Origin: Chitinophagales bacterium | GTDB taxonomy: Bacteria; Bacteroidota; Bacteroidia; Chitinophagales; CAIOSU01 | Assembly (NCBI GenBank): GCA_040877935.1 | Contig: JBBDNB010000056.1 | Span: forward strand, 1-49,969 | Length of the DNA: 49,969 nt | Direction: 5' to 3' | Part shown: one piece after another, positions 1 to 49,969 of the stretch | How the letters are laid out: each line of letters opens with the position of its first letter | Numbering within the stretch: the stretch's first letter is position 1 | Program-made: the position numbers and the translations under genes | Notes under the pieces: generated by a model | What the model was told of the DNA's origin: nothing | The model's input: only the letters and a program-made list of their open reading frames with translations | Database searches by the model: none

Positions 1-55
1 TCACGTACGGTTCTGTGAGAGGTTTGGGGGTGAGATTCCCCCTTACCTACTCGAC
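1..55 (+). ncRNA. 3' end of a group II intron (part of domain V and all of domain VI)
   Basis: Bases 1-13 (TCACGTACGGTTC) match the 3' half of a bacterial group II intron domain V. Bases 17-52 fold as domain VI: GAG 17-19 pairs with CTC 50-52, AGGT 20-23 with ACCT 45-48, and GGGGG 26-30 with CCCCC 38-42. This leaves A49 as the single bulged adenosine, the expected branch point, seven bases from the 3' end. The intron would end in GAC at 55, fitting the family's terminal AY. The rest of the intron and any maturase lie outside the window. It is on the plus strand, opposite to the adjacent genes, and ends 5 bases beyond the stop codon of the gene at 61-618. Confidence 0.82.
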
Positions 56-60
56 TTTCT

Positions 61-618
61 TTATCTTATGTTTATGATTCGGTAGTGCTTTTCTTGTTCT
101 AAATCAATATTTATATCAGAAAAATTAATTGGCTCGAGGTTTATTGGAATTTTATTTTGAACATACTTTACAAATTTTTCTATTTCTTCATAAACTCTAT
201 TCAACCAATTAAAATTGGCTATTGTATTATAATATTTTTTACCTAAAACTCCGCTTTCTTCTCGGAAGTCAATTTCAGATTCGAGTTGATAACGATTATA
301 AACAGCAAATTTACTTAAATCAGTTTTAATTAGAGTTTTAAATTTATTTTGTGACTCTGGTTTTAGTTTATTTATAAGTTTGTTGATATTGTGTCCTGCT
401 TTTCTCGCTTTTCTGTAAGTCTGTTTTTCGTCCAAATCACTTTCAATAAAAATTAAAGCCTTTAAAATGCACTCGGTAGAGAATAGTAGCTCAGTCAATA
501 ATTTACTTCTTGAACCAATATGCGTTGAGTGCTTTTCAAAAATTTTGAATCTATTTAAAAAGTCGATCGAATCTGTTATAAAATATTGTGCAATTTCTTT
601 ATTTATACAATTTTTCAT
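61..618 (-). CDS. Hypothetical protein, faintly HEPN-like
   Basis: A 185-residue, mostly helical, lysine-rich soluble protein with no signal peptide. I do not recognise the family with certainty. The central part (LLTELLFSTECILKAL, then RKARKAGHNINKL around residues 68-80) resembles HEPN-type helical bundles, which often carry R-x(4-6)-H and a 'xHNIxxL' segment; this is a weak family guess. It overlaps the upstream gene by 4 bases (ATGA at 615-618), so the two are translationally coupled and probably act together. It is the last gene of the cassette-like array and is followed directly by a group II intron on the other strand. Base composition is visibly more AT-rich than the core genes further right, consistent with transfer. 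Confidence 0.7.
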   Translation of the reverse strand: MKNCINKEIAQYFITDSIDFLNRFKIFEKHSTHIGSRSKLLTELLFSTECILKALIFIESDLDEKQTYRKARKAGHNINKLINKLKPESQNKFKTLIKTDLSKFAVYNRYQLESEIDFREESGVLGKKYYNTIANFNWLNRVYEEIEKFVKYVQNKIPINLEPINFSDINIDLEQEKHYRIINIR

Positions 619-1166
619 AAACTAAAATTTATGCTTACTTTCAAGTGAAATTCGTTTTGTTTAAGTTCTGGCTTGTAGCTATCCGATACCGCATCTGAAT
701 TATAAATCAACAATAATTTGTCATTTTGTTTTTTTTGTCTTCGCATTTTCCTTAGTGCACTTGCTTTTTTCGATTGAAAAAATGATTTAGCTACGTTAAA
801 TCCTTCCCCAATTAGTTTTATTTGTCCATTTGTTGCGGTGATGTCATTCTCGTGATAGTTGTCATGTCCAAACTCAACGGTATATTGGTCAAAATCAATT
901 TCATTAATACAGCCGTTTAATAAATCTTTAACCCCGTGTAATATTGTCAAGTCAGACATGATTCTATTTGCAGATTCAAAAAGTGTAACATTTGGGTAAG
1001 GACCATATTCAATTTTTTTTCGTTTTAAATCAGTTAGCATTTTCAAAACATTTTTTGATTCTATTTTTAAAGGTATATTTTTGAGCAAACCATAATAGTT
1101 AGATATAGCACTTTCAATGTTATTTTTATTTAAATCTTTTGGAATTTGGTCAATTATTCTATTCAT
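615..1166 (-). CDS. Hypothetical protein, possible nuclease-like fold
   Basis: A 183-residue cytoplasmic protein. I do not recognise a named family. A conserved-looking block in the C-terminal half (EFGHDN, then HENDITA, then GEGFNVAKSFFQSKK) has spaced acidic residues and a following lysine that could be read as a PD-(D/E)xK-like nuclease core, but this is inference only. The N-terminal half is helical. It is the first gene of a two-gene unit with the 61-618 protein (4-base overlap). A two-gene unit pairing a helical protein with a possible nuclease in an accessory cassette would fit a defence or toxin-antitoxin role, without proof. An attC-like palindrome begins about 20 bases upstream of the start. 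Confidence 0.68.
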   Translation of the reverse strand: MNRIIDQIPKDLNKNNIESAISNYYGLLKNIPLKIESKNVLKMLTDLKRKKIEYGPYPNVTLFESANRIMSDLTILHGVKDLLNGCINEIDFDQYTVEFGHDNYHENDITATNGQIKLIGEGFNVAKSFFQSKKASALRKMRRQKKQNDKLLLIYNSDAVSDSYKPELKQNEFHLKVSINFSL

Positions 1167-1185
1167 TTCTTTGTTTTTTTAAATG

Positions 1186-1321
1186 TGCCACAACGGCCAA
1201 GTATAAGCGTAGTGCGGGATTTCGGAGCAATTCACTGTCCGCACAACATAAAGTTTAATAGGAGCGATAATGCTCAAATTTAGCACTTCAGCCCGCATTA
1301 CGCTTATACAATGTTGTAGCC
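1186..1321 (-). repeat. attC-like imperfect palindrome, copy 1
   Basis: Long hairpin with asymmetric arms. The outer ACAAC (1190-1194) pairs with GTTGT (1313-1317). Unequal unpaired spacers follow (GGCCAA 1195-1200 against AAT 1310-1312). Then GTATAAGCGTAGTGCGGG (1201-1218) pairs with CCCGCATTACGCTTATAC (1292-1309) with one mismatch. The ~70-base centre shares short blocks with the copy at 4537-4671 (TTTCG-AGC on one side, AATTTA-CACTTC on the other). The outer box, unequal spacer, inner box and variable loop mirror the organisation of integron attC sites, although the end box reads GTTGTGG rather than strict GTTRRRY. The right arm doubles as the last codons of the symporter gene. Confidence 0.72.
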
Positions 1322-2742
1322 AGTGCTTTATATACTAGGTAATTTACTATTATTCCAATTAGAAATGCACCGGCTGTAGGTGTCAAGCTAGTCCAGAAAC
1401 TATCTCCAAAATACTTATCTCCAAGTTTATCAACTGTTATCCACCATACAAAAGAAAATGCAGTTGAAATAATTATTGAAATTACCAATGAGGATTGATT
1501 GTGTTTGAATTTCAGTGTCTTTATAAGCATTGCAGGTCCAATCATACCCGCTAAGAGTGTAACAATATTTCTAGCAATTTTTTCAACAGACGGGTTTGGG
1601 ATAAGAAGGGCAATACCTACTGTTAAAACACCTAATATCAATGTAATGTAAGCATTTGAGAGTTTGCTTTTCGGGAATAAATCTACTTTTATAGAGTTAG
1701 ATGTTGAAATCAAGAAAGAATCAGCGGTAGATGAAATAACGGCAAACATACCAGTTATAATTATGGCGGCTGTGAATTCAGAGAAATTCTGCCTGGCAAA
1801 CTCAGGTAAAGCAGTTTGTGCTTCAAGGTATGAACCAGAAAGTTCTGGCAAAAGCGTTCTAACAAAAACCCCAAAAAATGTAAGACCTAACCAAGTAAAT
1901 TGAAGAAAAAATAAATAGGTAAACATTCCTTTTTTAACAATAGCAGGGCTTTTACCTGCAAAATACCTAATAATCACTTGTGGTTGTGATAAACCAAATC
2001 CAATACTAGCAAACGCCCAACCTAAGACAAAGCCCATCAAACTGAATGTCGTATAATTCGTTCGAATTTGCATGTAGCCAACAGAAACCTTGTTACTTTC
2101 ATTGATAAAATTTGCAAATGAACCGTGTAATGTATAAGCCTTGATGAAGATTACAAAAATTAATACTGTAACAAAAACTGCTTGAAATATATCAGTATAA
2201 ACTGAAGCCTTTAGGCCACCTTTAAAGCTATATAGTAGGACTACAAAACCCGAAATAAGTATTCCGAACTTTATACTAGATACATCAAAAAATGTAGCGA
2301 AGGTTATACCCGCAGCAATCCATTGCATGGCAGTATAAAAAGCAATCGCTGAGGTAACAATAATTATTACAAAAATCCGCAGGACCCTTGCCTTTATCAA
2401 GTCATTTGAAAGATAAGAAGCAATAGTATGCCCGCCGTTTTTCCTTGAAATAAGATTTAACTTATCAGGAAAAACTTGCCAATATAAAATATCACCTAAA
2501 AGCCAAGATAGTGGAAGAACCAATGCAGATAGCCCAAACATATAGCCAAGTGCTACAGCACCGGTGATAATAAATCCAGTATTTCCCGTAATTGCAGCAC
2601 TAATAGCTACAAGGTATTTCCCAAATTGCCGATTATTTACAAAATAAGACTCATTATTATTTTCATCAACTGATCTTGCAGCTAGAGTACCAACAATTAT
2701 TAAGACAATCGAGAAAATTGAAAAAACTAGAATTGAAGTCAT
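1288..2742 (-). CDS. Sodium:solute symporter (SSS/PutP family)
   Basis: 484 residues with about 13 hydrophobic segments, the normal size of the family. Signature segments are visible: FKGGLKASVYTDIFQA (PutP-like, central) and SSTADSFLISTSNSIKVD (helix 8/9 region). It should import a small organic solute with Na+ across the inner membrane; the substrate cannot be told. It is the last gene of a three-gene cassette with an EgtD-like methyltransferase and an unknown membrane protein, separated from the latter by 2 bases, so it may move the methylated product or its precursor. The last ten codons lie inside the attC-like arm, so the C-terminus (TTLYKRNAG) was supplied by the recombination site. 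Confidence 0.9.
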   Translation of the reverse strand: MTSILVFSIFSIVLIIVGTLAARSVDENNNESYFVNNRQFGKYLVAISAAITGNTGFIITGAVALGYMFGLSALVLPLSWLLGDILYWQVFPDKLNLISRKNGGHTIASYLSNDLIKARVLRIFVIIIVTSAIAFYTAMQWIAAGITFATFFDVSSIKFGILISGFVVLLYSFKGGLKASVYTDIFQAVFVTVLIFVIFIKAYTLHGSFANFINESNKVSVGYMQIRTNYTTFSLMGFVLGWAFASIGFGLSQPQVIIRYFAGKSPAIVKKGMFTYLFFLQFTWLGLTFFGVFVRTLLPELSGSYLEAQTALPEFARQNFSEFTAAIIITGMFAVISSTADSFLISTSNSIKVDLFPKSKLSNAYITLILGVLTVGIALLIPNPSVEKIARNIVTLLAGMIGPAMLIKTLKFKHNQSSLVISIIISTAFSFVWWITVDKLGDKYFGDSFWTSLTPTAGAFLIGIIVNYLVYKALATTLYKRNAG

Positions 2743-2744
2743 GG

Positions 2745-3599
2745 CTAGAACTTTTTTGCAACTTCGATTAAATTATCCCAATAATTGTTCAACTCATTCA
2801 TTCGTTCCTTATTAGAACCAAAAGATACAGATATCATTTTCCTCAAAGGAGTCAACTCTAATTCGCCATATAAGGAATTGTTTTCATCGTTATTGTCTAC
2901 GAGGAGTACATCAATTTTACTTTCATTCAAATCCTGTATATCTCTTTCATAAACAAAATAGGTATTAACACCCAGCGTTTCCTTTTGATATGTCATTTCG
3001 GGTTTGCTATTCTTAAAATCATCATCAGTTTTAAATATCCATATTCTGGTTAACTCAACACCTCTTTCTATTGCTTCATTATTAGCTTTTTTATAGTCTT
3101 CTCCAAATTCATTAGTCCACCATTGCTCTACATTCACATAGCTTGTAGCCCTTATTTTTGAATTTGGACTAGCAACTTGAAATATTTCAATAACATCATT
3201 GTACATTTCACCCAACTCTGTTAGGTTATCTGTATTATATGTAATGGCTCCAGAACTTAACGTTTGCATATTATCTTGGTACCTATTGTGCTTTTGATTA
3301 AGAATCCTTTGAAAAAACTGGATATTCATATCTGATAAAGATTTCTTAGCTTCTATTTCATTTCTTGCTAACTCGATTGTACTGGGACTATTCTTAAATT
3401 CGCCATACAGATTGAGTAATTCTGCATTCTTATTAATAATCTCACGTTGATTTAGATGGGAAGTAACCAGTAAACCTATTAAAAGCCAAGCGGAGGTTAT
3501 TCCCCAATCAACTTTCCTATTTTTCCCTTTTGATATCAAGGCAACTATTACAGCTAGTAATATCGAAATGCCTGTACCGATTATTTCGATTTGTGACAT
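2745..3599 (-). CDS. Membrane-anchored protein of unknown function
   Basis: 284 residues. Two hydrophobic segments at the N-terminus (about residues 5-23 and 31-47) anchor a soluble C-terminal region. The region around 'NEAIERGVELTRIWIF' resembles the sensor-like or PLD-like folds found near signalling proteins, but no catalytic HKD motif is present, so no function is assigned. The gene sits 4 bases after the methyltransferase and 2 bases before the symporter, making a tight operon. It may be an accessory subunit or sensor for the transporter. Nothing in it identifies a substrate. Confidence 0.7.
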   Translation of the reverse strand: MSQIEIIGTGISILLAVIVALISKGKNRKVDWGITSAWLLIGLLVTSHLNQREIINKNAELLNLYGEFKNSPSTIELARNEIEAKKSLSDMNIQFFQRILNQKHNRYQDNMQTLSSGAITYNTDNLTELGEMYNDVIEIFQVASPNSKIRATSYVNVEQWWTNEFGEDYKKANNEAIERGVELTRIWIFKTDDDFKNSKPEMTYQKETLGVNTYFVYERDIQDLNESKIDVLLVDNNDENNSLYGELELTPLRKMISVSFGSNKERMNELNNYWDNLIEVAKKF

Positions 3600-3603
3600 G
3601 AAT

Positions 3604-4509
3604 TCAGTTTTTGATTATGTATATGGCTAAATTTCCTTTTTGCAACATCTCAAAATGTTTAAAGTGTGTTTGAATATTTCTTGTTAATCCATATTCCGTG
3701 TATCTATAAGATATTGCTGTTACAATTAAGTTCTTGGGAGTTAATTCAAGATGTTTGAATTTGATTACTTTACATGGACGAAAACCCATTTCAATTCTTT
3801 GATTCCTATATTTTGTCTCATATTTAAAGTCTTGTTTTTTGAAACCTAAAAGATTAAGTGCTAGCCAATTAAATTTTTCAGCATAGGTGTCTTTATATGG
3901 TGTTAAGATGCTCTCTAATTTGTCTTTGCTATAGAACTCAGTTATGATTATACTGAAATCATTGACTTGCATCAATTTATTTAGTAGGCTCAAAATGTAA
4001 TTTGGTCTGTAGTTATTAAATGTCAAACCAATTTGAAAAATCCTAGTTATGTCATAGTCATTCTTTGGTAAAATATGTTCAGGTAGTTCTTCAAACAAGC
4101 AGTTAATACTATTGGAGACAATTCCATATTTTTTCATTTCATTCGCTGTGATTTCTAAGAAACTTTTGGAAATATCTACAGGGATATATTTGAGAGGTAT
4201 TTTCCTCTTATTTGCTCCTTCTATTATCGGAATAGACTTTTTAGGTAAACCCGGGCCCAAGTCGTAAAATTCCAGCTTTATTAAGCTGTTAGGAAGAATG
4301 TTATTAACTTGTTCTTTAATAAGATTTACAATAGGATCATGTAGAGAATGAGCAAAATTATCCTTTTCGATCATCTCTATGTATGCCATAGCCTGTTCAT
4401 GTTCTAAGTATAAGTGATAGGGTTGGTCAAACCAGATATACTCAGTCTCGGTTTTTGTATTCCAAGTTTTTTTACTTGAAAGGAAGTGATTAGCTAATTC
4501 GTCATTCAT
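3604..4509 (-). CDS. EgtD-like SAM-dependent methyltransferase
   Basis: 301 residues. The SAM-binding motif I appears as YDLGPGLPKKS and is followed by a motif II-like YIPVDISKSFL. The later RIFQIGLTFNNYRP corresponds to the 'GSTIGNF' block of the histidine N-alpha-methyltransferase (EgtD/DUF2260) superfamily, and the C-terminal SYRYTEYGL lies where EgtD proteins have S-x-K/R-Y. It probably N-methylates an amino acid or amine; whether histidine is the substrate is not known, and no other ergothioneine genes are present. It is the first gene of the three-gene cassette that ends in a Na+ symporter. An attC-like site lies 28 bases upstream of the start. Confidence 0.78.
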   Translation of the reverse strand: MNDELANHFLSSKKTWNTKTETEYIWFDQPYHLYLEHEQAMAYIEMIEKDNFAHSLHDPIVNLIKEQVNNILPNSLIKLEFYDLGPGLPKKSIPIIEGANKRKIPLKYIPVDISKSFLEITANEMKKYGIVSNSINCLFEELPEHILPKNDYDITRIFQIGLTFNNYRPNYILSLLNKLMQVNDFSIIITEFYSKDKLESILTPYKDTYAEKFNWLALNLLGFKKQDFKYETKYRNQRIEMGFRPCKVIKFKHLELTPKNLIVTAISYRYTEYGLTRNIQTHFKHFEMLQKGNLAIYIIKN

Positions 4510-4536
4510 TATTAGTAATTGGTTATTTTCAGCATT

Positions 4537-4671
4537 GGCTACAACGTTTTGCGTATATGACTAGTGGCGGTTTTCGAAGCGCTTTCTTGTCGGCTTGCAC
4601 CAAATTTACTTAAAAGCACAAAGCTTGAATTTACCACTTCCCCCGCCATTAGTTATATACGCTGTTGTGCC
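4537..4671 (-). repeat. attC-like imperfect palindrome, copy 2
   Basis: GGCTACAAC (4537-4545) pairs with GTTGTGCC (4664-4671). Unequal spacers follow (GTTTT 4546-4550 against T 4663). Then GCGTATATGACTAGTGGCGG (4551-4570) pairs with CCGCCATTAGTTATATACGC (4643-4662) with two mismatches. The overall length (135 bases), spacer asymmetry and conserved inner blocks match copy 1, although the stem sequences differ, the way attC sites of one array differ. It separates the EgtD-like cassette from the lipoprotein cassette. Confidence 0.75.
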
Positions 4672-4692
4672 TTCGTGCTTTTTTATTTTTCG

Positions 4693-5040
4693 TCAGTCTG
4701 CCATCCATACTTCATTCACTTTTCCACTTGTGGAGTCAATTTTCACTGAAAGCCAATAAGTCCATGGTCCACTCATGTATTCAATTCCTGGGTCAACCGT
4801 GTAATGTAATATAACCTCTGTCTTTTGGTCTGGTTCGCCAAGCATTTCAAGTACTTCATTTTTGGTTTTCCCAATCAGTAAGCTGTCGCTAAGAAGATTG
4901 GCCGTCATTTTTCCTTTAGTCCGCATGTCTCCTGTTTGCCATTTTTCACTATTAAACTCAAGGTCATTTTTGTCAGACTGATTATTTGTCTGACACGATA
5001 GCATAGTCGTAACGATTAAGAGTGTTGCAAACAATTTCAT
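4693..5040 (-). CDS. Small lipoprotein with BamE/SmpA-like domain
   Basis: 115 residues with a lipoprotein signal peptide (lipobox MLSC, Cys16). The mature part contains LLIGKTKNEVLEMLGEPD, the recognisable core of the SmpA/OmlA/BamE-like fold, in which a two-helix segment with a GxPD turn is followed by beta strands. It is probably anchored to a membrane facing the periplasm. A role in outer membrane assembly is not implied, because the fold is widely reused in accessory lipoproteins. Its start overlaps the stop of the upstream 96-residue gene by 4 bases, and its stop lies about 20 bases from the attC-like site, the usual tight fit of a mobile cassette. Confidence 0.78.
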   Translation of the reverse strand: MKLFATLLIVTTMLSCQTNNQSDKNDLEFNSEKWQTGDMRTKGKMTANLLSDSLLIGKTKNEVLEMLGEPDQKTEVILHYTVDPGIEYMSGPWTYWLSVKIDSTSGKVNEVWMAD

Positions 5041-5327
5041 TTTCTTACTCTTTTATACAATTTGTCAAATCTGTCCGACAGTTTAATGAATTCGTCTCCC
5101 CAACCATTTGATAAAGAAATTTCTTGAAATGTTGCGGTCGGTAAAAATCGATTTTTGAATTTGTCAAGCATTTCTAAATTACCACTTTTTAGTTCATTTA
5201 ATTCTTTGTCAATTTCGTCTTGTAACTCGGTTGGGTTATCATAACCTGCCCAAATAACATCTGTTTCGTCCGTAATTTTCTCACGAACGATTTGAATGAT
5301 GTCGATTATTGGTTGAAGTTCACTCAT
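5037..5327 (-). CDS. Small hypothetical protein
   Basis: 96 residues, acidic, largely helical, no signal peptide or membrane segment. I do not recognise it. It is the first gene of the two-gene cassette closest to the recombinase and overlaps the lipoprotein gene by 4 bases. The start is placed at the ATG 30 bases inside the putative attI-like boundary near 5357. In integrons the first cassette is the most recently acquired and best expressed, which would apply to this gene if the array works that way. Confidence 0.62.
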   Translation of the reverse strand: MSELQPIIDIIQIVREKITDETDVIWAGYDNPTELQDEIDKELNELKSGNLEMLDKFKNRFLPTATFQEISLSNGWGDEFIKLSDRFDKLYKRVRK

Positions 5328-5356
5328 TTTAATGTTCTACTGTCGTTTTTGCATGA

Positions 5357-5440
5357 GGCACAACTTGTTTATACCCCTCACAAAACTTCCTATAGCTTAC
5401 ACATAAGATTGTTGTATAAACGCAAGTGGTGTCAGGGTTT
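5357..5440 (-). other. attI-like site between recombinase gene and first cassette
   Basis: Contains GGCACAAC at 5358-5364, the same outer box as in both attC-like palindromes, followed by TT and GTTTATAC (5367-5374). This pairs with GTATAAAC (5414-5421). Unlike the two attC-like sites it lacks the long inner stem and the conserved loop blocks. In the minus (cassette) direction it ends in GTTGTGCC, just like copy 2. Its position between the recombinase stop (5464) and the first cassette gene, together with its reduced structure, suggests the primary insertion site of the array. This is inference from layout. Confidence 0.5.
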
Positions 5441-5463
5441 ATTTACTGTAAATTTACATTTTT

Positions 5464-6588
5464 TTATAAATCATCAAAAGGACTTTTTATTTTTTGTAAG
5501 CTTTTGGTACTTACATGGGTATATATTTCTGTTGTACGGCTGCTATTATGACCCAATAGCTCCTGTATGTAGCGTAAATCTGTGCCGCTCTCCAACAAAT
5601 GTGTGGCAAAACTATGCCTCAACCAATGTAAGGTAACAGGTTTTGTGATTTTTGCTTTTTTTACTGCCTGTTTAAGTACATTCTCCAAACTTTTTTCACT
5701 GTACCGGTTCCCTTTGAACTGTCCCTCAAAAAGCCATTTTTCAGGCTTATATGCTTTAAAATATTCACGGAGCATGTGTAGTATCTTGAGCGACAAAGGC
5801 ACAATGCGATCTTTTTTTCCTTTGCTTTGCCTTATAAGGACTATGTTTCTTTTACTGTCAATGTCATTTATTTTCATATTCAGCAGCTCACTTCTTCTTA
5901 GCCCGCAACTATATATTAAGCTGAGCATGGCTCGGTGCTTCAGGTTGCCTTGAGCTTCCAATATAATCTTCACTTCCTCTTTGCTCAGCACATTGGGCAG
6001 CTTCTTTTCCCGTCTTGGCCGGTGGATCAATGCGGCATCCATCAGTTTATTATCCACTATTTTAAAGAACAGCTTCACGCCATTTACCACCTGGTTTTGA
6101 TAAGAAGCCGAGTATCCGTTTTTGAGGATATATTCATTGTTGAACTTGATAAAATCTGCATTGTCTATGTATTCTACTGGCTTGTTTATATGAAAGCGAA
6201 GAAAAGTATTGACAGCATCCGTATAGGTTTTAACGGTATTCTCGCTGTAGCGTTTTGATCTTAGATAAGCTTTGAAGGCACTGATTTTTTCCATTCTACC
6301 AGCATCCAGGTATGGTAATTCCTTAGGCTTATCAGGGCTTTTTTCTGTTTTTCTTTCTTTTAACAATTGCGTATAATCTATCCATGCTTCCTTTTTGAAT
6401 GCCCTTAGCAATTGCCAGCTTATATCTTTGGAATAGGGCACATGCCAGCTTCTGTGTGTCCTGCTCCAGCGCAGGTCATTAAACAATTTTCTGAGTTTGC
6501 CTAAGATTTCTTCGTCCTTTTCAAACTCTATTTTTACCCTTTCCTTTCCCCTGTGTTTCACTGGGCTTAAAATTATCTTTTTCATCAT
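5464..6588 (-). CDS. Tyrosine recombinase (integron-integrase-like or Xer-like)
   Basis: 374 residues. Catalytic residues are all present: R231 (CGLRRSEL), K256/K258 (SKGKKDR), H321 and R324 (HWLRH), H347 (LLGH) and Y356 (EIYTHV). The SAM-like core-binding domain spans about 100-185. The N-terminal ~90 residues carry a WSRTHRSWHVPY motif typical of Bacteroidota recombinases. The C-terminal tail KSPFDDL resembles the SPLD tail of IntI proteins, but the ~20-residue insertion before the HxxR box that defines IntI is absent. It is transcribed toward and in the same direction as the cassettes, the 'inverted' layout seen in spirochaete integrons. It may also be a phage-type integrase that became associated with the array. 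Confidence 0.9.
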   Translation of the reverse strand: MMKKIILSPVKHRGKERVKIEFEKDEEILGKLRKLFNDLRWSRTHRSWHVPYSKDISWQLLRAFKKEAWIDYTQLLKERKTEKSPDKPKELPYLDAGRMEKISAFKAYLRSKRYSENTVKTYTDAVNTFLRFHINKPVEYIDNADFIKFNNEYILKNGYSASYQNQVVNGVKLFFKIVDNKLMDAALIHRPRREKKLPNVLSKEEVKIILEAQGNLKHRAMLSLIYSCGLRRSELLNMKINDIDSKRNIVLIRQSKGKKDRIVPLSLKILHMLREYFKAYKPEKWLFEGQFKGNRYSEKSLENVLKQAVKKAKITKPVTLHWLRHSFATHLLESGTDLRYIQELLGHNSSRTTEIYTHVSTKSLQKIKSPFDDL

Positions 6589-6659
6589 TCCTGGGTTGAT
6601 GTCATAAATAAAGATATGAAAAATACCATCTAAATATTGTCGTATTCAAAAACGCAAAC

Positions 6660-6985
6660 CCGCGTGAGGGATAGAAGCGGCATCCTTTTGGGGCGGGGCA
6701 TTAGTGTTGCGGGCTCTGAACCCGAAATATGCATTAGGAAATCTATTGTAGCATGAAATCACTTCAAAATCAGACACTTCGTTGCAGTTTTCAATTTCAC
6801 CATAGCGATGCTATGCTAAAATTTCCAAACAGCCTGATTTTATTGTGCTTTCAAGCTTCATAACAAAGTCCCAATGCATAATTCGGGTTGGGAAAGCGAC
6901 CAGCGGAAGCTCTTTCCAAAGCCCATTTGCAACACTTTACCATCGCCCCAAAAGATAGAGCGGATTAGCCCGGCCTGAAAGGCAC
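6660..6985. repeat. Long nested imperfect palindrome in a gene-free interval
   Basis: This gap of about 600 bases holds no gene. Nested inverted repeats converge on one centre. CTTTTGGGGC (6685-6694) pairs with GCCCCAAAAG (6945-6954), and AGTGTTGC (6703-6710) with GCAACACT (6929-6936). AACCCGAAATATGCATT (6719-6735) pairs with its mate at 6873-6889 with one mismatch, and CATAGC (6801-6806) with GCTATG (6810-6815). GATAGAAGCGG and GATAGAGCGG also recur at the two outer edges. It could be a MITE, a very large recombination site or a structured RNA. Confidence 0.7.
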
Positions 6986-7001
6986 GCCATTTTGATGAAT
7001 T

Positions 7002-7063
7002 GATTTGCTGATTTTTTAATGTGCTAATGTGCTAATGTGCTGATTTGCTGATGGCTTGATGAA
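7002..7063. repeat. Short degenerate tandem repeats (TGATTTGCTGA / ATGTGCTA)
   Basis: Units of TGATTTGCTGA and of TAATGTGC recur without large gaps between 7002 and 7063, upstream of the TonB-dependent receptor. They probably arose by slippage. I see no binding-site logic in them. Confidence 0.6.
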
Positions 7064-7192
7064 TTTAGATGGCTTCTTTAAAAAAAGATTGGGGTACTGT
7101 TATTTATCTTAGTATCTGTGCCAGCTTTTTCCGAATTTTGCATTGCTTTATAGCAACTTTCCATTAGTGTTTAAAACTTAGTTTCCATTGGC

Positions 7193-9565
7193 ATGAATGT
7201 CAAAAATCTTGTTATCACTGTGCTCCCGATTTTGCTTGTGCTTTGCTCTGCCGAATGGCTTTTCGCGCAGCAGAAATATACCATCAGCGGATATGTGAAA
7301 GAAGCGGCAACGGGGGAGAGTATGCTTGCTGTGAATGTAGTGGTTAAAGAATTGAACCAGGGCACCACAAGCAATGAGTTTGGTTTTTATTCGCTGAATT
7401 TACCGGAAGGCAATTATACGCTTGAGTTTTCATTTCTCGGATTTGAGCGCACAACAAAGCAGGTGGCCCTGAAAGAAAACACCAGGCTGAATGTGGAGCT
7501 GAATGATGCGGCCATAATGAAAGATGAAGTGGTGATTTCGGGTGAAAGACAGGATAAAAATGTGGAAAGTACGGAGATAAGTACGGTGGAATTGTCTATG
7601 AAAAGCGTGAAATCCATTCCTGCCTTGTTTGGCGAGGTGGATGTACTGAAGGCCATTCAGTTTTTACCGGGTGTGCAATCGGCAGGAGAGGGCAGCTCGG
7701 GATTTTATGTGCGCGGTGGTGGTCCCGATCAGAATTTGATTTTACTGGATCAGGCGGTGGTCTATAATACAGGACATTTATTTGGCTTTTTCTCGGTTTT
7801 CAATTCCGATGCGCTGAAGAATGTGAAATTGATAAAAGGTGGAATGCCGGCCCGCTATGGAGGGCGATTGTCATCGGTAGTGGACATTACTATGAAAGAT
7901 GGCAACTCCAAAGAATACCAGGTGGAAGGGGGCATTGGTGTGATTGCGTCAAGGCTTACAGTGCAAGGACCGATTGTAAAAGACAAAGCGTCATTTATTG
8001 TTTCGGGCAGAAGGACCTATCTGGAAGCTTTTTACCCAATTTTAGACAAAATTAAAGGTGGGGATTTTTCAGGCAACAAGTATTTTTTTTACGACCTGAA
8101 TGCCAAGGTCAATTATAAAGTATCGGACAAAGACCGCTTTTACCTCAGTGCCTATTTTGGAAAGGATGTGTTCAATTATGATTCGGGCGATGGGTTTTTT
8201 GACATCAATATTCCCTGGGGCAACAGAACGGCCACATTTCGCTGGAATCACCTGTTCAATTCCAAGCTTTTCATGAATTTATCGGCCATTTACAATGACT
8301 ATCGCTTTGAGGTCAGTTCCGGTTTCAAGGATGTGCGATTTGACCTCTTTTCAGGAATTCGCGACCTGAGTGCCAAAATGGATTTTGACTATTCCCCCAA
8401 TCCCAATCATTCTGTGAAGTTTGGTGTACTTTATACCCATCATGTTTTTACACCATACAGCGCTACAGGATTCGCAGGTGAAGCGCAGTTTCAAACCGAT
8501 AGCCTGAGTCAGAAATACGCCCATGAGGTGGCTGCTTATCTGGAAGATGACATCAGTTTGCACAGCAGGTTTAAGGTGAATATTGGCCTGCGCGCTTCTA
8601 TGTTTACTTTGGTAGGGCCGCTTAACCGTACTTATTACAATAATGAGACAGGAGAAATTATTGATCAGCGCTTTTATACCAAAGGTGAAAATATTGCGCA
8701 ACACTGGGGGCTGGAGCCGAGGATGAGTTTCCGCTTTACTGTGGATGATCATTCTTCCCTCAAGGGTGGTTTTACGATGAACAATCAATACATACATCTT
8801 GTCACCAGTGCTACTTCCACATTGCCCACAGACCTTTGGGTGCCGAGTACGGATATAGTAAAACCGCAAATAGGCTTTCAGTATTCGCTGGGCTATTTCC
8901 GCAATTTCCTGAATGACCTGCTGGAAACTTCAGTAGAGTTGTATTACAAGGATATGCGCAATCAAATAGAATATGGGGAAAGCTATGTGCCTACCTTGAA
9001 TACAGATATTGAGGATGCATTTGTTTTTGGGCGCGGTTATTCAACAGGGGCGGAGTTTTTTGTGAAAAAGACCCGAGGCGATTTTAATGGTTGGCTGGGC
9101 TATACGCTGAGCTGGACCTGGCGTGAATTTCCGGACATCAATGAAGGGGAGCGTTTTCCCGCTACATTTGATAGAAGACATGACCTTTCTGTTGTGGCTT
9201 CCTATAAAATCAATGAGAAATGGTCCTTGGGCGCTACATTTGTTTATGGAACCGGGCAGGCCACAACCGTTCCTGTAGGGCGCTATTTTATAGAAGGACA
9301 GGTAGTGAATGAATACGGTGATCGCAATGCATATAGGATGCCGGCCTATCACCGGGCGGATATTTCCGCTACTTATATTATTCCCCGCGAGAAATATTAT
9401 TCTGATTTAACGATTTCAATTTACAATGTTTACAGCAGAAGAAATCCTTATTTTATCTATTATGATGTAGAGGGCAGCATAGAAGATCAAAATCTCGAAA
9501 TTCAAGCCAAGCAGGTTTCCCTGTTTCCGATTTTGCCCTCACTGACCTGGAATTTTAAGTTTTAA
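7193..9565 (+). CDS. TonB-dependent outer membrane receptor with carboxypeptidase-regulatory-like domain
   Basis: 790 residues. A signal peptide (about residues 1-25, ending at LFAQ) is followed by a CarboxypepD_reg-like beta-sandwich (about 30-110: ISGYVKE, GTTSNEFGFYSLNLPEG). The plug domain (about 135-235) contains PGVQSAGEGSSGFYVRGG and DQNLILLDQAVVYN, and a 22-strand-type barrel extends to a C-terminal Phe. It imports a ligand across the outer membrane using TonB energy. There is no SusD partner next to it, so a polysaccharide substrate is not implied; siderophore, vitamin or peptide are all open. It stands alone between gene-poor intervals. Confidence 0.93.
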   Translation: MNVKNLVITVLPILLVLCSAEWLFAQQKYTISGYVKEAATGESMLAVNVVVKELNQGTTSNEFGFYSLNLPEGNYTLEFSFLGFERTTKQVALKENTRLNVELNDAAIMKDEVVISGERQDKNVESTEISTVELSMKSVKSIPALFGEVDVLKAIQFLPGVQSAGEGSSGFYVRGGGPDQNLILLDQAVVYNTGHLFGFFSVFNSDALKNVKLIKGGMPARYGGRLSSVVDITMKDGNSKEYQVEGGIGVIASRLTVQGPIVKDKASFIVSGRRTYLEAFYPILDKIKGGDFSGNKYFFYDLNAKVNYKVSDKDRFYLSAYFGKDVFNYDSGDGFFDINIPWGNRTATFRWNHLFNSKLFMNLSAIYNDYRFEVSSGFKDVRFDLFSGIRDLSAKMDFDYSPNPNHSVKFGVLYTHHVFTPYSATGFAGEAQFQTDSLSQKYAHEVAAYLEDDISLHSRFKVNIGLRASMFTLVGPLNRTYYNNETGEIIDQRFYTKGENIAQHWGLEPRMSFRFTVDDHSSLKGGFTMNNQYIHLVTSATSTLPTDLWVPSTDIVKPQIGFQYSLGYFRNFLNDLLETSVELYYKDMRNQIEYGESYVPTLNTDIEDAFVFGRGYSTGAEFFVKKTRGDFNGWLGYTLSWTWREFPDINEGERFPATFDRRHDLSVVASYKINEKWSLGATFVYGTGQATTVPVGRYFIEGQVVNEYGDRNAYRMPAYHRADISATYIIPREKYYSDLTISIYNVYSRRNPYFIYYDVEGSIEDQNLEIQAKQVSLFPILPSLTWNFKF

Positions 9566-10225
9566 AAAATCTGGTGTACAAAGCACTGATTATTAATCGA
9601 AAAATCAATAAAAACAAAAAACTGAAAAGTAAAATAACTAAAGTTTCGAAGCAAAATTGAGCAGAGTTTATCCTGAGGTATTTTTCTACGAGGTACATTA
9701 GTCAAGGGATCAGTTAACTCAATATAATTTGTAATCCGGGAGAGAATGGCATTGAGCAGTTGAGCCATAAAACAAGCATAAACGGAGTGGCCATTGCGAC
9801 TTTGTCCGAAGCACAGCAATCGGAAAATTTTGAAAAAATTTCCCGCTAATTGCGTAGCGAGTTTAGTCGCAATAATGCAGTGTTGCGTAGCTTTTATGAG
9901 TTCAATTGGTCGCAGCCTTGAATTTTTTGCCTGCCTGACCGGCAAAGGCAGGGTACTTTTTTTTCAAGAAAAAAGTACGGACAAAATGTCAATGGCAGCA
10001 CTTGTCAGAAGCATTGGTTAAATCAGGCATGAATAGTGAATTCAGGGCATCCCTATACCTGAAAATGATTTCTTACTTTTTGGAGTATTGAATTTGTTTG
10101 TAATTATATTAAAACCAGTGATTTATGGCAAATCAATACAGCTTTATCATATGCTTATTCAAAATAAAGAGAACTCCGAAACTTTAGTAAAATAATTCCG
10201 ATTTCAACAACTGGTTTAATACATT
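9566..10225. repeat. Gene-free interval with hairpins and repeat-like sequence
   Basis: No convincing gene is present; open frames here look like chance or repeat remnants. A GC-containing inverted repeat CCTGCC...GGCAGG (about 9930-9952) lies next to a strong AT-rich hairpin, GTACTTTTTT (9953-9962) against AAAAAAGTAC (9969-9978), which could terminate transcription in either direction. The region 9780-9920 contains phrases such as TTGCGTAGCGAG and TTGCGTAGC that recur internally, as in Bacteroidota interspersed repeats. Confidence 0.5.
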
Positions 10226-10233
10226 TATCTTTG
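10226..10233 (+). promoter_or_regulatory. Candidate -7 element (TATCTTTG)
   Basis: Matches the Bacteroidota -7 consensus TAnnTTTG and lies 33 bases before the start codon of the S9 peptidase. No clear TTTG -33 partner is visible at ideal spacing, so this is a moderate call. Confidence 0.45.
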
Positions 10234-10266
10234 GCCAATATCTAATGATTTTAAAAAATACTTTGT

Positions 10267-12918
10267 ATGCAATTTTTAATTAGAAGCTTTTCTTTCGTTT
10301 TAATTCTGTTATCTATACAATTACACGCCCAGGAAACTCCTTTACTGGATCGCGATTTATTTTTTGGAAACCCTGAAATTTCGAGCGGTCAGCTCAGTCC
10401 TGATGGCAAGTGGATTTCCTTTATGAAGGAATACAACGGGATTATGAATATTTGGGTGAAAAAGTTTGATGCCCCATTTGAAGCGGCAAGACCACTGACG
10501 GACAGTCCGCGACCGCTATACGGTTATTTCTGGACAAAAGACGGAAAATACATCCTTTATGCCAAAGACAAAGATGGCGATGAAAATATCAATGTATTTG
10601 CAGTGAACCCTATGGCTGAAGCGCAAGCAGGAAGTGTGCCCAATTCCAGAAATCTTACACCGGTCCAAGATGTAACTGCCCGTATTTATGCAGTAAGTGA
10701 CAATGACCCCGACCTTATGATGATTGGTTTAAACGACAGGGATAAGGCTTGGCACGACCTGTATTCATTAGAAATTTCTTCAGGAGAAATGATAAAGCTC
10801 TATGAAAACAGGGATCGGGTGACCAGTTATGAATTCGACTGGGAAGATAGTTTAAGGCTGTTGAGCAGAACAGACGAAGCAGGGAATACAACTATTTTGA
10901 GATTAGATAAGCACGGCAATACTACACCAATTTATGAAACGGATGTAACCGAGCAGGCTTATGTTGCAGGATGGAACAAAGACAATTCTAAATTTTACCT
11001 GGTTAGCAATAAAGGAGATCTGGATTTATCCACGCTATTTTTAATGGATCCTGAAACTAAGGAGCTGGAAAAAATTGAAGAAGATCCTAAAAAAAGAGTT
11101 GATTTTGGTGGGATGATGCTGGATGACAATACCCGTGAAATTGTTTATACATCATATACTGACGATAAAAAACGCTATTATTGGAAGAACAAGGAATGGG
11201 AAAAGAATTACAATTTTTTGAAAGAAAAATTCCCTGAAAGAGAGATCAGTTTTCAAAGTTATACCAATGATTATTCTAAATTCCTGATTTCAGTTTGGGG
11301 CGATAAATACCCTTCTGAATCATACTTCTTTAATACGGCATCAGATTCACTTATTTTTCAGTACACCCCTCGTCCTGAGCTGAAAGAGCAGGAAGAACAC
11401 CTGGCCAAAATGCAGCCAATTCGTTACAAGAGCAGCGATGGCCTGGAAATTCCCGCATACCTGACTATCCCAAATGGAAAAGAAGCAAAAAACCTGCCTG
11501 TTGTGGTGCTGGTGCATGGCGGTCCAAAAGGCCCACGTGACAACTGGGGCTACAATCCAATTGTTCAATTTTTGGCCAATAGAGGATATGCAGTACTACA
11601 GCCCAATTTCAGGGCTAGCGGTGGCTATGGGAAAGCTTTTTTAAATGCAGGAGATTTAGAATGGGGAAAACTCATGCAGGATGATATCACCTGGGGCGTA
11701 AAGCATTTAATCGCAGAAGGTATAGCCAATCCTTCTAAGGTAGGTATTATGGGTGGTAGCTATGGTGGTTATGCTACTTTGGCCGGCTTGGTCTTTACTC
11801 CGGATTTATATGCCTGTGGGGTCGATATAGTGGGGCCAAGTAATCTTTTCACGCTTTTGGAATCTATTCCGGCCTATTGGGAAGCCGGCAGGGCTTATTT
11901 TTATGGCATGATAGGCGATCCGGAAACAGAAGAAGGTCAAAAAAGAATCAGAGAGGCCAGTCCATTGTTTCATGCAGACAAGATCAAAAAACCACTCTTG
12001 ATTATTCAGGGAGCAAACGACCCGCGTGTAAAACAGGCAGAAGCCGATCAAATTGTAATTGCATTAAGGGATAAAAACAAACAAGTGGACTATTTGCTTG
12101 CAGACGATGAGGGGCATGGATTTGCCAAAGCAGTCAATCGCATGGCCATGTTTGCAGAAACAGAAAAGTTTTTAGCAGAAATATTAGGGGGCAGATACCA
12201 GAAAGAAATGTCTGAAGATGTTGCTAAAAGACTGGAAGAAATACGTGTGAATATTGATGATGTGACTTATGAGCCTATTGAAAAGAAAGCATCTGTGGGT
12301 CAATTGCCGGAAATTAATAATTCTCTTAAAAAACAAAGTTTTGAATACGATATTATGCTGAAATCCAGGGGACAGGAAATTCCTATGAAAATGACGCGCA
12401 GCATTGAAAAATACGATGAGAACAATTGGCTGGTAAAAGACCTGACAACCGGCCCGATGGGAGAAATAGTGGATGAAATGTTTTATACTGAAAATTTTGT
12501 ACCTGTTGAAAGAAAACTCGATCAATCAGGACAAAAGCTATCATTTAGCTATGCTCCCGATAAGGTTGTTATAAATATATTGGGCAAGGACAATGAAATT
12601 GAAATGGATGCTGCTTATATAGCTGATGCTCCCGGTTTGGATCAACTTATAGCAGGCTTTAATCTAAAAGAAGATTTTGAGTTGGTATTTGAAATGCCCG
12701 ATATGAATACAATGAAATCCAAACAAATGAAATTGAAAGTATTGGGCAGGGAAGATGTAAACAACAACAAATGCTGGAAAGTAGAAATTCTGTCAAGGGT
12801 AGAAGGTGATGCTTCGAGAACTACACTTTGGATCAACCAAAAGAAAGACTATGCCGAGAAAATCGAACAATTTATACCTGAAATGGGCGATGCTTTGATA
12901 ATAACTACCAAAAAATAA
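10267..12918 (+). CDS. S9 family prolyl oligopeptidase-type peptidase with C-terminal extension
   Basis: 883 residues. A signal peptide ([10 protein letters not shown]...LHAQ) is followed by a beta-propeller region (about 35-370). The alpha/beta hydrolase domain has Ser498 in GGSYGGY, Asp585 in GANDPR and His617 in DEGHGF, a complete catalytic triad in the order of acylaminoacyl/dipeptidyl peptidases. It should cleave peptides in the periplasm or at the surface. The enzyme fold ends near residue 645, and about 235 more residues follow that are beta-rich and resemble DUF3108/LolA-like lipid-binding sandwiches. That extension is not usual in the family. A TAnnTTTG element lies upstream. Confidence 0.92.
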
Positions 12919-13025
12919 CGAGTCATTAAGCGTGTTTTTTAAGTTGAATTTTGAGAAGATATTTTTACAAAAACTTGAATTTAGTGTTTTGAATTCGTAT
13001 TTTACAGAAGGACAAAATTCCTTTT

Positions 13026-15470
13026 ATGAAAAATATCTACTTTCTTCTCTCTTTTTTGCTTCTTGCTCAATTGATATCTGCTCAAAATGTAGGTATTGGT
13101 GTGCCAAGCCCTTTGGAAAAACTTCATATTGACGGATCCTTACGTGGAAATCAATCCGGTGCAGTGCGTATAAGTACCGGAAATGGTTATGTTGACATAG
13201 GTCCAAAGAATGGGTCCTGGTCGCATTTTGAAACCGACAGAACACGATTTTATTTCAATGAAGGCATTACTGTTGATGGCGGACTTATTGGAAGCCACTC
13301 CGGAGATGATTTAAGTCTGCAGACCAATGGCACAACCCGAATCTCTGTTTTAAATTCCAATGGAAATGTTGGAATTGGGCTTGCCAGTCCCTTGTATAAA
13401 TTTCAGATAGCGGGAGGTAGTGATGTGCGATCTAATATAGTTACAGACGGTTATGCTGAAGATGTAAGTGGCATTATCCAGGGCAATTATGTGCCATCTC
13501 ACTCATGGAGTATTGGAACTGGCAGTGTAGGTGTTTTTAGTCAGAATGGTGCTACAAGTGAAAATGAAAGAGTTTGGCATGAAGGCCCTCATGGCAACAG
13601 AGTAATTGCATGGCTTGGAAAAGGCACCGATAACAATGGTGATGGAGGTTGGAACTCTCAGACTTTTCCTATCGATCATACTAAAACCTACCGTGTCTCT
13701 GTATGGATTAAAAAAGTAGGAGGTACTGGGGGAAATACTTATCTGGGGTGTCTGGGTAGTGACTTAAACCATCTCAATGGAACTTCAGAAAGTAATCCTT
13801 ATTTCTGGAGCGGTGACTTGCCGGAATTGGACAAATGGTATTTGATCGTAGGGTATATTCACGGTAGTGGAGATCCTTCTACTACAAGTTATGGAGGGAT
13901 TTATGACAGTAAAACGGGTGAAAAAGTAATCTCAACTACCGATTTTAAATTTGCCACTTCAGCAACTCAACAAAGACATCGTTCCTATTTGTATTACAAT
14001 AGCTCGGCAGGACATGAGCAATATTTTTGGGATCCGCGTTTTGAAGAGGTCAACGGTAAAGAGCCTTCTATAAGTGCATTACTTGGAGTAAGTACATCCG
14101 GTGGCGAAAATTATATTAAAAACCAATTTGCAAGCGACCAGAATGCTGACTTCAGAATTTCAGGACAGGGAAGAGTAGCAAGTGATTTTACAGTTGCAGG
14201 CAATACATATGCCCAAGACAGGCTTTATGTTGGAACCGGTGGAGGTTATTTTTACAATGATGCCGGTTCAAGAGTAAGAATTAATCAGGATTTTTACACC
14301 AATAACTCCAATACTTATCTGTATGGAGACAATACTTATCTTGGAGATGCCAGCGGAGACAATGTACATTTAAGAGGGAATCAATTTTCCTGGACCTCTG
14401 GAGGTGGAGGAATAATCAACACCTCAGGCAATGTAGGTATTGGTACAACCGGTCCTTCGCAAAAATTAGATGTAAACGGGCAAGTTAGAATTCGCGGGGG
14501 AAGTCCTGCAGAAGGAAAAGTGTTAAGAGCTATAGACGGAACAGGTGTGGCTACCTGGGAAAAAGAGGGTAGAGGAGAGTATAATGAAGGTTCAGTTTCT
14601 GCCGGAAACTGGTATCGTATAGCTTACAACCCCGGCAACAGAGCCAATGCCGAATTTACCTTGAGGGATTATATTAGTGGTGGCGGACATTCCACATTGA
14701 AATTCATAGCAGGAATCTCTTATGGAAACGATGGCAATATGAGTTTTACGGTATTGTCTCACAGTAAGTACGGTACTACTCCTACTTTTTCTCAAGTCAG
14801 AATAATGAGAAACGGGACATATGATAACATGTATTTAGAAGTTTATATTAGCCGTACAGGAAGTGTAGATTACTCTATTGTAAATAATTTGCAAAGCAGC
14901 GGTTGGATTCCGGTTGACTGGACAGCAGGTTCTATTCCTTCAGGTTATACCGTTAGAACTTTTGATGTGAATAATCTTTTTGTTGTAGGTGATTACCAAA
15001 ATCGCTTTACTGTAAAACGAGGTGGAAATGCCGAATTAGCAGGTCGTTTTAAGTCCAATGGCATCAATGAAACTTCTGATATAAGGTTTAAACAAAATAT
15101 TAATGCGCTTGAAAACAGCTTAGACAAAGTCAAGCAATTGCGCGGAGTGAATTATTATTGGAAAGTTGATGAGTTTCCTGATAAAGGTTTTTCTAAAGGG
15201 AAAGAAATCGGTGTAATAGCGCAGGAAGTGGAAGAAATTTTCCCTGAATTGGTGAGCATCGATGATCATGGCTATAAATCCGTTCAGTACAGCCATTTGG
15301 TGCCTGTATTAATAGAAGCGATCAAAGAACAACAAGCGCTTATTGAAAATCAAAAGCAGGAAATGGAAAGTATGGCCCAGGCACTTTGTGGGCAGGAAAC
15401 CAAAACAGATGATCTTGAAACCAGGCTGAATTATCTTGAAGAAATGCTTTTACAGACTGCTAAAAAATAA
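13026..15470 (+). CDS. Surface protein with C-terminal S74 intramolecular chaperone (tail-fibre-like)
   Basis: 814 residues. A signal peptide ends near residue 20 (LISAQ). The body consists of repeated short 'NVGIG.PSPLEKLHIDG' beta-strand segments typical of trimeric fibres. The C-terminal peptidase S74 domain (about 684-780) begins SDIRFKQNI, where Ser684 and Lys689 hold the Ser/Lys spacing that drives self-cleavage in phage endosialidases. A final coiled coil (about 775-812) follows. It is likely exported as a fibrous trimer and then matured by losing the chaperone. No phage genes are near, so this is a chromosomal adhesin-like use of the fold, known in Bacteroidota. Confidence 0.88.
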   Translation: MKNIYFLLSFLLLAQLISAQNVGIGVPSPLEKLHIDGSLRGNQSGAVRISTGNGYVDIGPKNGSWSHFETDRTRFYFNEGITVDGGLIGSHSGDDLSLQTNGTTRISVLNSNGNVGIGLASPLYKFQIAGGSDVRSNIVTDGYAEDVSGIIQGNYVPSHSWSIGTGSVGVFSQNGATSENERVWHEGPHGNRVIAWLGKGTDNNGDGGWNSQTFPIDHTKTYRVSVWIKKVGGTGGNTYLGCLGSDLNHLNGTSESNPYFWSGDLPELDKWYLIVGYIHGSGDPSTTSYGGIYDSKTGEKVISTTDFKFATSATQQRHRSYLYYNSSAGHEQYFWDPRFEEVNGKEPSISALLGVSTSGGENYIKNQFASDQNADFRISGQGRVASDFTVAGNTYAQDRLYVGTGGGYFYNDAGSRVRINQDFYTNNSNTYLYGDNTYLGDASGDNVHLRGNQFSWTSGGGGIINTSGNVGIGTTGPSQKLDVNGQVRIRGGSPAEGKVLRAIDGTGVATWEKEGRGEYNEGSVSAGNWYRIAYNPGNRANAEFTLRDYISGGGHSTLKFIAGISYGNDGNMSFTVLSHSKYGTTPTFSQVRIMRNGTYDNMYLEVYISRTGSVDYSIVNNLQSSGWIPVDWTAGSIPSGYTVRTFDVNNLFVVGDYQNRFTVKRGGNAELAGRFKSNGINETSDIRFKQNINALENSLDKVKQLRGVNYYWKVDEFPDKGFSKGKEIGVIAQEVEEIFPELVSIDDHGYKSVQYSHLVPVLIEAIKEQQALIENQKQEMESMAQALCGQETKTDDLETRLNYLEEMLLQTAKK

Positions 15471-15480
15471 TAATCCCGGT

Positions 15481-16173
15481 TTACAAATACTTAAAAATGG
15501 TATAGAGTATTTTATACCCGGCCATAAAGGAGCCTTTGAGCGTTCCACTGACTTTTGAGTGGCCAATGCGTTTTCTGTAAGTCACCGGCACTTCGGTGCA
15601 ATTCAGCTTTTGTTTGGCAGCTTTCAGTTGCATTTCTACAGTCCAACCATAGGTGGTATCTTGCATGTTTAGTTGTATAAGCTTCTCGAATTTTATGGCG
15701 CGAAATGGCCCCAGGTCGGTGAATTTCATGCCGTAAAACTGTTTGATTAAAAAAGTAGCCAGCCAATTTCCGAAAATCTGCTGTGGCATCATGGCTCCCA
15801 ATTCCCTGCTTCCGAGTGCACGCGAACCTATAACGAGATCATAATCCCGTTCAATAATGGGTTGTACAATTTTTGGCAGTTCTTCCGGATAATCTGAATA
15901 ATCGGCATCCAGAAAAACAATAATATCTGGTTTTTCACTCAAATTAGCACAATAGGCTATCCCTTTCAAACAGGCAAAACCATAGCCTTGCCGTAGCTCT
16001 TCCAATACTGTAGCTCCTGCATCTTCTGCCTTGATTTTAGTAGCATCATTTGAATTGTTATTGACAACTATAATTTCATATACCCAATCTTTGGGAATAT
16101 CCCCGATGACTTTAGAAACAGCATTCTCTTCATTGAAAGCTGGAATAATAACGACAATGCTCTGATCAGACAT
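15481..16173 (-). CDS. GT2 family glycosyltransferase, polyprenyl-phosphate sugar synthase-like
   Basis: 230 residues with no membrane segments, the size of DPM1-like enzymes. The nucleotide-sugar fold is visible as VVIIPAFNEENAV, VVNNNSNDAT and FLDADYSDYP (the DxD metal site), with GSRALGSRE and TDLGPFRAI further on. It probably transfers a hexose from a nucleotide sugar to a lipid carrier on the cytoplasmic face. The gene starts 3 bases after the stop of the larger GT2 protein, so the two form the end of the long minus-strand run. Its stop is convergent with the S74 protein gene, 10 bases apart. Confidence 0.88.
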   Translation of the reverse strand: MSDQSIVVIIPAFNEENAVSKVIGDIPKDWVYEIIVVNNNSNDATKIKAEDAGATVLEELRQGYGFACLKGIAYCANLSEKPDIIVFLDADYSDYPEELPKIVQPIIERDYDLVIGSRALGSRELGAMMPQQIFGNWLATFLIKQFYGMKFTDLGPFRAIKFEKLIQLNMQDTTYGWTVEMQLKAAKQKLNCTEVPVTYRKRIGHSKVSGTLKGSFMAGYKILYTIFKYL

Positions 16174-16176
16174 TTC

Positions 16177-17679
16177 TTAAGATTTAAATTTTTCATTGAA
16201 AAGAGAATAGTAAAATACGAGCGCAAACCCCAAGCAAAGCATAAAGAGAAATGGCATGAGGCTGTATTCCCCAAAATAGGCAGCCATTGCCAGCCCAAAA
16301 GAGAAATACAGTACCAAAAGGCCTTCGAGTATTGTAATCAAATTAATGGAAGAAAGCACATAATTGCTTTTTGAAATCAGCTTGTGTTCTTGGGTAATAT
16401 TGAATTTGGGTGTTCGGATAAAAGGTGTTTTTTTACCGATGTAACCTTGGGCTACGGCAATTGCATTGTGCAGTGAAAGCCCCATGGATATGGCCAGGAA
16501 TAAGGGGAATTTAATCATGAACTTCCCTAATGCTTTTGAAATGGATTTTTCATTTTTCAAATTTGACACAAAATACAAAGCACCTATGGCCAAAAAGCTG
16601 AGGATAAAAATGGATGCATAATTGACTATATCATCCAGATAGCTGAACCGGTTTTTGAAATAAACCAGGGGTACGCTTACTATGGCACTTGAAATCACAG
16701 CGATAAACACCAGGTTGTTGAGCAGGTGAAAAATGGCGTGAAACCGGGTTTTTAAGGGCATTTTCAATTTCATAACATTCCAAAAATGCTTTCGGGCTGT
16801 TTCGGCACCGCCCTTGGTCCAGCGGTATTGCTGCGATTTAAGGGCACTCATCACAGGGGGCAGTTCTGCCGGAGCTGTCACATCTTCTAAATATTTGAAT
16901 TTCCAGCCTTTCATTTGTGCCCGGTAGCTGAGATCAAGATCTTCTGTAAGTGTATCAAAATTCCAATTGCCGCTGTCTTCAATACATTTCTTGCGCCACA
17001 CACCGGCAGTACCATTAAAGTTGATAAATGAATTGGAAATGTTCCTTCCGCTTTGCTCCACTACAAAATGTCCGTCCAGGCCAAATGCCTGCATTTGAGT
17101 CAGCAAAGAGTAGTTTTTATTGATGTGCTCCCAGCGTGTTTGCACCATCCCAATTTCAGGATTAAAAAAACAGGGAATGGTTTTCAATAAAAAATCCTTT
17201 TCGGGCAAAAAATCGGCATCGAAAATGGCTATAAATTCACCTTTGGCTATTTGAAGGCTATGTGCAAGTGCGCCTGCTTTAAAACCGCTTCTGTCAGTTC
17301 GATGGATGTGCAGGATGTCAAATCCTTTGTTTTTCCAATAACTGACCCGTTCGGCAATAATGTCAAAAGTTTCATCTGTAGAATCATCCAATACTTGTAT
17401 TTCCAATTTATTTGTAGGATAATCCAATTTGGCAATGGCATCTATAAGTCTTGAAGCGACCAGTTTTTCATTGTAAATAGGGAGTTGAACACTCACAAAA
17501 GGGAAATGCTCCTGCTTAATATTGTCTTCAAACTGAGCAGCTTTAAGGTTTTTCTTTTTGAAAAGGTATTGGTAAACCAGGTGCAGTTGGGCTAAGCTAT
17601 AAAAGAATATAAACGAAAGCGCAATTGTATAAATGGCAATAATGACCGAAACAAATATTTTTACTGCTGTTATTTCCAT
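16177..17679 (-). CDS. Membrane GT2 glycosyltransferase (cellulose-synthase-like)
   Basis: 500 residues. One N-terminal and about four C-terminal membrane helices flank the cytoplasmic catalytic domain. Motifs are in order: VQLPIYNE, VLDDSTDE, FDADFLP (DxD), TEDLDLSYR (catalytic D of the TED box) and QQYRW (QxxRW). This set defines processive or ceramide-glucosyltransferase/CsbB-like enzymes that transfer sugars at the inner membrane. Product unknown. It is 23 bases downstream of the Fe-S membrane protein and 3 bases upstream of the small GT2, suggesting co-transcription and a shared glycolipid product. Confidence 0.9.
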   Translation of the reverse strand: MEITAVKIFVSVIIAIYTIALSFIFFYSLAQLHLVYQYLFKKKNLKAAQFEDNIKQEHFPFVSVQLPIYNEKLVASRLIDAIAKLDYPTNKLEIQVLDDSTDETFDIIAERVSYWKNKGFDILHIHRTDRSGFKAGALAHSLQIAKGEFIAIFDADFLPEKDFLLKTIPCFFNPEIGMVQTRWEHINKNYSLLTQMQAFGLDGHFVVEQSGRNISNSFINFNGTAGVWRKKCIEDSGNWNFDTLTEDLDLSYRAQMKGWKFKYLEDVTAPAELPPVMSALKSQQYRWTKGGAETARKHFWNVMKLKMPLKTRFHAIFHLLNNLVFIAVISSAIVSVPLVYFKNRFSYLDDIVNYASIFILSFLAIGALYFVSNLKNEKSISKALGKFMIKFPLFLAISMGLSLHNAIAVAQGYIGKKTPFIRTPKFNITQEHKLISKSNYVLSSINLITILEGLLVLYFSFGLAMAAYFGEYSLMPFLFMLCLGFALVFYYSLFNEKFKS

Positions 17680-17702
17680 TGGTGATGCCGGCTGAGCTTG
17701 CT

Positions 17703-19109
17703 TTATTTTTGATCTGAAATTCCAAAAGCCTTTGGCTCGTGTAATTTACCAACTAATTCAGGATTATGGTTAAACCGGCCTTCTTCCGGCCCATTTTCAA
17801 GCTTTAATACACCTCTTGGGCAAACTGCCGAGCAAATTCCACAGCCCACACAGGAGGAGCGAACAATATTTTGCCCGCGTTGTGCATAGGCTTTCACATC
17901 AATACCCATTTCGCAGTAGGTAGAGCAATTGCCACAGGAAATACACTGGTCACCGTTTGTGGTAATCCTAAAGCGCGATTTAAAGCGCTGAAACAATCCG
18001 ATATATGCTGCCAGAGGGCAGCCGAAACGACACCACACGCGATTTCCTAAAATAGGGTAGAAGCCAACTCCGGCAACACCTGAAAAAGCCGCACCTATTA
18101 CAAAACCATAGGGGCGGGTGAAATATTCATAAATGCTAAGTCCAAGAAATCTATCAGAATTGGTGAAATAGCCGTATAAAACTACTATGGTGACAATTGT
18201 GATCAGCAGCAATACACCATGCACCATCCATCGTTCGATTTTCCAGGAGCGTAGTGTTTTTGTGGAATTGTGTCTAAAAGGATCTCCGGCAGTTTCTGCC
18301 AGTCCACCGCAGCCACATACCCAGGAGCAATACCAGCGTTTGCCGTAGAAATAACTGAATATGGGAGTGCCTACTGCAAATAGAAAAATCCCGAATACCA
18401 AATAAAACATTCCCAGGCTGCCTCCACTCAGCATATTGTCCAGGTGCCAGCTTTCAAAAAAATAGTGGTTCAAAGGCCATATATTTTTGATGTCTTTGGC
18501 AAAATAAGCCTTGTCATCGTGCATGCCTTCTAAAATTTGTGGTATCAAGTAGGCGGTGAACAGTTGAAAAAACATGACCGAAAGGGTGCGAATTGTCTGA
18601 TAGCGATTGTGCCTGTATTTCAATAAAAATTTATAACCCATAGCCAGAATGGCTACAGTATAAAGCGTACCATACACAAACCACTGATCGGCAGGCTCGC
18701 CTGTAAAAAATTGGCTCAATGGATCAAAAAGCGCAATGATACCGGTATTTGAACTGCTTTCATTTGCAAGACCGAGTGATGCCGGAAACCAGTAGAGCAG
18801 GACATAAAACCCGGTAAGGACTATTCCGATGGCCCAGGCTATTGCCCCTTTGTTGGTGAGTGCGGCATGATAAACACCATTGTTTTTAATCCCTTCGGGC
18901 TGCTTGCCGTAGGATGCATGTGCATACCATGCTGCTCCTGCAAAGAGCATAGCAATCGACAGGGGTAGAAAAATATTCGAATTAAGATGAACTCCTGCAA
19001 TGGTCACCAGTAGAATTAATATGCCAATAGAGCCTGTGGCCAGGGCAAGCTTTTGCTGAAGGTTTAATCCTGCGGAATCGGGGTTGGCTATGGAAATGCT
19101 TTCATTCAT
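17703..19109 (-). CDS. NapH/CcoG-like polyferredoxin membrane protein
   Basis: 468 residues. About six to eight membrane helices (from residue 25 to 360) are interrupted by cysteine motifs YCSWVCGCGG and RFGCPLAA, as in NapH/NosR/RdxA proteins. They are followed by a C-terminal pair of [4Fe-4S] binding sites: CISCGNCSTYC with EM, and CVGCGICSAVCP. It should pass electrons across or along the inner membrane. The next gene upstream is an FAD oxidoreductase ending 20 bases away, which could supply electrons from NAD(P)H. No nitrate, nitrous oxide or cytochrome oxidase genes accompany it, so the final acceptor is unknown. Confidence 0.88.
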   Translation of the reverse strand: MNESISIANPDSAGLNLQQKLALATGSIGILILLVTIAGVHLNSNIFLPLSIAMLFAGAAWYAHASYGKQPEGIKNNGVYHAALTNKGAIAWAIGIVLTGFYVLLYWFPASLGLANESSSNTGIIALFDPLSQFFTGEPADQWFVYGTLYTVAILAMGYKFLLKYRHNRYQTIRTLSVMFFQLFTAYLIPQILEGMHDDKAYFAKDIKNIWPLNHYFFESWHLDNMLSGGSLGMFYLVFGIFLFAVGTPIFSYFYGKRWYCSWVCGCGGLAETAGDPFRHNSTKTLRSWKIERWMVHGVLLLITIVTIVVLYGYFTNSDRFLGLSIYEYFTRPYGFVIGAAFSGVAGVGFYPILGNRVWCRFGCPLAAYIGLFQRFKSRFRITTNGDQCISCGNCSTYCEMGIDVKAYAQRGQNIVRSSCVGCGICSAVCPRGVLKLENGPEEGRFNHNPELVGKLHEPKAFGISDQK

Positions 19110-19129
19110 AATAGTTCATGAGTTTAATG

Positions 19130-20467
19130 TTAATTCAATTTGAAAATATTCATCAGGCTTTTCTTTTTCAGTTTCACATAGGCATTGTTTTCTGCATTGT
19201 ATTTTTCAACAATTTCTTTTTCGTGTTTTTTATAAAACTCAGGATCAAAATTGGCATCTTTCAGGTGTTCTAAAACATACTCCACCGTTCTTTTTTCAGT
19301 AAGCCAGCGATCCATGATTTCATGCCGCAGACGTATGCCCAAAGCATTTATACCCTTGAAAACTTTGTCGGTTTTATCAAAAACAAAATGCAGGGCTTTT
19401 TTGCCAGATAGGTCTTCCCAATAAAAATCTTGCTCATTGTCTTGGAGCTTCGGCATCACCCAACCGTAGGTTTGGTATTCTATATCAAAAAATTTAGCTG
19501 AATTGAACCAATTGCCGGGCGCATAGGCTGTTCTTTTATGGCTGAGGGTTTGCGCCAAAGCCTCCCCATGCATTCGACCGGTGTACCACACCTGCTCTAT
19601 GTTTCTGCGATTGTATCCGGGCGACTCCTTAAACTGTGCACAGTCACCAATGGCATAGACATCTTCGATATTGGTTTCCAGGTATTCATTGACCAAAATA
19701 CCTTTTTCGGTTTCAATCCCTGAGTTTTTCAGAAATTCAATATTGGGATGTACACCCACTGTTAGCCCTACAAATTGGCACTCAATTTTTTCGCCAGACT
19801 TGGTGATAATGGCTTTTACTTTTCCGTTTTCATCGCCTTCTATGGATTCCAGTTCGGTGGATAATTGCAAATCAATGCCGTGTTCGCGGATATGCCTGCC
19901 AATAAGTTCTGACTCTAGCGGTGGCAATACATTGTTCCAAAAGCCGGATTCCCGTACTAAAAATGAAACAGGGATATTCCTTGAATGCAGCATTTCCACC
20001 ATCTCTATGCCGATCAAGCCACCCCCGACAACCACTGCACGGGAAATGTCTTTGGTGTTTTCCTCCATCAGTTCCAAATCGGGATAGCTGTACAAGCCCT
20101 GTACGCCTTTCAAATCCTGGCCCGACCAGCCGAATTTATTGGATTTGCTGCCGCTGGCAATTACCAGCTTATCGTAACTGATTTCAGCACTGTTTTTTAA
20201 AGAAAGCTTTTTATTGTCGGTATCCACATTTTCAACAAAACCATAAAACAGTTCAATGCGGTTTTTCTCCCAGAAAAAATCCTCATAGGGTTTGGTATCC
20301 ACGTAGCGCATGTGTCCCATATAAATGTACATGAGTGCAGTGCGCGAGAAAAAATGTTTGGTTTCAGCAGAAATGACCGTAATGCGGTGGTCGCTGTTTT
20401 TGCGAATATGACGGGCACAGGTAATGCCCGAAATTCCATTTCCAATTATGACAATGTGCTCTTGCAT
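19130..20467 (-). CDS. NAD(P)/FAD-dependent oxidoreductase
   Basis: 445 residues. An N-terminal FAD dinucleotide motif (IIGNGISGITCARHI) is followed by a second nucleotide-binding motif near residue 145 (VVVGGGLIGIEM). The DVYAIGDCAQF block contacts FAD. This is the rubredoxin-/nitrite-reductase-type reductase fold; there is no fused rubredoxin or Fe-S domain. It probably reduces the neighbouring Fe-S membrane protein using NAD(P)H. It belongs to a conserved-looking set with a DUF547 lipoprotein and a TIGR04282 glycosyltransferase upstream. Confidence 0.9.
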   Translation of the reverse strand: MQEHIVIIGNGISGITCARHIRKNSDHRITVISAETKHFFSRTALMYIYMGHMRYVDTKPYEDFFWEKNRIELFYGFVENVDTDNKKLSLKNSAEISYDKLVIASGSKSNKFGWSGQDLKGVQGLYSYPDLELMEENTKDISRAVVVGGGLIGIEMVEMLHSRNIPVSFLVRESGFWNNVLPPLESELIGRHIREHGIDLQLSTELESIEGDENGKVKAIITKSGEKIECQFVGLTVGVHPNIEFLKNSGIETEKGILVNEYLETNIEDVYAIGDCAQFKESPGYNRRNIEQVWYTGRMHGEALAQTLSHKRTAYAPGNWFNSAKFFDIEYQTYGWVMPKLQDNEQDFYWEDLSGKKALHFVFDKTDKVFKGINALGIRLRHEIMDRWLTEKRTVEYVLEHLKDANFDPEFYKKHEKEIVEKYNAENNAYVKLKKKSLMNIFKLN

Positions 20468-20502
20468 TTATTATCAAGTTAAAGGTTGAACCAACTCTGA
20501 AA

Positions 20503-20517
20503 AGCGGTCTGACCGCT
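20503..20517. repeat. REP-like hairpin AGCGGTCTGACCGCT
   Basis: Perfect inverted repeat, 5-bp stem and TCTGA loop, preceded by AAA. Related copies lie at 42549-42563 and 42614-42628, so it is a dispersed palindrome rather than a local operator. In this place it sits between two co-oriented genes and could trim or attenuate the transcript. Confidence 0.6.
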
Positions 20518-20562
20518 ATACATCATGGTTTTTATTTTCCGAGAGGACTCTTGATCCTCGCT

Positions 20563-21339
20563 TTATTTAAAATTCTCTTTTTCATTCAAAGCCCAGTTGT
20601 ATTCCATGTATTCGATTTCTGTATTTTCTGTTATTTTCACCGGAGCGTATTGATTCAGGTATTCAATCAAAGTCATTTCCTCGGTAAAATCACCGGTAAA
20701 CCATTTGAAAATTTTAGAAATGCGGGGCTGCTCTACCGAAACCTGATTGCGCAGAGTATCGCTTAAAAATTCCCTGGCACTATTATCCAATTGTTGCTCT
20801 AAGCTCTTGGCTTCAAAGGCTTCTCTGCGTAATTTAGGACAGGAAACCGATGCGCAAACAATGGCGAAATGTATGCGTGGTTCTTCGAGTTTTTTGCGCA
20901 ATTGTCCGTGTTCTACCAGGTTCAGATCCATTTGCTGTTCTCCAATTTTGAAAAATTTAATGTCCCAGGGAGTCGTAACAAAAGGAATATTGATTTTACT
21001 ACCGATGTCTTTGATGCTTTCCACAGGATAATGATCAATGATTAATTTTACGGTAAAAGCATTGTACACATTGATCCAGTAGGCAATTTGTTCTTCCCGG
21101 CTCCATTTATCATCATCGGGCGGGGTGTTGCTCAATAGTTCAAGATAGGTGTTGAGTGCACTGCTGTCTTTTATAAAACCAGGGTAATTTACAGCTCCGT
21201 TTTCTGCCACATGTTTTTTTAACAACTGAGTCCAGTTATCGTGATTGGGAGCTGAAGTGCCGCTGCCTTTAAAATTCACCGAACGACAGGACAGGAATAG
21301 GCTGGCGATGATTAGAAAAAATAAAGTTGTTCTTCTCAT
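20563..21339 (-). CDS. DUF547 domain lipoprotein
   Basis: 258 residues with a lipoprotein signal (LFLSCRS, Cys18). The DUF547 core is clear: NYPGFIKDSSALNTYLELL, EEQIAYWINVYNAFTVKLI, HFAIVCASVSCPKLRREAF. The 'WINVYNA' and 'C.S.SCP' blocks are family hallmarks, and a cysteine/histidine arrangement recalls transglutaminase-like enzymes, but the biochemical role is not established. It overlaps the TIGR04282 glycosyltransferase gene by 4 bases. A larger DUF547 paralogue fused to a beta-barrel lies 4 kb away at 25376-26947 in the same strand run. Confidence 0.88.
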   Translation of the reverse strand: MRRTTLFFLIIASLFLSCRSVNFKGSGTSAPNHDNWTQLLKKHVAENGAVNYPGFIKDSSALNTYLELLSNTPPDDDKWSREEQIAYWINVYNAFTVKLIIDHYPVESIKDIGSKINIPFVTTPWDIKFFKIGEQQMDLNLVEHGQLRKKLEEPRIHFAIVCASVSCPKLRREAFEAKSLEQQLDNSAREFLSDTLRNQVSVEQPRISKIFKWFTGDFTEEMTLIEYLNQYAPVKITENTEIEYMEYNWALNEKENFK

Positions 21340-21959
21340 GCCATTCCTGTTTTACTGTCTTCCTGAATTTGCTGAAAAGCAATATAATCTTCCATAGTAT
21401 CTATATCTATCAGTTCGGGCAATATATAGGTTTTTAATTGCAAAGCCTTTAAATCTTTTAAAGTGTCGAGAAAAACTGAAGTGCTGCTCCATTTTTTGTT
21501 TTCAAACAAAGTCCTGTGCTGCTTTTTCATCCCAAGTAAATAATAACCCCCATCATTTGCGGGACCAATTACTGCATCGTGATTGTCCAGTTTTTCAAAA
21601 GCGGTATCAAGGTGTATTGTATTAATCTGCGGACAATCGCTGCCAATTATAATGCAGTTTTTGTGTCCCAGGGAAAACACTTCTTCAAATGCCCGGCTCA
21701 TTCTTTTTCCCAGATCGGTTCCTTTTTGCAGTCTTTGGTGGAAGCCGTTTTTTGCCCAGGCATCACCGGTATCTATTTTATCCGAATAAAAAACATATTT
21801 CTCACAATTGCTTAGCTTCTTGCAGATTTGTAAAGTATAATTCAAAAGCTGAAGGTATATTTCTAATGCCTGGTCAATACTACTGCCCTCTGCCAACCTG
21901 GTTTTCACCATTCCGGCTACAGGGTTTTTTACAAATATGATGAGTGCGTTTTTATGCAT
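21336..21959 (-). CDS. TIGR04282-type (arsenosugar biosynthesis-like) glycosyltransferase
   Basis: 207 residues. Family landmarks are FVKNPVAGMVKTRLA at the N-terminus, the metal site IIGSDCPQI near the middle, and AVIGPANDGGYYLLGM. These belong to the DUF2064/TIGR04282 nucleotidyl/glycosyltransferases. The family name comes from clusters with ArsS; no arsS, arsM or other arsenic gene is visible here, so the substrate remains open. It begins the downstream half of the minus run, with its stop overlapping the start of the DUF547 lipoprotein gene. Confidence 0.88.
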   Translation of the reverse strand: MHKNALIIFVKNPVAGMVKTRLAEGSSIDQALEIYLQLLNYTLQICKKLSNCEKYVFYSDKIDTGDAWAKNGFHQRLQKGTDLGKRMSRAFEEVFSLGHKNCIIIGSDCPQINTIHLDTAFEKLDNHDAVIGPANDGGYYLLGMKKQHRTLFENKKWSSTSVFLDTLKDLKALQLKTYILPELIDIDTMEDYIAFQQIQEDSKTGMA

Positions 21960-22049
21960 TGGATTCAGTTATAGCATTTTGAAATTTAATACCGCTAAAG
22001 TAAAGTTGAACAAGCTATTGTAGTAAAATATAAAAATTCATAAACAATA

Positions 22050-22610
22050 TTAGGGCAAGTTATTTAATATATCTTTCACCTTAGCACGCTTTTTATAATC
22101 CGGGTCAAAATGTCTCCATACAACTTTTCCATCGGTTCCTATTATGTATGTAGCAGGAATGGGCAATCTTTGGCTGTCATCAGAATGCACTTCTTTTAAA
22201 TTTGCTCTTAGCAATGTATTGTATATTGCCCTGGAAATAGTGTCTGGTCGGAATGTCACATCAAAAGCATCAGAAATTTTATAGCCTTCATCGTACAATA
22301 ATGTAAATTCGGCACCGGTTTTGCTCATGGTTTTTTTTAAAAACTCTGATTTTTCAGGTGAAATTGCAACCACAGTAGCGCCTTTCTCATAGATTTGAGG
22401 CAATTGTTTTTGAATTTTACTCAAATGATTGTTACAGATCGGACACCACTGACCGCGATAAAATATCAATACTACCGGCCCTTTTTGCAAAGCCTTTGAT
22501 AATTGATAAACAGAGTCATTTTGGTTAATGGCAGAGAAGTCAGGTGCTTTTTCACCAACTTTCAATCCTTTTGCTTCCTTTACTTTTTTAAAATTTTGTT
22601 GTGTTTCCAT
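22050..22610 (-). CDS. Peroxiredoxin-like (AhpC/TSA family) protein
   Basis: 186 residues, no signal peptide. The thioredoxin fold contains FYRGQWCPICNNHL, with a peroxidatic-type cysteine and a second cysteine in a CxxC arrangement, then VVAISPEKSEFLKK and a GTDGKVVWRHFDPDY end. It probably reduces peroxides or acts as a thiol oxidoreductase in the cytoplasm. It lies downstream of the frameshifted P460 cytochrome and the MNIO operon, separated from them by a strong hairpin (22680-22724). It may be expressed by read-through as a redox-protection gene of that operon or stand alone. Confidence 0.87.
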   Translation of the reverse strand: METQQNFKKVKEAKGLKVGEKAPDFSAINQNDSVYQLSKALQKGPVVLIFYRGQWCPICNNHLSKIQKQLPQIYEKGATVVAISPEKSEFLKKTMSKTGAEFTLLYDEGYKISDAFDVTFRPDTISRAIYNTLLRANLKEVHSDDSQRLPIPATYIIGTDGKVVWRHFDPDYKKRAKVKDILNNLP

Positions 22611-22679
22611 AGTTCTTCATTCTTCATCAATACAAGGGCAATAATTGCTATTGCAAGCATTCTAAAGTGTTTTAATTGA

Positions 22680-22724
22680 CCTGCCCGGCAATATTTATTA
22701 TTCTGTTGCCTTATGCCGGGCAGG
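22680..22724 (-). terminator. Strong 11-bp hairpin downstream of the MNIO operon
   Basis: CCTGCCCGGCA (22680-22690) pairs perfectly with TGCCGGGCAGG (22714-22724) around a 23-base loop. It begins 9 bases after the P460 stop codon in the direction of transcription. No long U-tract follows, so it may be a terminator, a partial terminator or an mRNA 3'-end stabiliser. Confidence 0.6.
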
Positions 22725-22732
22725 CCAGGGTT

Positions 22733-23240
22733 TTATTTAGAAAATACAAAATCAGTTGAGGCTGAATTGTGGCAATTGCCGCACATTCCATTCATCAATA
22801 GTGCACCGCGCATTACTTCGCCTGAGTTTGGATCTTCTGCAATGCTGCCATCAGCATGAACCACTCCCATCCATTGTTGGCGGGGTGAAAGAACCACCTC
22901 TTTTTACCATTGCTGTGTATTGTTCAATCGTTTCGCCTGTATTTGTTGTTTTTTTGACAATTATAGTACCTACAGGGTATTCACTGGAAGATGGGGTTTG
23001 TCCGTCTTTAAAAAACACTTCTCTGGTAACAGTACTATCATTTCCCCCGTGCGTTGAACCAATTGCGGGGTCATACCCTTCAGCAGTATGATCTAAAGAC
23101 CAGGTTTCGAAATCAGAAAAGGATGATGATTCTGCAATAAATTCATTCGGTTCTGTATCATCATCTTTGTCGCAAGCCTGAAGAATGAGTATTAAACTGA
23201 TTAAGGTTGACGCCATTAATAATAAATTGGTTTTTCTCAT
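22733..23240 (-). pseudogene. Cytochrome P460-type lipoprotein with c-type haem motif, reading frame broken
   Basis: The first 120 codons encode a lipoprotein (LILQAC lipobox, Cys23) with the P460 features HGGNDSTVTREVFF, YPVGTIIVKK and TAMVKRGGSF. That frame stops at 22851. In the other frames the family sequence continues: NNGWEWFML in one (about 22855-22881), then ADGSIAEDPNSG, RGALLMNGMCGNCH (CxxCH at 22769-22783) and TDFVFSK to a stop at 22733 in the next. Two single-base losses about 25 bases apart would explain this; one insertion also joins first and last frames but loses the WEWF block. It is either a recent pseudogene or contains sequence errors. The start lies 2 bases after the HvfC-like gene, so it belongs to the MNIO operon. 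Confidence 0.72.
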
Positions 23241-23242
23241 GA

Positions 23243-24016
23243 TTAAATATATTTAGGGTTAAAAAATCCAAGGATTAATCTGCTTTTTAGTGCAGATGTG
23301 ATAAATATTTCCAATGCTTTTTCAGCTTCTTCTTTTGCTGCATAACGCATAAATATTTCGAGCATGTCTTCATAATTGACTTGAATGCTTTCCTGAAACT
23401 GAAGCAATTCCATAAGCAATACATGGGCTGTACCAAGCTCAGTAAAAATAACATTGCCACTTTCCGGATGTCTGTGCAGTGAAAGCAGATAAAGTCCTTT
23501 ATCATAAGGCTTAATATCTTTTGCTTTTTTTAAGTGTACAGGGAATTCCAAAGAGCAAACTCTTATTTCCGGGTTTAGTATAAGCCCTTGTTCTTTATGA
23601 TCTCTTTCAGTATAATAGTCTGGCGTTTTTTCATCCTCCATCATATACACTTCAATTTCAAGCCACTCCATAAGAAGCAGGTCTATAATAAAGGGATATT
23701 TTTTTACGATTTTTAGATTGGATTCTCCTTTGAAATAAGTAAAGAACTCATAGGGCATTCGCCATATTTGTGGAGATTGACTTTTGTGAGAAATACGAAA
23801 TTCATTTACTAAACTGTCCCATTCCCCTTTACTTAATAAACTGTGTGTCAGAGGGTAAGCTTTTGTCAAGCTGTCATCAAAAACACCTTTAACAAGACGG
23901 TGGTATTGATGAACATGCTTTTCATCTACACCTGGTATAGAAGGAAGTATTCCTGTTTTACAAAATGAGGCGAGCTTGTTTTGATATCGAAGGGTTGATT
24001 CTTTAAGCAACTGCAT
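23243..24016 (-). CDS. HvfC/DUF2063-like partner of the MNIO enzyme
   Basis: 257 residues, soluble. The N-terminal third (YQNKLASFCKTG, YHRLVKGVFDDSLTKAYPLTHSLL) matches the DUF2063 'putative DNA-binding' domain. In HvfC, BufC and related proteins this domain binds the RiPP precursor and delivers it to the MNIO oxidase. The C-terminal half (about 120-257) holds a second domain with HRHPESGNVIFTELGTAHVLLMELL, as in longer members of the family. It overlaps the MNIO gene by 14 bases, strong evidence for a joint complex. Confidence 0.85.
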   Translation of the reverse strand: MQLLKESTLRYQNKLASFCKTGILPSIPGVDEKHVHQYHRLVKGVFDDSLTKAYPLTHSLLSKGEWDSLVNEFRISHKSQSPQIWRMPYEFFTYFKGESNLKIVKKYPFIIDLLLMEWLEIEVYMMEDEKTPDYYTERDHKEQGLILNPEIRVCSLEFPVHLKKAKDIKPYDKGLYLLSLHRHPESGNVIFTELGTAHVLLMELLQFQESIQVNYEDMLEIFMRYAAKEEAEKALEIFITSALKSRLILGFFNPKYI

Positions 24017-24833
24017 TTTCTATAGATTTTAGAGCATTGCGTTTTATATTTTTCAATCGATTTATTTCGTATTGTAAATCTTTCATTTCCGGAATATTGA
24101 AATCTCTTTCAAGAAGTACAGGGAGGTCTAAATTTGTGGTTTTTATGGCATAATCGAAAAGTTCATATACAGGGTCGATTATTGCTTTGCCATGTGTGTC
24201 AATAATTAGGTCATCGCTGATTTTTTCGTGGCCGGCCATATGCATGTATGCTATGCGATCAAAGGGCAGTTGGTCAATATACTCTCTACTATTGTATTGG
24301 TGATTGAAGCTGTTTACATAAATGTTGTTGATATCAAGTAGCAGTAGGCAGTCGGCTTCTTCCAAGACAGCATTCACAAAATCAATTTCACTCATTTCGG
24401 CTGCAACAGGGGAATAATAGCTGACTATTTCAATAGCAATCCTTTGTTCTAAAAAATCCTGTACTTTTCTGATTTTTGAGGCAACATGTTTTACTGCATC
24501 ATCTGTAAAAGGAATAGGGAGCAGATCATATAGGTGTGCATTAGAACATTTAGAGAAACTTAAATGCTCAGAATAGATCAGTGCACCGGTTTCGTTTAGA
24601 AATTTTTTGACTTTTGCTAAAAATTCGTAATCTAAATCATCGGGGCTACCTACTGATAAAGAAAGGCCGTGTGTGTAAAGCGGATATTTTTCCAATGCTT
24701 TCTTCAATTCTTTTTTCCAGTAGCCGCCTATTTCTATCCAGTTTTCAGGAGCCAGCTCTATAAAATCCGGTTTTATTCCTGAAGCATCTATTACTTCGCG
24801 TGAAAAATCTTTTCTAAATCCTATTCCAACCAT
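24003..24833 (-). CDS. MNIO family oxidase (DUF692; MbnB/HvfB/BufB-like)
   Basis: 276 residues from the start chosen here (ATG at 24833, MVGIGFRKDF). An upstream ATG at 24881 is in frame but lies in a hairpin and would add 16 unconserved residues. The TIM-barrel multinuclear iron oxidase signature is complete: IELAPENWIEIGG, THGLSLSVGS, YSEHLSFS, LLLDINNIYVN, YMHMAGH, DTHGKAI and LLERDFN, supplying the His/Glu/Asp/Asn iron ligands. Family members oxidise cysteines of precursor peptides to thiooxazole or oxazolone-thioamide groups. The gene is preceded by a small Cys-motif precursor and followed by its HvfC-like partner. Confidence 0.93.
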   Translation of the reverse strand: MVGIGFRKDFSREVIDASGIKPDFIELAPENWIEIGGYWKKELKKALEKYPLYTHGLSLSVGSPDDLDYEFLAKVKKFLNETGALIYSEHLSFSKCSNAHLYDLLPIPFTDDAVKHVASKIRKVQDFLEQRIAIEIVSYYSPVAAEMSEIDFVNAVLEEADCLLLLDINNIYVNSFNHQYNSREYIDQLPFDRIAYMHMAGHEKISDDLIIDTHGKAIIDPVYELFDYAIKTTNLDLPVLLERDFNIPEMKDLQYEINRLKNIKRNALKSIENAVA

Positions 24834-24852
24834 AGCCTTGCTTTTATGATGA

Positions 24853-24881
24853 ATGATGCCGGCAATAGTTACCGGCATCAT
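24853..24881 (-). promoter_or_regulatory. Intergenic hairpin between precursor peptide and MNIO genes
   Basis: ATGATGCCGG (24853-24862) pairs perfectly with CCGGCATCAT (24872-24881) around a 9-base loop. It lies after the precursor stop and before the chosen MNIO start. No U-tract follows, so partial termination or mRNA processing that keeps precursor levels higher than enzyme levels is more likely than full termination, as in many RiPP operons. Confidence 0.6.
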
Positions 24882-24894
24882 ATCTAATCATCAA

Positions 24895-25284
24895 TTATGC
24901 ACATGTAGCTTCTTTGCTTTTACTTTCGCTTTTTTCGCTTTTCTTTTTGTCGGCTTTTGAGTCTTCTTTTCCACCGCAATTGGCCTCGGCAGATTTACTT
25001 TCTGTTTTTGCCTTTTTTGCATCATCCCCGCAATTGCCATCACCACATTTGGCCTCGGCATCTTTGGTTTCTGATTTTTGGGCTTTCTTACTGTCCTTTT
25101 CACCGCAAGTCAATTCCAAAGACAATTCATCAGAGTGATTTATTGCTTCGTTAGAAAGAGTGGATCTGATTTCTCCACCTGAACCCAGGGTTTTAAAATT
25201 TAATGAATTTGAAGCGCTGATGCTTCCTCCACTGATCATCACTCCTGATACCAGCGAGCCAATGATGAATTTTTTACTGTTCAT
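24895..25284 (-). CDS. Bufferin/HvfA-like RiPP precursor peptide (predicted copper-binding)
   Basis: 129 residues from the start chosen (ATG at 25284, MNSKKFIIGS). A longer frame from 25329 would put a charged, Cys-containing stretch before the signal peptide. A Sec-type signal (about residues 1-24) is followed by a Lys/Ser/Glu-rich low-complexity chain. All five cysteines of the mature part sit in [E/D]-x-x-C-[G/A] contexts: ELTCG (C60), EAKCG (C80), DGNCG (C85), EANCG (C103) and EATCA (C128). This closely resembles the EGKCG motifs modified in HvfA and the cysteines of bufferins. It directly precedes an MNIO gene. Likely exported to the periplasm to bind copper or another soft metal. Confidence 0.85.
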   Translation of the reverse strand: MNSKKFIIGSLVSGVMISGGSISASNSLNFKTLGSGGEIRSTLSNEAINHSDELSLELTCGEKDSKKAQKSETKDAEAKCGDGNCGDDAKKAKTESKSAEANCGGKEDSKADKKKSEKSESKSKEATCA

Positions 25285-25375
25285 GGTTTTTTGTTTTTGT
25301 TTGACAGAATAGTCGCAGCAAAAAACCAATCCTTACAAGTAATGAAAAAAAGAAAAGGAGCTTATAACATTTGGC

Positions 25376-26947
25376 TTACCAAATCACATAGCGCACGCCC
25401 AGATTGACCACCTCTCCAGCACCGGCATTTCTGCCTTTCAGAAAGTGATTGAAAGAGAGTTCGAGTTCTAAATTTTCAATCACATATACTTTGGTGCCCA
25501 CTCCGATTTGAATAAAATATTGCGACATGCCGAATTTACCCTCACTGTCTTTTGAAAAAGTGGGAAACCACTGGCCTAGGCCGTAAATGGTCAGTCTTTT
25601 TGTGGGAAAAGCACTGATGATATAGGTTAAAGGCGATTGAACCAGATTTTCGAGTTGGCTTTTGCCACCAAACCTTCCAATGATGTCCAGTCCAAAAAAA
25701 TGATTGAGGTAGTTGCCCTGTCTTTGGTCAAAAAACAACTGGTTCCACCAAAAAAACTTGTCGTAATCCAAAAAGGGTCTTCCCGATTCACTGCCTTCCA
25801 TATCCTTTGCAGTTGGAATATAAAAGGTGCTCTGCACCGAAAAATTACTGAGCTTTTTAAAGGGAATAAATTTAATTCTCGGCCCTGCAAATGCCAATTG
25901 GGTTTGGGCTATTTCATTGTTTCCAAAACGCAGGATTTTCACAGGGTTTTCGCTGCGATCTTCTACCTGCCGTACAGATTTAAAGATAAAATCTGCGCCA
26001 ATATTGATGCGCGGGTGCAATCCGGCAGTAAACTGGAAAAAACTTGTCAAGTAAGTGGAGCGCTTGTCCTCTATTCTTGTCCTGTTTTCATCAAAGAAAG
26101 TGTTTTGCGTGTAGAAATTATTCAACAGTCTTAATTCGAAAGTCCCCTTACTGTACAGCACTGAGCTGGTGTATAATTGCAGATTATTCTTTTTTTTTAC
26201 CGAATCTGTTCCCTGGTTTTTTGCAGGCGTATTCAGCGACCAGTCGTATGGATAGCTCATCCATTTGTAATTATCGGGGATTTCAATTTCGAGGTAACTC
26301 ATTATGTATTGCTCTATGGAGTTGTATTCTTGGGTGAAATCCTTTTCATACCAATTGAAAAGCTCAGAAAACAAGACCTTTTGTTCGGAGTGGTTTATCT
26401 TTAAAAAACCGGGATCGTTGATGACCTGTCGGGTTCGGTTTTCCAACTGCTGCTCGATGGAAGAGGGGAGATAGGCGTAATCAACAATTTCAGGGCAGCC
26501 TTTTGCAGCACAAACCAGCACAAAATGCAGGCGTGGATCAAAAAAATCTTTCATCAGCCATGACTTTTCCAAATCGTCAAGACTGACTTTTCTGCCTGCT
26601 ACATTGAAATTTTTCTTGTCGAAAAAACTGCTTATCTCCAGCGGTGAATTGATTGGGTAATGATTGATTACATTGCTTATGGTCAGTATGTTGTAAGCGT
26701 TGATCAAAAAAGCTTTTTGCTCATTTCTGTCTTTCTGTTGGTAGTCAAAATTTTCAATGTTGTTTAAAAGTGTTTTGAGCAAGCTTTGATCTTGCTTTAA
26801 GCGATCATAGTCCACTGCATTATCGATCACATACTGGTCAAAGAAACGGCCTGCTGTTTTGAAAAAATCATTTTCAGAGGCTGATAGCTGCATTGTTGCA
26901 GTAAACAACAGGATTAGTGGGATGATTATTCTGTACATATATACCAT
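25376..26947 (-). CDS. DUF547 domain fused to an outer-membrane beta-barrel
   Basis: 523 residues. A signal peptide (ends about LSAS) is followed by a DUF547 domain (about 25-245) with NEQKAFLINAYNILTISNVI and HFVLVCAAKGCPEIVDYAY. The rest (about 260-523) is a series of amphipathic strands (such as LQLYTSSVLYSKGTFELRLL) ending in the aromatic residue Trp, as in outer membrane barrels. The fusion is unusual; ordinary DUF547 proteins are about 250 residues. It lies between the sigma/anti-sigma pair and the RiPP precursor, on the same strand, so an outer-membrane role in the same response is likely. Confidence 0.8.
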   Translation of the reverse strand: MVYMYRIIIPLILLFTATMQLSASENDFFKTAGRFFDQYVIDNAVDYDRLKQDQSLLKTLLNNIENFDYQQKDRNEQKAFLINAYNILTISNVINHYPINSPLEISSFFDKKNFNVAGRKVSLDDLEKSWLMKDFFDPRLHFVLVCAAKGCPEIVDYAYLPSSIEQQLENRTRQVINDPGFLKINHSEQKVLFSELFNWYEKDFTQEYNSIEQYIMSYLEIEIPDNYKWMSYPYDWSLNTPAKNQGTDSVKKKNNLQLYTSSVLYSKGTFELRLLNNFYTQNTFFDENRTRIEDKRSTYLTSFFQFTAGLHPRINIGADFIFKSVRQVEDRSENPVKILRFGNNEIAQTQLAFAGPRIKFIPFKKLSNFSVQSTFYIPTAKDMEGSESGRPFLDYDKFFWWNQLFFDQRQGNYLNHFFGLDIIGRFGGKSQLENLVQSPLTYIISAFPTKRLTIYGLGQWFPTFSKDSEGKFGMSQYFIQIGVGTKVYVIENLELELSFNHFLKGRNAGAGEVVNLGVRYVIW

Positions 26948-26995
26948 AGAAAGCAGGGCTCTGGTTTAGTGATGGGCCTGGTTCTTACATTTGGG

Positions 26996-27256
26996 CTATG
27001 AGCTTTTGTTGCTGGTGATTTTTAAAATGTTTTTCCTGACATGATCAGGCAACTTTGCATTTTTCTTGTCTGGGATGTTTGAAGTATTCAGCAGGTAACT
27101 TTCAATGAAATGGCTGAATTTTTCATAACGCGAGCATACACCGCAAAGTATTAAGTGGGATTTTAACTGAAGCAATTCGCCCATTGACAACTTGTCAACA
27201 GCTTTTTTTTCGATCAGCTCACCGGCTTTTTTACAGGAAATCATGAGTGACATCAT
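26996..27256 (-). CDS. Small anti-sigma factor with zinc motif
   Basis: 86 residues. It contains the ZAS signature H34-x3-C38-x2-C41 (HLILCGVC) after an N-terminal SCKKAGELIEKK helix, as in zf-HC2 anti-sigma factors. No membrane segment is present, so it would be a soluble, redox- or metal-sensing anti-sigma factor that releases its sigma when the site is oxidised or occupied by another metal. The sigma gene ends 14 bases upstream. The pair probably controls the DUF547-barrel and MNIO genes downstream. Confidence 0.82.
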   Translation of the reverse strand: MMSLMISCKKAGELIEKKAVDKLSMGELLQLKSHLILCGVCSRYEKFSHFIESYLLNTSNIPDKKNAKLPDHVRKNILKITSNKSS

Positions 27257-27270
27257 AGCATTATAGGGTG

Positions 27271-27870
27271 TTATTTATTAAACCAGTTCAGGTCAATACA
27301 TTTTTTGAGCATCAACTTAGCCCTGTGGATTATTTGCCAATAATTTGACGGGGTGATTTCCAGCTCCTGACAGATGTCTTTGCCGTCTTTTTCAAGCAGG
27401 TATTTTGAGTTTACGGCAAAGCGCCAGTTTTCGGGCAGGTCATCCAGGCACAGCTCCATTACTTTTCTGAATTCATCATCATCCAAAAGGTGAATGTCAT
27501 CATCGATAAAAGCTTGTGATTCCGGGGCTTTCCATTTACCGTTTTCATCAAATAGGTTTTCGGTCAGGTCAAAGGCTTTTTTTTCAGATGGCTTATTGTT
27601 ATCTGTGCTGATGTATTTTATTTTTCTCCTGTAATGGTCTATGATTTTATTGTTAAGAATGGAAAAAAGCCAGGTTTTGGGTTTGCTGTCCTGTCTAAAC
27701 TTGTCCAGAGATTTATATGCCGAAAGAAATGTTTCCTGAACAATGTCCTGTGCCACCATTTCATCTGAAGTTTTGTGTAAAGCCCAGGAATACATGGCGT
27801 CACTGTAGTCATTTACCCAGGAGGAAAATTGAACTTCCTTTTCGGATTGACTTAAAGTATTTTTAATCAT
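27271..27870 (-). CDS. ECF-type RNA polymerase sigma factor
   Basis: 199 residues. Sigma region 2 (DIVQETFLSAYKSL, KTWLFSILNNKIIDHYRR) and region 4 (EITPSNYWQIIHRAKLMLKKCIDLNWF) are present, with an unusually long acidic linker (about 105-140). The ending 'KCIDLNWF' resembles ECF sigma factors found beside DUF692/DUF2063 operons in Proteobacteria (ECF16-type), a family comparison from memory. It heads the transcription run that continues to the anti-sigma, the DUF547-barrel and the RiPP genes. It likely responds to metal or redox stress via its ZAS partner. Confidence 0.87.
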   Translation of the reverse strand: MIKNTLSQSEKEVQFSSWVNDYSDAMYSWALHKTSDEMVAQDIVQETFLSAYKSLDKFRQDSKPKTWLFSILNNKIIDHYRRKIKYISTDNNKPSEKKAFDLTENLFDENGKWKAPESQAFIDDDIHLLDDDEFRKVMELCLDDLPENWRFAVNSKYLLEKDGKDICQELEITPSNYWQIIHRAKLMLKKCIDLNWFNK

Positions 27871-27931
27871 CTGTTCTGCAATTTCATACAGGAGTTAAAT
27901 TAATGTATTTGCAGCTGAAAAAATGTACATC

Positions 27932-29152
27932 TTACTTTTTATAGCGGCCTTTCCCTTTTCCACCTGATTTCTGAAACCCTTTTTTTCGGGGTTTGAATTT
28001 CGGCACTTTCCATTCCGGACCTTCGCCAATATGCGGTGGCAGAGGCAGTTTCATCACTTCCTGTTCCATCAGGTCTTCTATTTGCTTGAAGGAGTACATA
28101 TCGTTTTCGTTTACCAGTGTAAGCGCCACCCCTGTAGTATCTGCCCTTGCTGTTCTGCCCACGCGGTGCACATAATCGGCAGCATCATCGGGCACATCAA
28201 AATTGATCACCAGGTTGATGTCTTTGATGTCAATCCCCCGGCTGATTACATCTGTAGCAACCAGTACTCTTGTTTTTTTGGAGCGAAAGCGGTTCAGCAC
28301 ATCTTCCCTTTCGGATTGTTCCAGATCAGATGAAATACTTTCTACTTTAAAATCCTTGTTTTTCAATGCCCGTTGAATATCATGGACTTTTTTCTTGGTA
28401 GAGCTGAAAATCAAAATGCTTTTGTAATTGGGCTTGTCTGCAATCAATTGATTGAGCAAAGGGATTTTTTGGGCATCATGAGCAAGATAAGCGGCCTGCA
28501 AAACCCCTGCAGCAGGCTTGGAGATGGCAATATTGATCTCTGCCGGATCATTCAATATTTCTTTTGAAAGTTTCCTGATTTTGGGTGGCATGGTAGCGCT
28601 AAACATCAGGTTCTGCCGTTTTTTTGGCAAATAGGTGATGATCTTTTGAATATCCTCATAAAACCCCATATCCAACATGCGGTCTGCTTCATCAAGTATC
28701 AGGAAATTGAGGTCTTTAAAATTCGTATAGCCCATATTCATGTGGGAGATCAATTTGCCGGGTGTGGCCACAATAATTCCTGCCCCTTCACTTAAGGCGC
28801 GTTTTTGTGTGTCAAAATTGCTTCCATCGCCACCCCCATAAATAGGAATGGAAGATACCCCCAGAAAATAGGCGAAACCCTGAATTTCCTGATCAATCTG
28901 TAATGCAAGTTCACGGGTAGGGACAATTACCAGCGCATTGTTGCCTTTGCTGTTGTTTTCGGCCATGTAGTTGAGTACCGGCAGTATAAATGCTGCCGTT
29001 TTTCCCGTGCCGGTCTGTGCACAGGCTATCAGGTCTTGCCCGTCAAGGATTTTCGGAATGGCCATTTCCTGTACTGGAGTAGCTTCCACAAAATTCATGT
29101 AAGAAATGGCTTCGAGTAATTGTTTGTTTAGTTTAAGGTCTTTGAATTTCAT
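27932..29152 (-). CDS. rhlE: DEAD-box ATP-dependent RNA helicase (RhlE-like)
   Basis: 406 residues. All helicase motifs are visible: Q motif (ATPVQEMAIP), Walker A AQTGTGKT, PTRELALQ, DEAD (LDEADRML), SAT, and the second domain ending HRVGRTARAD. A basic Lys/Gly/Arg-rich C-terminal tail (about 385-406) would bind RNA nonspecifically. It unwinds short RNA duplexes in the cytoplasm, typically in ribosome assembly or cold adaptation. It lies 61 bases upstream of the sigma gene on the same strand but is a housekeeping-type gene with no clear link to it. Confidence 0.93.
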   Translation of the reverse strand: MKFKDLKLNKQLLEAISYMNFVEATPVQEMAIPKILDGQDLIACAQTGTGKTAAFILPVLNYMAENNSKGNNALVIVPTRELALQIDQEIQGFAYFLGVSSIPIYGGGDGSNFDTQKRALSEGAGIIVATPGKLISHMNMGYTNFKDLNFLILDEADRMLDMGFYEDIQKIITYLPKKRQNLMFSATMPPKIRKLSKEILNDPAEINIAISKPAAGVLQAAYLAHDAQKIPLLNQLIADKPNYKSILIFSSTKKKVHDIQRALKNKDFKVESISSDLEQSEREDVLNRFRSKKTRVLVATDVISRGIDIKDINLVINFDVPDDAADYVHRVGRTARADTTGVALTLVNENDMYSFKQIEDLMEQEVMKLPLPPHIGEGPEWKVPKFKPRKKGFQKSGGKGKGRYKK

Positions 29153-29329
29153 AAAATGAGTGAAAAATGTATTGGTACTAAAAAACTGTGAATATACGGA
29201 TAATTAAGAGCTTTGAATTACATTTAGGCAGAACCAATAGTTTTGAAATATTTTCAGTTTTGATTTTATAAATGTTAATGTTATCAATAGCGCTTAGGGT
29301 TTTTGAATGGATAATAGTACTATTTATGG

Positions 29330-29337
29330 TACCTTTG
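29330..29337 (+). promoter_or_regulatory. Candidate -7 element (TACCTTTG) for ribBA
   Basis: Fits TAnnTTTG; a TTTTTG motif at 29300-29305 could be the -33 element with slightly long spacing (24 bases). It lies 57 bases before the ribBA start. No flavin riboswitch structure was recognised in the leader. Confidence 0.45.
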
Positions 29338-29393
29338 CACTGAATTTTGAACAAGAGCAAAGTTTTTAAGGTTTTTATCAGCAAAAAGACATT

Positions 29394-30611
29394 ATGAAGA
29401 ATAAATTAGACAGTATTGAATCGGCTGTAGAAGATATGAAAAATGGAAAACTCATTATTGTAGTAGATGATGAGGATAGGGAAAATGAAGGTGATTTTAT
29501 CACTGCTGCGGAAAATGTAACTCCCGAAATAATCAATTTTATGGCTACACATGGTCGCGGCTTGATTTGCGCCCCTATTGTAGAGAGTAAAGCACAGGAA
29601 TTGGGCCTCGAGCTAATGGTTGGAAGCAATACCAGTTTGCACGACACTCCATTTACCGTTTCCATTGATTTGAAAGGCCACGGTTGTTCCACAGGGATAT
29701 CGGCTAGTGACAGGGCCAAGACCGTTCGGGCTTTGATCGATCCCAATATCCATCCCTCAGAACTATCAAAACCCGGACATATTTTTCCTTTAAAAGCAAG
29801 AAAAGGCGGTGTGTTGAGAAGGGCCGGCCATACAGAAGCCACCATAGATTTGGCCAGACTTGCAGGCATGGATCCCGTGGGTGTACTTGTGGAGATTATG
29901 AATGAAGATGGTACGATGGCAAGACTCCCGGAATTGTTTAAAATTGCCGAGCGCTTTGATATGAAGATCATTTCCATTGAAGATCTGATCAAATACAGGA
30001 TGGAAAAAGAGCGGCTGATTAAAAAAGTAGTGTCGGATGTAGACATGCCCACCAAATATGGTGATTTTAAAGTACATGGATACAGACAATTGACCACCGA
30101 TGACGAGCACTTTGCTTTGGTTAAAGGTACTTGGGAACCCGGTGAGCCGGTTTTGGTACGTGTGCACTCATCCTGCCTTACCGGGGATTTGTTGGGTTCT
30201 TTGCGCTGCGATTGCGGTGATCAGTTGATAGCAGCCATTAAAGCTGTAGAAGAAGAAGGAAAAGGTGTGATATTGTACATGAATCAGGAGGGGCGTGGAA
30301 TTGGACTGCTGAACAAATTGCGTGCCTACAAATTGCAGGAAGAAGGAATGGATACCTATGAGGCCAATGAAGCACTTGGTTTTAAAATGGATGAACGTGA
30401 CTACGGAGTTGGTGCACAGATTCTGAGAGACCTGGGGGTGAGCAAAATGCGCTTACTGAGCAACAATCCTAAAAAACGTACGGGTATCGTAGGTTACGGA
30501 CTGGAAATAGTGGAAAATATTTCGCTTGAAGTGGTTTGTAACAAGCACAACGAGCGCTATCTTAAAACCAAAAGGGATAAGATGGGGCATGAGATTATGA
30601 AGGATCAGTGA
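29394..30611 (+). CDS. ribBA: Bifunctional DHBP synthase / GTP cyclohydrolase II
   Basis: 405 residues. N-terminal RibB domain (about 1-205): [12 protein letters not shown] binds metal and substrate, then THGRGLI and HTEATIDL. The C-terminal RibA domain (about 210-400) has the zinc ligands in [20 protein letters not shown], followed by NQEGRGIGL. It starts riboflavin synthesis by two reactions: ribulose-5-phosphate to dihydroxybutanone phosphate, and GTP to the diaminopyrimidine. Both active sites look intact. It stands alone and is divergent from the helicase gene. Confidence 0.96.
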
Positions 30612-30613
30612 AT

Positions 30614-30765
30614 TTTAGAAGATAGAGGTTAGAGGTTAGAAATTAGAAGTTAGAAATTGATTTTAGTTTGTGATTTATCTGATGCTTGTTGAAATACGGT
30701 GGAAATACAGTGGAGGTATGTTGTTGGAGGAAATTAGAAGTTAGAGGATAGAAATTGGAAGTTGA
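30614..30765. repeat. Degenerate short repeats (TTAGAAGTTAGAAAT-like)
   Basis: GAGGTTAGA/GAAATTAGAAGTTAGAAATTG-type units occur at about 30620-30660 and again at 30733-30760, separated by an unrelated stretch. They are probably slippage products. The following 30766-30950 contains a small inverted sequence around GACTGACTTTAGTCGGG but no gene. Confidence 0.6.
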
Positions 30766-30952
30766 TACCCCATCCCATTTCACGGACAGTTTTCACTTCA
30801 AATAAATTTCCAAAATCAATGCGTGCTTTAACAGGGATTTTTTCATGTGGTTAAAATTTATTTTCAGCGGTCACATGCCCGCCTGACTGACTTTAGTCGG
30901 GTAGGGAACTCACAATGGCAAGAAATTTTAACGATGCTTATGTGGGTCAAAA

Positions 30953-30995
30953 TTTTTTGGCATTCTGAGTAATAAATAATTTCCGAATTCAGGTT
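30953..30995 (-). repeat. One end of a dispersed MITE-like element
   Basis: TTGGCATTCTGAGTAATAAA and the following ATTTCCGAATTCAGGTT are nearly identical to the right terminal repeat of the element at 40648-40906. No opposite end was found nearby, so this is a solo or truncated copy. Confidence 0.65.
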
Positions 30996-31053
30996 AGTAT
31001 TCTTTTCTCTTGTTAAAGATTTACGTGCAATTTGCAACACTTCTATAAAACCA

Positions 31054-32271
31054 TTAGATACTCCTCTCAAGCCCTACACCCCTCAAGGCATTCAAACTCA
31101 CCAATGCGAAGAAGAAGAAAGATCCCAGTGCTATTTTTTCAAAACTGATGTCAAAATCCAGTAAAACCCCAAAAACCACGGGACCCACGGCTGTGGAAAA
31201 TACCATTGCCGTGGTAAACAAGCTTCTAACCGAACCGATGACCTTTACGCCAAACATTTCTGCCATAGCGGCATTTTTTACGGTATTGCCAAAGCCATTG
31301 CTAATGCCTATTCCGCTGATCAGCGCAAGATATACCCACTTTGCATCAAAAAAGAATAGGCATATCAATCCAATGCCGAATGGCAATAAATAAAAAGGAA
31401 AAAGCACCCGCCCGGAAAATCGATCTGCCAGCCAACCGGCAGCAATAGTACTCATGGCATTCCCAAAGGCATAGGAGGAAAATGTGGCTGCAATAAAAGT
31501 GGCGTCCCAGCCTTTGACTTCTCCAAGTTTTAATTGAAAAAACAAAAAAGCGGTACCGATGCTGCCCGAGGCAAAACTACTGGGTGCCAATATCCAAAAG
31601 GACTTTTTGCCCAAGATCTTTAAAATGGCCGCTTCCTTTAAATCTTCCTTGCTCTGAACGGATGCTACAAACAGCTTTAATTTGGAAAACCTTTTTCCCC
31701 GCATCAATAAATATAGTGAAAGGGGAATAGCCACTGCAACTACCACAGCAGCGCAAATCAGGGAAATTCGCCAGCCAAATAGGGCCATAAGGGAAACTAT
31801 GATAATGGGAAAGATAGCCTCTCCAGCAGGGTGTCCCAATGCGGCAAAGCTTACTGCCTTTCCCCTGTTTTTTTCAAAAAACCGTACCATACTTGTCATG
31901 GCAGTATGTGACATCATCCCTTGGCCAAAAAGGCGTACGCCATAAAGTGCGAAAAAAAGTACGGGTACATAATAAGATTGTGAAAAAACCAAAAGCGAAA
32001 GCACAAAGCCAATCATCACACGGCTGCTGAAAATGGGCAGCTTTAACTTATCAATAAATCGGCCCGCCCAACTCAATGTAAATGCGCTGCTCAGTGTGGC
32101 TAGTGCATACAGGCTGCTGAACTCGGCATCTGACAGCGAAAAAACGGCTTGCAGTTTTGGCACAAAAAGGGAAATAAAAAATGTCTGCCCAAACCCTGAG
32201 AGAAAGGTGAACAAAAACCCAAACAGCAGCAGGTGAAAATTGTCTTTAAAAAAGTCAGGTTTGAGGCGCAT
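31054..32271 (-). CDS. MFS transporter
   Basis: 405 residues and about 12 hydrophobic helices, the normal MFS size. SWAGRFIDKL after helix 2 fits the family's loop 2-3 signature, and GWLADRFSGRVLFPF is the equivalent in the second half. The substrate is unknown; the pattern recalls anion or monocarboxylate type carriers. Its promoter region faces that of the oxidosqualene cyclase (165-base divergent gap), so co-regulation is possible but not shown. Confidence 0.87.
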   Translation of the reverse strand: MRLKPDFFKDNFHLLLFGFLFTFLSGFGQTFFISLFVPKLQAVFSLSDAEFSSLYALATLSSAFTLSWAGRFIDKLKLPIFSSRVMIGFVLSLLVFSQSYYVPVLFFALYGVRLFGQGMMSHTAMTSMVRFFEKNRGKAVSFAALGHPAGEAIFPIIIVSLMALFGWRISLICAAVVVAVAIPLSLYLLMRGKRFSKLKLFVASVQSKEDLKEAAILKILGKKSFWILAPSSFASGSIGTAFLFFQLKLGEVKGWDATFIAATFSSYAFGNAMSTIAAGWLADRFSGRVLFPFYLLPFGIGLICLFFFDAKWVYLALISGIGISNGFGNTVKNAAMAEMFGVKVIGSVRSLFTTAMVFSTAVGPVVFGVLLDFDISFEKIALGSFFFFALVSLNALRGVGLERSI

Positions 32272-32436
32272 AATTTTAAAAGTGCAAAGCTAAGCTTTAC
32301 TTGTGTTTTGTGCATGTTTAAGAAAGTACTTGTACTCAGCTTCAAGCCCTGATTTTTTTTATCCGAACCCTAATTTTTTAATCAAACACTCCCTTTGTTG
32401 TTCGCGCTTATTTTAGACCTGTAAAACATAAACTGA

Positions 32437-34728
32437 ATGGAAACTGCGCAGCTTAAAGAAGAGAGGAAAACACTTCCCAAAGACAAAAGCTATTATTGGA
32501 ATTGCTGGAAACTATATAGCAATAAAGGCAGGCAATACTGGAAATTTGAGCTGCCAAATGACCTCAAAGGCGAAATTCAAAATGAGCAGGATTGGGAAAA
32601 GCCACAAGGCCGGACATTTTTAAAAGAAATATCAGCAGCATTCAGCTATGATAAAAGCAAGAATCCCAATTCCTCCGATTTACTTTTAAGGCGAAAGGCA
32701 AAAGCAGGGGAGATCAGTCATGAGTTGATCAATAAAGCGGAACAGATCAGCGATGCCAATAAAAAAGTAGCCTTTCTGGCAGCAAACAAAGGCTTTGACT
32801 TTTACCGATCGCTTCAAATGCCCGATGGCAATTGGGCGGGCGATTATGGTGGGCCATTGTTTCTACTGCCCGGCCTGGTGATTGTGTCCTACATTACCCA
32901 AACACCTTTTTCTTCCCCTGAAAAAACACTCATGATCCGTTATATGCTGAACCACCAGAATGATGATGGGGGATGGGGGCTGCACATCGAAGACCGATCG
33001 ACCATGTTTGGGACTGTTCTGCAATATGTCGCTTTGCGTTTGCTGGGAAAAGCAGCATTAGATCCCGCAATGAAAAAAGCGCGCAAGTGGATTCAGCAGC
33101 ATGGTGGGGCAACTGAAGTGCCTTTGTGGGGCAAGTTCTACCTATCTGTTTTGGGCGTGTATGAATGGGAAGGCAACAATACTTTTTATCCCGAAGCCTG
33201 GCTTTTGCCCGAATCATTGCCGGTTCATCCGAGCCGGTACTGGAACCATGCACGGATGGTATATATGCCCATGTCTTATTGTTATGCAGTTAAATTAAAA
33301 GCTGAACCCACTGCCATTACCAAGGCATTGAAAACTGAATTGTACACGGAGAAATATTCGAAAATTGACTGGAAAAGCGCCAGGGATAAAATTTGCGAGG
33401 AAGACCTGTACAAAGCTCCATCAAAGTGGCTGGATTTTTTCAATTTCTTTATGAACGGCTATGAAAAAGTCCATTCTAAATTTTTGAGAAAGAAAACCAC
33501 CGATTTTCTGGAAAAATACATTGATGCAGAAGACCGGCACACCAATTATATCAATGTAGGGCCGGTCAATCAAGTGCTGAATTCCCTTTGCGTTTGGCAT
33601 ATAAAAGGTAAAGAATCACCTGAATTTAAAAAACATGTGCAGCGATGGAAGGATTATTTGTGGGTTGCGGAAGATGGCATGAAGATGAACGGTTATAATG
33701 GCTCGCAGCTATGGGATACCACTTTTGCTGCACAGGCTTTGCTGGAATGCAAATTAGACAGTGTATTTCCTGAAACGACTCAGAAAATATACAGCTATCT
33801 GGATCAAACACAGATACAAAAAAACGAGCCCGATTACGAGCAGTTTTTCCGCGACAATGGCTTTGGTTGCTGGCCATTTTCAACACAATCGCATGACTGG
33901 CCGATTACGGATTGTACAAGTGAGGCCATGAAATCCGCATTGTTGTTGGAAAAAAGTCCTGCACTTGAGAATATGGCTGAAAAAATTAATCCTGAAAGGT
34001 ATAAACCAGCGATAGACTTTCTGCTCAAATTGCAAAACGATGATGGTGGCTGGGCAACCTATGAAAACATCAGGGGTTCCAAATGGCTGGAAAAGCTCAA
34101 TCCTTCGGGCATATTTGCAGATATTATGGTGGAATACAGTTATGTGGAATGCACTTCTGCTACAATTCAGGCATTGAAAAAATACAATCATTTTTTTCCA
34201 AATTACAGGGCTGAAGAAATCAAAAAAGCCATAGGGAATGGCCGGGAATTTATTTTGAAAAAGCAGCGCAACAATGGCTCCTGGTATGGCTCCTGGGCAG
34301 TATGTTTCACTTATGGTACCTGGTTTGGAATTGAGGGTTTGCTGGCAGCAGGAGCAAAATCTTATCAGGCAGGTTTTCCTGATCATGAAATTCAAAAAGC
34401 CTGTGAGTTTTTGGTAGGCATTCAAAAACCCGATGGAAGTTGGGGAGAATCTGCACAATCTTGTGTAGATAAGAGTTATCATGAACACAAAGAAGGACAG
34501 GTGGTAAATACAGCCTGGGCTTTATTGGCCTTAATGGCTGCTGATTATCCTGAAAAAACAGTGACTGACAAAGGCATTCGTTTTTTAATTGACAAGCAAG
34601 AAAAAAGCGGTGACTGGTCGCAACAGGGAATTTCCGGAGTGTTCAATGGCAATTGCATGATTACTTATACCGCCTATAGAAATGTGTTTCCGCTTTGGGC
34701 TTTGGGTCGGTATGCGCATATGAAATGA
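32437..34728 (+). CDS. Oxidosqualene cyclase (cycloartenol/lanosterol synthase-like)
   Basis: 763 residues, the length of eukaryotic oxidosqualene cyclases. The protonating motif is DCTSE (D492), the DCTAE type of oxidosqualene cyclases rather than the DxDD of squalene-hopene cyclases. Cys572 (YVECTSA) and His271 (WNHAR) match human lanosterol synthase C533 and H232. Residues that steer the last steps are Tyr420 (NGYNGSQLW), His486 and Ile490 (HDWPITDC), the same trio as Y410/H477/I481 of plant cycloartenol synthase. Several QW repeats (DGNWAGDYGG, NDDGGWGLHIED, NNGSWYGSW, DGSWGE) are present. It should cyclise 2,3-oxidosqualene into a sterol-like or arborane-type triterpenol at the membrane. 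No squalene epoxidase is in the window. Confidence 0.93.
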   Translation: METAQLKEERKTLPKDKSYYWNCWKLYSNKGRQYWKFELPNDLKGEIQNEQDWEKPQGRTFLKEISAAFSYDKSKNPNSSDLLLRRKAKAGEISHELINKAEQISDANKKVAFLAANKGFDFYRSLQMPDGNWAGDYGGPLFLLPGLVIVSYITQTPFSSPEKTLMIRYMLNHQNDDGGWGLHIEDRSTMFGTVLQYVALRLLGKAALDPAMKKARKWIQQHGGATEVPLWGKFYLSVLGVYEWEGNNTFYPEAWLLPESLPVHPSRYWNHARMVYMPMSYCYAVKLKAEPTAITKALKTELYTEKYSKIDWKSARDKICEEDLYKAPSKWLDFFNFFMNGYEKVHSKFLRKKTTDFLEKYIDAEDRHTNYINVGPVNQVLNSLCVWHIKGKESPEFKKHVQRWKDYLWVAEDGMKMNGYNGSQLWDTTFAAQALLECKLDSVFPETTQKIYSYLDQTQIQKNEPDYEQFFRDNGFGCWPFSTQSHDWPITDCTSEAMKSALLLEKSPALENMAEKINPERYKPAIDFLLKLQNDDGGWATYENIRGSKWLEKLNPSGIFADIMVEYSYVECTSATIQALKKYNHFFPNYRAEEIKKAIGNGREFILKKQRNNGSWYGSWAVCFTYGTWFGIEGLLAAGAKSYQAGFPDHEIQKACEFLVGIQKPDGSWGESAQSCVDKSYHEHKEGQVVNTAWALLALMAADYPEKTVTDKGIRFLIDKQEKSGDWSQQGISGVFNGNCMITYTAYRNVFPLWALGRYAHMK

Positions 34729-34735
34729 GCATTCC

Positions 34736-35743
34736 TCATTTTTTCATGTCCAATAAAAACTTCATTGTATCCACCCCATCGGCATAGTCCATTAGTCCGG
34801 GCGATTGAGCTGTCCCAAAACCCAAATGATTTTCACCTACCACACACTGTATTTTGTTTTGCTCTGCCTTTAAAATCTGCTCAGCTTCTTCCCTTGATTT
34901 GTAAAACTGATAATGCAAAGTAGCAATAGGAGAGGGAATAGAATCAGATGCTTTTAGCAATATAGCATCACCTTGTAAAAAAGGAATTTGATTGAGCAGC
35001 ATTATGCTCAGTTGATAGTCGAAATTGTTCTTGTATTTATTGTTGTCCAAAACCCATTTGTAGCTTTCAAAGACATCGAGCATTTGTTTGAAATCGTAAT
35101 TTTCAGGCACCAGCAAATGTGAAATATTGCGGCAGCCCAGACCGAAATAACCAAAGACATCATTTCCCAATGCCATCAGTTCAGCATCGCTTTCATTGCC
35201 GCTGATTATTGCCAATGAGTTTCTGTTTTTACGGATAATATGTGGGTATTTGCCAAAGTAATATTCAAAATAGCGGGAAGTATTGTTGCCTCCCGTGGCT
35301 ATTACAGCATCAAAATCTTTCAGCCTTTCAACCACTTCAATTTGCGCATGCAATGCAGGCTGGTTTTCTTGCATTTTAGCAAAAAGGTATTTCCATAAAG
35401 CACTGTCTTTTGAAGACAGTTTAACCTGCGCCTTGTTTCCGCTCATAAGAACAGCCAGTAAATCATGAAAACCTACCAGAGGAATATTTCCCGCCATTAT
35501 CAGCGCTATATTTTTAGCGGGTTTTTCCATCAAATCGCTGTTGTAGTGATTAATCCAATGCTCAAGTTTGTTGGCTGAAAGCATTTGCTCTTTTATAGAT
35601 TTGAGTGCCTGTTTTTGATGTTCGTGAATAAACCAGCGATTCTCCTGCCAGGCTTTTTCCATAGCATTTTCAAGGCCTTCATTCTCATTGAGGAAACATT
35701 CACCCCATTCAATAATTTGTTTAATTCTTTCTTCTGCCTGCAT
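34736..35743 (-). CDS. Acyl-CoA/acyl reductase, LuxC-like
   Basis: 335 residues. The aldehyde-dehydrogenase fold is visible as NIALIMAGNIPLVGFHD, VIATGGNNTSRYFEYYF and YFGLGCRNISHLL, where Cys204 is the probable nucleophile that takes the acyl group. It would reduce a fatty acyl thioester to an aldehyde with NAD(P)H. It is convergent with the cyclase gene (7 bases between stops) and divergent from a ferredoxin gene, a pairing common in Bacteroidota. Confidence 0.85.
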   Translation of the reverse strand: MQAEERIKQIIEWGECFLNENEGLENAMEKAWQENRWFIHEHQKQALKSIKEQMLSANKLEHWINHYNSDLMEKPAKNIALIMAGNIPLVGFHDLLAVLMSGNKAQVKLSSKDSALWKYLFAKMQENQPALHAQIEVVERLKDFDAVIATGGNNTSRYFEYYFGKYPHIIRKNRNSLAIISGNESDAELMALGNDVFGYFGLGCRNISHLLVPENYDFKQMLDVFESYKWVLDNNKYKNNFDYQLSIMLLNQIPFLQGDAILLKASDSIPSPIATLHYQFYKSREEAEQILKAEQNKIQCVVGENHLGFGTAQSPGLMDYADGVDTMKFLLDMKK

Positions 35744-35819
35744 ACAAACTTTTTTTCAATATTCGTGTTGATTGCCTTGAATTAGAGCTTTTCAAGGCTT
35801 ATTTTTGCAGCAAATTTAA

Positions 35820-36185
<366 letters not shown>

Positions 36186-36354
36186 TGCCCGCATTCTTTA
36201 CACGCACAATGATGCTTTGTGATTTTTAGGAATTTAATTGTAGAAGCACTTGTTTCTTTTTTGTATTTTCACATAGCTTAATAAAATTCAGGCATTTTAA
36301 AACAATAAATTTCGATCATCACATCAAACTTGATCTTGAAAAAAATCCCTTCAT

Positions 36355-36362
36355 TATATTTG
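36355..36362 (+). promoter_or_regulatory. Candidate -7 element (TATATTTG)
   Basis: TAnnTTTG match 20 bases before the start codon of the T9SS cargo gene, with a CTTG at 36329-36332 in a plausible -33 place (22 bases between). Confidence 0.5.
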
Positions 36363-36382
36363 CCACAATTTTTTTACGAAAA

Positions 36383-39085
36383 ATGAACTTCATGAACTTG
36401 AAAAAACTATCTCTTTTACTTTCGGCTGTTTTAGCTTTTGTTAATGTATATGCTCAGCCATGTACATACGGAACACCTGACCCCACCTATTGGACCGGAG
36501 CTGATGATTTCTATTTCGGTTTCACTATTGACAGAGACACAACAGATGTTGATACTGCTTATTTTACCCAGGGCGTGGATACGACTATTTTCATGCAGTA
36601 TTTATTGCCTAAAAAACAAGCGGTAACAAGTCCTGTTACCGGTACAGCAACAGTAAACTCTGTTCAAATATTGGGTGTTGCCGGGTTGCCCATAGGTTTA
36701 AATTACACGCCCGATTCCGTTGCTGCCGCCAATAACAATACTTATTATCCTCAAGATTACCGCTATGGAGCAGTTACTATTTGTGGAGAAACATTTGCTA
36801 CACCAGGCTTAAAAGTTTTGACTGTAACGGTTGAAGGCTGTGGTTCGCTTTCTGGGATCAGCCAATGTCAGAATCAAACTTTTCCATTATTTATAAGGGT
36901 TTTGCCAGGCTCTTCTGCTGGTGTGATTTCTATGACCCCGCCAAATGGTTGTGAAGAAGCCAATATTAATTTCGCAAAACAAATCCCTGATCCCAATCCG
37001 AATTTGTTTACAACAGAATACGAATGGGATTTTGCCGGACTGGATTCTGCAGATGGCCCTACAGCTTCTTACTTCTTTGACTCACCGGGTGTATATCCCA
37101 TCACATTGACCCAGACGATTTATGAGTATTATATTTCTGAAGTTTCAGTAACACTAAGCGGTGGCTGGTGGGGTGATGTTGAAGAAGCATTTGCATCTCA
37201 GGATCCAGAACCCTATATGTATGTTAATGCTGGTGGTGCAGCAGATTTGGTTGGACTTACGTCCAATAACCCCAGCGGTAGAAGTAGAACATGGACTGGC
37301 TTGGATATTGCTATTTCAGACACTTCAATTTCCTTTAATGCATTTGATGAAGATGGCCGTTGTCCTTTGGTTTGTTCACAAGATGATGATTTAGGAACTG
37401 CAATTTCATCAATAATACCTACAACTTCCTCTCCAACTACTACTTATGGTTTCATACATAATAATTTTACTGGTGCATTTAAGGTAAATAAGAGAGTGCT
37501 TCAAACCACCGAATACAAGGATACAGTTACCATTTATGATTTGAGCACAACAACAATTTCTGCGCCCGATGGCCTTGATTTATGCCAGGGAGACAGTTTG
37601 TTGCTCGATGCTGGCCCCGGTTTTGATTATTACCAGTGGTTCAGGGATACGACCCAGCTTTTCGGAGCTGATTCCCAAACCATTAAAGTTGGTGTGCCCG
37701 GAAATTATTATGTGGAAGTGCTGGAACCCGGCAATATTTGTCCCGGATTTTCCGATACCGTAGAAGTTATAATCGAACCTGTAAGTACTCCTATAATCAA
37801 TATCAGTACTGACGGTTCTTTTCTTTATGTAAACAATCCTGACAGCTTCCAGGTACAATGGTATTTGGATAGTGTGGCAATTCCTGGTGAAGAATCCGAT
37901 ACATTTGAAACTCTGGGTTCTGCCGGCCCTTTTACTGTGAGTTTCACCAATGATATTGGATGTGAGGTATTTTCTGCTCCTTTCGAGCAATGTGTAGAAG
38001 GCGTAGCTGATTTATTGCAGATTGATCCATTATCCTGTAATTGTTCAGCTAATGATGGTCAATCCTACAATGTGACTTCTTCAGGATTTGCCCTGAAAAG
38101 CGGAAGTGACCTTGCCTGGGCTATTAGTCCTGTTTCCGATGGGTTGTTGGAAACAGATGCGCAGGTTGCTGCAGCAGCAGATAATGAACTGGTTTTCTTA
38201 TCTAACAGCGATGGCAGTTTTGATCTTGACGCTTGTAATTTGGGAGATTTAGCTGAAGGAACTTATTACCTTACACCATTTGCTATAGAGGCTGTTGTAC
38301 AAGACACTGTAGTATGGGACACCCTTGAAGGATGTCGCCCAAGACTTGAAATATGCCCGGATATTATTGGAGATCAAGGTTGGTCAATTAATCCATTGGT
38401 ATTTACTTTCCCTAATGGCAATACAGTTAATATTAATGATGAATTTGCATTTGGCAATTCTATTAACCAGGCATTGTGGGATATTGCCGGTGGAATTTGT
38501 TTCCCGCTTACATCCCTTTATCTCGGAAATCCAAATGGAGAGTGGAAGATACAGGCAACCAATAATGGAACAGGAGCAGTGACTGTTACTTTACCTCCGT
38601 TTAATGTTTTCGTTAGTGGAGATACTTGCAACCTTATTTCACAAGATCAGATGATTAATTTCGATCCTCTGGAAATAACTTTGAACCCGGGTGAAAGTAA
38701 AACTGTAACCATTACAGTGCCACCTTTACCGGCAGATTTCCCTACAGTACAGGCTTCATGCCGAGCATTCGGTCAGCCAATTGAGTTTCAATACAATGGC
38801 AATTGTACTTCAGTAGAAAACATCGAAGGCAAGCTGGAGACTTTCAATGTTTATCCAAACCCGAACAATGGCAATTTTGTGGTAGAATTTGAATTGATGC
38901 AACCTGAACAGATTCATTTGAGTCTATACAATGCAACAGGTCAAACAATTGCCCGTGAATCATGGAATGGCGTGTCAGGTTCTTATAGAAAAAGCTATAA
39001 TTTCGATAATTTGCCTGCCGGAGTTTATTTGATTCAATTGAACACAGCAAGCGAGCAAATGACCAAAAAAGTGATAATTCAATAA
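36383..39085 (+). CDS. Large secreted protein with PKD-like domain and T9SS type A sorting signal
   Basis: 900 residues. A signal peptide (ends VYAQ) precedes a body containing a PKD-like domain (about 195-250: YEWDFAGLDSADGPTASYFF). Ig-like segments follow (DGLDLCQGDSLLLDAGPGFD and related, about 395-520), typical of Bacteroidota surface proteins. The C-terminal ~75 residues (VYPNPNNGNF ... LPAGVYLIQL ... KKVIIQ) are a T9SS type A sorting domain, so the protein is secreted by the Por system and anchored or released at the surface. No enzymatic domain is recognised. Two small EGF-motif lipoproteins follow on the same strand. Confidence 0.9.
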   Translation: MNFMNLKKLSLLLSAVLAFVNVYAQPCTYGTPDPTYWTGADDFYFGFTIDRDTTDVDTAYFTQGVDTTIFMQYLLPKKQAVTSPVTGTATVNSVQILGVAGLPIGLNYTPDSVAAANNNTYYPQDYRYGAVTICGETFATPGLKVLTVTVEGCGSLSGISQCQNQTFPLFIRVLPGSSAGVISMTPPNGCEEANINFAKQIPDPNPNLFTTEYEWDFAGLDSADGPTASYFFDSPGVYPITLTQTIYEYYISEVSVTLSGGWWGDVEEAFASQDPEPYMYVNAGGAADLVGLTSNNPSGRSRTWTGLDIAISDTSISFNAFDEDGRCPLVCSQDDDLGTAISSIIPTTSSPTTTYGFIHNNFTGAFKVNKRVLQTTEYKDTVTIYDLSTTTISAPDGLDLCQGDSLLLDAGPGFDYYQWFRDTTQLFGADSQTIKVGVPGNYYVEVLEPGNICPGFSDTVEVIIEPVSTPIINISTDGSFLYVNNPDSFQVQWYLDSVAIPGEESDTFETLGSAGPFTVSFTNDIGCEVFSAPFEQCVEGVADLLQIDPLSCNCSANDGQSYNVTSSGFALKSGSDLAWAISPVSDGLLETDAQVAAAADNELVFLSNSDGSFDLDACNLGDLAEGTYYLTPFAIEAVVQDTVVWDTLEGCRPRLEICPDIIGDQGWSINPLVFTFPNGNTVNINDEFAFGNSINQALWDIAGGICFPLTSLYLGNPNGEWKIQATNNGTGAVTVTLPPFNVFVSGDTCNLISQDQMINFDPLEITLNPGESKTVTITVPPLPADFPTVQASCRAFGQPIEFQYNGNCTSVENIEGKLETFNVYPNPNNGNFVVEFELMQPEQIHLSLYNATGQTIARESWNGVSGSYRKSYNFDNLPAGVYLIQLNTASEQMTKKVIIQ

Positions 39086-39179
39086 AGGGCTTGTGGATAA
39101 GTCTTAATTGTGAGTTAAATAATTATTTATTTTTGAACCAAATACTTTTTAATTAAAAACTAACCAAAAACAAAAAAAC

Positions 39180-39860
39180 ATGAAAAACGTATTGAAAATT
39201 TTAAGCTTATTTTTAGTTGTCTCACTGGCTTTTATGGCTTGTGGTGATGATGAAGAACCAACAGATCCTTGTGATGCTATAACTTGCCAAAATGGTGGTA
39301 CTTGTGTCGATGGTGATTGCGAATGTATAGATGGATATACTGGTGATAGATGTCAAACTCCTCCTGCAACTGGCAATACTGATGAATGTGGGGATTACGT
39401 ATTTACTGAAGAATATGGTTTAGAGCCGGATTATGATGGCTTGGAATGTATATTCTTGAATGAATCTTATATTGATACTGTTCACATCAAAAACTTCACA
39501 ACTGTTGAAACATCTGGAGGTTCAACTATTACAGTTAACTCTTTAAGAGTAGATTCATTAACAAATGTACCTACAGGTATTTCTTATGCTTTCGATAAAG
39601 GAGAAGTGCCAGTAACTTATGCATCTGGTGAACAAGGATGTATTTATATTACTGGAACAACAACTGCTCAAGTTGGAGATTATAAATTAGGAATTTGGGT
39701 AACTGTAGATATTGAAGGTATAGGCACGATATCCAATGAAGCTTCAGCATTAATTGATCAAGTTGCGCCTAATTCGGATTTAGACTTTGCTTATTATCTG
39801 AGAGTAAGAGCAGCAGGAACTCAGTGTACAGCTGTTGATACTGCAAATGCTATTGAATAA
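39180..39860 (+). CDS. EGF-motif lipoprotein, paralogue A
   Basis: 226 residues. Lipoprotein signal (LAFMACGDD, Cys21) followed by an acidic linker. One EGF-like module (about 32-59) has six cysteines: CDAITCQNGGTCVDGDCEC and GYTGDRC. A ~165-residue beta-rich domain follows (YGLEPDYDGLECIF, HIKNFTTVE, GDYKLGIWVTV, YYLRVRAAG). EGF modules are rare in bacteria but occur in Bacteroidota surface lipoproteins. It is paralogous to the next gene over nearly its full length, and lies 94 bases after the T9SS protein. Confidence 0.85.
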   Translation: MKNVLKILSLFLVVSLAFMACGDDEEPTDPCDAITCQNGGTCVDGDCECIDGYTGDRCQTPPATGNTDECGDYVFTEEYGLEPDYDGLECIFLNESYIDTVHIKNFTTVETSGGSTITVNSLRVDSLTNVPTGISYAFDKGEVPVTYASGEQGCIYITGTTTAQVGDYKLGIWVTVDIEGIGTISNEASALIDQVAPNSDLDFAYYLRVRAAGTQCTAVDTANAIE

Positions 39861-39890
39861 GTTGTATAGTTTTTAGATAAAACATTTAAT

Positions 39891-39921
39891 AAAGCTGCCC
39901 GATTTGTTTTGGGCAGCTTTT
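39891..39921 (+). terminator. Rho-independent-type terminator
   Basis: AAAGCTGCCC (39891-39900) pairs with GGGCAGCTTT (39911-39920) followed by T and ATTT-rich sequence. A perfect 10-bp stem with a T-rich 3' side lies 31 bases after the stop of paralogue A. Confidence 0.85.
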
Positions 39922-39940
39922 CATTTAAAAGTAAAAAATC

Positions 39941-40600
39941 ATGAAAAATCTATTGAAAATATTAAGCTTATTTTTTATCCTGTCAATTTTTATTGTAGCA
40001 TGCGGTAAAGATGATGAAGACACAGATCTCTGTGCAGAAATCACTTGTGTAAATGGTGAATGTGTAGATGGTGATTGTGTCTGTGAAGAAGGTTACACAG
40101 GAGAAAACTGCGAAATTGCACCTGCAAACCATGATTCGGATATTTGCGACCGGGATGCATACACCTTTGAAGAAGATTCTTTTGGTTTGGCGCCCAATCA
40201 CAATGAGTTGGCATGTATCGTTCAGGGAGAAGATTACAATGAAGTTATTTACATTAAAAACTTTACTGTAATCCAGTTTCAGGGCAATGATATTGAAGTA
40301 GAATATCTTACCATTGATTCTCTCACTAATTTACCGGAAGGTATTGAGTATGAGTTCTCCAATTCTAACAGAACTTTTGCTCCGGGAGAACATGGCTGTA
40401 TCAGTTTAAGTGGTTTGAGTACTGTAGCTGAAGGAGACTACAAATTGGGCGTTTATGTAACTGTTAAAGTCAATGTGCTTGAAAACCCAATAAGTGATGA
40501 AGCTACCTCGCTTGCAGTAAATAATGGAGTTGATATGGATTTTACCTATTATCTTCGCGTAAGAGCAGATGGTGCGCCATGCGATGATGTTGTAGAGTAA
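39941..40600 (+). CDS. EGF-motif lipoprotein, paralogue B
   Basis: 219 residues. Lipobox IVACGKD (Cys21), one EGF-like module (CAEITCVNGECVDGDCVC and GYTGENC) shorter by two residues than in paralogue A, then the same beta domain (FGLAPNHNELACIV, YIKNFTV, GDYKLGVYVTV, YYLRVRADG). It arose by tandem duplication; the intervening terminator suggests the copies are expressed separately. Function is unknown; adhesion or ligand binding at the outer surface is the usual guess for EGF modules. Confidence 0.85.
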   Translation: MKNLLKILSLFFILSIFIVACGKDDEDTDLCAEITCVNGECVDGDCVCEEGYTGENCEIAPANHDSDICDRDAYTFEEDSFGLAPNHNELACIVQGEDYNEVIYIKNFTVIQFQGNDIEVEYLTIDSLTNLPEGIEYEFSNSNRTFAPGEHGCISLSGLSTVAEGDYKLGVYVTVKVNVLENPISDEATSLAVNNGVDMDFTYYLRVRADGAPCDDVVE

Positions 40601-40647
40601 TTATCAATTGCTTATAAAATAAAAACCCTTGCAGAAACTTTTTCTGT

Positions 40648-40906
40648 AAACCTGAGTTTGATAATTATTAAAAAGCTCAGAAATTCATTAAAACGCAATA
40701 GGCAAGGCGCCATTTGTGAAGGTCTATCGGGATAAACCAAGCAAATGCAACGCAGCAAATTGCGTTTTATGGATTTCAAATGTCAGAAAACAGCGATCTT
40801 CTTCCTGGAAATATCTCAAAATAGCCCGCTATTCCATCAATATTCCCAGTCGAATCTCACTATTTTCTGGCATTCTGAGCAATAAATAATTTCCGAACGC
40901 AGGTTT
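40648..40906. mobile_element. MITE-like element with ~35-bp terminal inverted repeats
   Basis: Left end AAACCTGAGTTTGATAATTA...GCTCAGAA (40648-40682) is an imperfect inverted copy of the right end TTCTGAGCAATAAATAATTT...CAGGTTT (40873-40906). An inner pair, AAAACGCAAT (about 40690-40699) and ATTGCGTTTT (40759-40768), adds a second stem. It is 259 bases with no open frame, in a 344-base gene-free gap. A related right end is at 30953-30995 and a compressed palindrome of both ends at 44282-44341. Confidence 0.72.
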
Positions 40907-40919
40907 AAGGGTTTTTTTA

Positions 40920-40927
40920 TATTTTTG
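40920..40927 (+). promoter_or_regulatory. Candidate -7 element (TATTTTTG)
   Basis: TAnnTTTG match 17 bases before the start of the Mpo1-like gene and just outside the MITE-like element. Confidence 0.4.
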
Positions 40928-40944
40928 AACAAAACTCCTTTATT

Positions 40945-41430
40945 ATGAAGACAGTAGATCAATGGTTGGATGAATATGGCGAAAGCCATAAAAACAAAAC
41001 CAACAAGCTCATTCACTGGATATGCATACCCTTAATTGTATTCTCTTTGGTAGGCCTTCTTTGGATTATACCCACACCGGCAATTTTTGAATCGTCAACA
41101 TATCTCAATTGGGCGACCATTGTTTTGGCCGCAGCATTGCTTTTTTACATCCGATTATCCATACCATTGTTTATCGGCTTTGTAATTATCTCTGCCTTAA
41201 TGGTATTGGGCAATGCCACATTGTTTCAAATGTTGGATGAAAACTGGGTCTATCACTTGTTGGTTTCGGTTGGTATTTTTGTAATCGCATGGATCGGGCA
41301 GTTTATCGGGCACAATATTGAAGGCAAAAAACCTTCTTTCTTTAAGGATTTGCAGTTTTTGCTGATCGGTCCGGCCTGGCTTTTACATTTTATGTTGAAA
41401 AGTGTTGGGCTTCCTTATAAAAACAGCTGA
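40945..41430 (+). CDS. Mpo1-like / DUF962 membrane protein
   Basis: 161 residues, about four membrane helices. The N-terminal YGESHKNKTNKLIHWICIP, with two conserved histidines, and the later GQFIGHNIEGKKPSFF match the DUF962/YGL010w family. The yeast member Mpo1 is an Fe(II) dioxygenase that shortens 2-hydroxy fatty acids in the alpha-oxidation pathway; the histidines are in place here. It probably acts on 2-hydroxylated lipids at the inner membrane, which fits Bacteroidota sphingolipids and hydroxylated fatty acids. Confidence 0.88.
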   Translation: MKTVDQWLDEYGESHKNKTNKLIHWICIPLIVFSLVGLLWIIPTPAIFESSTYLNWATIVLAAALLFYIRLSIPLFIGFVIISALMVLGNATLFQMLDENWVYHLLVSVGIFVIAWIGQFIGHNIEGKKPSFFKDLQFLLIGPAWLLHFMLKSVGLPYKNS

Positions 41431-41519
41431 TATTCCCGGTTGAAATTAATTATGGATTTTCCATTGTCGTTTTTACAATGTACTTTTTACTACCATTCAA
41501 ATTTTAAATACACTATAAT

Positions 41520-42401
41520 ATGAAAAAGAATCTATTGATTTTTTCACTTGTTTTCTTCTGCTTTTCAGTCCATTTTATACAAGCGCAAGACCAGCCTACC
41601 GGGCAGGAGCTTTTAAATAAAATGCTTCAATCCATTAAAAAAGTCAACACACTCACCTACACGCTAAAAGCATGGGAAAGGCTTGATAATGGAAGCAAGA
41701 CACAATACAATGAGATGCTTACCCATTTTCAAAAACAACCATTGAGAATTTATGTCAAAAATTTTTCTCCGCCCAATGAAGGTGTTGAGGTTTTATACAA
41801 AGAAAATGAACTCGATGGCAAAGCACTGGTAAATGCTAAAAAATGGTTGCCCAACTTAAAACTCGATCCTTACGGTAGTCAACTGCGCAAAGACCAACAC
41901 CACACAATTTTTAATACGGGTTTTGAATACCTGGGCGGAATTGTCACTAAAGCACTTAACCGTGCAGCAAAAGAAGCCAAATCCCCTGATGAGATCAACC
42001 AGGTATTTGTGTATGATGGTGATGTTACATGGAATGGCATTTCCTGCTATAAGATTGTACTCTATGATCCAACATTTACTTATGAAGATTATGTAGTGAA
42101 ACCTGGTGATAATTTGAATACACTTGCCGACAGGCGTGGAATTAATGCCTACCTGGTGATAGATAAAAACGACAATGTAAAATGGTTTGACAGTTTTCCT
42201 GAAGGAGAGCAAGTCAAGCTACCTACATCTTATGCCAAGAAGACCATTTTATACCTTGATAAAAGCAATATGCTGCCCATAGTGCAAATTATGCACGATG
42301 AAAAAGGGCAGTTTGAAAAATACGAATTTCACGATCTGAAAGTGAACCCACAGTTTGCTCCTGATCAATTCAGTGAAGATTATTCAGCTTATGGGTTTTG
42401 A
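41520..42401 (+). CDS. DUF1571 family periplasmic protein
   Basis: 293 residues with a signal peptide (ends FIQAQ). The sequence GQELLNKMLQSIKKVNTLTYTLKAWER at the start of the mature part is the DUF1571 entry motif, and the fold is expected to resemble LolA-type half barrels that bind lipids. Residues about 190-213 (YVVKPGDNLNTLADRRGINA) resemble a LysM motif inserted between strands. The gene follows the Mpo1-like gene by 89 bases. No catalytic site is visible. Confidence 0.78.
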   Translation: MKKNLLIFSLVFFCFSVHFIQAQDQPTGQELLNKMLQSIKKVNTLTYTLKAWERLDNGSKTQYNEMLTHFQKQPLRIYVKNFSPPNEGVEVLYKENELDGKALVNAKKWLPNLKLDPYGSQLRKDQHHTIFNTGFEYLGGIVTKALNRAAKEAKSPDEINQVFVYDGDVTWNGISCYKIVLYDPTFTYEDYVVKPGDNLNTLADRRGINAYLVIDKNDNVKWFDSFPEGEQVKLPTSYAKKTILYLDKSNMLPIVQIMHDEKGQFEKYEFHDLKVNPQFAPDQFSEDYSAYGF

Positions 42402-42420
42402 GGTGTGATTGTTTTTTGTA

Positions 42421-42467
42421 AGACTTCCCAAGTCTAATTCCGATTGCTAATCGGAGTTTGGAAGTCT
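42421..42467. terminator. Nested hairpin between convergent genes
   Basis: AGACTTCC (42421-42428) pairs with GGAAGTCT (42460-42467), and TCCGAT (42439-42444) with ATCGGA (42450-42455) inside it. It sits 20 bases after the DUF1571 stop in a convergent gap and may end transcription from both sides, though no U-tract follows. Confidence 0.55.
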
Positions 42468-42548
42468 ATCGTCATTGAAATGGGTAAATGGCTTTTTTGG
42501 AACAAAGGTACAAGCAGGATGCAATCAATATTTGAGTCCGCCCCGAAA

Positions 42549-42628
42549 AGCGGTCTGACGGCTGATTTATAGAATTATCAATGCGTAATGAATTATTTGA
42601 AACTTTTTAGAAAAGCCGTCTGACGGCT
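42549..42628. repeat. Two REP-like hairpins (AGC[G/C]GTCTGACGGCT)
   Basis: AGCGGTCTGACGGCT at 42549-42563 (imperfect) and AGCCGTCTGACGGCT at 42614-42628 (perfect stem), both preceded by AAA. They share loop and layout with the copy at 20503-20517. Confidence 0.6.
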
Positions 42629-42662
42629 ATTTCTTGCCCGAAGAATGACTTTAACTATTATA

Positions 42663-43742
42663 TCAAACAGTAGCTTCAAGGTTGATTTTGTACATCCAGT
42701 TGTACTTGTCTTCTGCGCGAGATAGTTTGATTTTATTCAGCTCATCTTTTATCCGGTTTGAAATAATTCTGCTTTCGGGATCAGGTAAAATCAGATTTTT
42801 GTTTTTGTAGCCAATATTTGAAATATGTGAAATTGTGGCAGCGGTGCCAGTGCCAAAGGCATCCTTCAGTTCATTTTTATTATAAGCCTCAACTACTTCA
42901 TCAATAGTAATTCTTCTTTCTTCAACTTCAATATCCCAATCGTGGAGCAATTGCAGAACACTATCCCTTGTAATACCTTCCAGGATAGTTCCCTGGCTTA
43001 AATCAGGGGTGATTATTTTATCACCAATTTGTATGAAAATATTCATGGTGCCGATTTCCTGCAAATACTTGAATTCTTTAGCGTCCATCCAAAGTATTTG
43101 GTCATAGCCTTCTTGTTTGGCCAAATTCACAGGATAAAGTGTGCCGGCATAGTTTCCCGCAGCCTTGGCTGTACCAGTACCTCCGGGGAATGCCCTTACA
43201 TATTTCTCGGCAATTTTCACTTTTACCGGTTGGCTGTAATAAGCCTGTACAGGGCAAGTGAAAATCACAAATTTATAGTTGTCGGAAGCTTTAATTCCAA
43301 CATATTCATCAGTAGCAAACATAAAAGGCCTGATATACAAGGATGCACCTTCACTTGTGGGAATCCATTCCTGATCAAGCTTTATCAGTTCAGTCATTGC
43401 ATTTAAAAACAGTTCCTCGGAAATTTGGGGCATGGCCATTCTTTCAGCAGATCTGTTCATGCGCTGAATGTTCTTTTCGGGACGAAAAATCTGGATGTTC
43501 CCAGAATGATCTTTGTAGGCTTTTAAACCCTCAAAAATAGCCTGTCCATAATGAAGCGCAGAAGTTGAAGGATGCATAGAAAGGTTTTGAAAAGGGATGA
43601 TTCTGGAATCTTTCCATGCACCATCAATAAAATCAACAACAAACATATGGTCGGAGAAAACCCGGCCAAATGGAATATTGTTGAAATCTACTTCATGAAT
43701 TTTAGAAACGCTGTTCTTTTCTATCTTAATTTTGTAAGACAT
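42663..43742 (-). CDS. ilvE: Branched-chain amino acid aminotransferase
   Basis: 359 residues, class IV PLP fold. Typical blocks are SALHYGQAIFEGLKAY, GTGTAKAAGNYAGTLYPV (the PLP lysine is a downstream residue in the usual position), TILEGITRDSVLQL and AFGTGTAATISHI. It transfers amino groups between Leu/Ile/Val and 2-oxoglutarate. It stands alone on the minus strand, divergent from the 43788 gene (45 bases). Confidence 0.95.
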   Translation of the reverse strand: MSYKIKIEKNSVSKIHEVDFNNIPFGRVFSDHMFVVDFIDGAWKDSRIIPFQNLSMHPSTSALHYGQAIFEGLKAYKDHSGNIQIFRPEKNIQRMNRSAERMAMPQISEELFLNAMTELIKLDQEWIPTSEGASLYIRPFMFATDEYVGIKASDNYKFVIFTCPVQAYYSQPVKVKIAEKYVRAFPGGTGTAKAAGNYAGTLYPVNLAKQEGYDQILWMDAKEFKYLQEIGTMNIFIQIGDKIITPDLSQGTILEGITRDSVLQLLHDWDIEVEERRITIDEVVEAYNKNELKDAFGTGTAATISHISNIGYKNKNLILPDPESRIISNRIKDELNKIKLSRAEDKYNWMYKINLEATV

Positions 43743-43787
43743 AGCTTAAATTTTTAGGTTTTCGCTAAAACACTGAAATCAAACTTC

Positions 43788-44282
43788 ATGAACCAAAATA
43801 ACTTGATAGAAGCTCAACCGGGAAATATGCTTTTTCTTAATTCCCGGAGATTATTTCAAATTAACGATACTCTTTCTGCATTTTATAAGGAGCAGATCGA
43901 GCAAATTGGAACAGCTAAAATAATCATTTTAGTTGATAAAACCGACCATCGCTTGCCTAATCCTGATAATAAACTATTGCTCCAGAATATGAGAAAAGCA
44001 CTGGAAACTAAAGTAGCAACTACTGCAATGATCGAGATAGATAATGAAAACCCATTGTTGTGGAGACAGTTGAAAACAATGGTAGAGTCAAAGAATTTTA
44101 TTCTTTTTGGCATCAATTTCTCAGATATTGGTATTCAGGCCAATAATTTTAAAAACAATATTATTCCTTTTGACGGGTCTTGTTTTTTGCTTACCAATGC
44201 ACTTAGCGAGTTTCACGGCAATGCAGAATTGAAAAATAAGGTATGGAAGAAAATGCGCAATCTGACAGAAGTAAAAGTATGA
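43788..44282 (+). CDS. Conserved hypothetical protein upstream of rdgB
   Basis: 164 residues, soluble, alternating helices and strands (TAKIIILVDKT, KNFILFGINFSD, IIPFDGSCFLL). I do not recognise the family. The size and the alternating pattern would suit a small Rossmann-like subunit, but no motif supports a role. Its stop codon is the first part of the palindromic repeat that fills the space to rdgB. Confidence 0.75.
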   Translation: MNQNNLIEAQPGNMLFLNSRRLFQINDTLSAFYKEQIEQIGTAKIIILVDKTDHRLPNPDNKLLLQNMRKALETKVATTAMIEIDNENPLLWRQLKTMVESKNFILFGINFSDIGIQANNFKNNIIPFDGSCFLLTNALSEFHGNAELKNKVWKKMRNLTEVKV

Positions 44283-44341
44283 ACCTGAGTTTGGAAATTC
44301 TTTAGTGCTCAGCTTTTAAATAATTATCGAACTCACAGGTT
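44282..44341. repeat. Palindromic repeat filling the gap before rdgB
   Basis: AACCTGAGTTTGGAAATTC...GCTCAG and its imperfect reverse complement ending CACAGGTT lie back to back over 60 bases, overlapping the stop of the previous gene and ending one base before the rdgB ATG. The arms belong to the same family as the ends of the 40648-40906 element. The mRNA start region of rdgB would fold into this stem. Confidence 0.7.
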
Positions 44342-44935
44342 ATGAACAAACAAGAAATTTTATTTGCCACCGGAAATCCGAATAAAGTAAAAGAGATCAA
44401 TCATTTGCTTCAAGGCAGTGTCTATTCTGTAAAAAGTTTGAAAGAAATGGGCATAGAAGAAGATATTCCAGAACCCTTTGATACTCTAAAGGAGAATGCT
44501 CAAGCCAAAGTAGATTATCTGATAAAGCTAAAAGGAACGCCCTGCATATCTGAAGATACAGGACTGGAAGTGAAAGCATTGAATGGTGCCCCAGGAGTTT
44601 TATCGGCCCGCTATGCCGGTGAAAGTAAAAATGCAGCAGACAATATTAGGCTATTGCTGAAAAATTTAGAAGGAATAAATGAAAGAACCGCACGTTTTAG
44701 AACAGTGATTTGTTATTGGGATGGAATTCAGTATCATTTTTTTGAAGGCATTGTGAATGGAAGCATTGCTGAAAAGCCAAAAGGTGTGAGTGGGTTTGGT
44801 TATGACCCTGTTTTCATACCGGAAAATCAGTATAGAACATTTGCAGAAATGACAGCGAATGAAAAAATAAATTTATCTCATAGGAGCAGAGCTTTTAACT
44901 CATTTCTGAATTTTTTAAAAAAACAAGACGATTAA
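44342..44935 (+). CDS. rdgB: XTP/dITP diphosphatase
   Basis: 197 residues, HAM1/RdgB family. Motifs are ATGNPNKVKEI, SEDTGLEV (acidic metal site), PGVLSARYAG, FGYDPVF and SHRSRAF. It removes non-canonical purine triphosphates to protect DNA. All active-site residues appear intact. Confidence 0.95.
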   Translation: MNKQEILFATGNPNKVKEINHLLQGSVYSVKSLKEMGIEEDIPEPFDTLKENAQAKVDYLIKLKGTPCISEDTGLEVKALNGAPGVLSARYAGESKNAADNIRLLLKNLEGINERTARFRTVICYWDGIQYHFFEGIVNGSIAEKPKGVSGFGYDPVFIPENQYRTFAEMTANEKINLSHRSRAFNSFLNFLKKQDD

Positions 44936-45004
44936 ATAAATATAAAAGCAATTTTTTGTAAATTTAAAGCAAACTTTCTCAAAAGGCTATAAACCCAATT
45001 AATC

Positions 45005-45577
45005 ATGAAAATCAGTTATATAGGAGCTGTTTCAGACGATGACCTGATCAAAGGCTGTGTAGCCGGAGATCGCAAGGCACAATATGGGCTTTACAACAAG
45101 TATGCCCCTAAGATGTTCGGTATTTGTCTGCGTTATGCAAAAGACTACCACGCAGCCGAAGATGTGCTTCAAGATGCTTTTGTGAAAGTTTTTAAATACA
45201 TCAACAAGTTCAGGAAAGAAGGCTCTTTTGAAGGATGGCTCAGAAGAATTTTTGTAAACACTTCCATAGAGCATTTGCGCAAATCCGTTAATCTTTACCC
45301 TATAGTAAATGATGCAGGAGAAGCTATAGAAATTCACGACCACACAGTTTTTGACAGTCTCGAACAACAAGATTTGCTTTACCTTGTACAGGAGCTCTCT
45401 CCTGGATACAGAACTGTTTTTAATCTATATGCCATAGAAGGCTATTCGCATAAGGAGATAGCTAAATTAATGGGCATAACCGAAGGAACCTCTAAGTCTC
45501 AATTGGCAAGAGCAAGACAGGTTTTGCAAAGAAAAATTACCACAACTCAAAAAATTTCTTTGGACGGAGTTTCTTAG
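45005..45577 (+). CDS. ECF RNA polymerase sigma factor
   Basis: 190 residues. Region 2 (CLRYAKDYHAAEDVLQDAFVKVFKYI, then EGWLRRIFVNTSIEHLRK) and region 4 (GYSHKEIAKLMGITEGTSKSQLARARQVLQRKI) are standard for Bacteroidota ECF factors. The next gene, 58 bases on, encodes a membrane protein with a cytoplasmic N-terminus and a beta-barrel, which may be its regulator. Confidence 0.93.
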   Translation: MKISYIGAVSDDDLIKGCVAGDRKAQYGLYNKYAPKMFGICLRYAKDYHAAEDVLQDAFVKVFKYINKFRKEGSFEGWLRRIFVNTSIEHLRKSVNLYPIVNDAGEAIEIHDHTVFDSLEQQDLLYLVQELSPGYRTVFNLYAIEGYSHKEIAKLMGITEGTSKSQLARARQVLQRKITTTQKISLDGVS

Positions 45578-45635
45578 AATTCAGGTGCAACTGATTCATC
45601 GAAAAGCTTATCTTAAAGAACTAAATCAAAAATAA

Positions 45636-46973
45636 ATGCGCTTTAAACGCCCTTCAAATAATAACAAAGGAAATCTCGACAATACATTTCGAGATGGGTT
45701 AAGGGATATGCATGCCACTCCCGATCCGGATTTGTGGAACAGGGTGAGTGGTGATTTAGATGCGGATATAAAGAAGAGAAAATACAACCATTGGTATTTT
45801 GCTGCACTTCTGATTTTATTGCCGCTTACTTTGACCAATGTATTCATCAATTACGATTTAGAAGAATATTACAATGACTTTGCTTTCAGCGAAACAGTTT
45901 CAGACAACCCAATAGCTGAAGCTTCGGAGGCTACTGAAATTAAAGAACTTGTTTCATCAAGCAATCCCGTCTGGGCAATTTCAAGTTCAAAAAGTGCTCC
46001 CCAGGTTTCAAGTAACATAGAGAAAGCAGAACAAGGAAATAGCAGTACTGCAACAAATCAAAATACTACTTTGCGTGGCCAATTTTCAGGTGCTGAAAAC
46101 TCAAATCGAAAAAAAACTTCGCAAAAAGCAAGAGCAATCCCACCTGCTGATGATTTAACAGATGCAGTAGGGCAGGAGCCCGTTTTTCTTGCCAGCCTTT
46201 CCCCTTCATTTATTGAAAATTCTACCGCTGTTTTGACCAATTCTCAAAACATAGAAAATAATGAGGCAGACAATATTCTAAATGACAAGGAACAGTTCAA
46301 TGCTTTAAGCAAAACCCAAAGAAAAGAGGAGCTGAATGATTTGATGAAAGGGCTTTATGTAGGCGTTTCATCAGGAGTTCAATACAATAGATTGCTGAGA
46401 AGAGAAGGACAATTTGAACCGTTTTTGGGAGATAATGTCACACTTAGCAGTGCTCGTGCTTTTACTTATGGTGGAAAAATAGGCTGGAATTTCACGCGCT
46501 TTCTGGCATTTGAAACCGGGATTTACAGATCCGATTTAGATGTAAATTACCTGGACAATCGATACGATAAAATATTTACTGAAGGAAATATAAATGCTCG
46601 CTACATTGAAATTCCTTTTGCATTGAAATTCAGATATGCTGCATTTAATGGAATCAATAAGTTGCCGCATGGTATCAGTCTCAGTACCGGTATTACTTAT
46701 GCACAATTGAGATCTGCCAGCATGACAATGAGCGATACTGAAATAGAAAATGCAAGTCAGTATTTTGAACCTTCACAATTGGCGCTGAATATAGGACTGG
46801 ATTACGAATGGTTTGTGCATAAAAACATCTCTCTTTCTGCAGCTGCATCAGCAGCAGTTTTTTCATCAAAAGAAGATTTCCCTAAGTTTTCTGTGAAAAA
46901 TGCCAATTCTGATCTTCGTCTGAATTATCAGTTCCAGGCAGGAATTAATTTTGTTTTACCTGTTTCTAAATAA
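45636..46973 (+). CDS. Anti-sigma-like/outer membrane beta-barrel fusion protein
   Basis: 445 residues. A basic N-terminal ~50 residues (MRFKRPSNNN, then TPDPDLWNRVSGDLDADI) resemble the cytoplasmic part of Bacteroidota anti-sigma/membrane partners. One hydrophobic helix follows (about 52-72), then a long Ser/Asn/Glu-rich linker (about 75-225). The C-terminal barrel-like region (about 230-445: GLYVGVSSGVQYNRLL, FALKFRYAAFNG, LRLNYQFQAGINFVL) is of the OMP_b-brl type. It follows an ECF sigma gene. How one chain could span both membranes is not obvious. Confidence 0.78.
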   Translation: MRFKRPSNNNKGNLDNTFRDGLRDMHATPDPDLWNRVSGDLDADIKKRKYNHWYFAALLILLPLTLTNVFINYDLEEYYNDFAFSETVSDNPIAEASEATEIKELVSSSNPVWAISSSKSAPQVSSNIEKAEQGNSSTATNQNTTLRGQFSGAENSNRKKTSQKARAIPPADDLTDAVGQEPVFLASLSPSFIENSTAVLTNSQNIENNEADNILNDKEQFNALSKTQRKEELNDLMKGLYVGVSSGVQYNRLLRREGQFEPFLGDNVTLSSARAFTYGGKIGWNFTRFLAFETGIYRSDLDVNYLDNRYDKIFTEGNINARYIEIPFALKFRYAAFNGINKLPHGISLSTGITYAQLRSASMTMSDTEIENASQYFEPSQLALNIGLDYEWFVHKNISLSAAASAAVFSSKEDFPKFSVKNANSDLRLNYQFQAGINFVLPVSK

Positions 46974-47026
46974 TGAATTTCCACGATAATTTTATTTTTT
47001 ATCAATACAGATAGTAGATTTACATT

Positions 47027-49489
47027 GTGACTATCAGAATTCTATTTTTATTTATTGTTTTCTTTTTCAGTATTGAATCGCTTTTAGCAGGAGGGGTTCA
47101 GGGTTACGTGAAAGATGAAACCGGTGCTCCGCTTGCCTTTGTAAATGTATTTATCCCATCACTTCAAAAAGGCACTACCACAAATGAGGATGGTTATTAT
47201 AAAATTGAACTGCCTTCAGGGACATACAATATTCAGTTTCAGTTTATTGGATTTGAAAGAAAAGAAATTGAAGTAGAGCTTGGCAGCAGTATGAAACTAC
47301 TGAACCTTGTAATGAATGAAGAAGAGATTCAGCTCAATGAAGTGGTGGTAAGTGCTGATGCAGAAGATCCAGCCTATGCAATTATGCGTAAAGTCATTGA
47401 AAAGCGCGAATACCATTTAAATCAAGTGCAAGCCTATCAGGTAGAGGCTTATGTAAAAGGCTTACAGCGTATTTTGAGCGCTCCTGATAAAATCATGGGG
47501 CAAAGCATCAATATCGGAGGTGTTTTGGATTCTAATAATTCAGGAATTATTTACCTCTCTGAATCTATTTCAGACTTTTATTACAAAGCCCCCAATAAAA
47601 CCAAAGAAATTGTAAAATCCTCGAAGGTTAGCGGTAGTAGTCAAACATTTACCTGGAACAGCACAGGAGGTTTTCAGGAGTTTAATTTTTACAAAAATAA
47701 TTTCCAGTTTGATTTTCTTACAGATCGCTTGTTTGTTTCCCCTATTTCTGATAATGCATTCTTCTATTACGATTATCGCCTAGAAGGATTTTTTGAAGAA
47801 GATGGTCATTTGATCAATAAAATAAAGGTTATTCCAAAGCGGCAGAATGACCCTGTGTTTAGTGGCTATATCTATATTGTTGAAGACACCTGGAATATAC
47901 ATTCATTGGATTTGATGCTGACCAAGGCCAATCAGGTGAAGTTTATTGATACACTTGAAATCAGGCAGAACTATTTTGAGTTGAACGATACCTTGTGGAT
48001 GCCACTTTCCCAGCGTTTCGATTTTAATTTTAATATCCTCAAAATCAATGCGGAAGGTTATTTTATTGGAATTTTCAGCAATTATAAAATCAATCCTGAT
48101 CTGCCTGATGATATGTTTAGTAATGAATTGCTAAGAATTGAAGATAAAGCCAATCAGCTCAAAGAAGATTTCTGGGAAGAATACCGACCTATTCCATTAA
48201 CTGAGACCGAAAAGCAGGACTACTACAAAAAAGAAAAATTAGAAGAATTGCGAAAGTCAAAAACCTATCTCGATTCAGTTGACCGAATGGCCAATAGCTT
48301 TACGCCCTCTGCACTTATATTGGGATATACCTATCAGCGCTCATATAAAAAATGGACATTGCAGACCAAGTCTTTACTGGATTTGGTGCAATTCAATACA
48401 GTAGAGGGTTTTAATTTCCGGCTTGATTTAAACATTCGCAAAGAATTGAAAAATGCCAGGGTTTTGAATTTAAACCCGGTTTTCCGCTATGGCTTGGAAA
48501 ATACGCATTTCAATACCCATCTGGCTTCTGACTTTACTTATAATCCAAAAACATTTGGGAGAGTAGAGTTTGATTTTGGCCAATATGTTTTTCAATACAA
48601 TAATAATGCACCTGTTAATGAGCTGGTGAATACTTTTTATTCGCTTTTTTATGAGGTCAATTACCTGAAAATTTTTGAGGAACGCTATATCAATTTGGGC
48701 TGGCGTCAAGAGTTGTTCAATGGTTTTTTCTTTTTTTCCAAAGTCCATTACGGACAGCGGAATTATTTAGAAAACACATCAGACCTTAAAGTTGTAGATA
48801 GAAAAGGAGTTGATTATAGCAGCAATCAGCCTGTAAACAATGAATGGGGGGGAGCATATCAGGACCATAATACCTTTAATTTACGCTTGAGAGCTTCTTA
48901 CAGACCCGGACAGAAGTACATCTCACGGCCAGATCAAAAGCTTATATTCCAATCTAAATGGCCCACATTCGGCCTTACTTATAAAAAATCGGTACCAGGA
49001 ATTTTTGAAAGTGTTCAAAATTATGATTTCCTGGAGTTTGACATCCAGCAGGAAGTGAAAATGGGACTTTTTGGACGTTCAAAATATCTTGTGAAACTGG
49101 GCAGTTTCCTCAATAAAAGCCGGGTAGAATTCCCCGATTTCAAGCATTTTGATGGCAACAGAACCATTATTGGACAAAACTATGCGGATGGCTTTCAAAT
49201 GCTGCATTATTATCGTTTAAGTACCATCTCTGATTTTGTAGAAGCACATTTCCAACACAATTTTGATGGTTTTCTACTCAATAAAATTCCCGGTGTGAGA
49301 AAACTAAATTTACAATTGGTAGGAGGGGCGCATTTTATTTATTCGGAAGCCAATAAGGATTATCTTGAAATTGATGTAGGCATAGAAAATATCTTCAGAG
49401 TGATCAGAGTGGATTTTATTACTGCCCTAAGTTCCCAACAGCGTACCAGTTTTGGTTTTCGCATAGGCATAGACCTCAATTCTTTATAA
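47027..49489 (+). CDS. DUF5686 outer membrane protein with carboxypeptidase-regulatory-like domain
   Basis: 820 residues. It starts with GTG at 47027 (no ATG fits, and the signal peptide begins at once). The signal peptide ends near LLAGG. The CarboxypepD_reg-like domain (about 22-105: GYVKDETGAPLAFVNVFIP, GTTTNEDGYYKIELPSG) is followed by the DUF5686 region with AYAIMRKVIEKREYH and a large barrel to the C-terminus. The family is common in Bacteroidota outer membranes and is often linked to TonB-like receptors; function is unknown. Confidence 0.88.
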   Translation: MTIRILFLFIVFFFSIESLLAGGVQGYVKDETGAPLAFVNVFIPSLQKGTTTNEDGYYKIELPSGTYNIQFQFIGFERKEIEVELGSSMKLLNLVMNEEEIQLNEVVVSADAEDPAYAIMRKVIEKREYHLNQVQAYQVEAYVKGLQRILSAPDKIMGQSINIGGVLDSNNSGIIYLSESISDFYYKAPNKTKEIVKSSKVSGSSQTFTWNSTGGFQEFNFYKNNFQFDFLTDRLFVSPISDNAFFYYDYRLEGFFEEDGHLINKIKVIPKRQNDPVFSGYIYIVEDTWNIHSLDLMLTKANQVKFIDTLEIRQNYFELNDTLWMPLSQRFDFNFNILKINAEGYFIGIFSNYKINPDLPDDMFSNELLRIEDKANQLKEDFWEEYRPIPLTETEKQDYYKKEKLEELRKSKTYLDSVDRMANSFTPSALILGYTYQRSYKKWTLQTKSLLDLVQFNTVEGFNFRLDLNIRKELKNARVLNLNPVFRYGLENTHFNTHLASDFTYNPKTFGRVEFDFGQYVFQYNNNAPVNELVNTFYSLFYEVNYLKIFEERYINLGWRQELFNGFFFFSKVHYGQRNYLENTSDLKVVDRKGVDYSSNQPVNNEWGGAYQDHNTFNLRLRASYRPGQKYISRPDQKLIFQSKWPTFGLTYKKSVPGIFESVQNYDFLEFDIQQEVKMGLFGRSKYLVKLGSFLNKSRVEFPDFKHFDGNRTIIGQNYADGFQMLHYYRLSTISDFVEAHFQHNFDGFLLNKIPGVRKLNLQLVGGAHFIYSEANKDYLEIDVGIENIFRVIRVDFITALSSQQRTSFGFRIGIDLNSL

Positions 49490-49615
49490 GCTGTATCAAT
49501 TTTTATTTTGTACCGAAACTTTCCACAAAGTAAACCGTAAAACAAATCACAATACAGCAATAAAATATGACTCACGATACTCTCCTTTAATTGTCTGCAG
49601 CAACTTAAAGGTCTT

Positions 49616-49653
49616 AAAAAGCTCCTTCGGTATTTATTTGCCGGGGGCTTTTT
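49616..49653 (+). terminator. Terminator-like hairpin after the DUF5686 gene
   Basis: AAAAAGCTCC and GGGGGCTTTTT form the stem, with an inner CGG/CCG pair around TATTTATTTG. A T-rich run follows. It is 127 bases after the stop. Confidence 0.7.
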
Positions 49654-49656
49654 ATT

Positions 49657-49969
49657 TTTAGCCCCTTTAGTGCGTACTTTTGTTTTAGTGCACGTCTCAC
49701 GCACATAGCTGCTTTATTTTGAGAATTAATTTAAAATAAATATTTTAACCAATGTTTTCAGCCATTATCGGTTTGGAATTTTCATACAAAAGGCACGGAA
49801 CGTCTCGTAAAGCAATTTGAAGATCGTGCTTGCTGGTAACACTTTTTTCTTAAAAGTAAGAATTGCTGCAACAAGTAAGACCCCGCTGGGGTCTGCAAAA
49901 GTTTTTTTCTTGGATTTTTATAAACATTGAATGCCTCCGGCATTGCTATCGCTGCATATTCAATTCTGT
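49657..49969. repeat. Gene-free end of the window with small palindromes
   Basis: No gene was seen. Perfect hairpins AGACCCC-GCT-GGGGTCT (49878-49894) and AATGCC-TCC-GGCATT (49930-49944) resemble short palindromes scattered in many Bacteroidota genomes. The window ends before any further gene. Confidence 0.55.

Follow-up and report, generated by a model that had tools for sequence, protein, structure and literature searches.

The closest described systems are the captophorins, among them HvfABCX (oxazolin) of Haemophilus and fontiphorin. Passages of PMC13097082, in which the name captophorin is proposed, demonstrate 5-thiooxazoles and copper binding and mention frequent transcriptional regulators, and a part of PMC13419390 describes HvfC as required for the active diiron state of HvfB. 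An HvfX/DoxX gene is usual in operons of the HvfA type and is not taken here as defining. According to passages of PMC12452194, Buf_EGKCG peptides and oxazolins are mostly from Pseudomonadota, and the Buf1 bufferin clusters contain sigma factor and NrsF genes.

The locus described here lies in a 49,969-nucleotide stretch (the window) of contig JBBDNB010000056.1 from a Chitinophagales bacterium. It resembles HvfABCX and fontiphorin in its secreted Cys-Gly precursor, HvfB-family MNIO, DUF2063-RRE partner and gene order, but has degenerate motifs, no adjacent DoxX gene, ECF/ZAS genes, a conserved LGSG..(V/I/L)R..L block ahead of the first cysteine and a stem-loop after the precursor. With the Buf1 bufferins it shares an MNIO, a DUF2063 protein and a secreted precursor under a sigma factor; unlike them, its precursor is not DUF2282, its anti-sigma factor is of the small ZAS type rather than NrsF, and its MNIO scores below the BufB cutoff. 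Like the chryseobasin (ChrH) systems it is an MNIO RiPP locus in Bacteroidota, but it has a DUF2063 partner, and its MNIO reaches only 51.9 bits with the ChrH model (cutoff 600). Within the passages available from the open-access literature, supplements aside (PMC12452194, PMC13097082, PMC13419390, PMC12636315, PMC12538549), we recognised no description of a Bacteroidota EGKCG operon with ECF/ZAS genes, and those passages likewise describe neither an ECF-type site before the precursor nor a stem-loop between precursor and MNIO.

Organization and identity of the locus

Eight genes, all on the minus strand, occupy positions 22050-27870 of the window (Table 1). Judged from their sequences, the precursor, MNIO and DUF2063/HvfC genes form a true operon, in the same gene order as in the relatives, and the locus is of the HvfA/EGKCG captophorin (oxazolin) type. 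We consider it likely that it represents a Bacteroidota member of this RiPP family under ECF sigma/ZAS control, with the DUF547-barrel, P460 and peroxiredoxin genes as mere neighbours. The RiPP family itself is already known; the present case belongs to a little-studied branch of Bacteroidota that has an ECF/ZAS regulator of its own. A preliminary description had listed the core genes, the precursor motifs and a P460-type cytochrome, and had read the locus as a bufferin/HvfA-type operon of a separate lineage with additional partners. The core genes, the motifs, the HvfA kind of MNIO RiPP operon and the distinct lineage stand; the P460 gene is broken, and the extended set of partners finds no support.

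Table 1. Features of the locus and the evidence for their assignment
Feature	Position	Strand	Evidence
AhpC/TSA peroxiredoxin	22050..22610	-	PF00578 E 3.2e-28
Strong hairpin, no clear T run	22677..22727	-	-29.1 kcal/mol, z -5.67; inverted repeat I1
P460-type cytochrome gene, frameshift-disrupted	22733..23240	-	parts in three frames
DUF2063/HvfC-like partner	23243..24016	-	PF09836 E 1.6e-9; HvfC 91.8 bits, cutoff 142
MNIO (HvfB family)	24003..24833	-	PF05114 E 2.4e-95; HvfB 382.3 bits, cutoff 360; alignment
Stem-loop between precursor and MNIO	24853..24881	-	inverted repeat I3; fold z -6.05 and -4.74
HvfA-like secreted precursor, 129 aa, 5 Cys	24895..25284	-	HMM of relatives E 2.1e-18
ECF-type promoter-like site TGTAAGG-N15-CGACT	25311..25337	-	sole full match in window; 26 nt before precursor ATG
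DUF547 domain fused to outer-membrane-type barrel	25376..26947	-	PF04784 E 6.5e-24; AlphaFold model
ZAS-type anti-sigma, 86 aa	26996..27256	-	NF052368 41.5 bits, below cutoff 50; HX3CX2C by eye
ECF sigma factor, 199 aa, probable regulator	27271..27870	-	Pfam Sigma70_r2 E 1.9e-17

The precursor begins at the ATG at 25284 and has a signal peptide as judged by eye. All five of the [E/D]xxC[G/A] motifs attributed to it earlier can be read from the sequence (ELTCG, EAKCG, DGNCG, EANCG and EATCA); it has just five cysteines, one of them preceding alanine, and the exact EGKCG motif is absent. The HMM that detects it was built from 23 relatives with the window left out, and also finds the N-terminal part alone (E 2.6e-14), compared with best E values of 0.74 and 0.42 for 200 shuffles and of 2.2 and 0.35 for other frames of the window; the resemblance in sequence is evidently more than chance. 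The NCBI HvfA model NF050188 gave 13.6 bits (cutoff 95) and NF050137 no match at E 0.1. Applied to the precursors of nine relatives, NF050137 was passed by six and NF050188 by none. Matching to Buf2 precursors relied on NCBIfam and Pfam scans, and the Pfam scan found no match in the precursor, DUF2282 included. Common to the Bacteroidota precursors are a signal-peptide-like start, the LGSG..(V/I/L)R..L block and Cys-Gly motifs that are often exactly EGKCG.

The MNIO assignment is firmly supported by Pfam (Table 1). The open frame reaches further upstream, to an ATG at 24881; the gene probably starts at the ATG at 24833, since aligned relatives begin at or just before MVG and the 16 extra residues overlie an inverted repeat with 13-nt arms. 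It has His, Asp and Glu residues in common with 3BWW and MbnB, compared by eye. R23 and D260-F261 resemble Arg15, Asp249 and Phe250 of FonB, a protein outside the alignment; FonB Arg16 would correspond to a lysine. Arg15, Asp249 and Phe250 are tied to catalysis or to Lys-Cys substrates in passages of PMC13097082.

The HvfC-like gene and the MNIO gene share 14 nt, and the HvfC-like product matches PF09836 with 38.3 bits (cutoff 27.2), in agreement with its earlier description as a DUF2063 partner. The NCBI HvfC cutoff is missed by the window protein and also by relative L088 (119.1 bits). HvfC follows MNIO in 26 of 27 other Bacteroidota loci, and the remaining contig ends inside the MNIO gene. 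No HvfX/DoxX gene lies next to the window HvfC, as had been reported; this absence does not serve as a distinguishing trait, since, of the 25 Bacteroidota relatives with enough sequence, 15 have DoxX after HvfC and 10 lack it. Where tested (2/2 loci), the DoxX neighbours pass the HvfX cutoff of 80 bits (113.7 and 125.2). There are four DoxX-family matches elsewhere in the genome; the best two of the four reach 46.4 and 54.8 bits against the same cutoff, and an HvfX acting in trans is unlikely.

It is conceivable that the locus is a decaying copy, in which DoxX and P460 have been lost, the precursor motifs have degenerated and active peptide is no longer made. The frameshifts in the P460 gene, the missing DoxX and EGKCG repeat, and the presence of MNIO in just one of seven family genomes would fit such decay. 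Nevertheless, the reading frames of precursor, MNIO and HvfC are unbroken, the promoter-like site is a full match and DoxX is missing from the 10 other loci as well, and we regard decay as unlikely.

Relatives and phylogeny

The relatives comprise 31 loci from one pattern-limited genome scan together with samples of further genomes, from which wider stretches were then fetched. Flanks available to the neighbour survey vary, mostly from 6 to 7 kb, and some loci are near copies (e.g., L003/L028 and the Chitinophaga loci). MNIO matches at E <= 1e-90, own genome included, occur in 1/7 genomes of the family, 8/395 of the phylum sample and 9/396 of the order sample; at E 1e-3 the phylum and order samples gave 25 and 50 matches, respectively.

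A tree of 43 MNIOs, which left out L006, L025, L030 and L032, unites 26 Bacteroidota sequences (window included) and two Chlamydiota sequences in one starred group (99/94), with 14 Pseudomonadota and one Planctomycetota row on the other side. The separate lineage previously suggested is upheld by this grouping apart from Pseudomonadota, though with the two Chlamydiota rows inside. The window MNIO clusters with four sequences from another family of the order, with a support of 80/83, below the starred level.

Both Chlamydiota rows come from MAG contigs (L011 4655-7147 and L013 5564-8007) that carry precursor, MNIO, HvfC and DoxX genes; their place among Bacteroidota suggests transfer or mis-binned contigs. 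In a Flavobacteriaceae MAG (L030 7519-7746), the EGKCG precursor is short, starts with what by eye resembles a lipobox and sits after HvfC rather than before MNIO; the MNIO match at this locus falls into two pieces.

ECF sigma/ZAS pair and promoter-like site

Of the 27 related Bacteroidota loci, 19 have a relative of the ECF sigma factor upstream of MNIO (one match is weak) and 17 have a ZAS relative there, which makes this pair a conserved partner, as the preliminary description had proposed. In the window the DUF547-barrel gene lies between the ECF/ZAS genes and the precursor, and the promoter-like site is downstream of that gene.

Most ECF-bearing loci have the pattern TGTMAGG-N15-CGWCT at a distance of 19-53 nt ahead of the precursor. 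Allowing up to two mismatches, 14 of the 18 loci with ECF, counting the window, have it versus one of eight without, two of the eight being Chlamydiota (Fisher p 0.003, with kinship ignored and the pattern derived partly from loci later counted). L099 was scored as a miss from a wrong start, a later start giving a full match, and L012, with its weak ECF, was counted as being without. The count left out L030, L090, L091 and L092, to which no precursor had been assigned; HMM search gives precursor candidates in all of these except L091. Three ECF-bearing loci (L003, L028 and L100) lack the site, and L002, the closest relative, carries it with no ECF gene within 6 kb. There is no genome-wide enrichment: the genome has 5 sites versus 11 for the reversed control, most of 15 other strong-MNIO genomes have fewer sites than the reversed control, and all six family genomes without strong MNIO also hold pattern sites, 1 to 4 each. 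The case for the site is one of position alone. A further occurrence of the pattern, close to the 3' end of the ECF gene in relatives, was considered as a sign of autoregulation and rejected; it lies inside the ECF frame over C(K/Q)EL.IT.S, protein sequence that by eye is shared.

Two of the other four sites in the genome (one has a spacer of 14 nt) lie ahead of paralogous DsrE-like genes, which hints at a regulon; the Pfam match to DsrE is weak (E 0.052). These genes lie on contig 28 (L162) at 4016-4447 and 8825-10832, each behind an ECF-type site; a peroxiredoxin resembling that of the window is nearby, and EgtB-/EgtD-like genes (by eye) come further on. In another genome, G660, two ECF-type sites (L155 1501-2964) stand before small genes beside another ECF-type sigma gene; this 3-kb stretch has no MNIO, and the MNIO of G660 is on another contig.

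Stem-loop between precursor and MNIO

Of 21 Bacteroidota loci, counting the window, 18 have a predicted stem-loop (z <= -2) in the gap from precursor to MNIO, and its sequence differs between loci. Two coding controls gave 1/21 and 2/21, and the corresponding counts were 0/5 for Pseudomonadota, two of which reached the threshold in one coding control, and 0/2 for Chlamydiota; anchorless loci were dropped from these counts (5/26 Bacteroidota and 9/14 Pseudomonadota). L002, L012 and L091 miss the threshold. With variable-length folding it is reached in 23 of 24 Bacteroidota loci and neither of the two Chlamydiota loci.

Neighbouring genes and alternative readings

The DUF547-barrel fusion, the P460-type cytochrome and the peroxiredoxin had also been put forward as partners, forming an export or redox apparatus of the system's own. 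The fusion itself is sound: the DUF547 domain is identified by PF04784, and an AlphaFold model of moderate quality (pLDDT 72, pTM 0.48) supports the barrel, showing 12 strands behind the DUF547 domain; the best Foldseek match is FapF, followed by a COG4313 channel. For the cytochrome, a P460-type gene remains and begins 2 nt after HvfC, but it is not intact, its CxxCH motif and signal peptide lying in different frames of the assembled sequence; this is either real decay or an assembly error. In six loci the P460 relative occupies one unbroken frame, and the two that were scanned both pass the Pfam Cytochrome_P460 cutoff. After the P460 gene, a hairpin of 14 bp separates off the peroxiredoxin gene, which is probably a unit of its own. 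The hairpin was not called terminator-like by a terminator pattern scan; it may possibly end the transcript ahead of the peroxiredoxin gene.

Linkage outside the window, proposed earlier as a check, fails for these three genes. Relatives of the DUF547-barrel, DUF547, P460, peroxiredoxin and downstream redox genes were found in none of the 27 other Bacteroidota MNIO loci (BLASTP E 1e-3), and the DUF547-barrel, P460 and peroxiredoxin in none of 19 further MNIO loci outside the Bacteroidota set. DUF547/barrel relatives adjoin FAD-oxidoreductase/Fe-S genes in 5 of 10 fetched loci, and relatives of that module's genes are found at 17703-20467 of the window; therefore, the MNIO operon may well lie inside or next to that module. 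The DUF547-barrel gene is probably a neighbour outside the captophorin system. The longest DUF547-barrel relatives are from genomes without strong MNIO (G070 and G051 have weak matches; G164 and G260 are not among the matches). Positions 15481-21959 of the window encode two family-2 glycosyltransferases, a NapH-like polyferredoxin, an FAD oxidoreductase, a DUF547 protein and a DUF2064 transferase; several of these genes have relatives grouped together elsewhere.

We find it improbable that the whole locus is a single extended operon, with the DUF547-barrel exporting the peptide and P460 and peroxiredoxin serving as redox apparatus. The common strand of all genes, the close spacing of HvfC and P460, the resemblance of the barrel to FapF, a polypeptide transporter, and the similar peroxiredoxin near DsrE-like genes with the same ECF-type site speak for it, but they are set against the absence of these genes from every MNIO locus surveyed, the broken P460 gene, a promoter-like site downstream of the DUF547-barrel gene, a hairpin before the peroxiredoxin gene and the FAD-oxidoreductase/Fe-S surroundings of DUF547/barrel relatives. 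That the DUF547 and FapF-like barrel was recruited as an exit channel through which the copper-binding captophorin leaves the cell, with no periplasmic buffering, is very unlikely. A strict bufferin (Buf1/Buf2) operon is likewise very unlikely: the MNIO does match BufB and sigma factors do occur in Buf1 clusters (PMC12452194, in part), but the "bufferin" label is unfit because the enzyme passes the HvfB cutoff and fails that of BufB (259.5 bits, cutoff 310), and the precursor has no DUF2282 match and carries C-G/C-A instead of C-K motifs.

Proposed mechanism and implications

For the ECF/ZAS-controlled captophorin operon, the most likely sequence of events is that stress would free the sigma factor, the secreted precursor would be made in excess, and MNIO-HvfC, by analogy with characterised homologues, would form copper-binding 5-thiooxazoles. 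The cytosolic ZAS anti-sigma factor would release the ECF factor once its Cys/His site is oxidised or metal-bound, and the freed factor would direct transcription from the 25311-25337 site. The stem-loop may keep precursor transcripts in excess over enzyme transcripts. MNIO-HvfC would turn precursor cysteines into 5-thiooxazoles in the cytosol, and the peptide, exported by Sec, would then bind copper in the periplasm.

The DUF547-barrel, P460 and peroxiredoxin genes drop off the list of supposed partners. The Bacteroidota ECF/ZAS switch, the promoter-like site and the intergenic stem-loop together make a directly testable regulatory model, and Chitinophaga, which carries the operon, is a candidate genus in which to test it.
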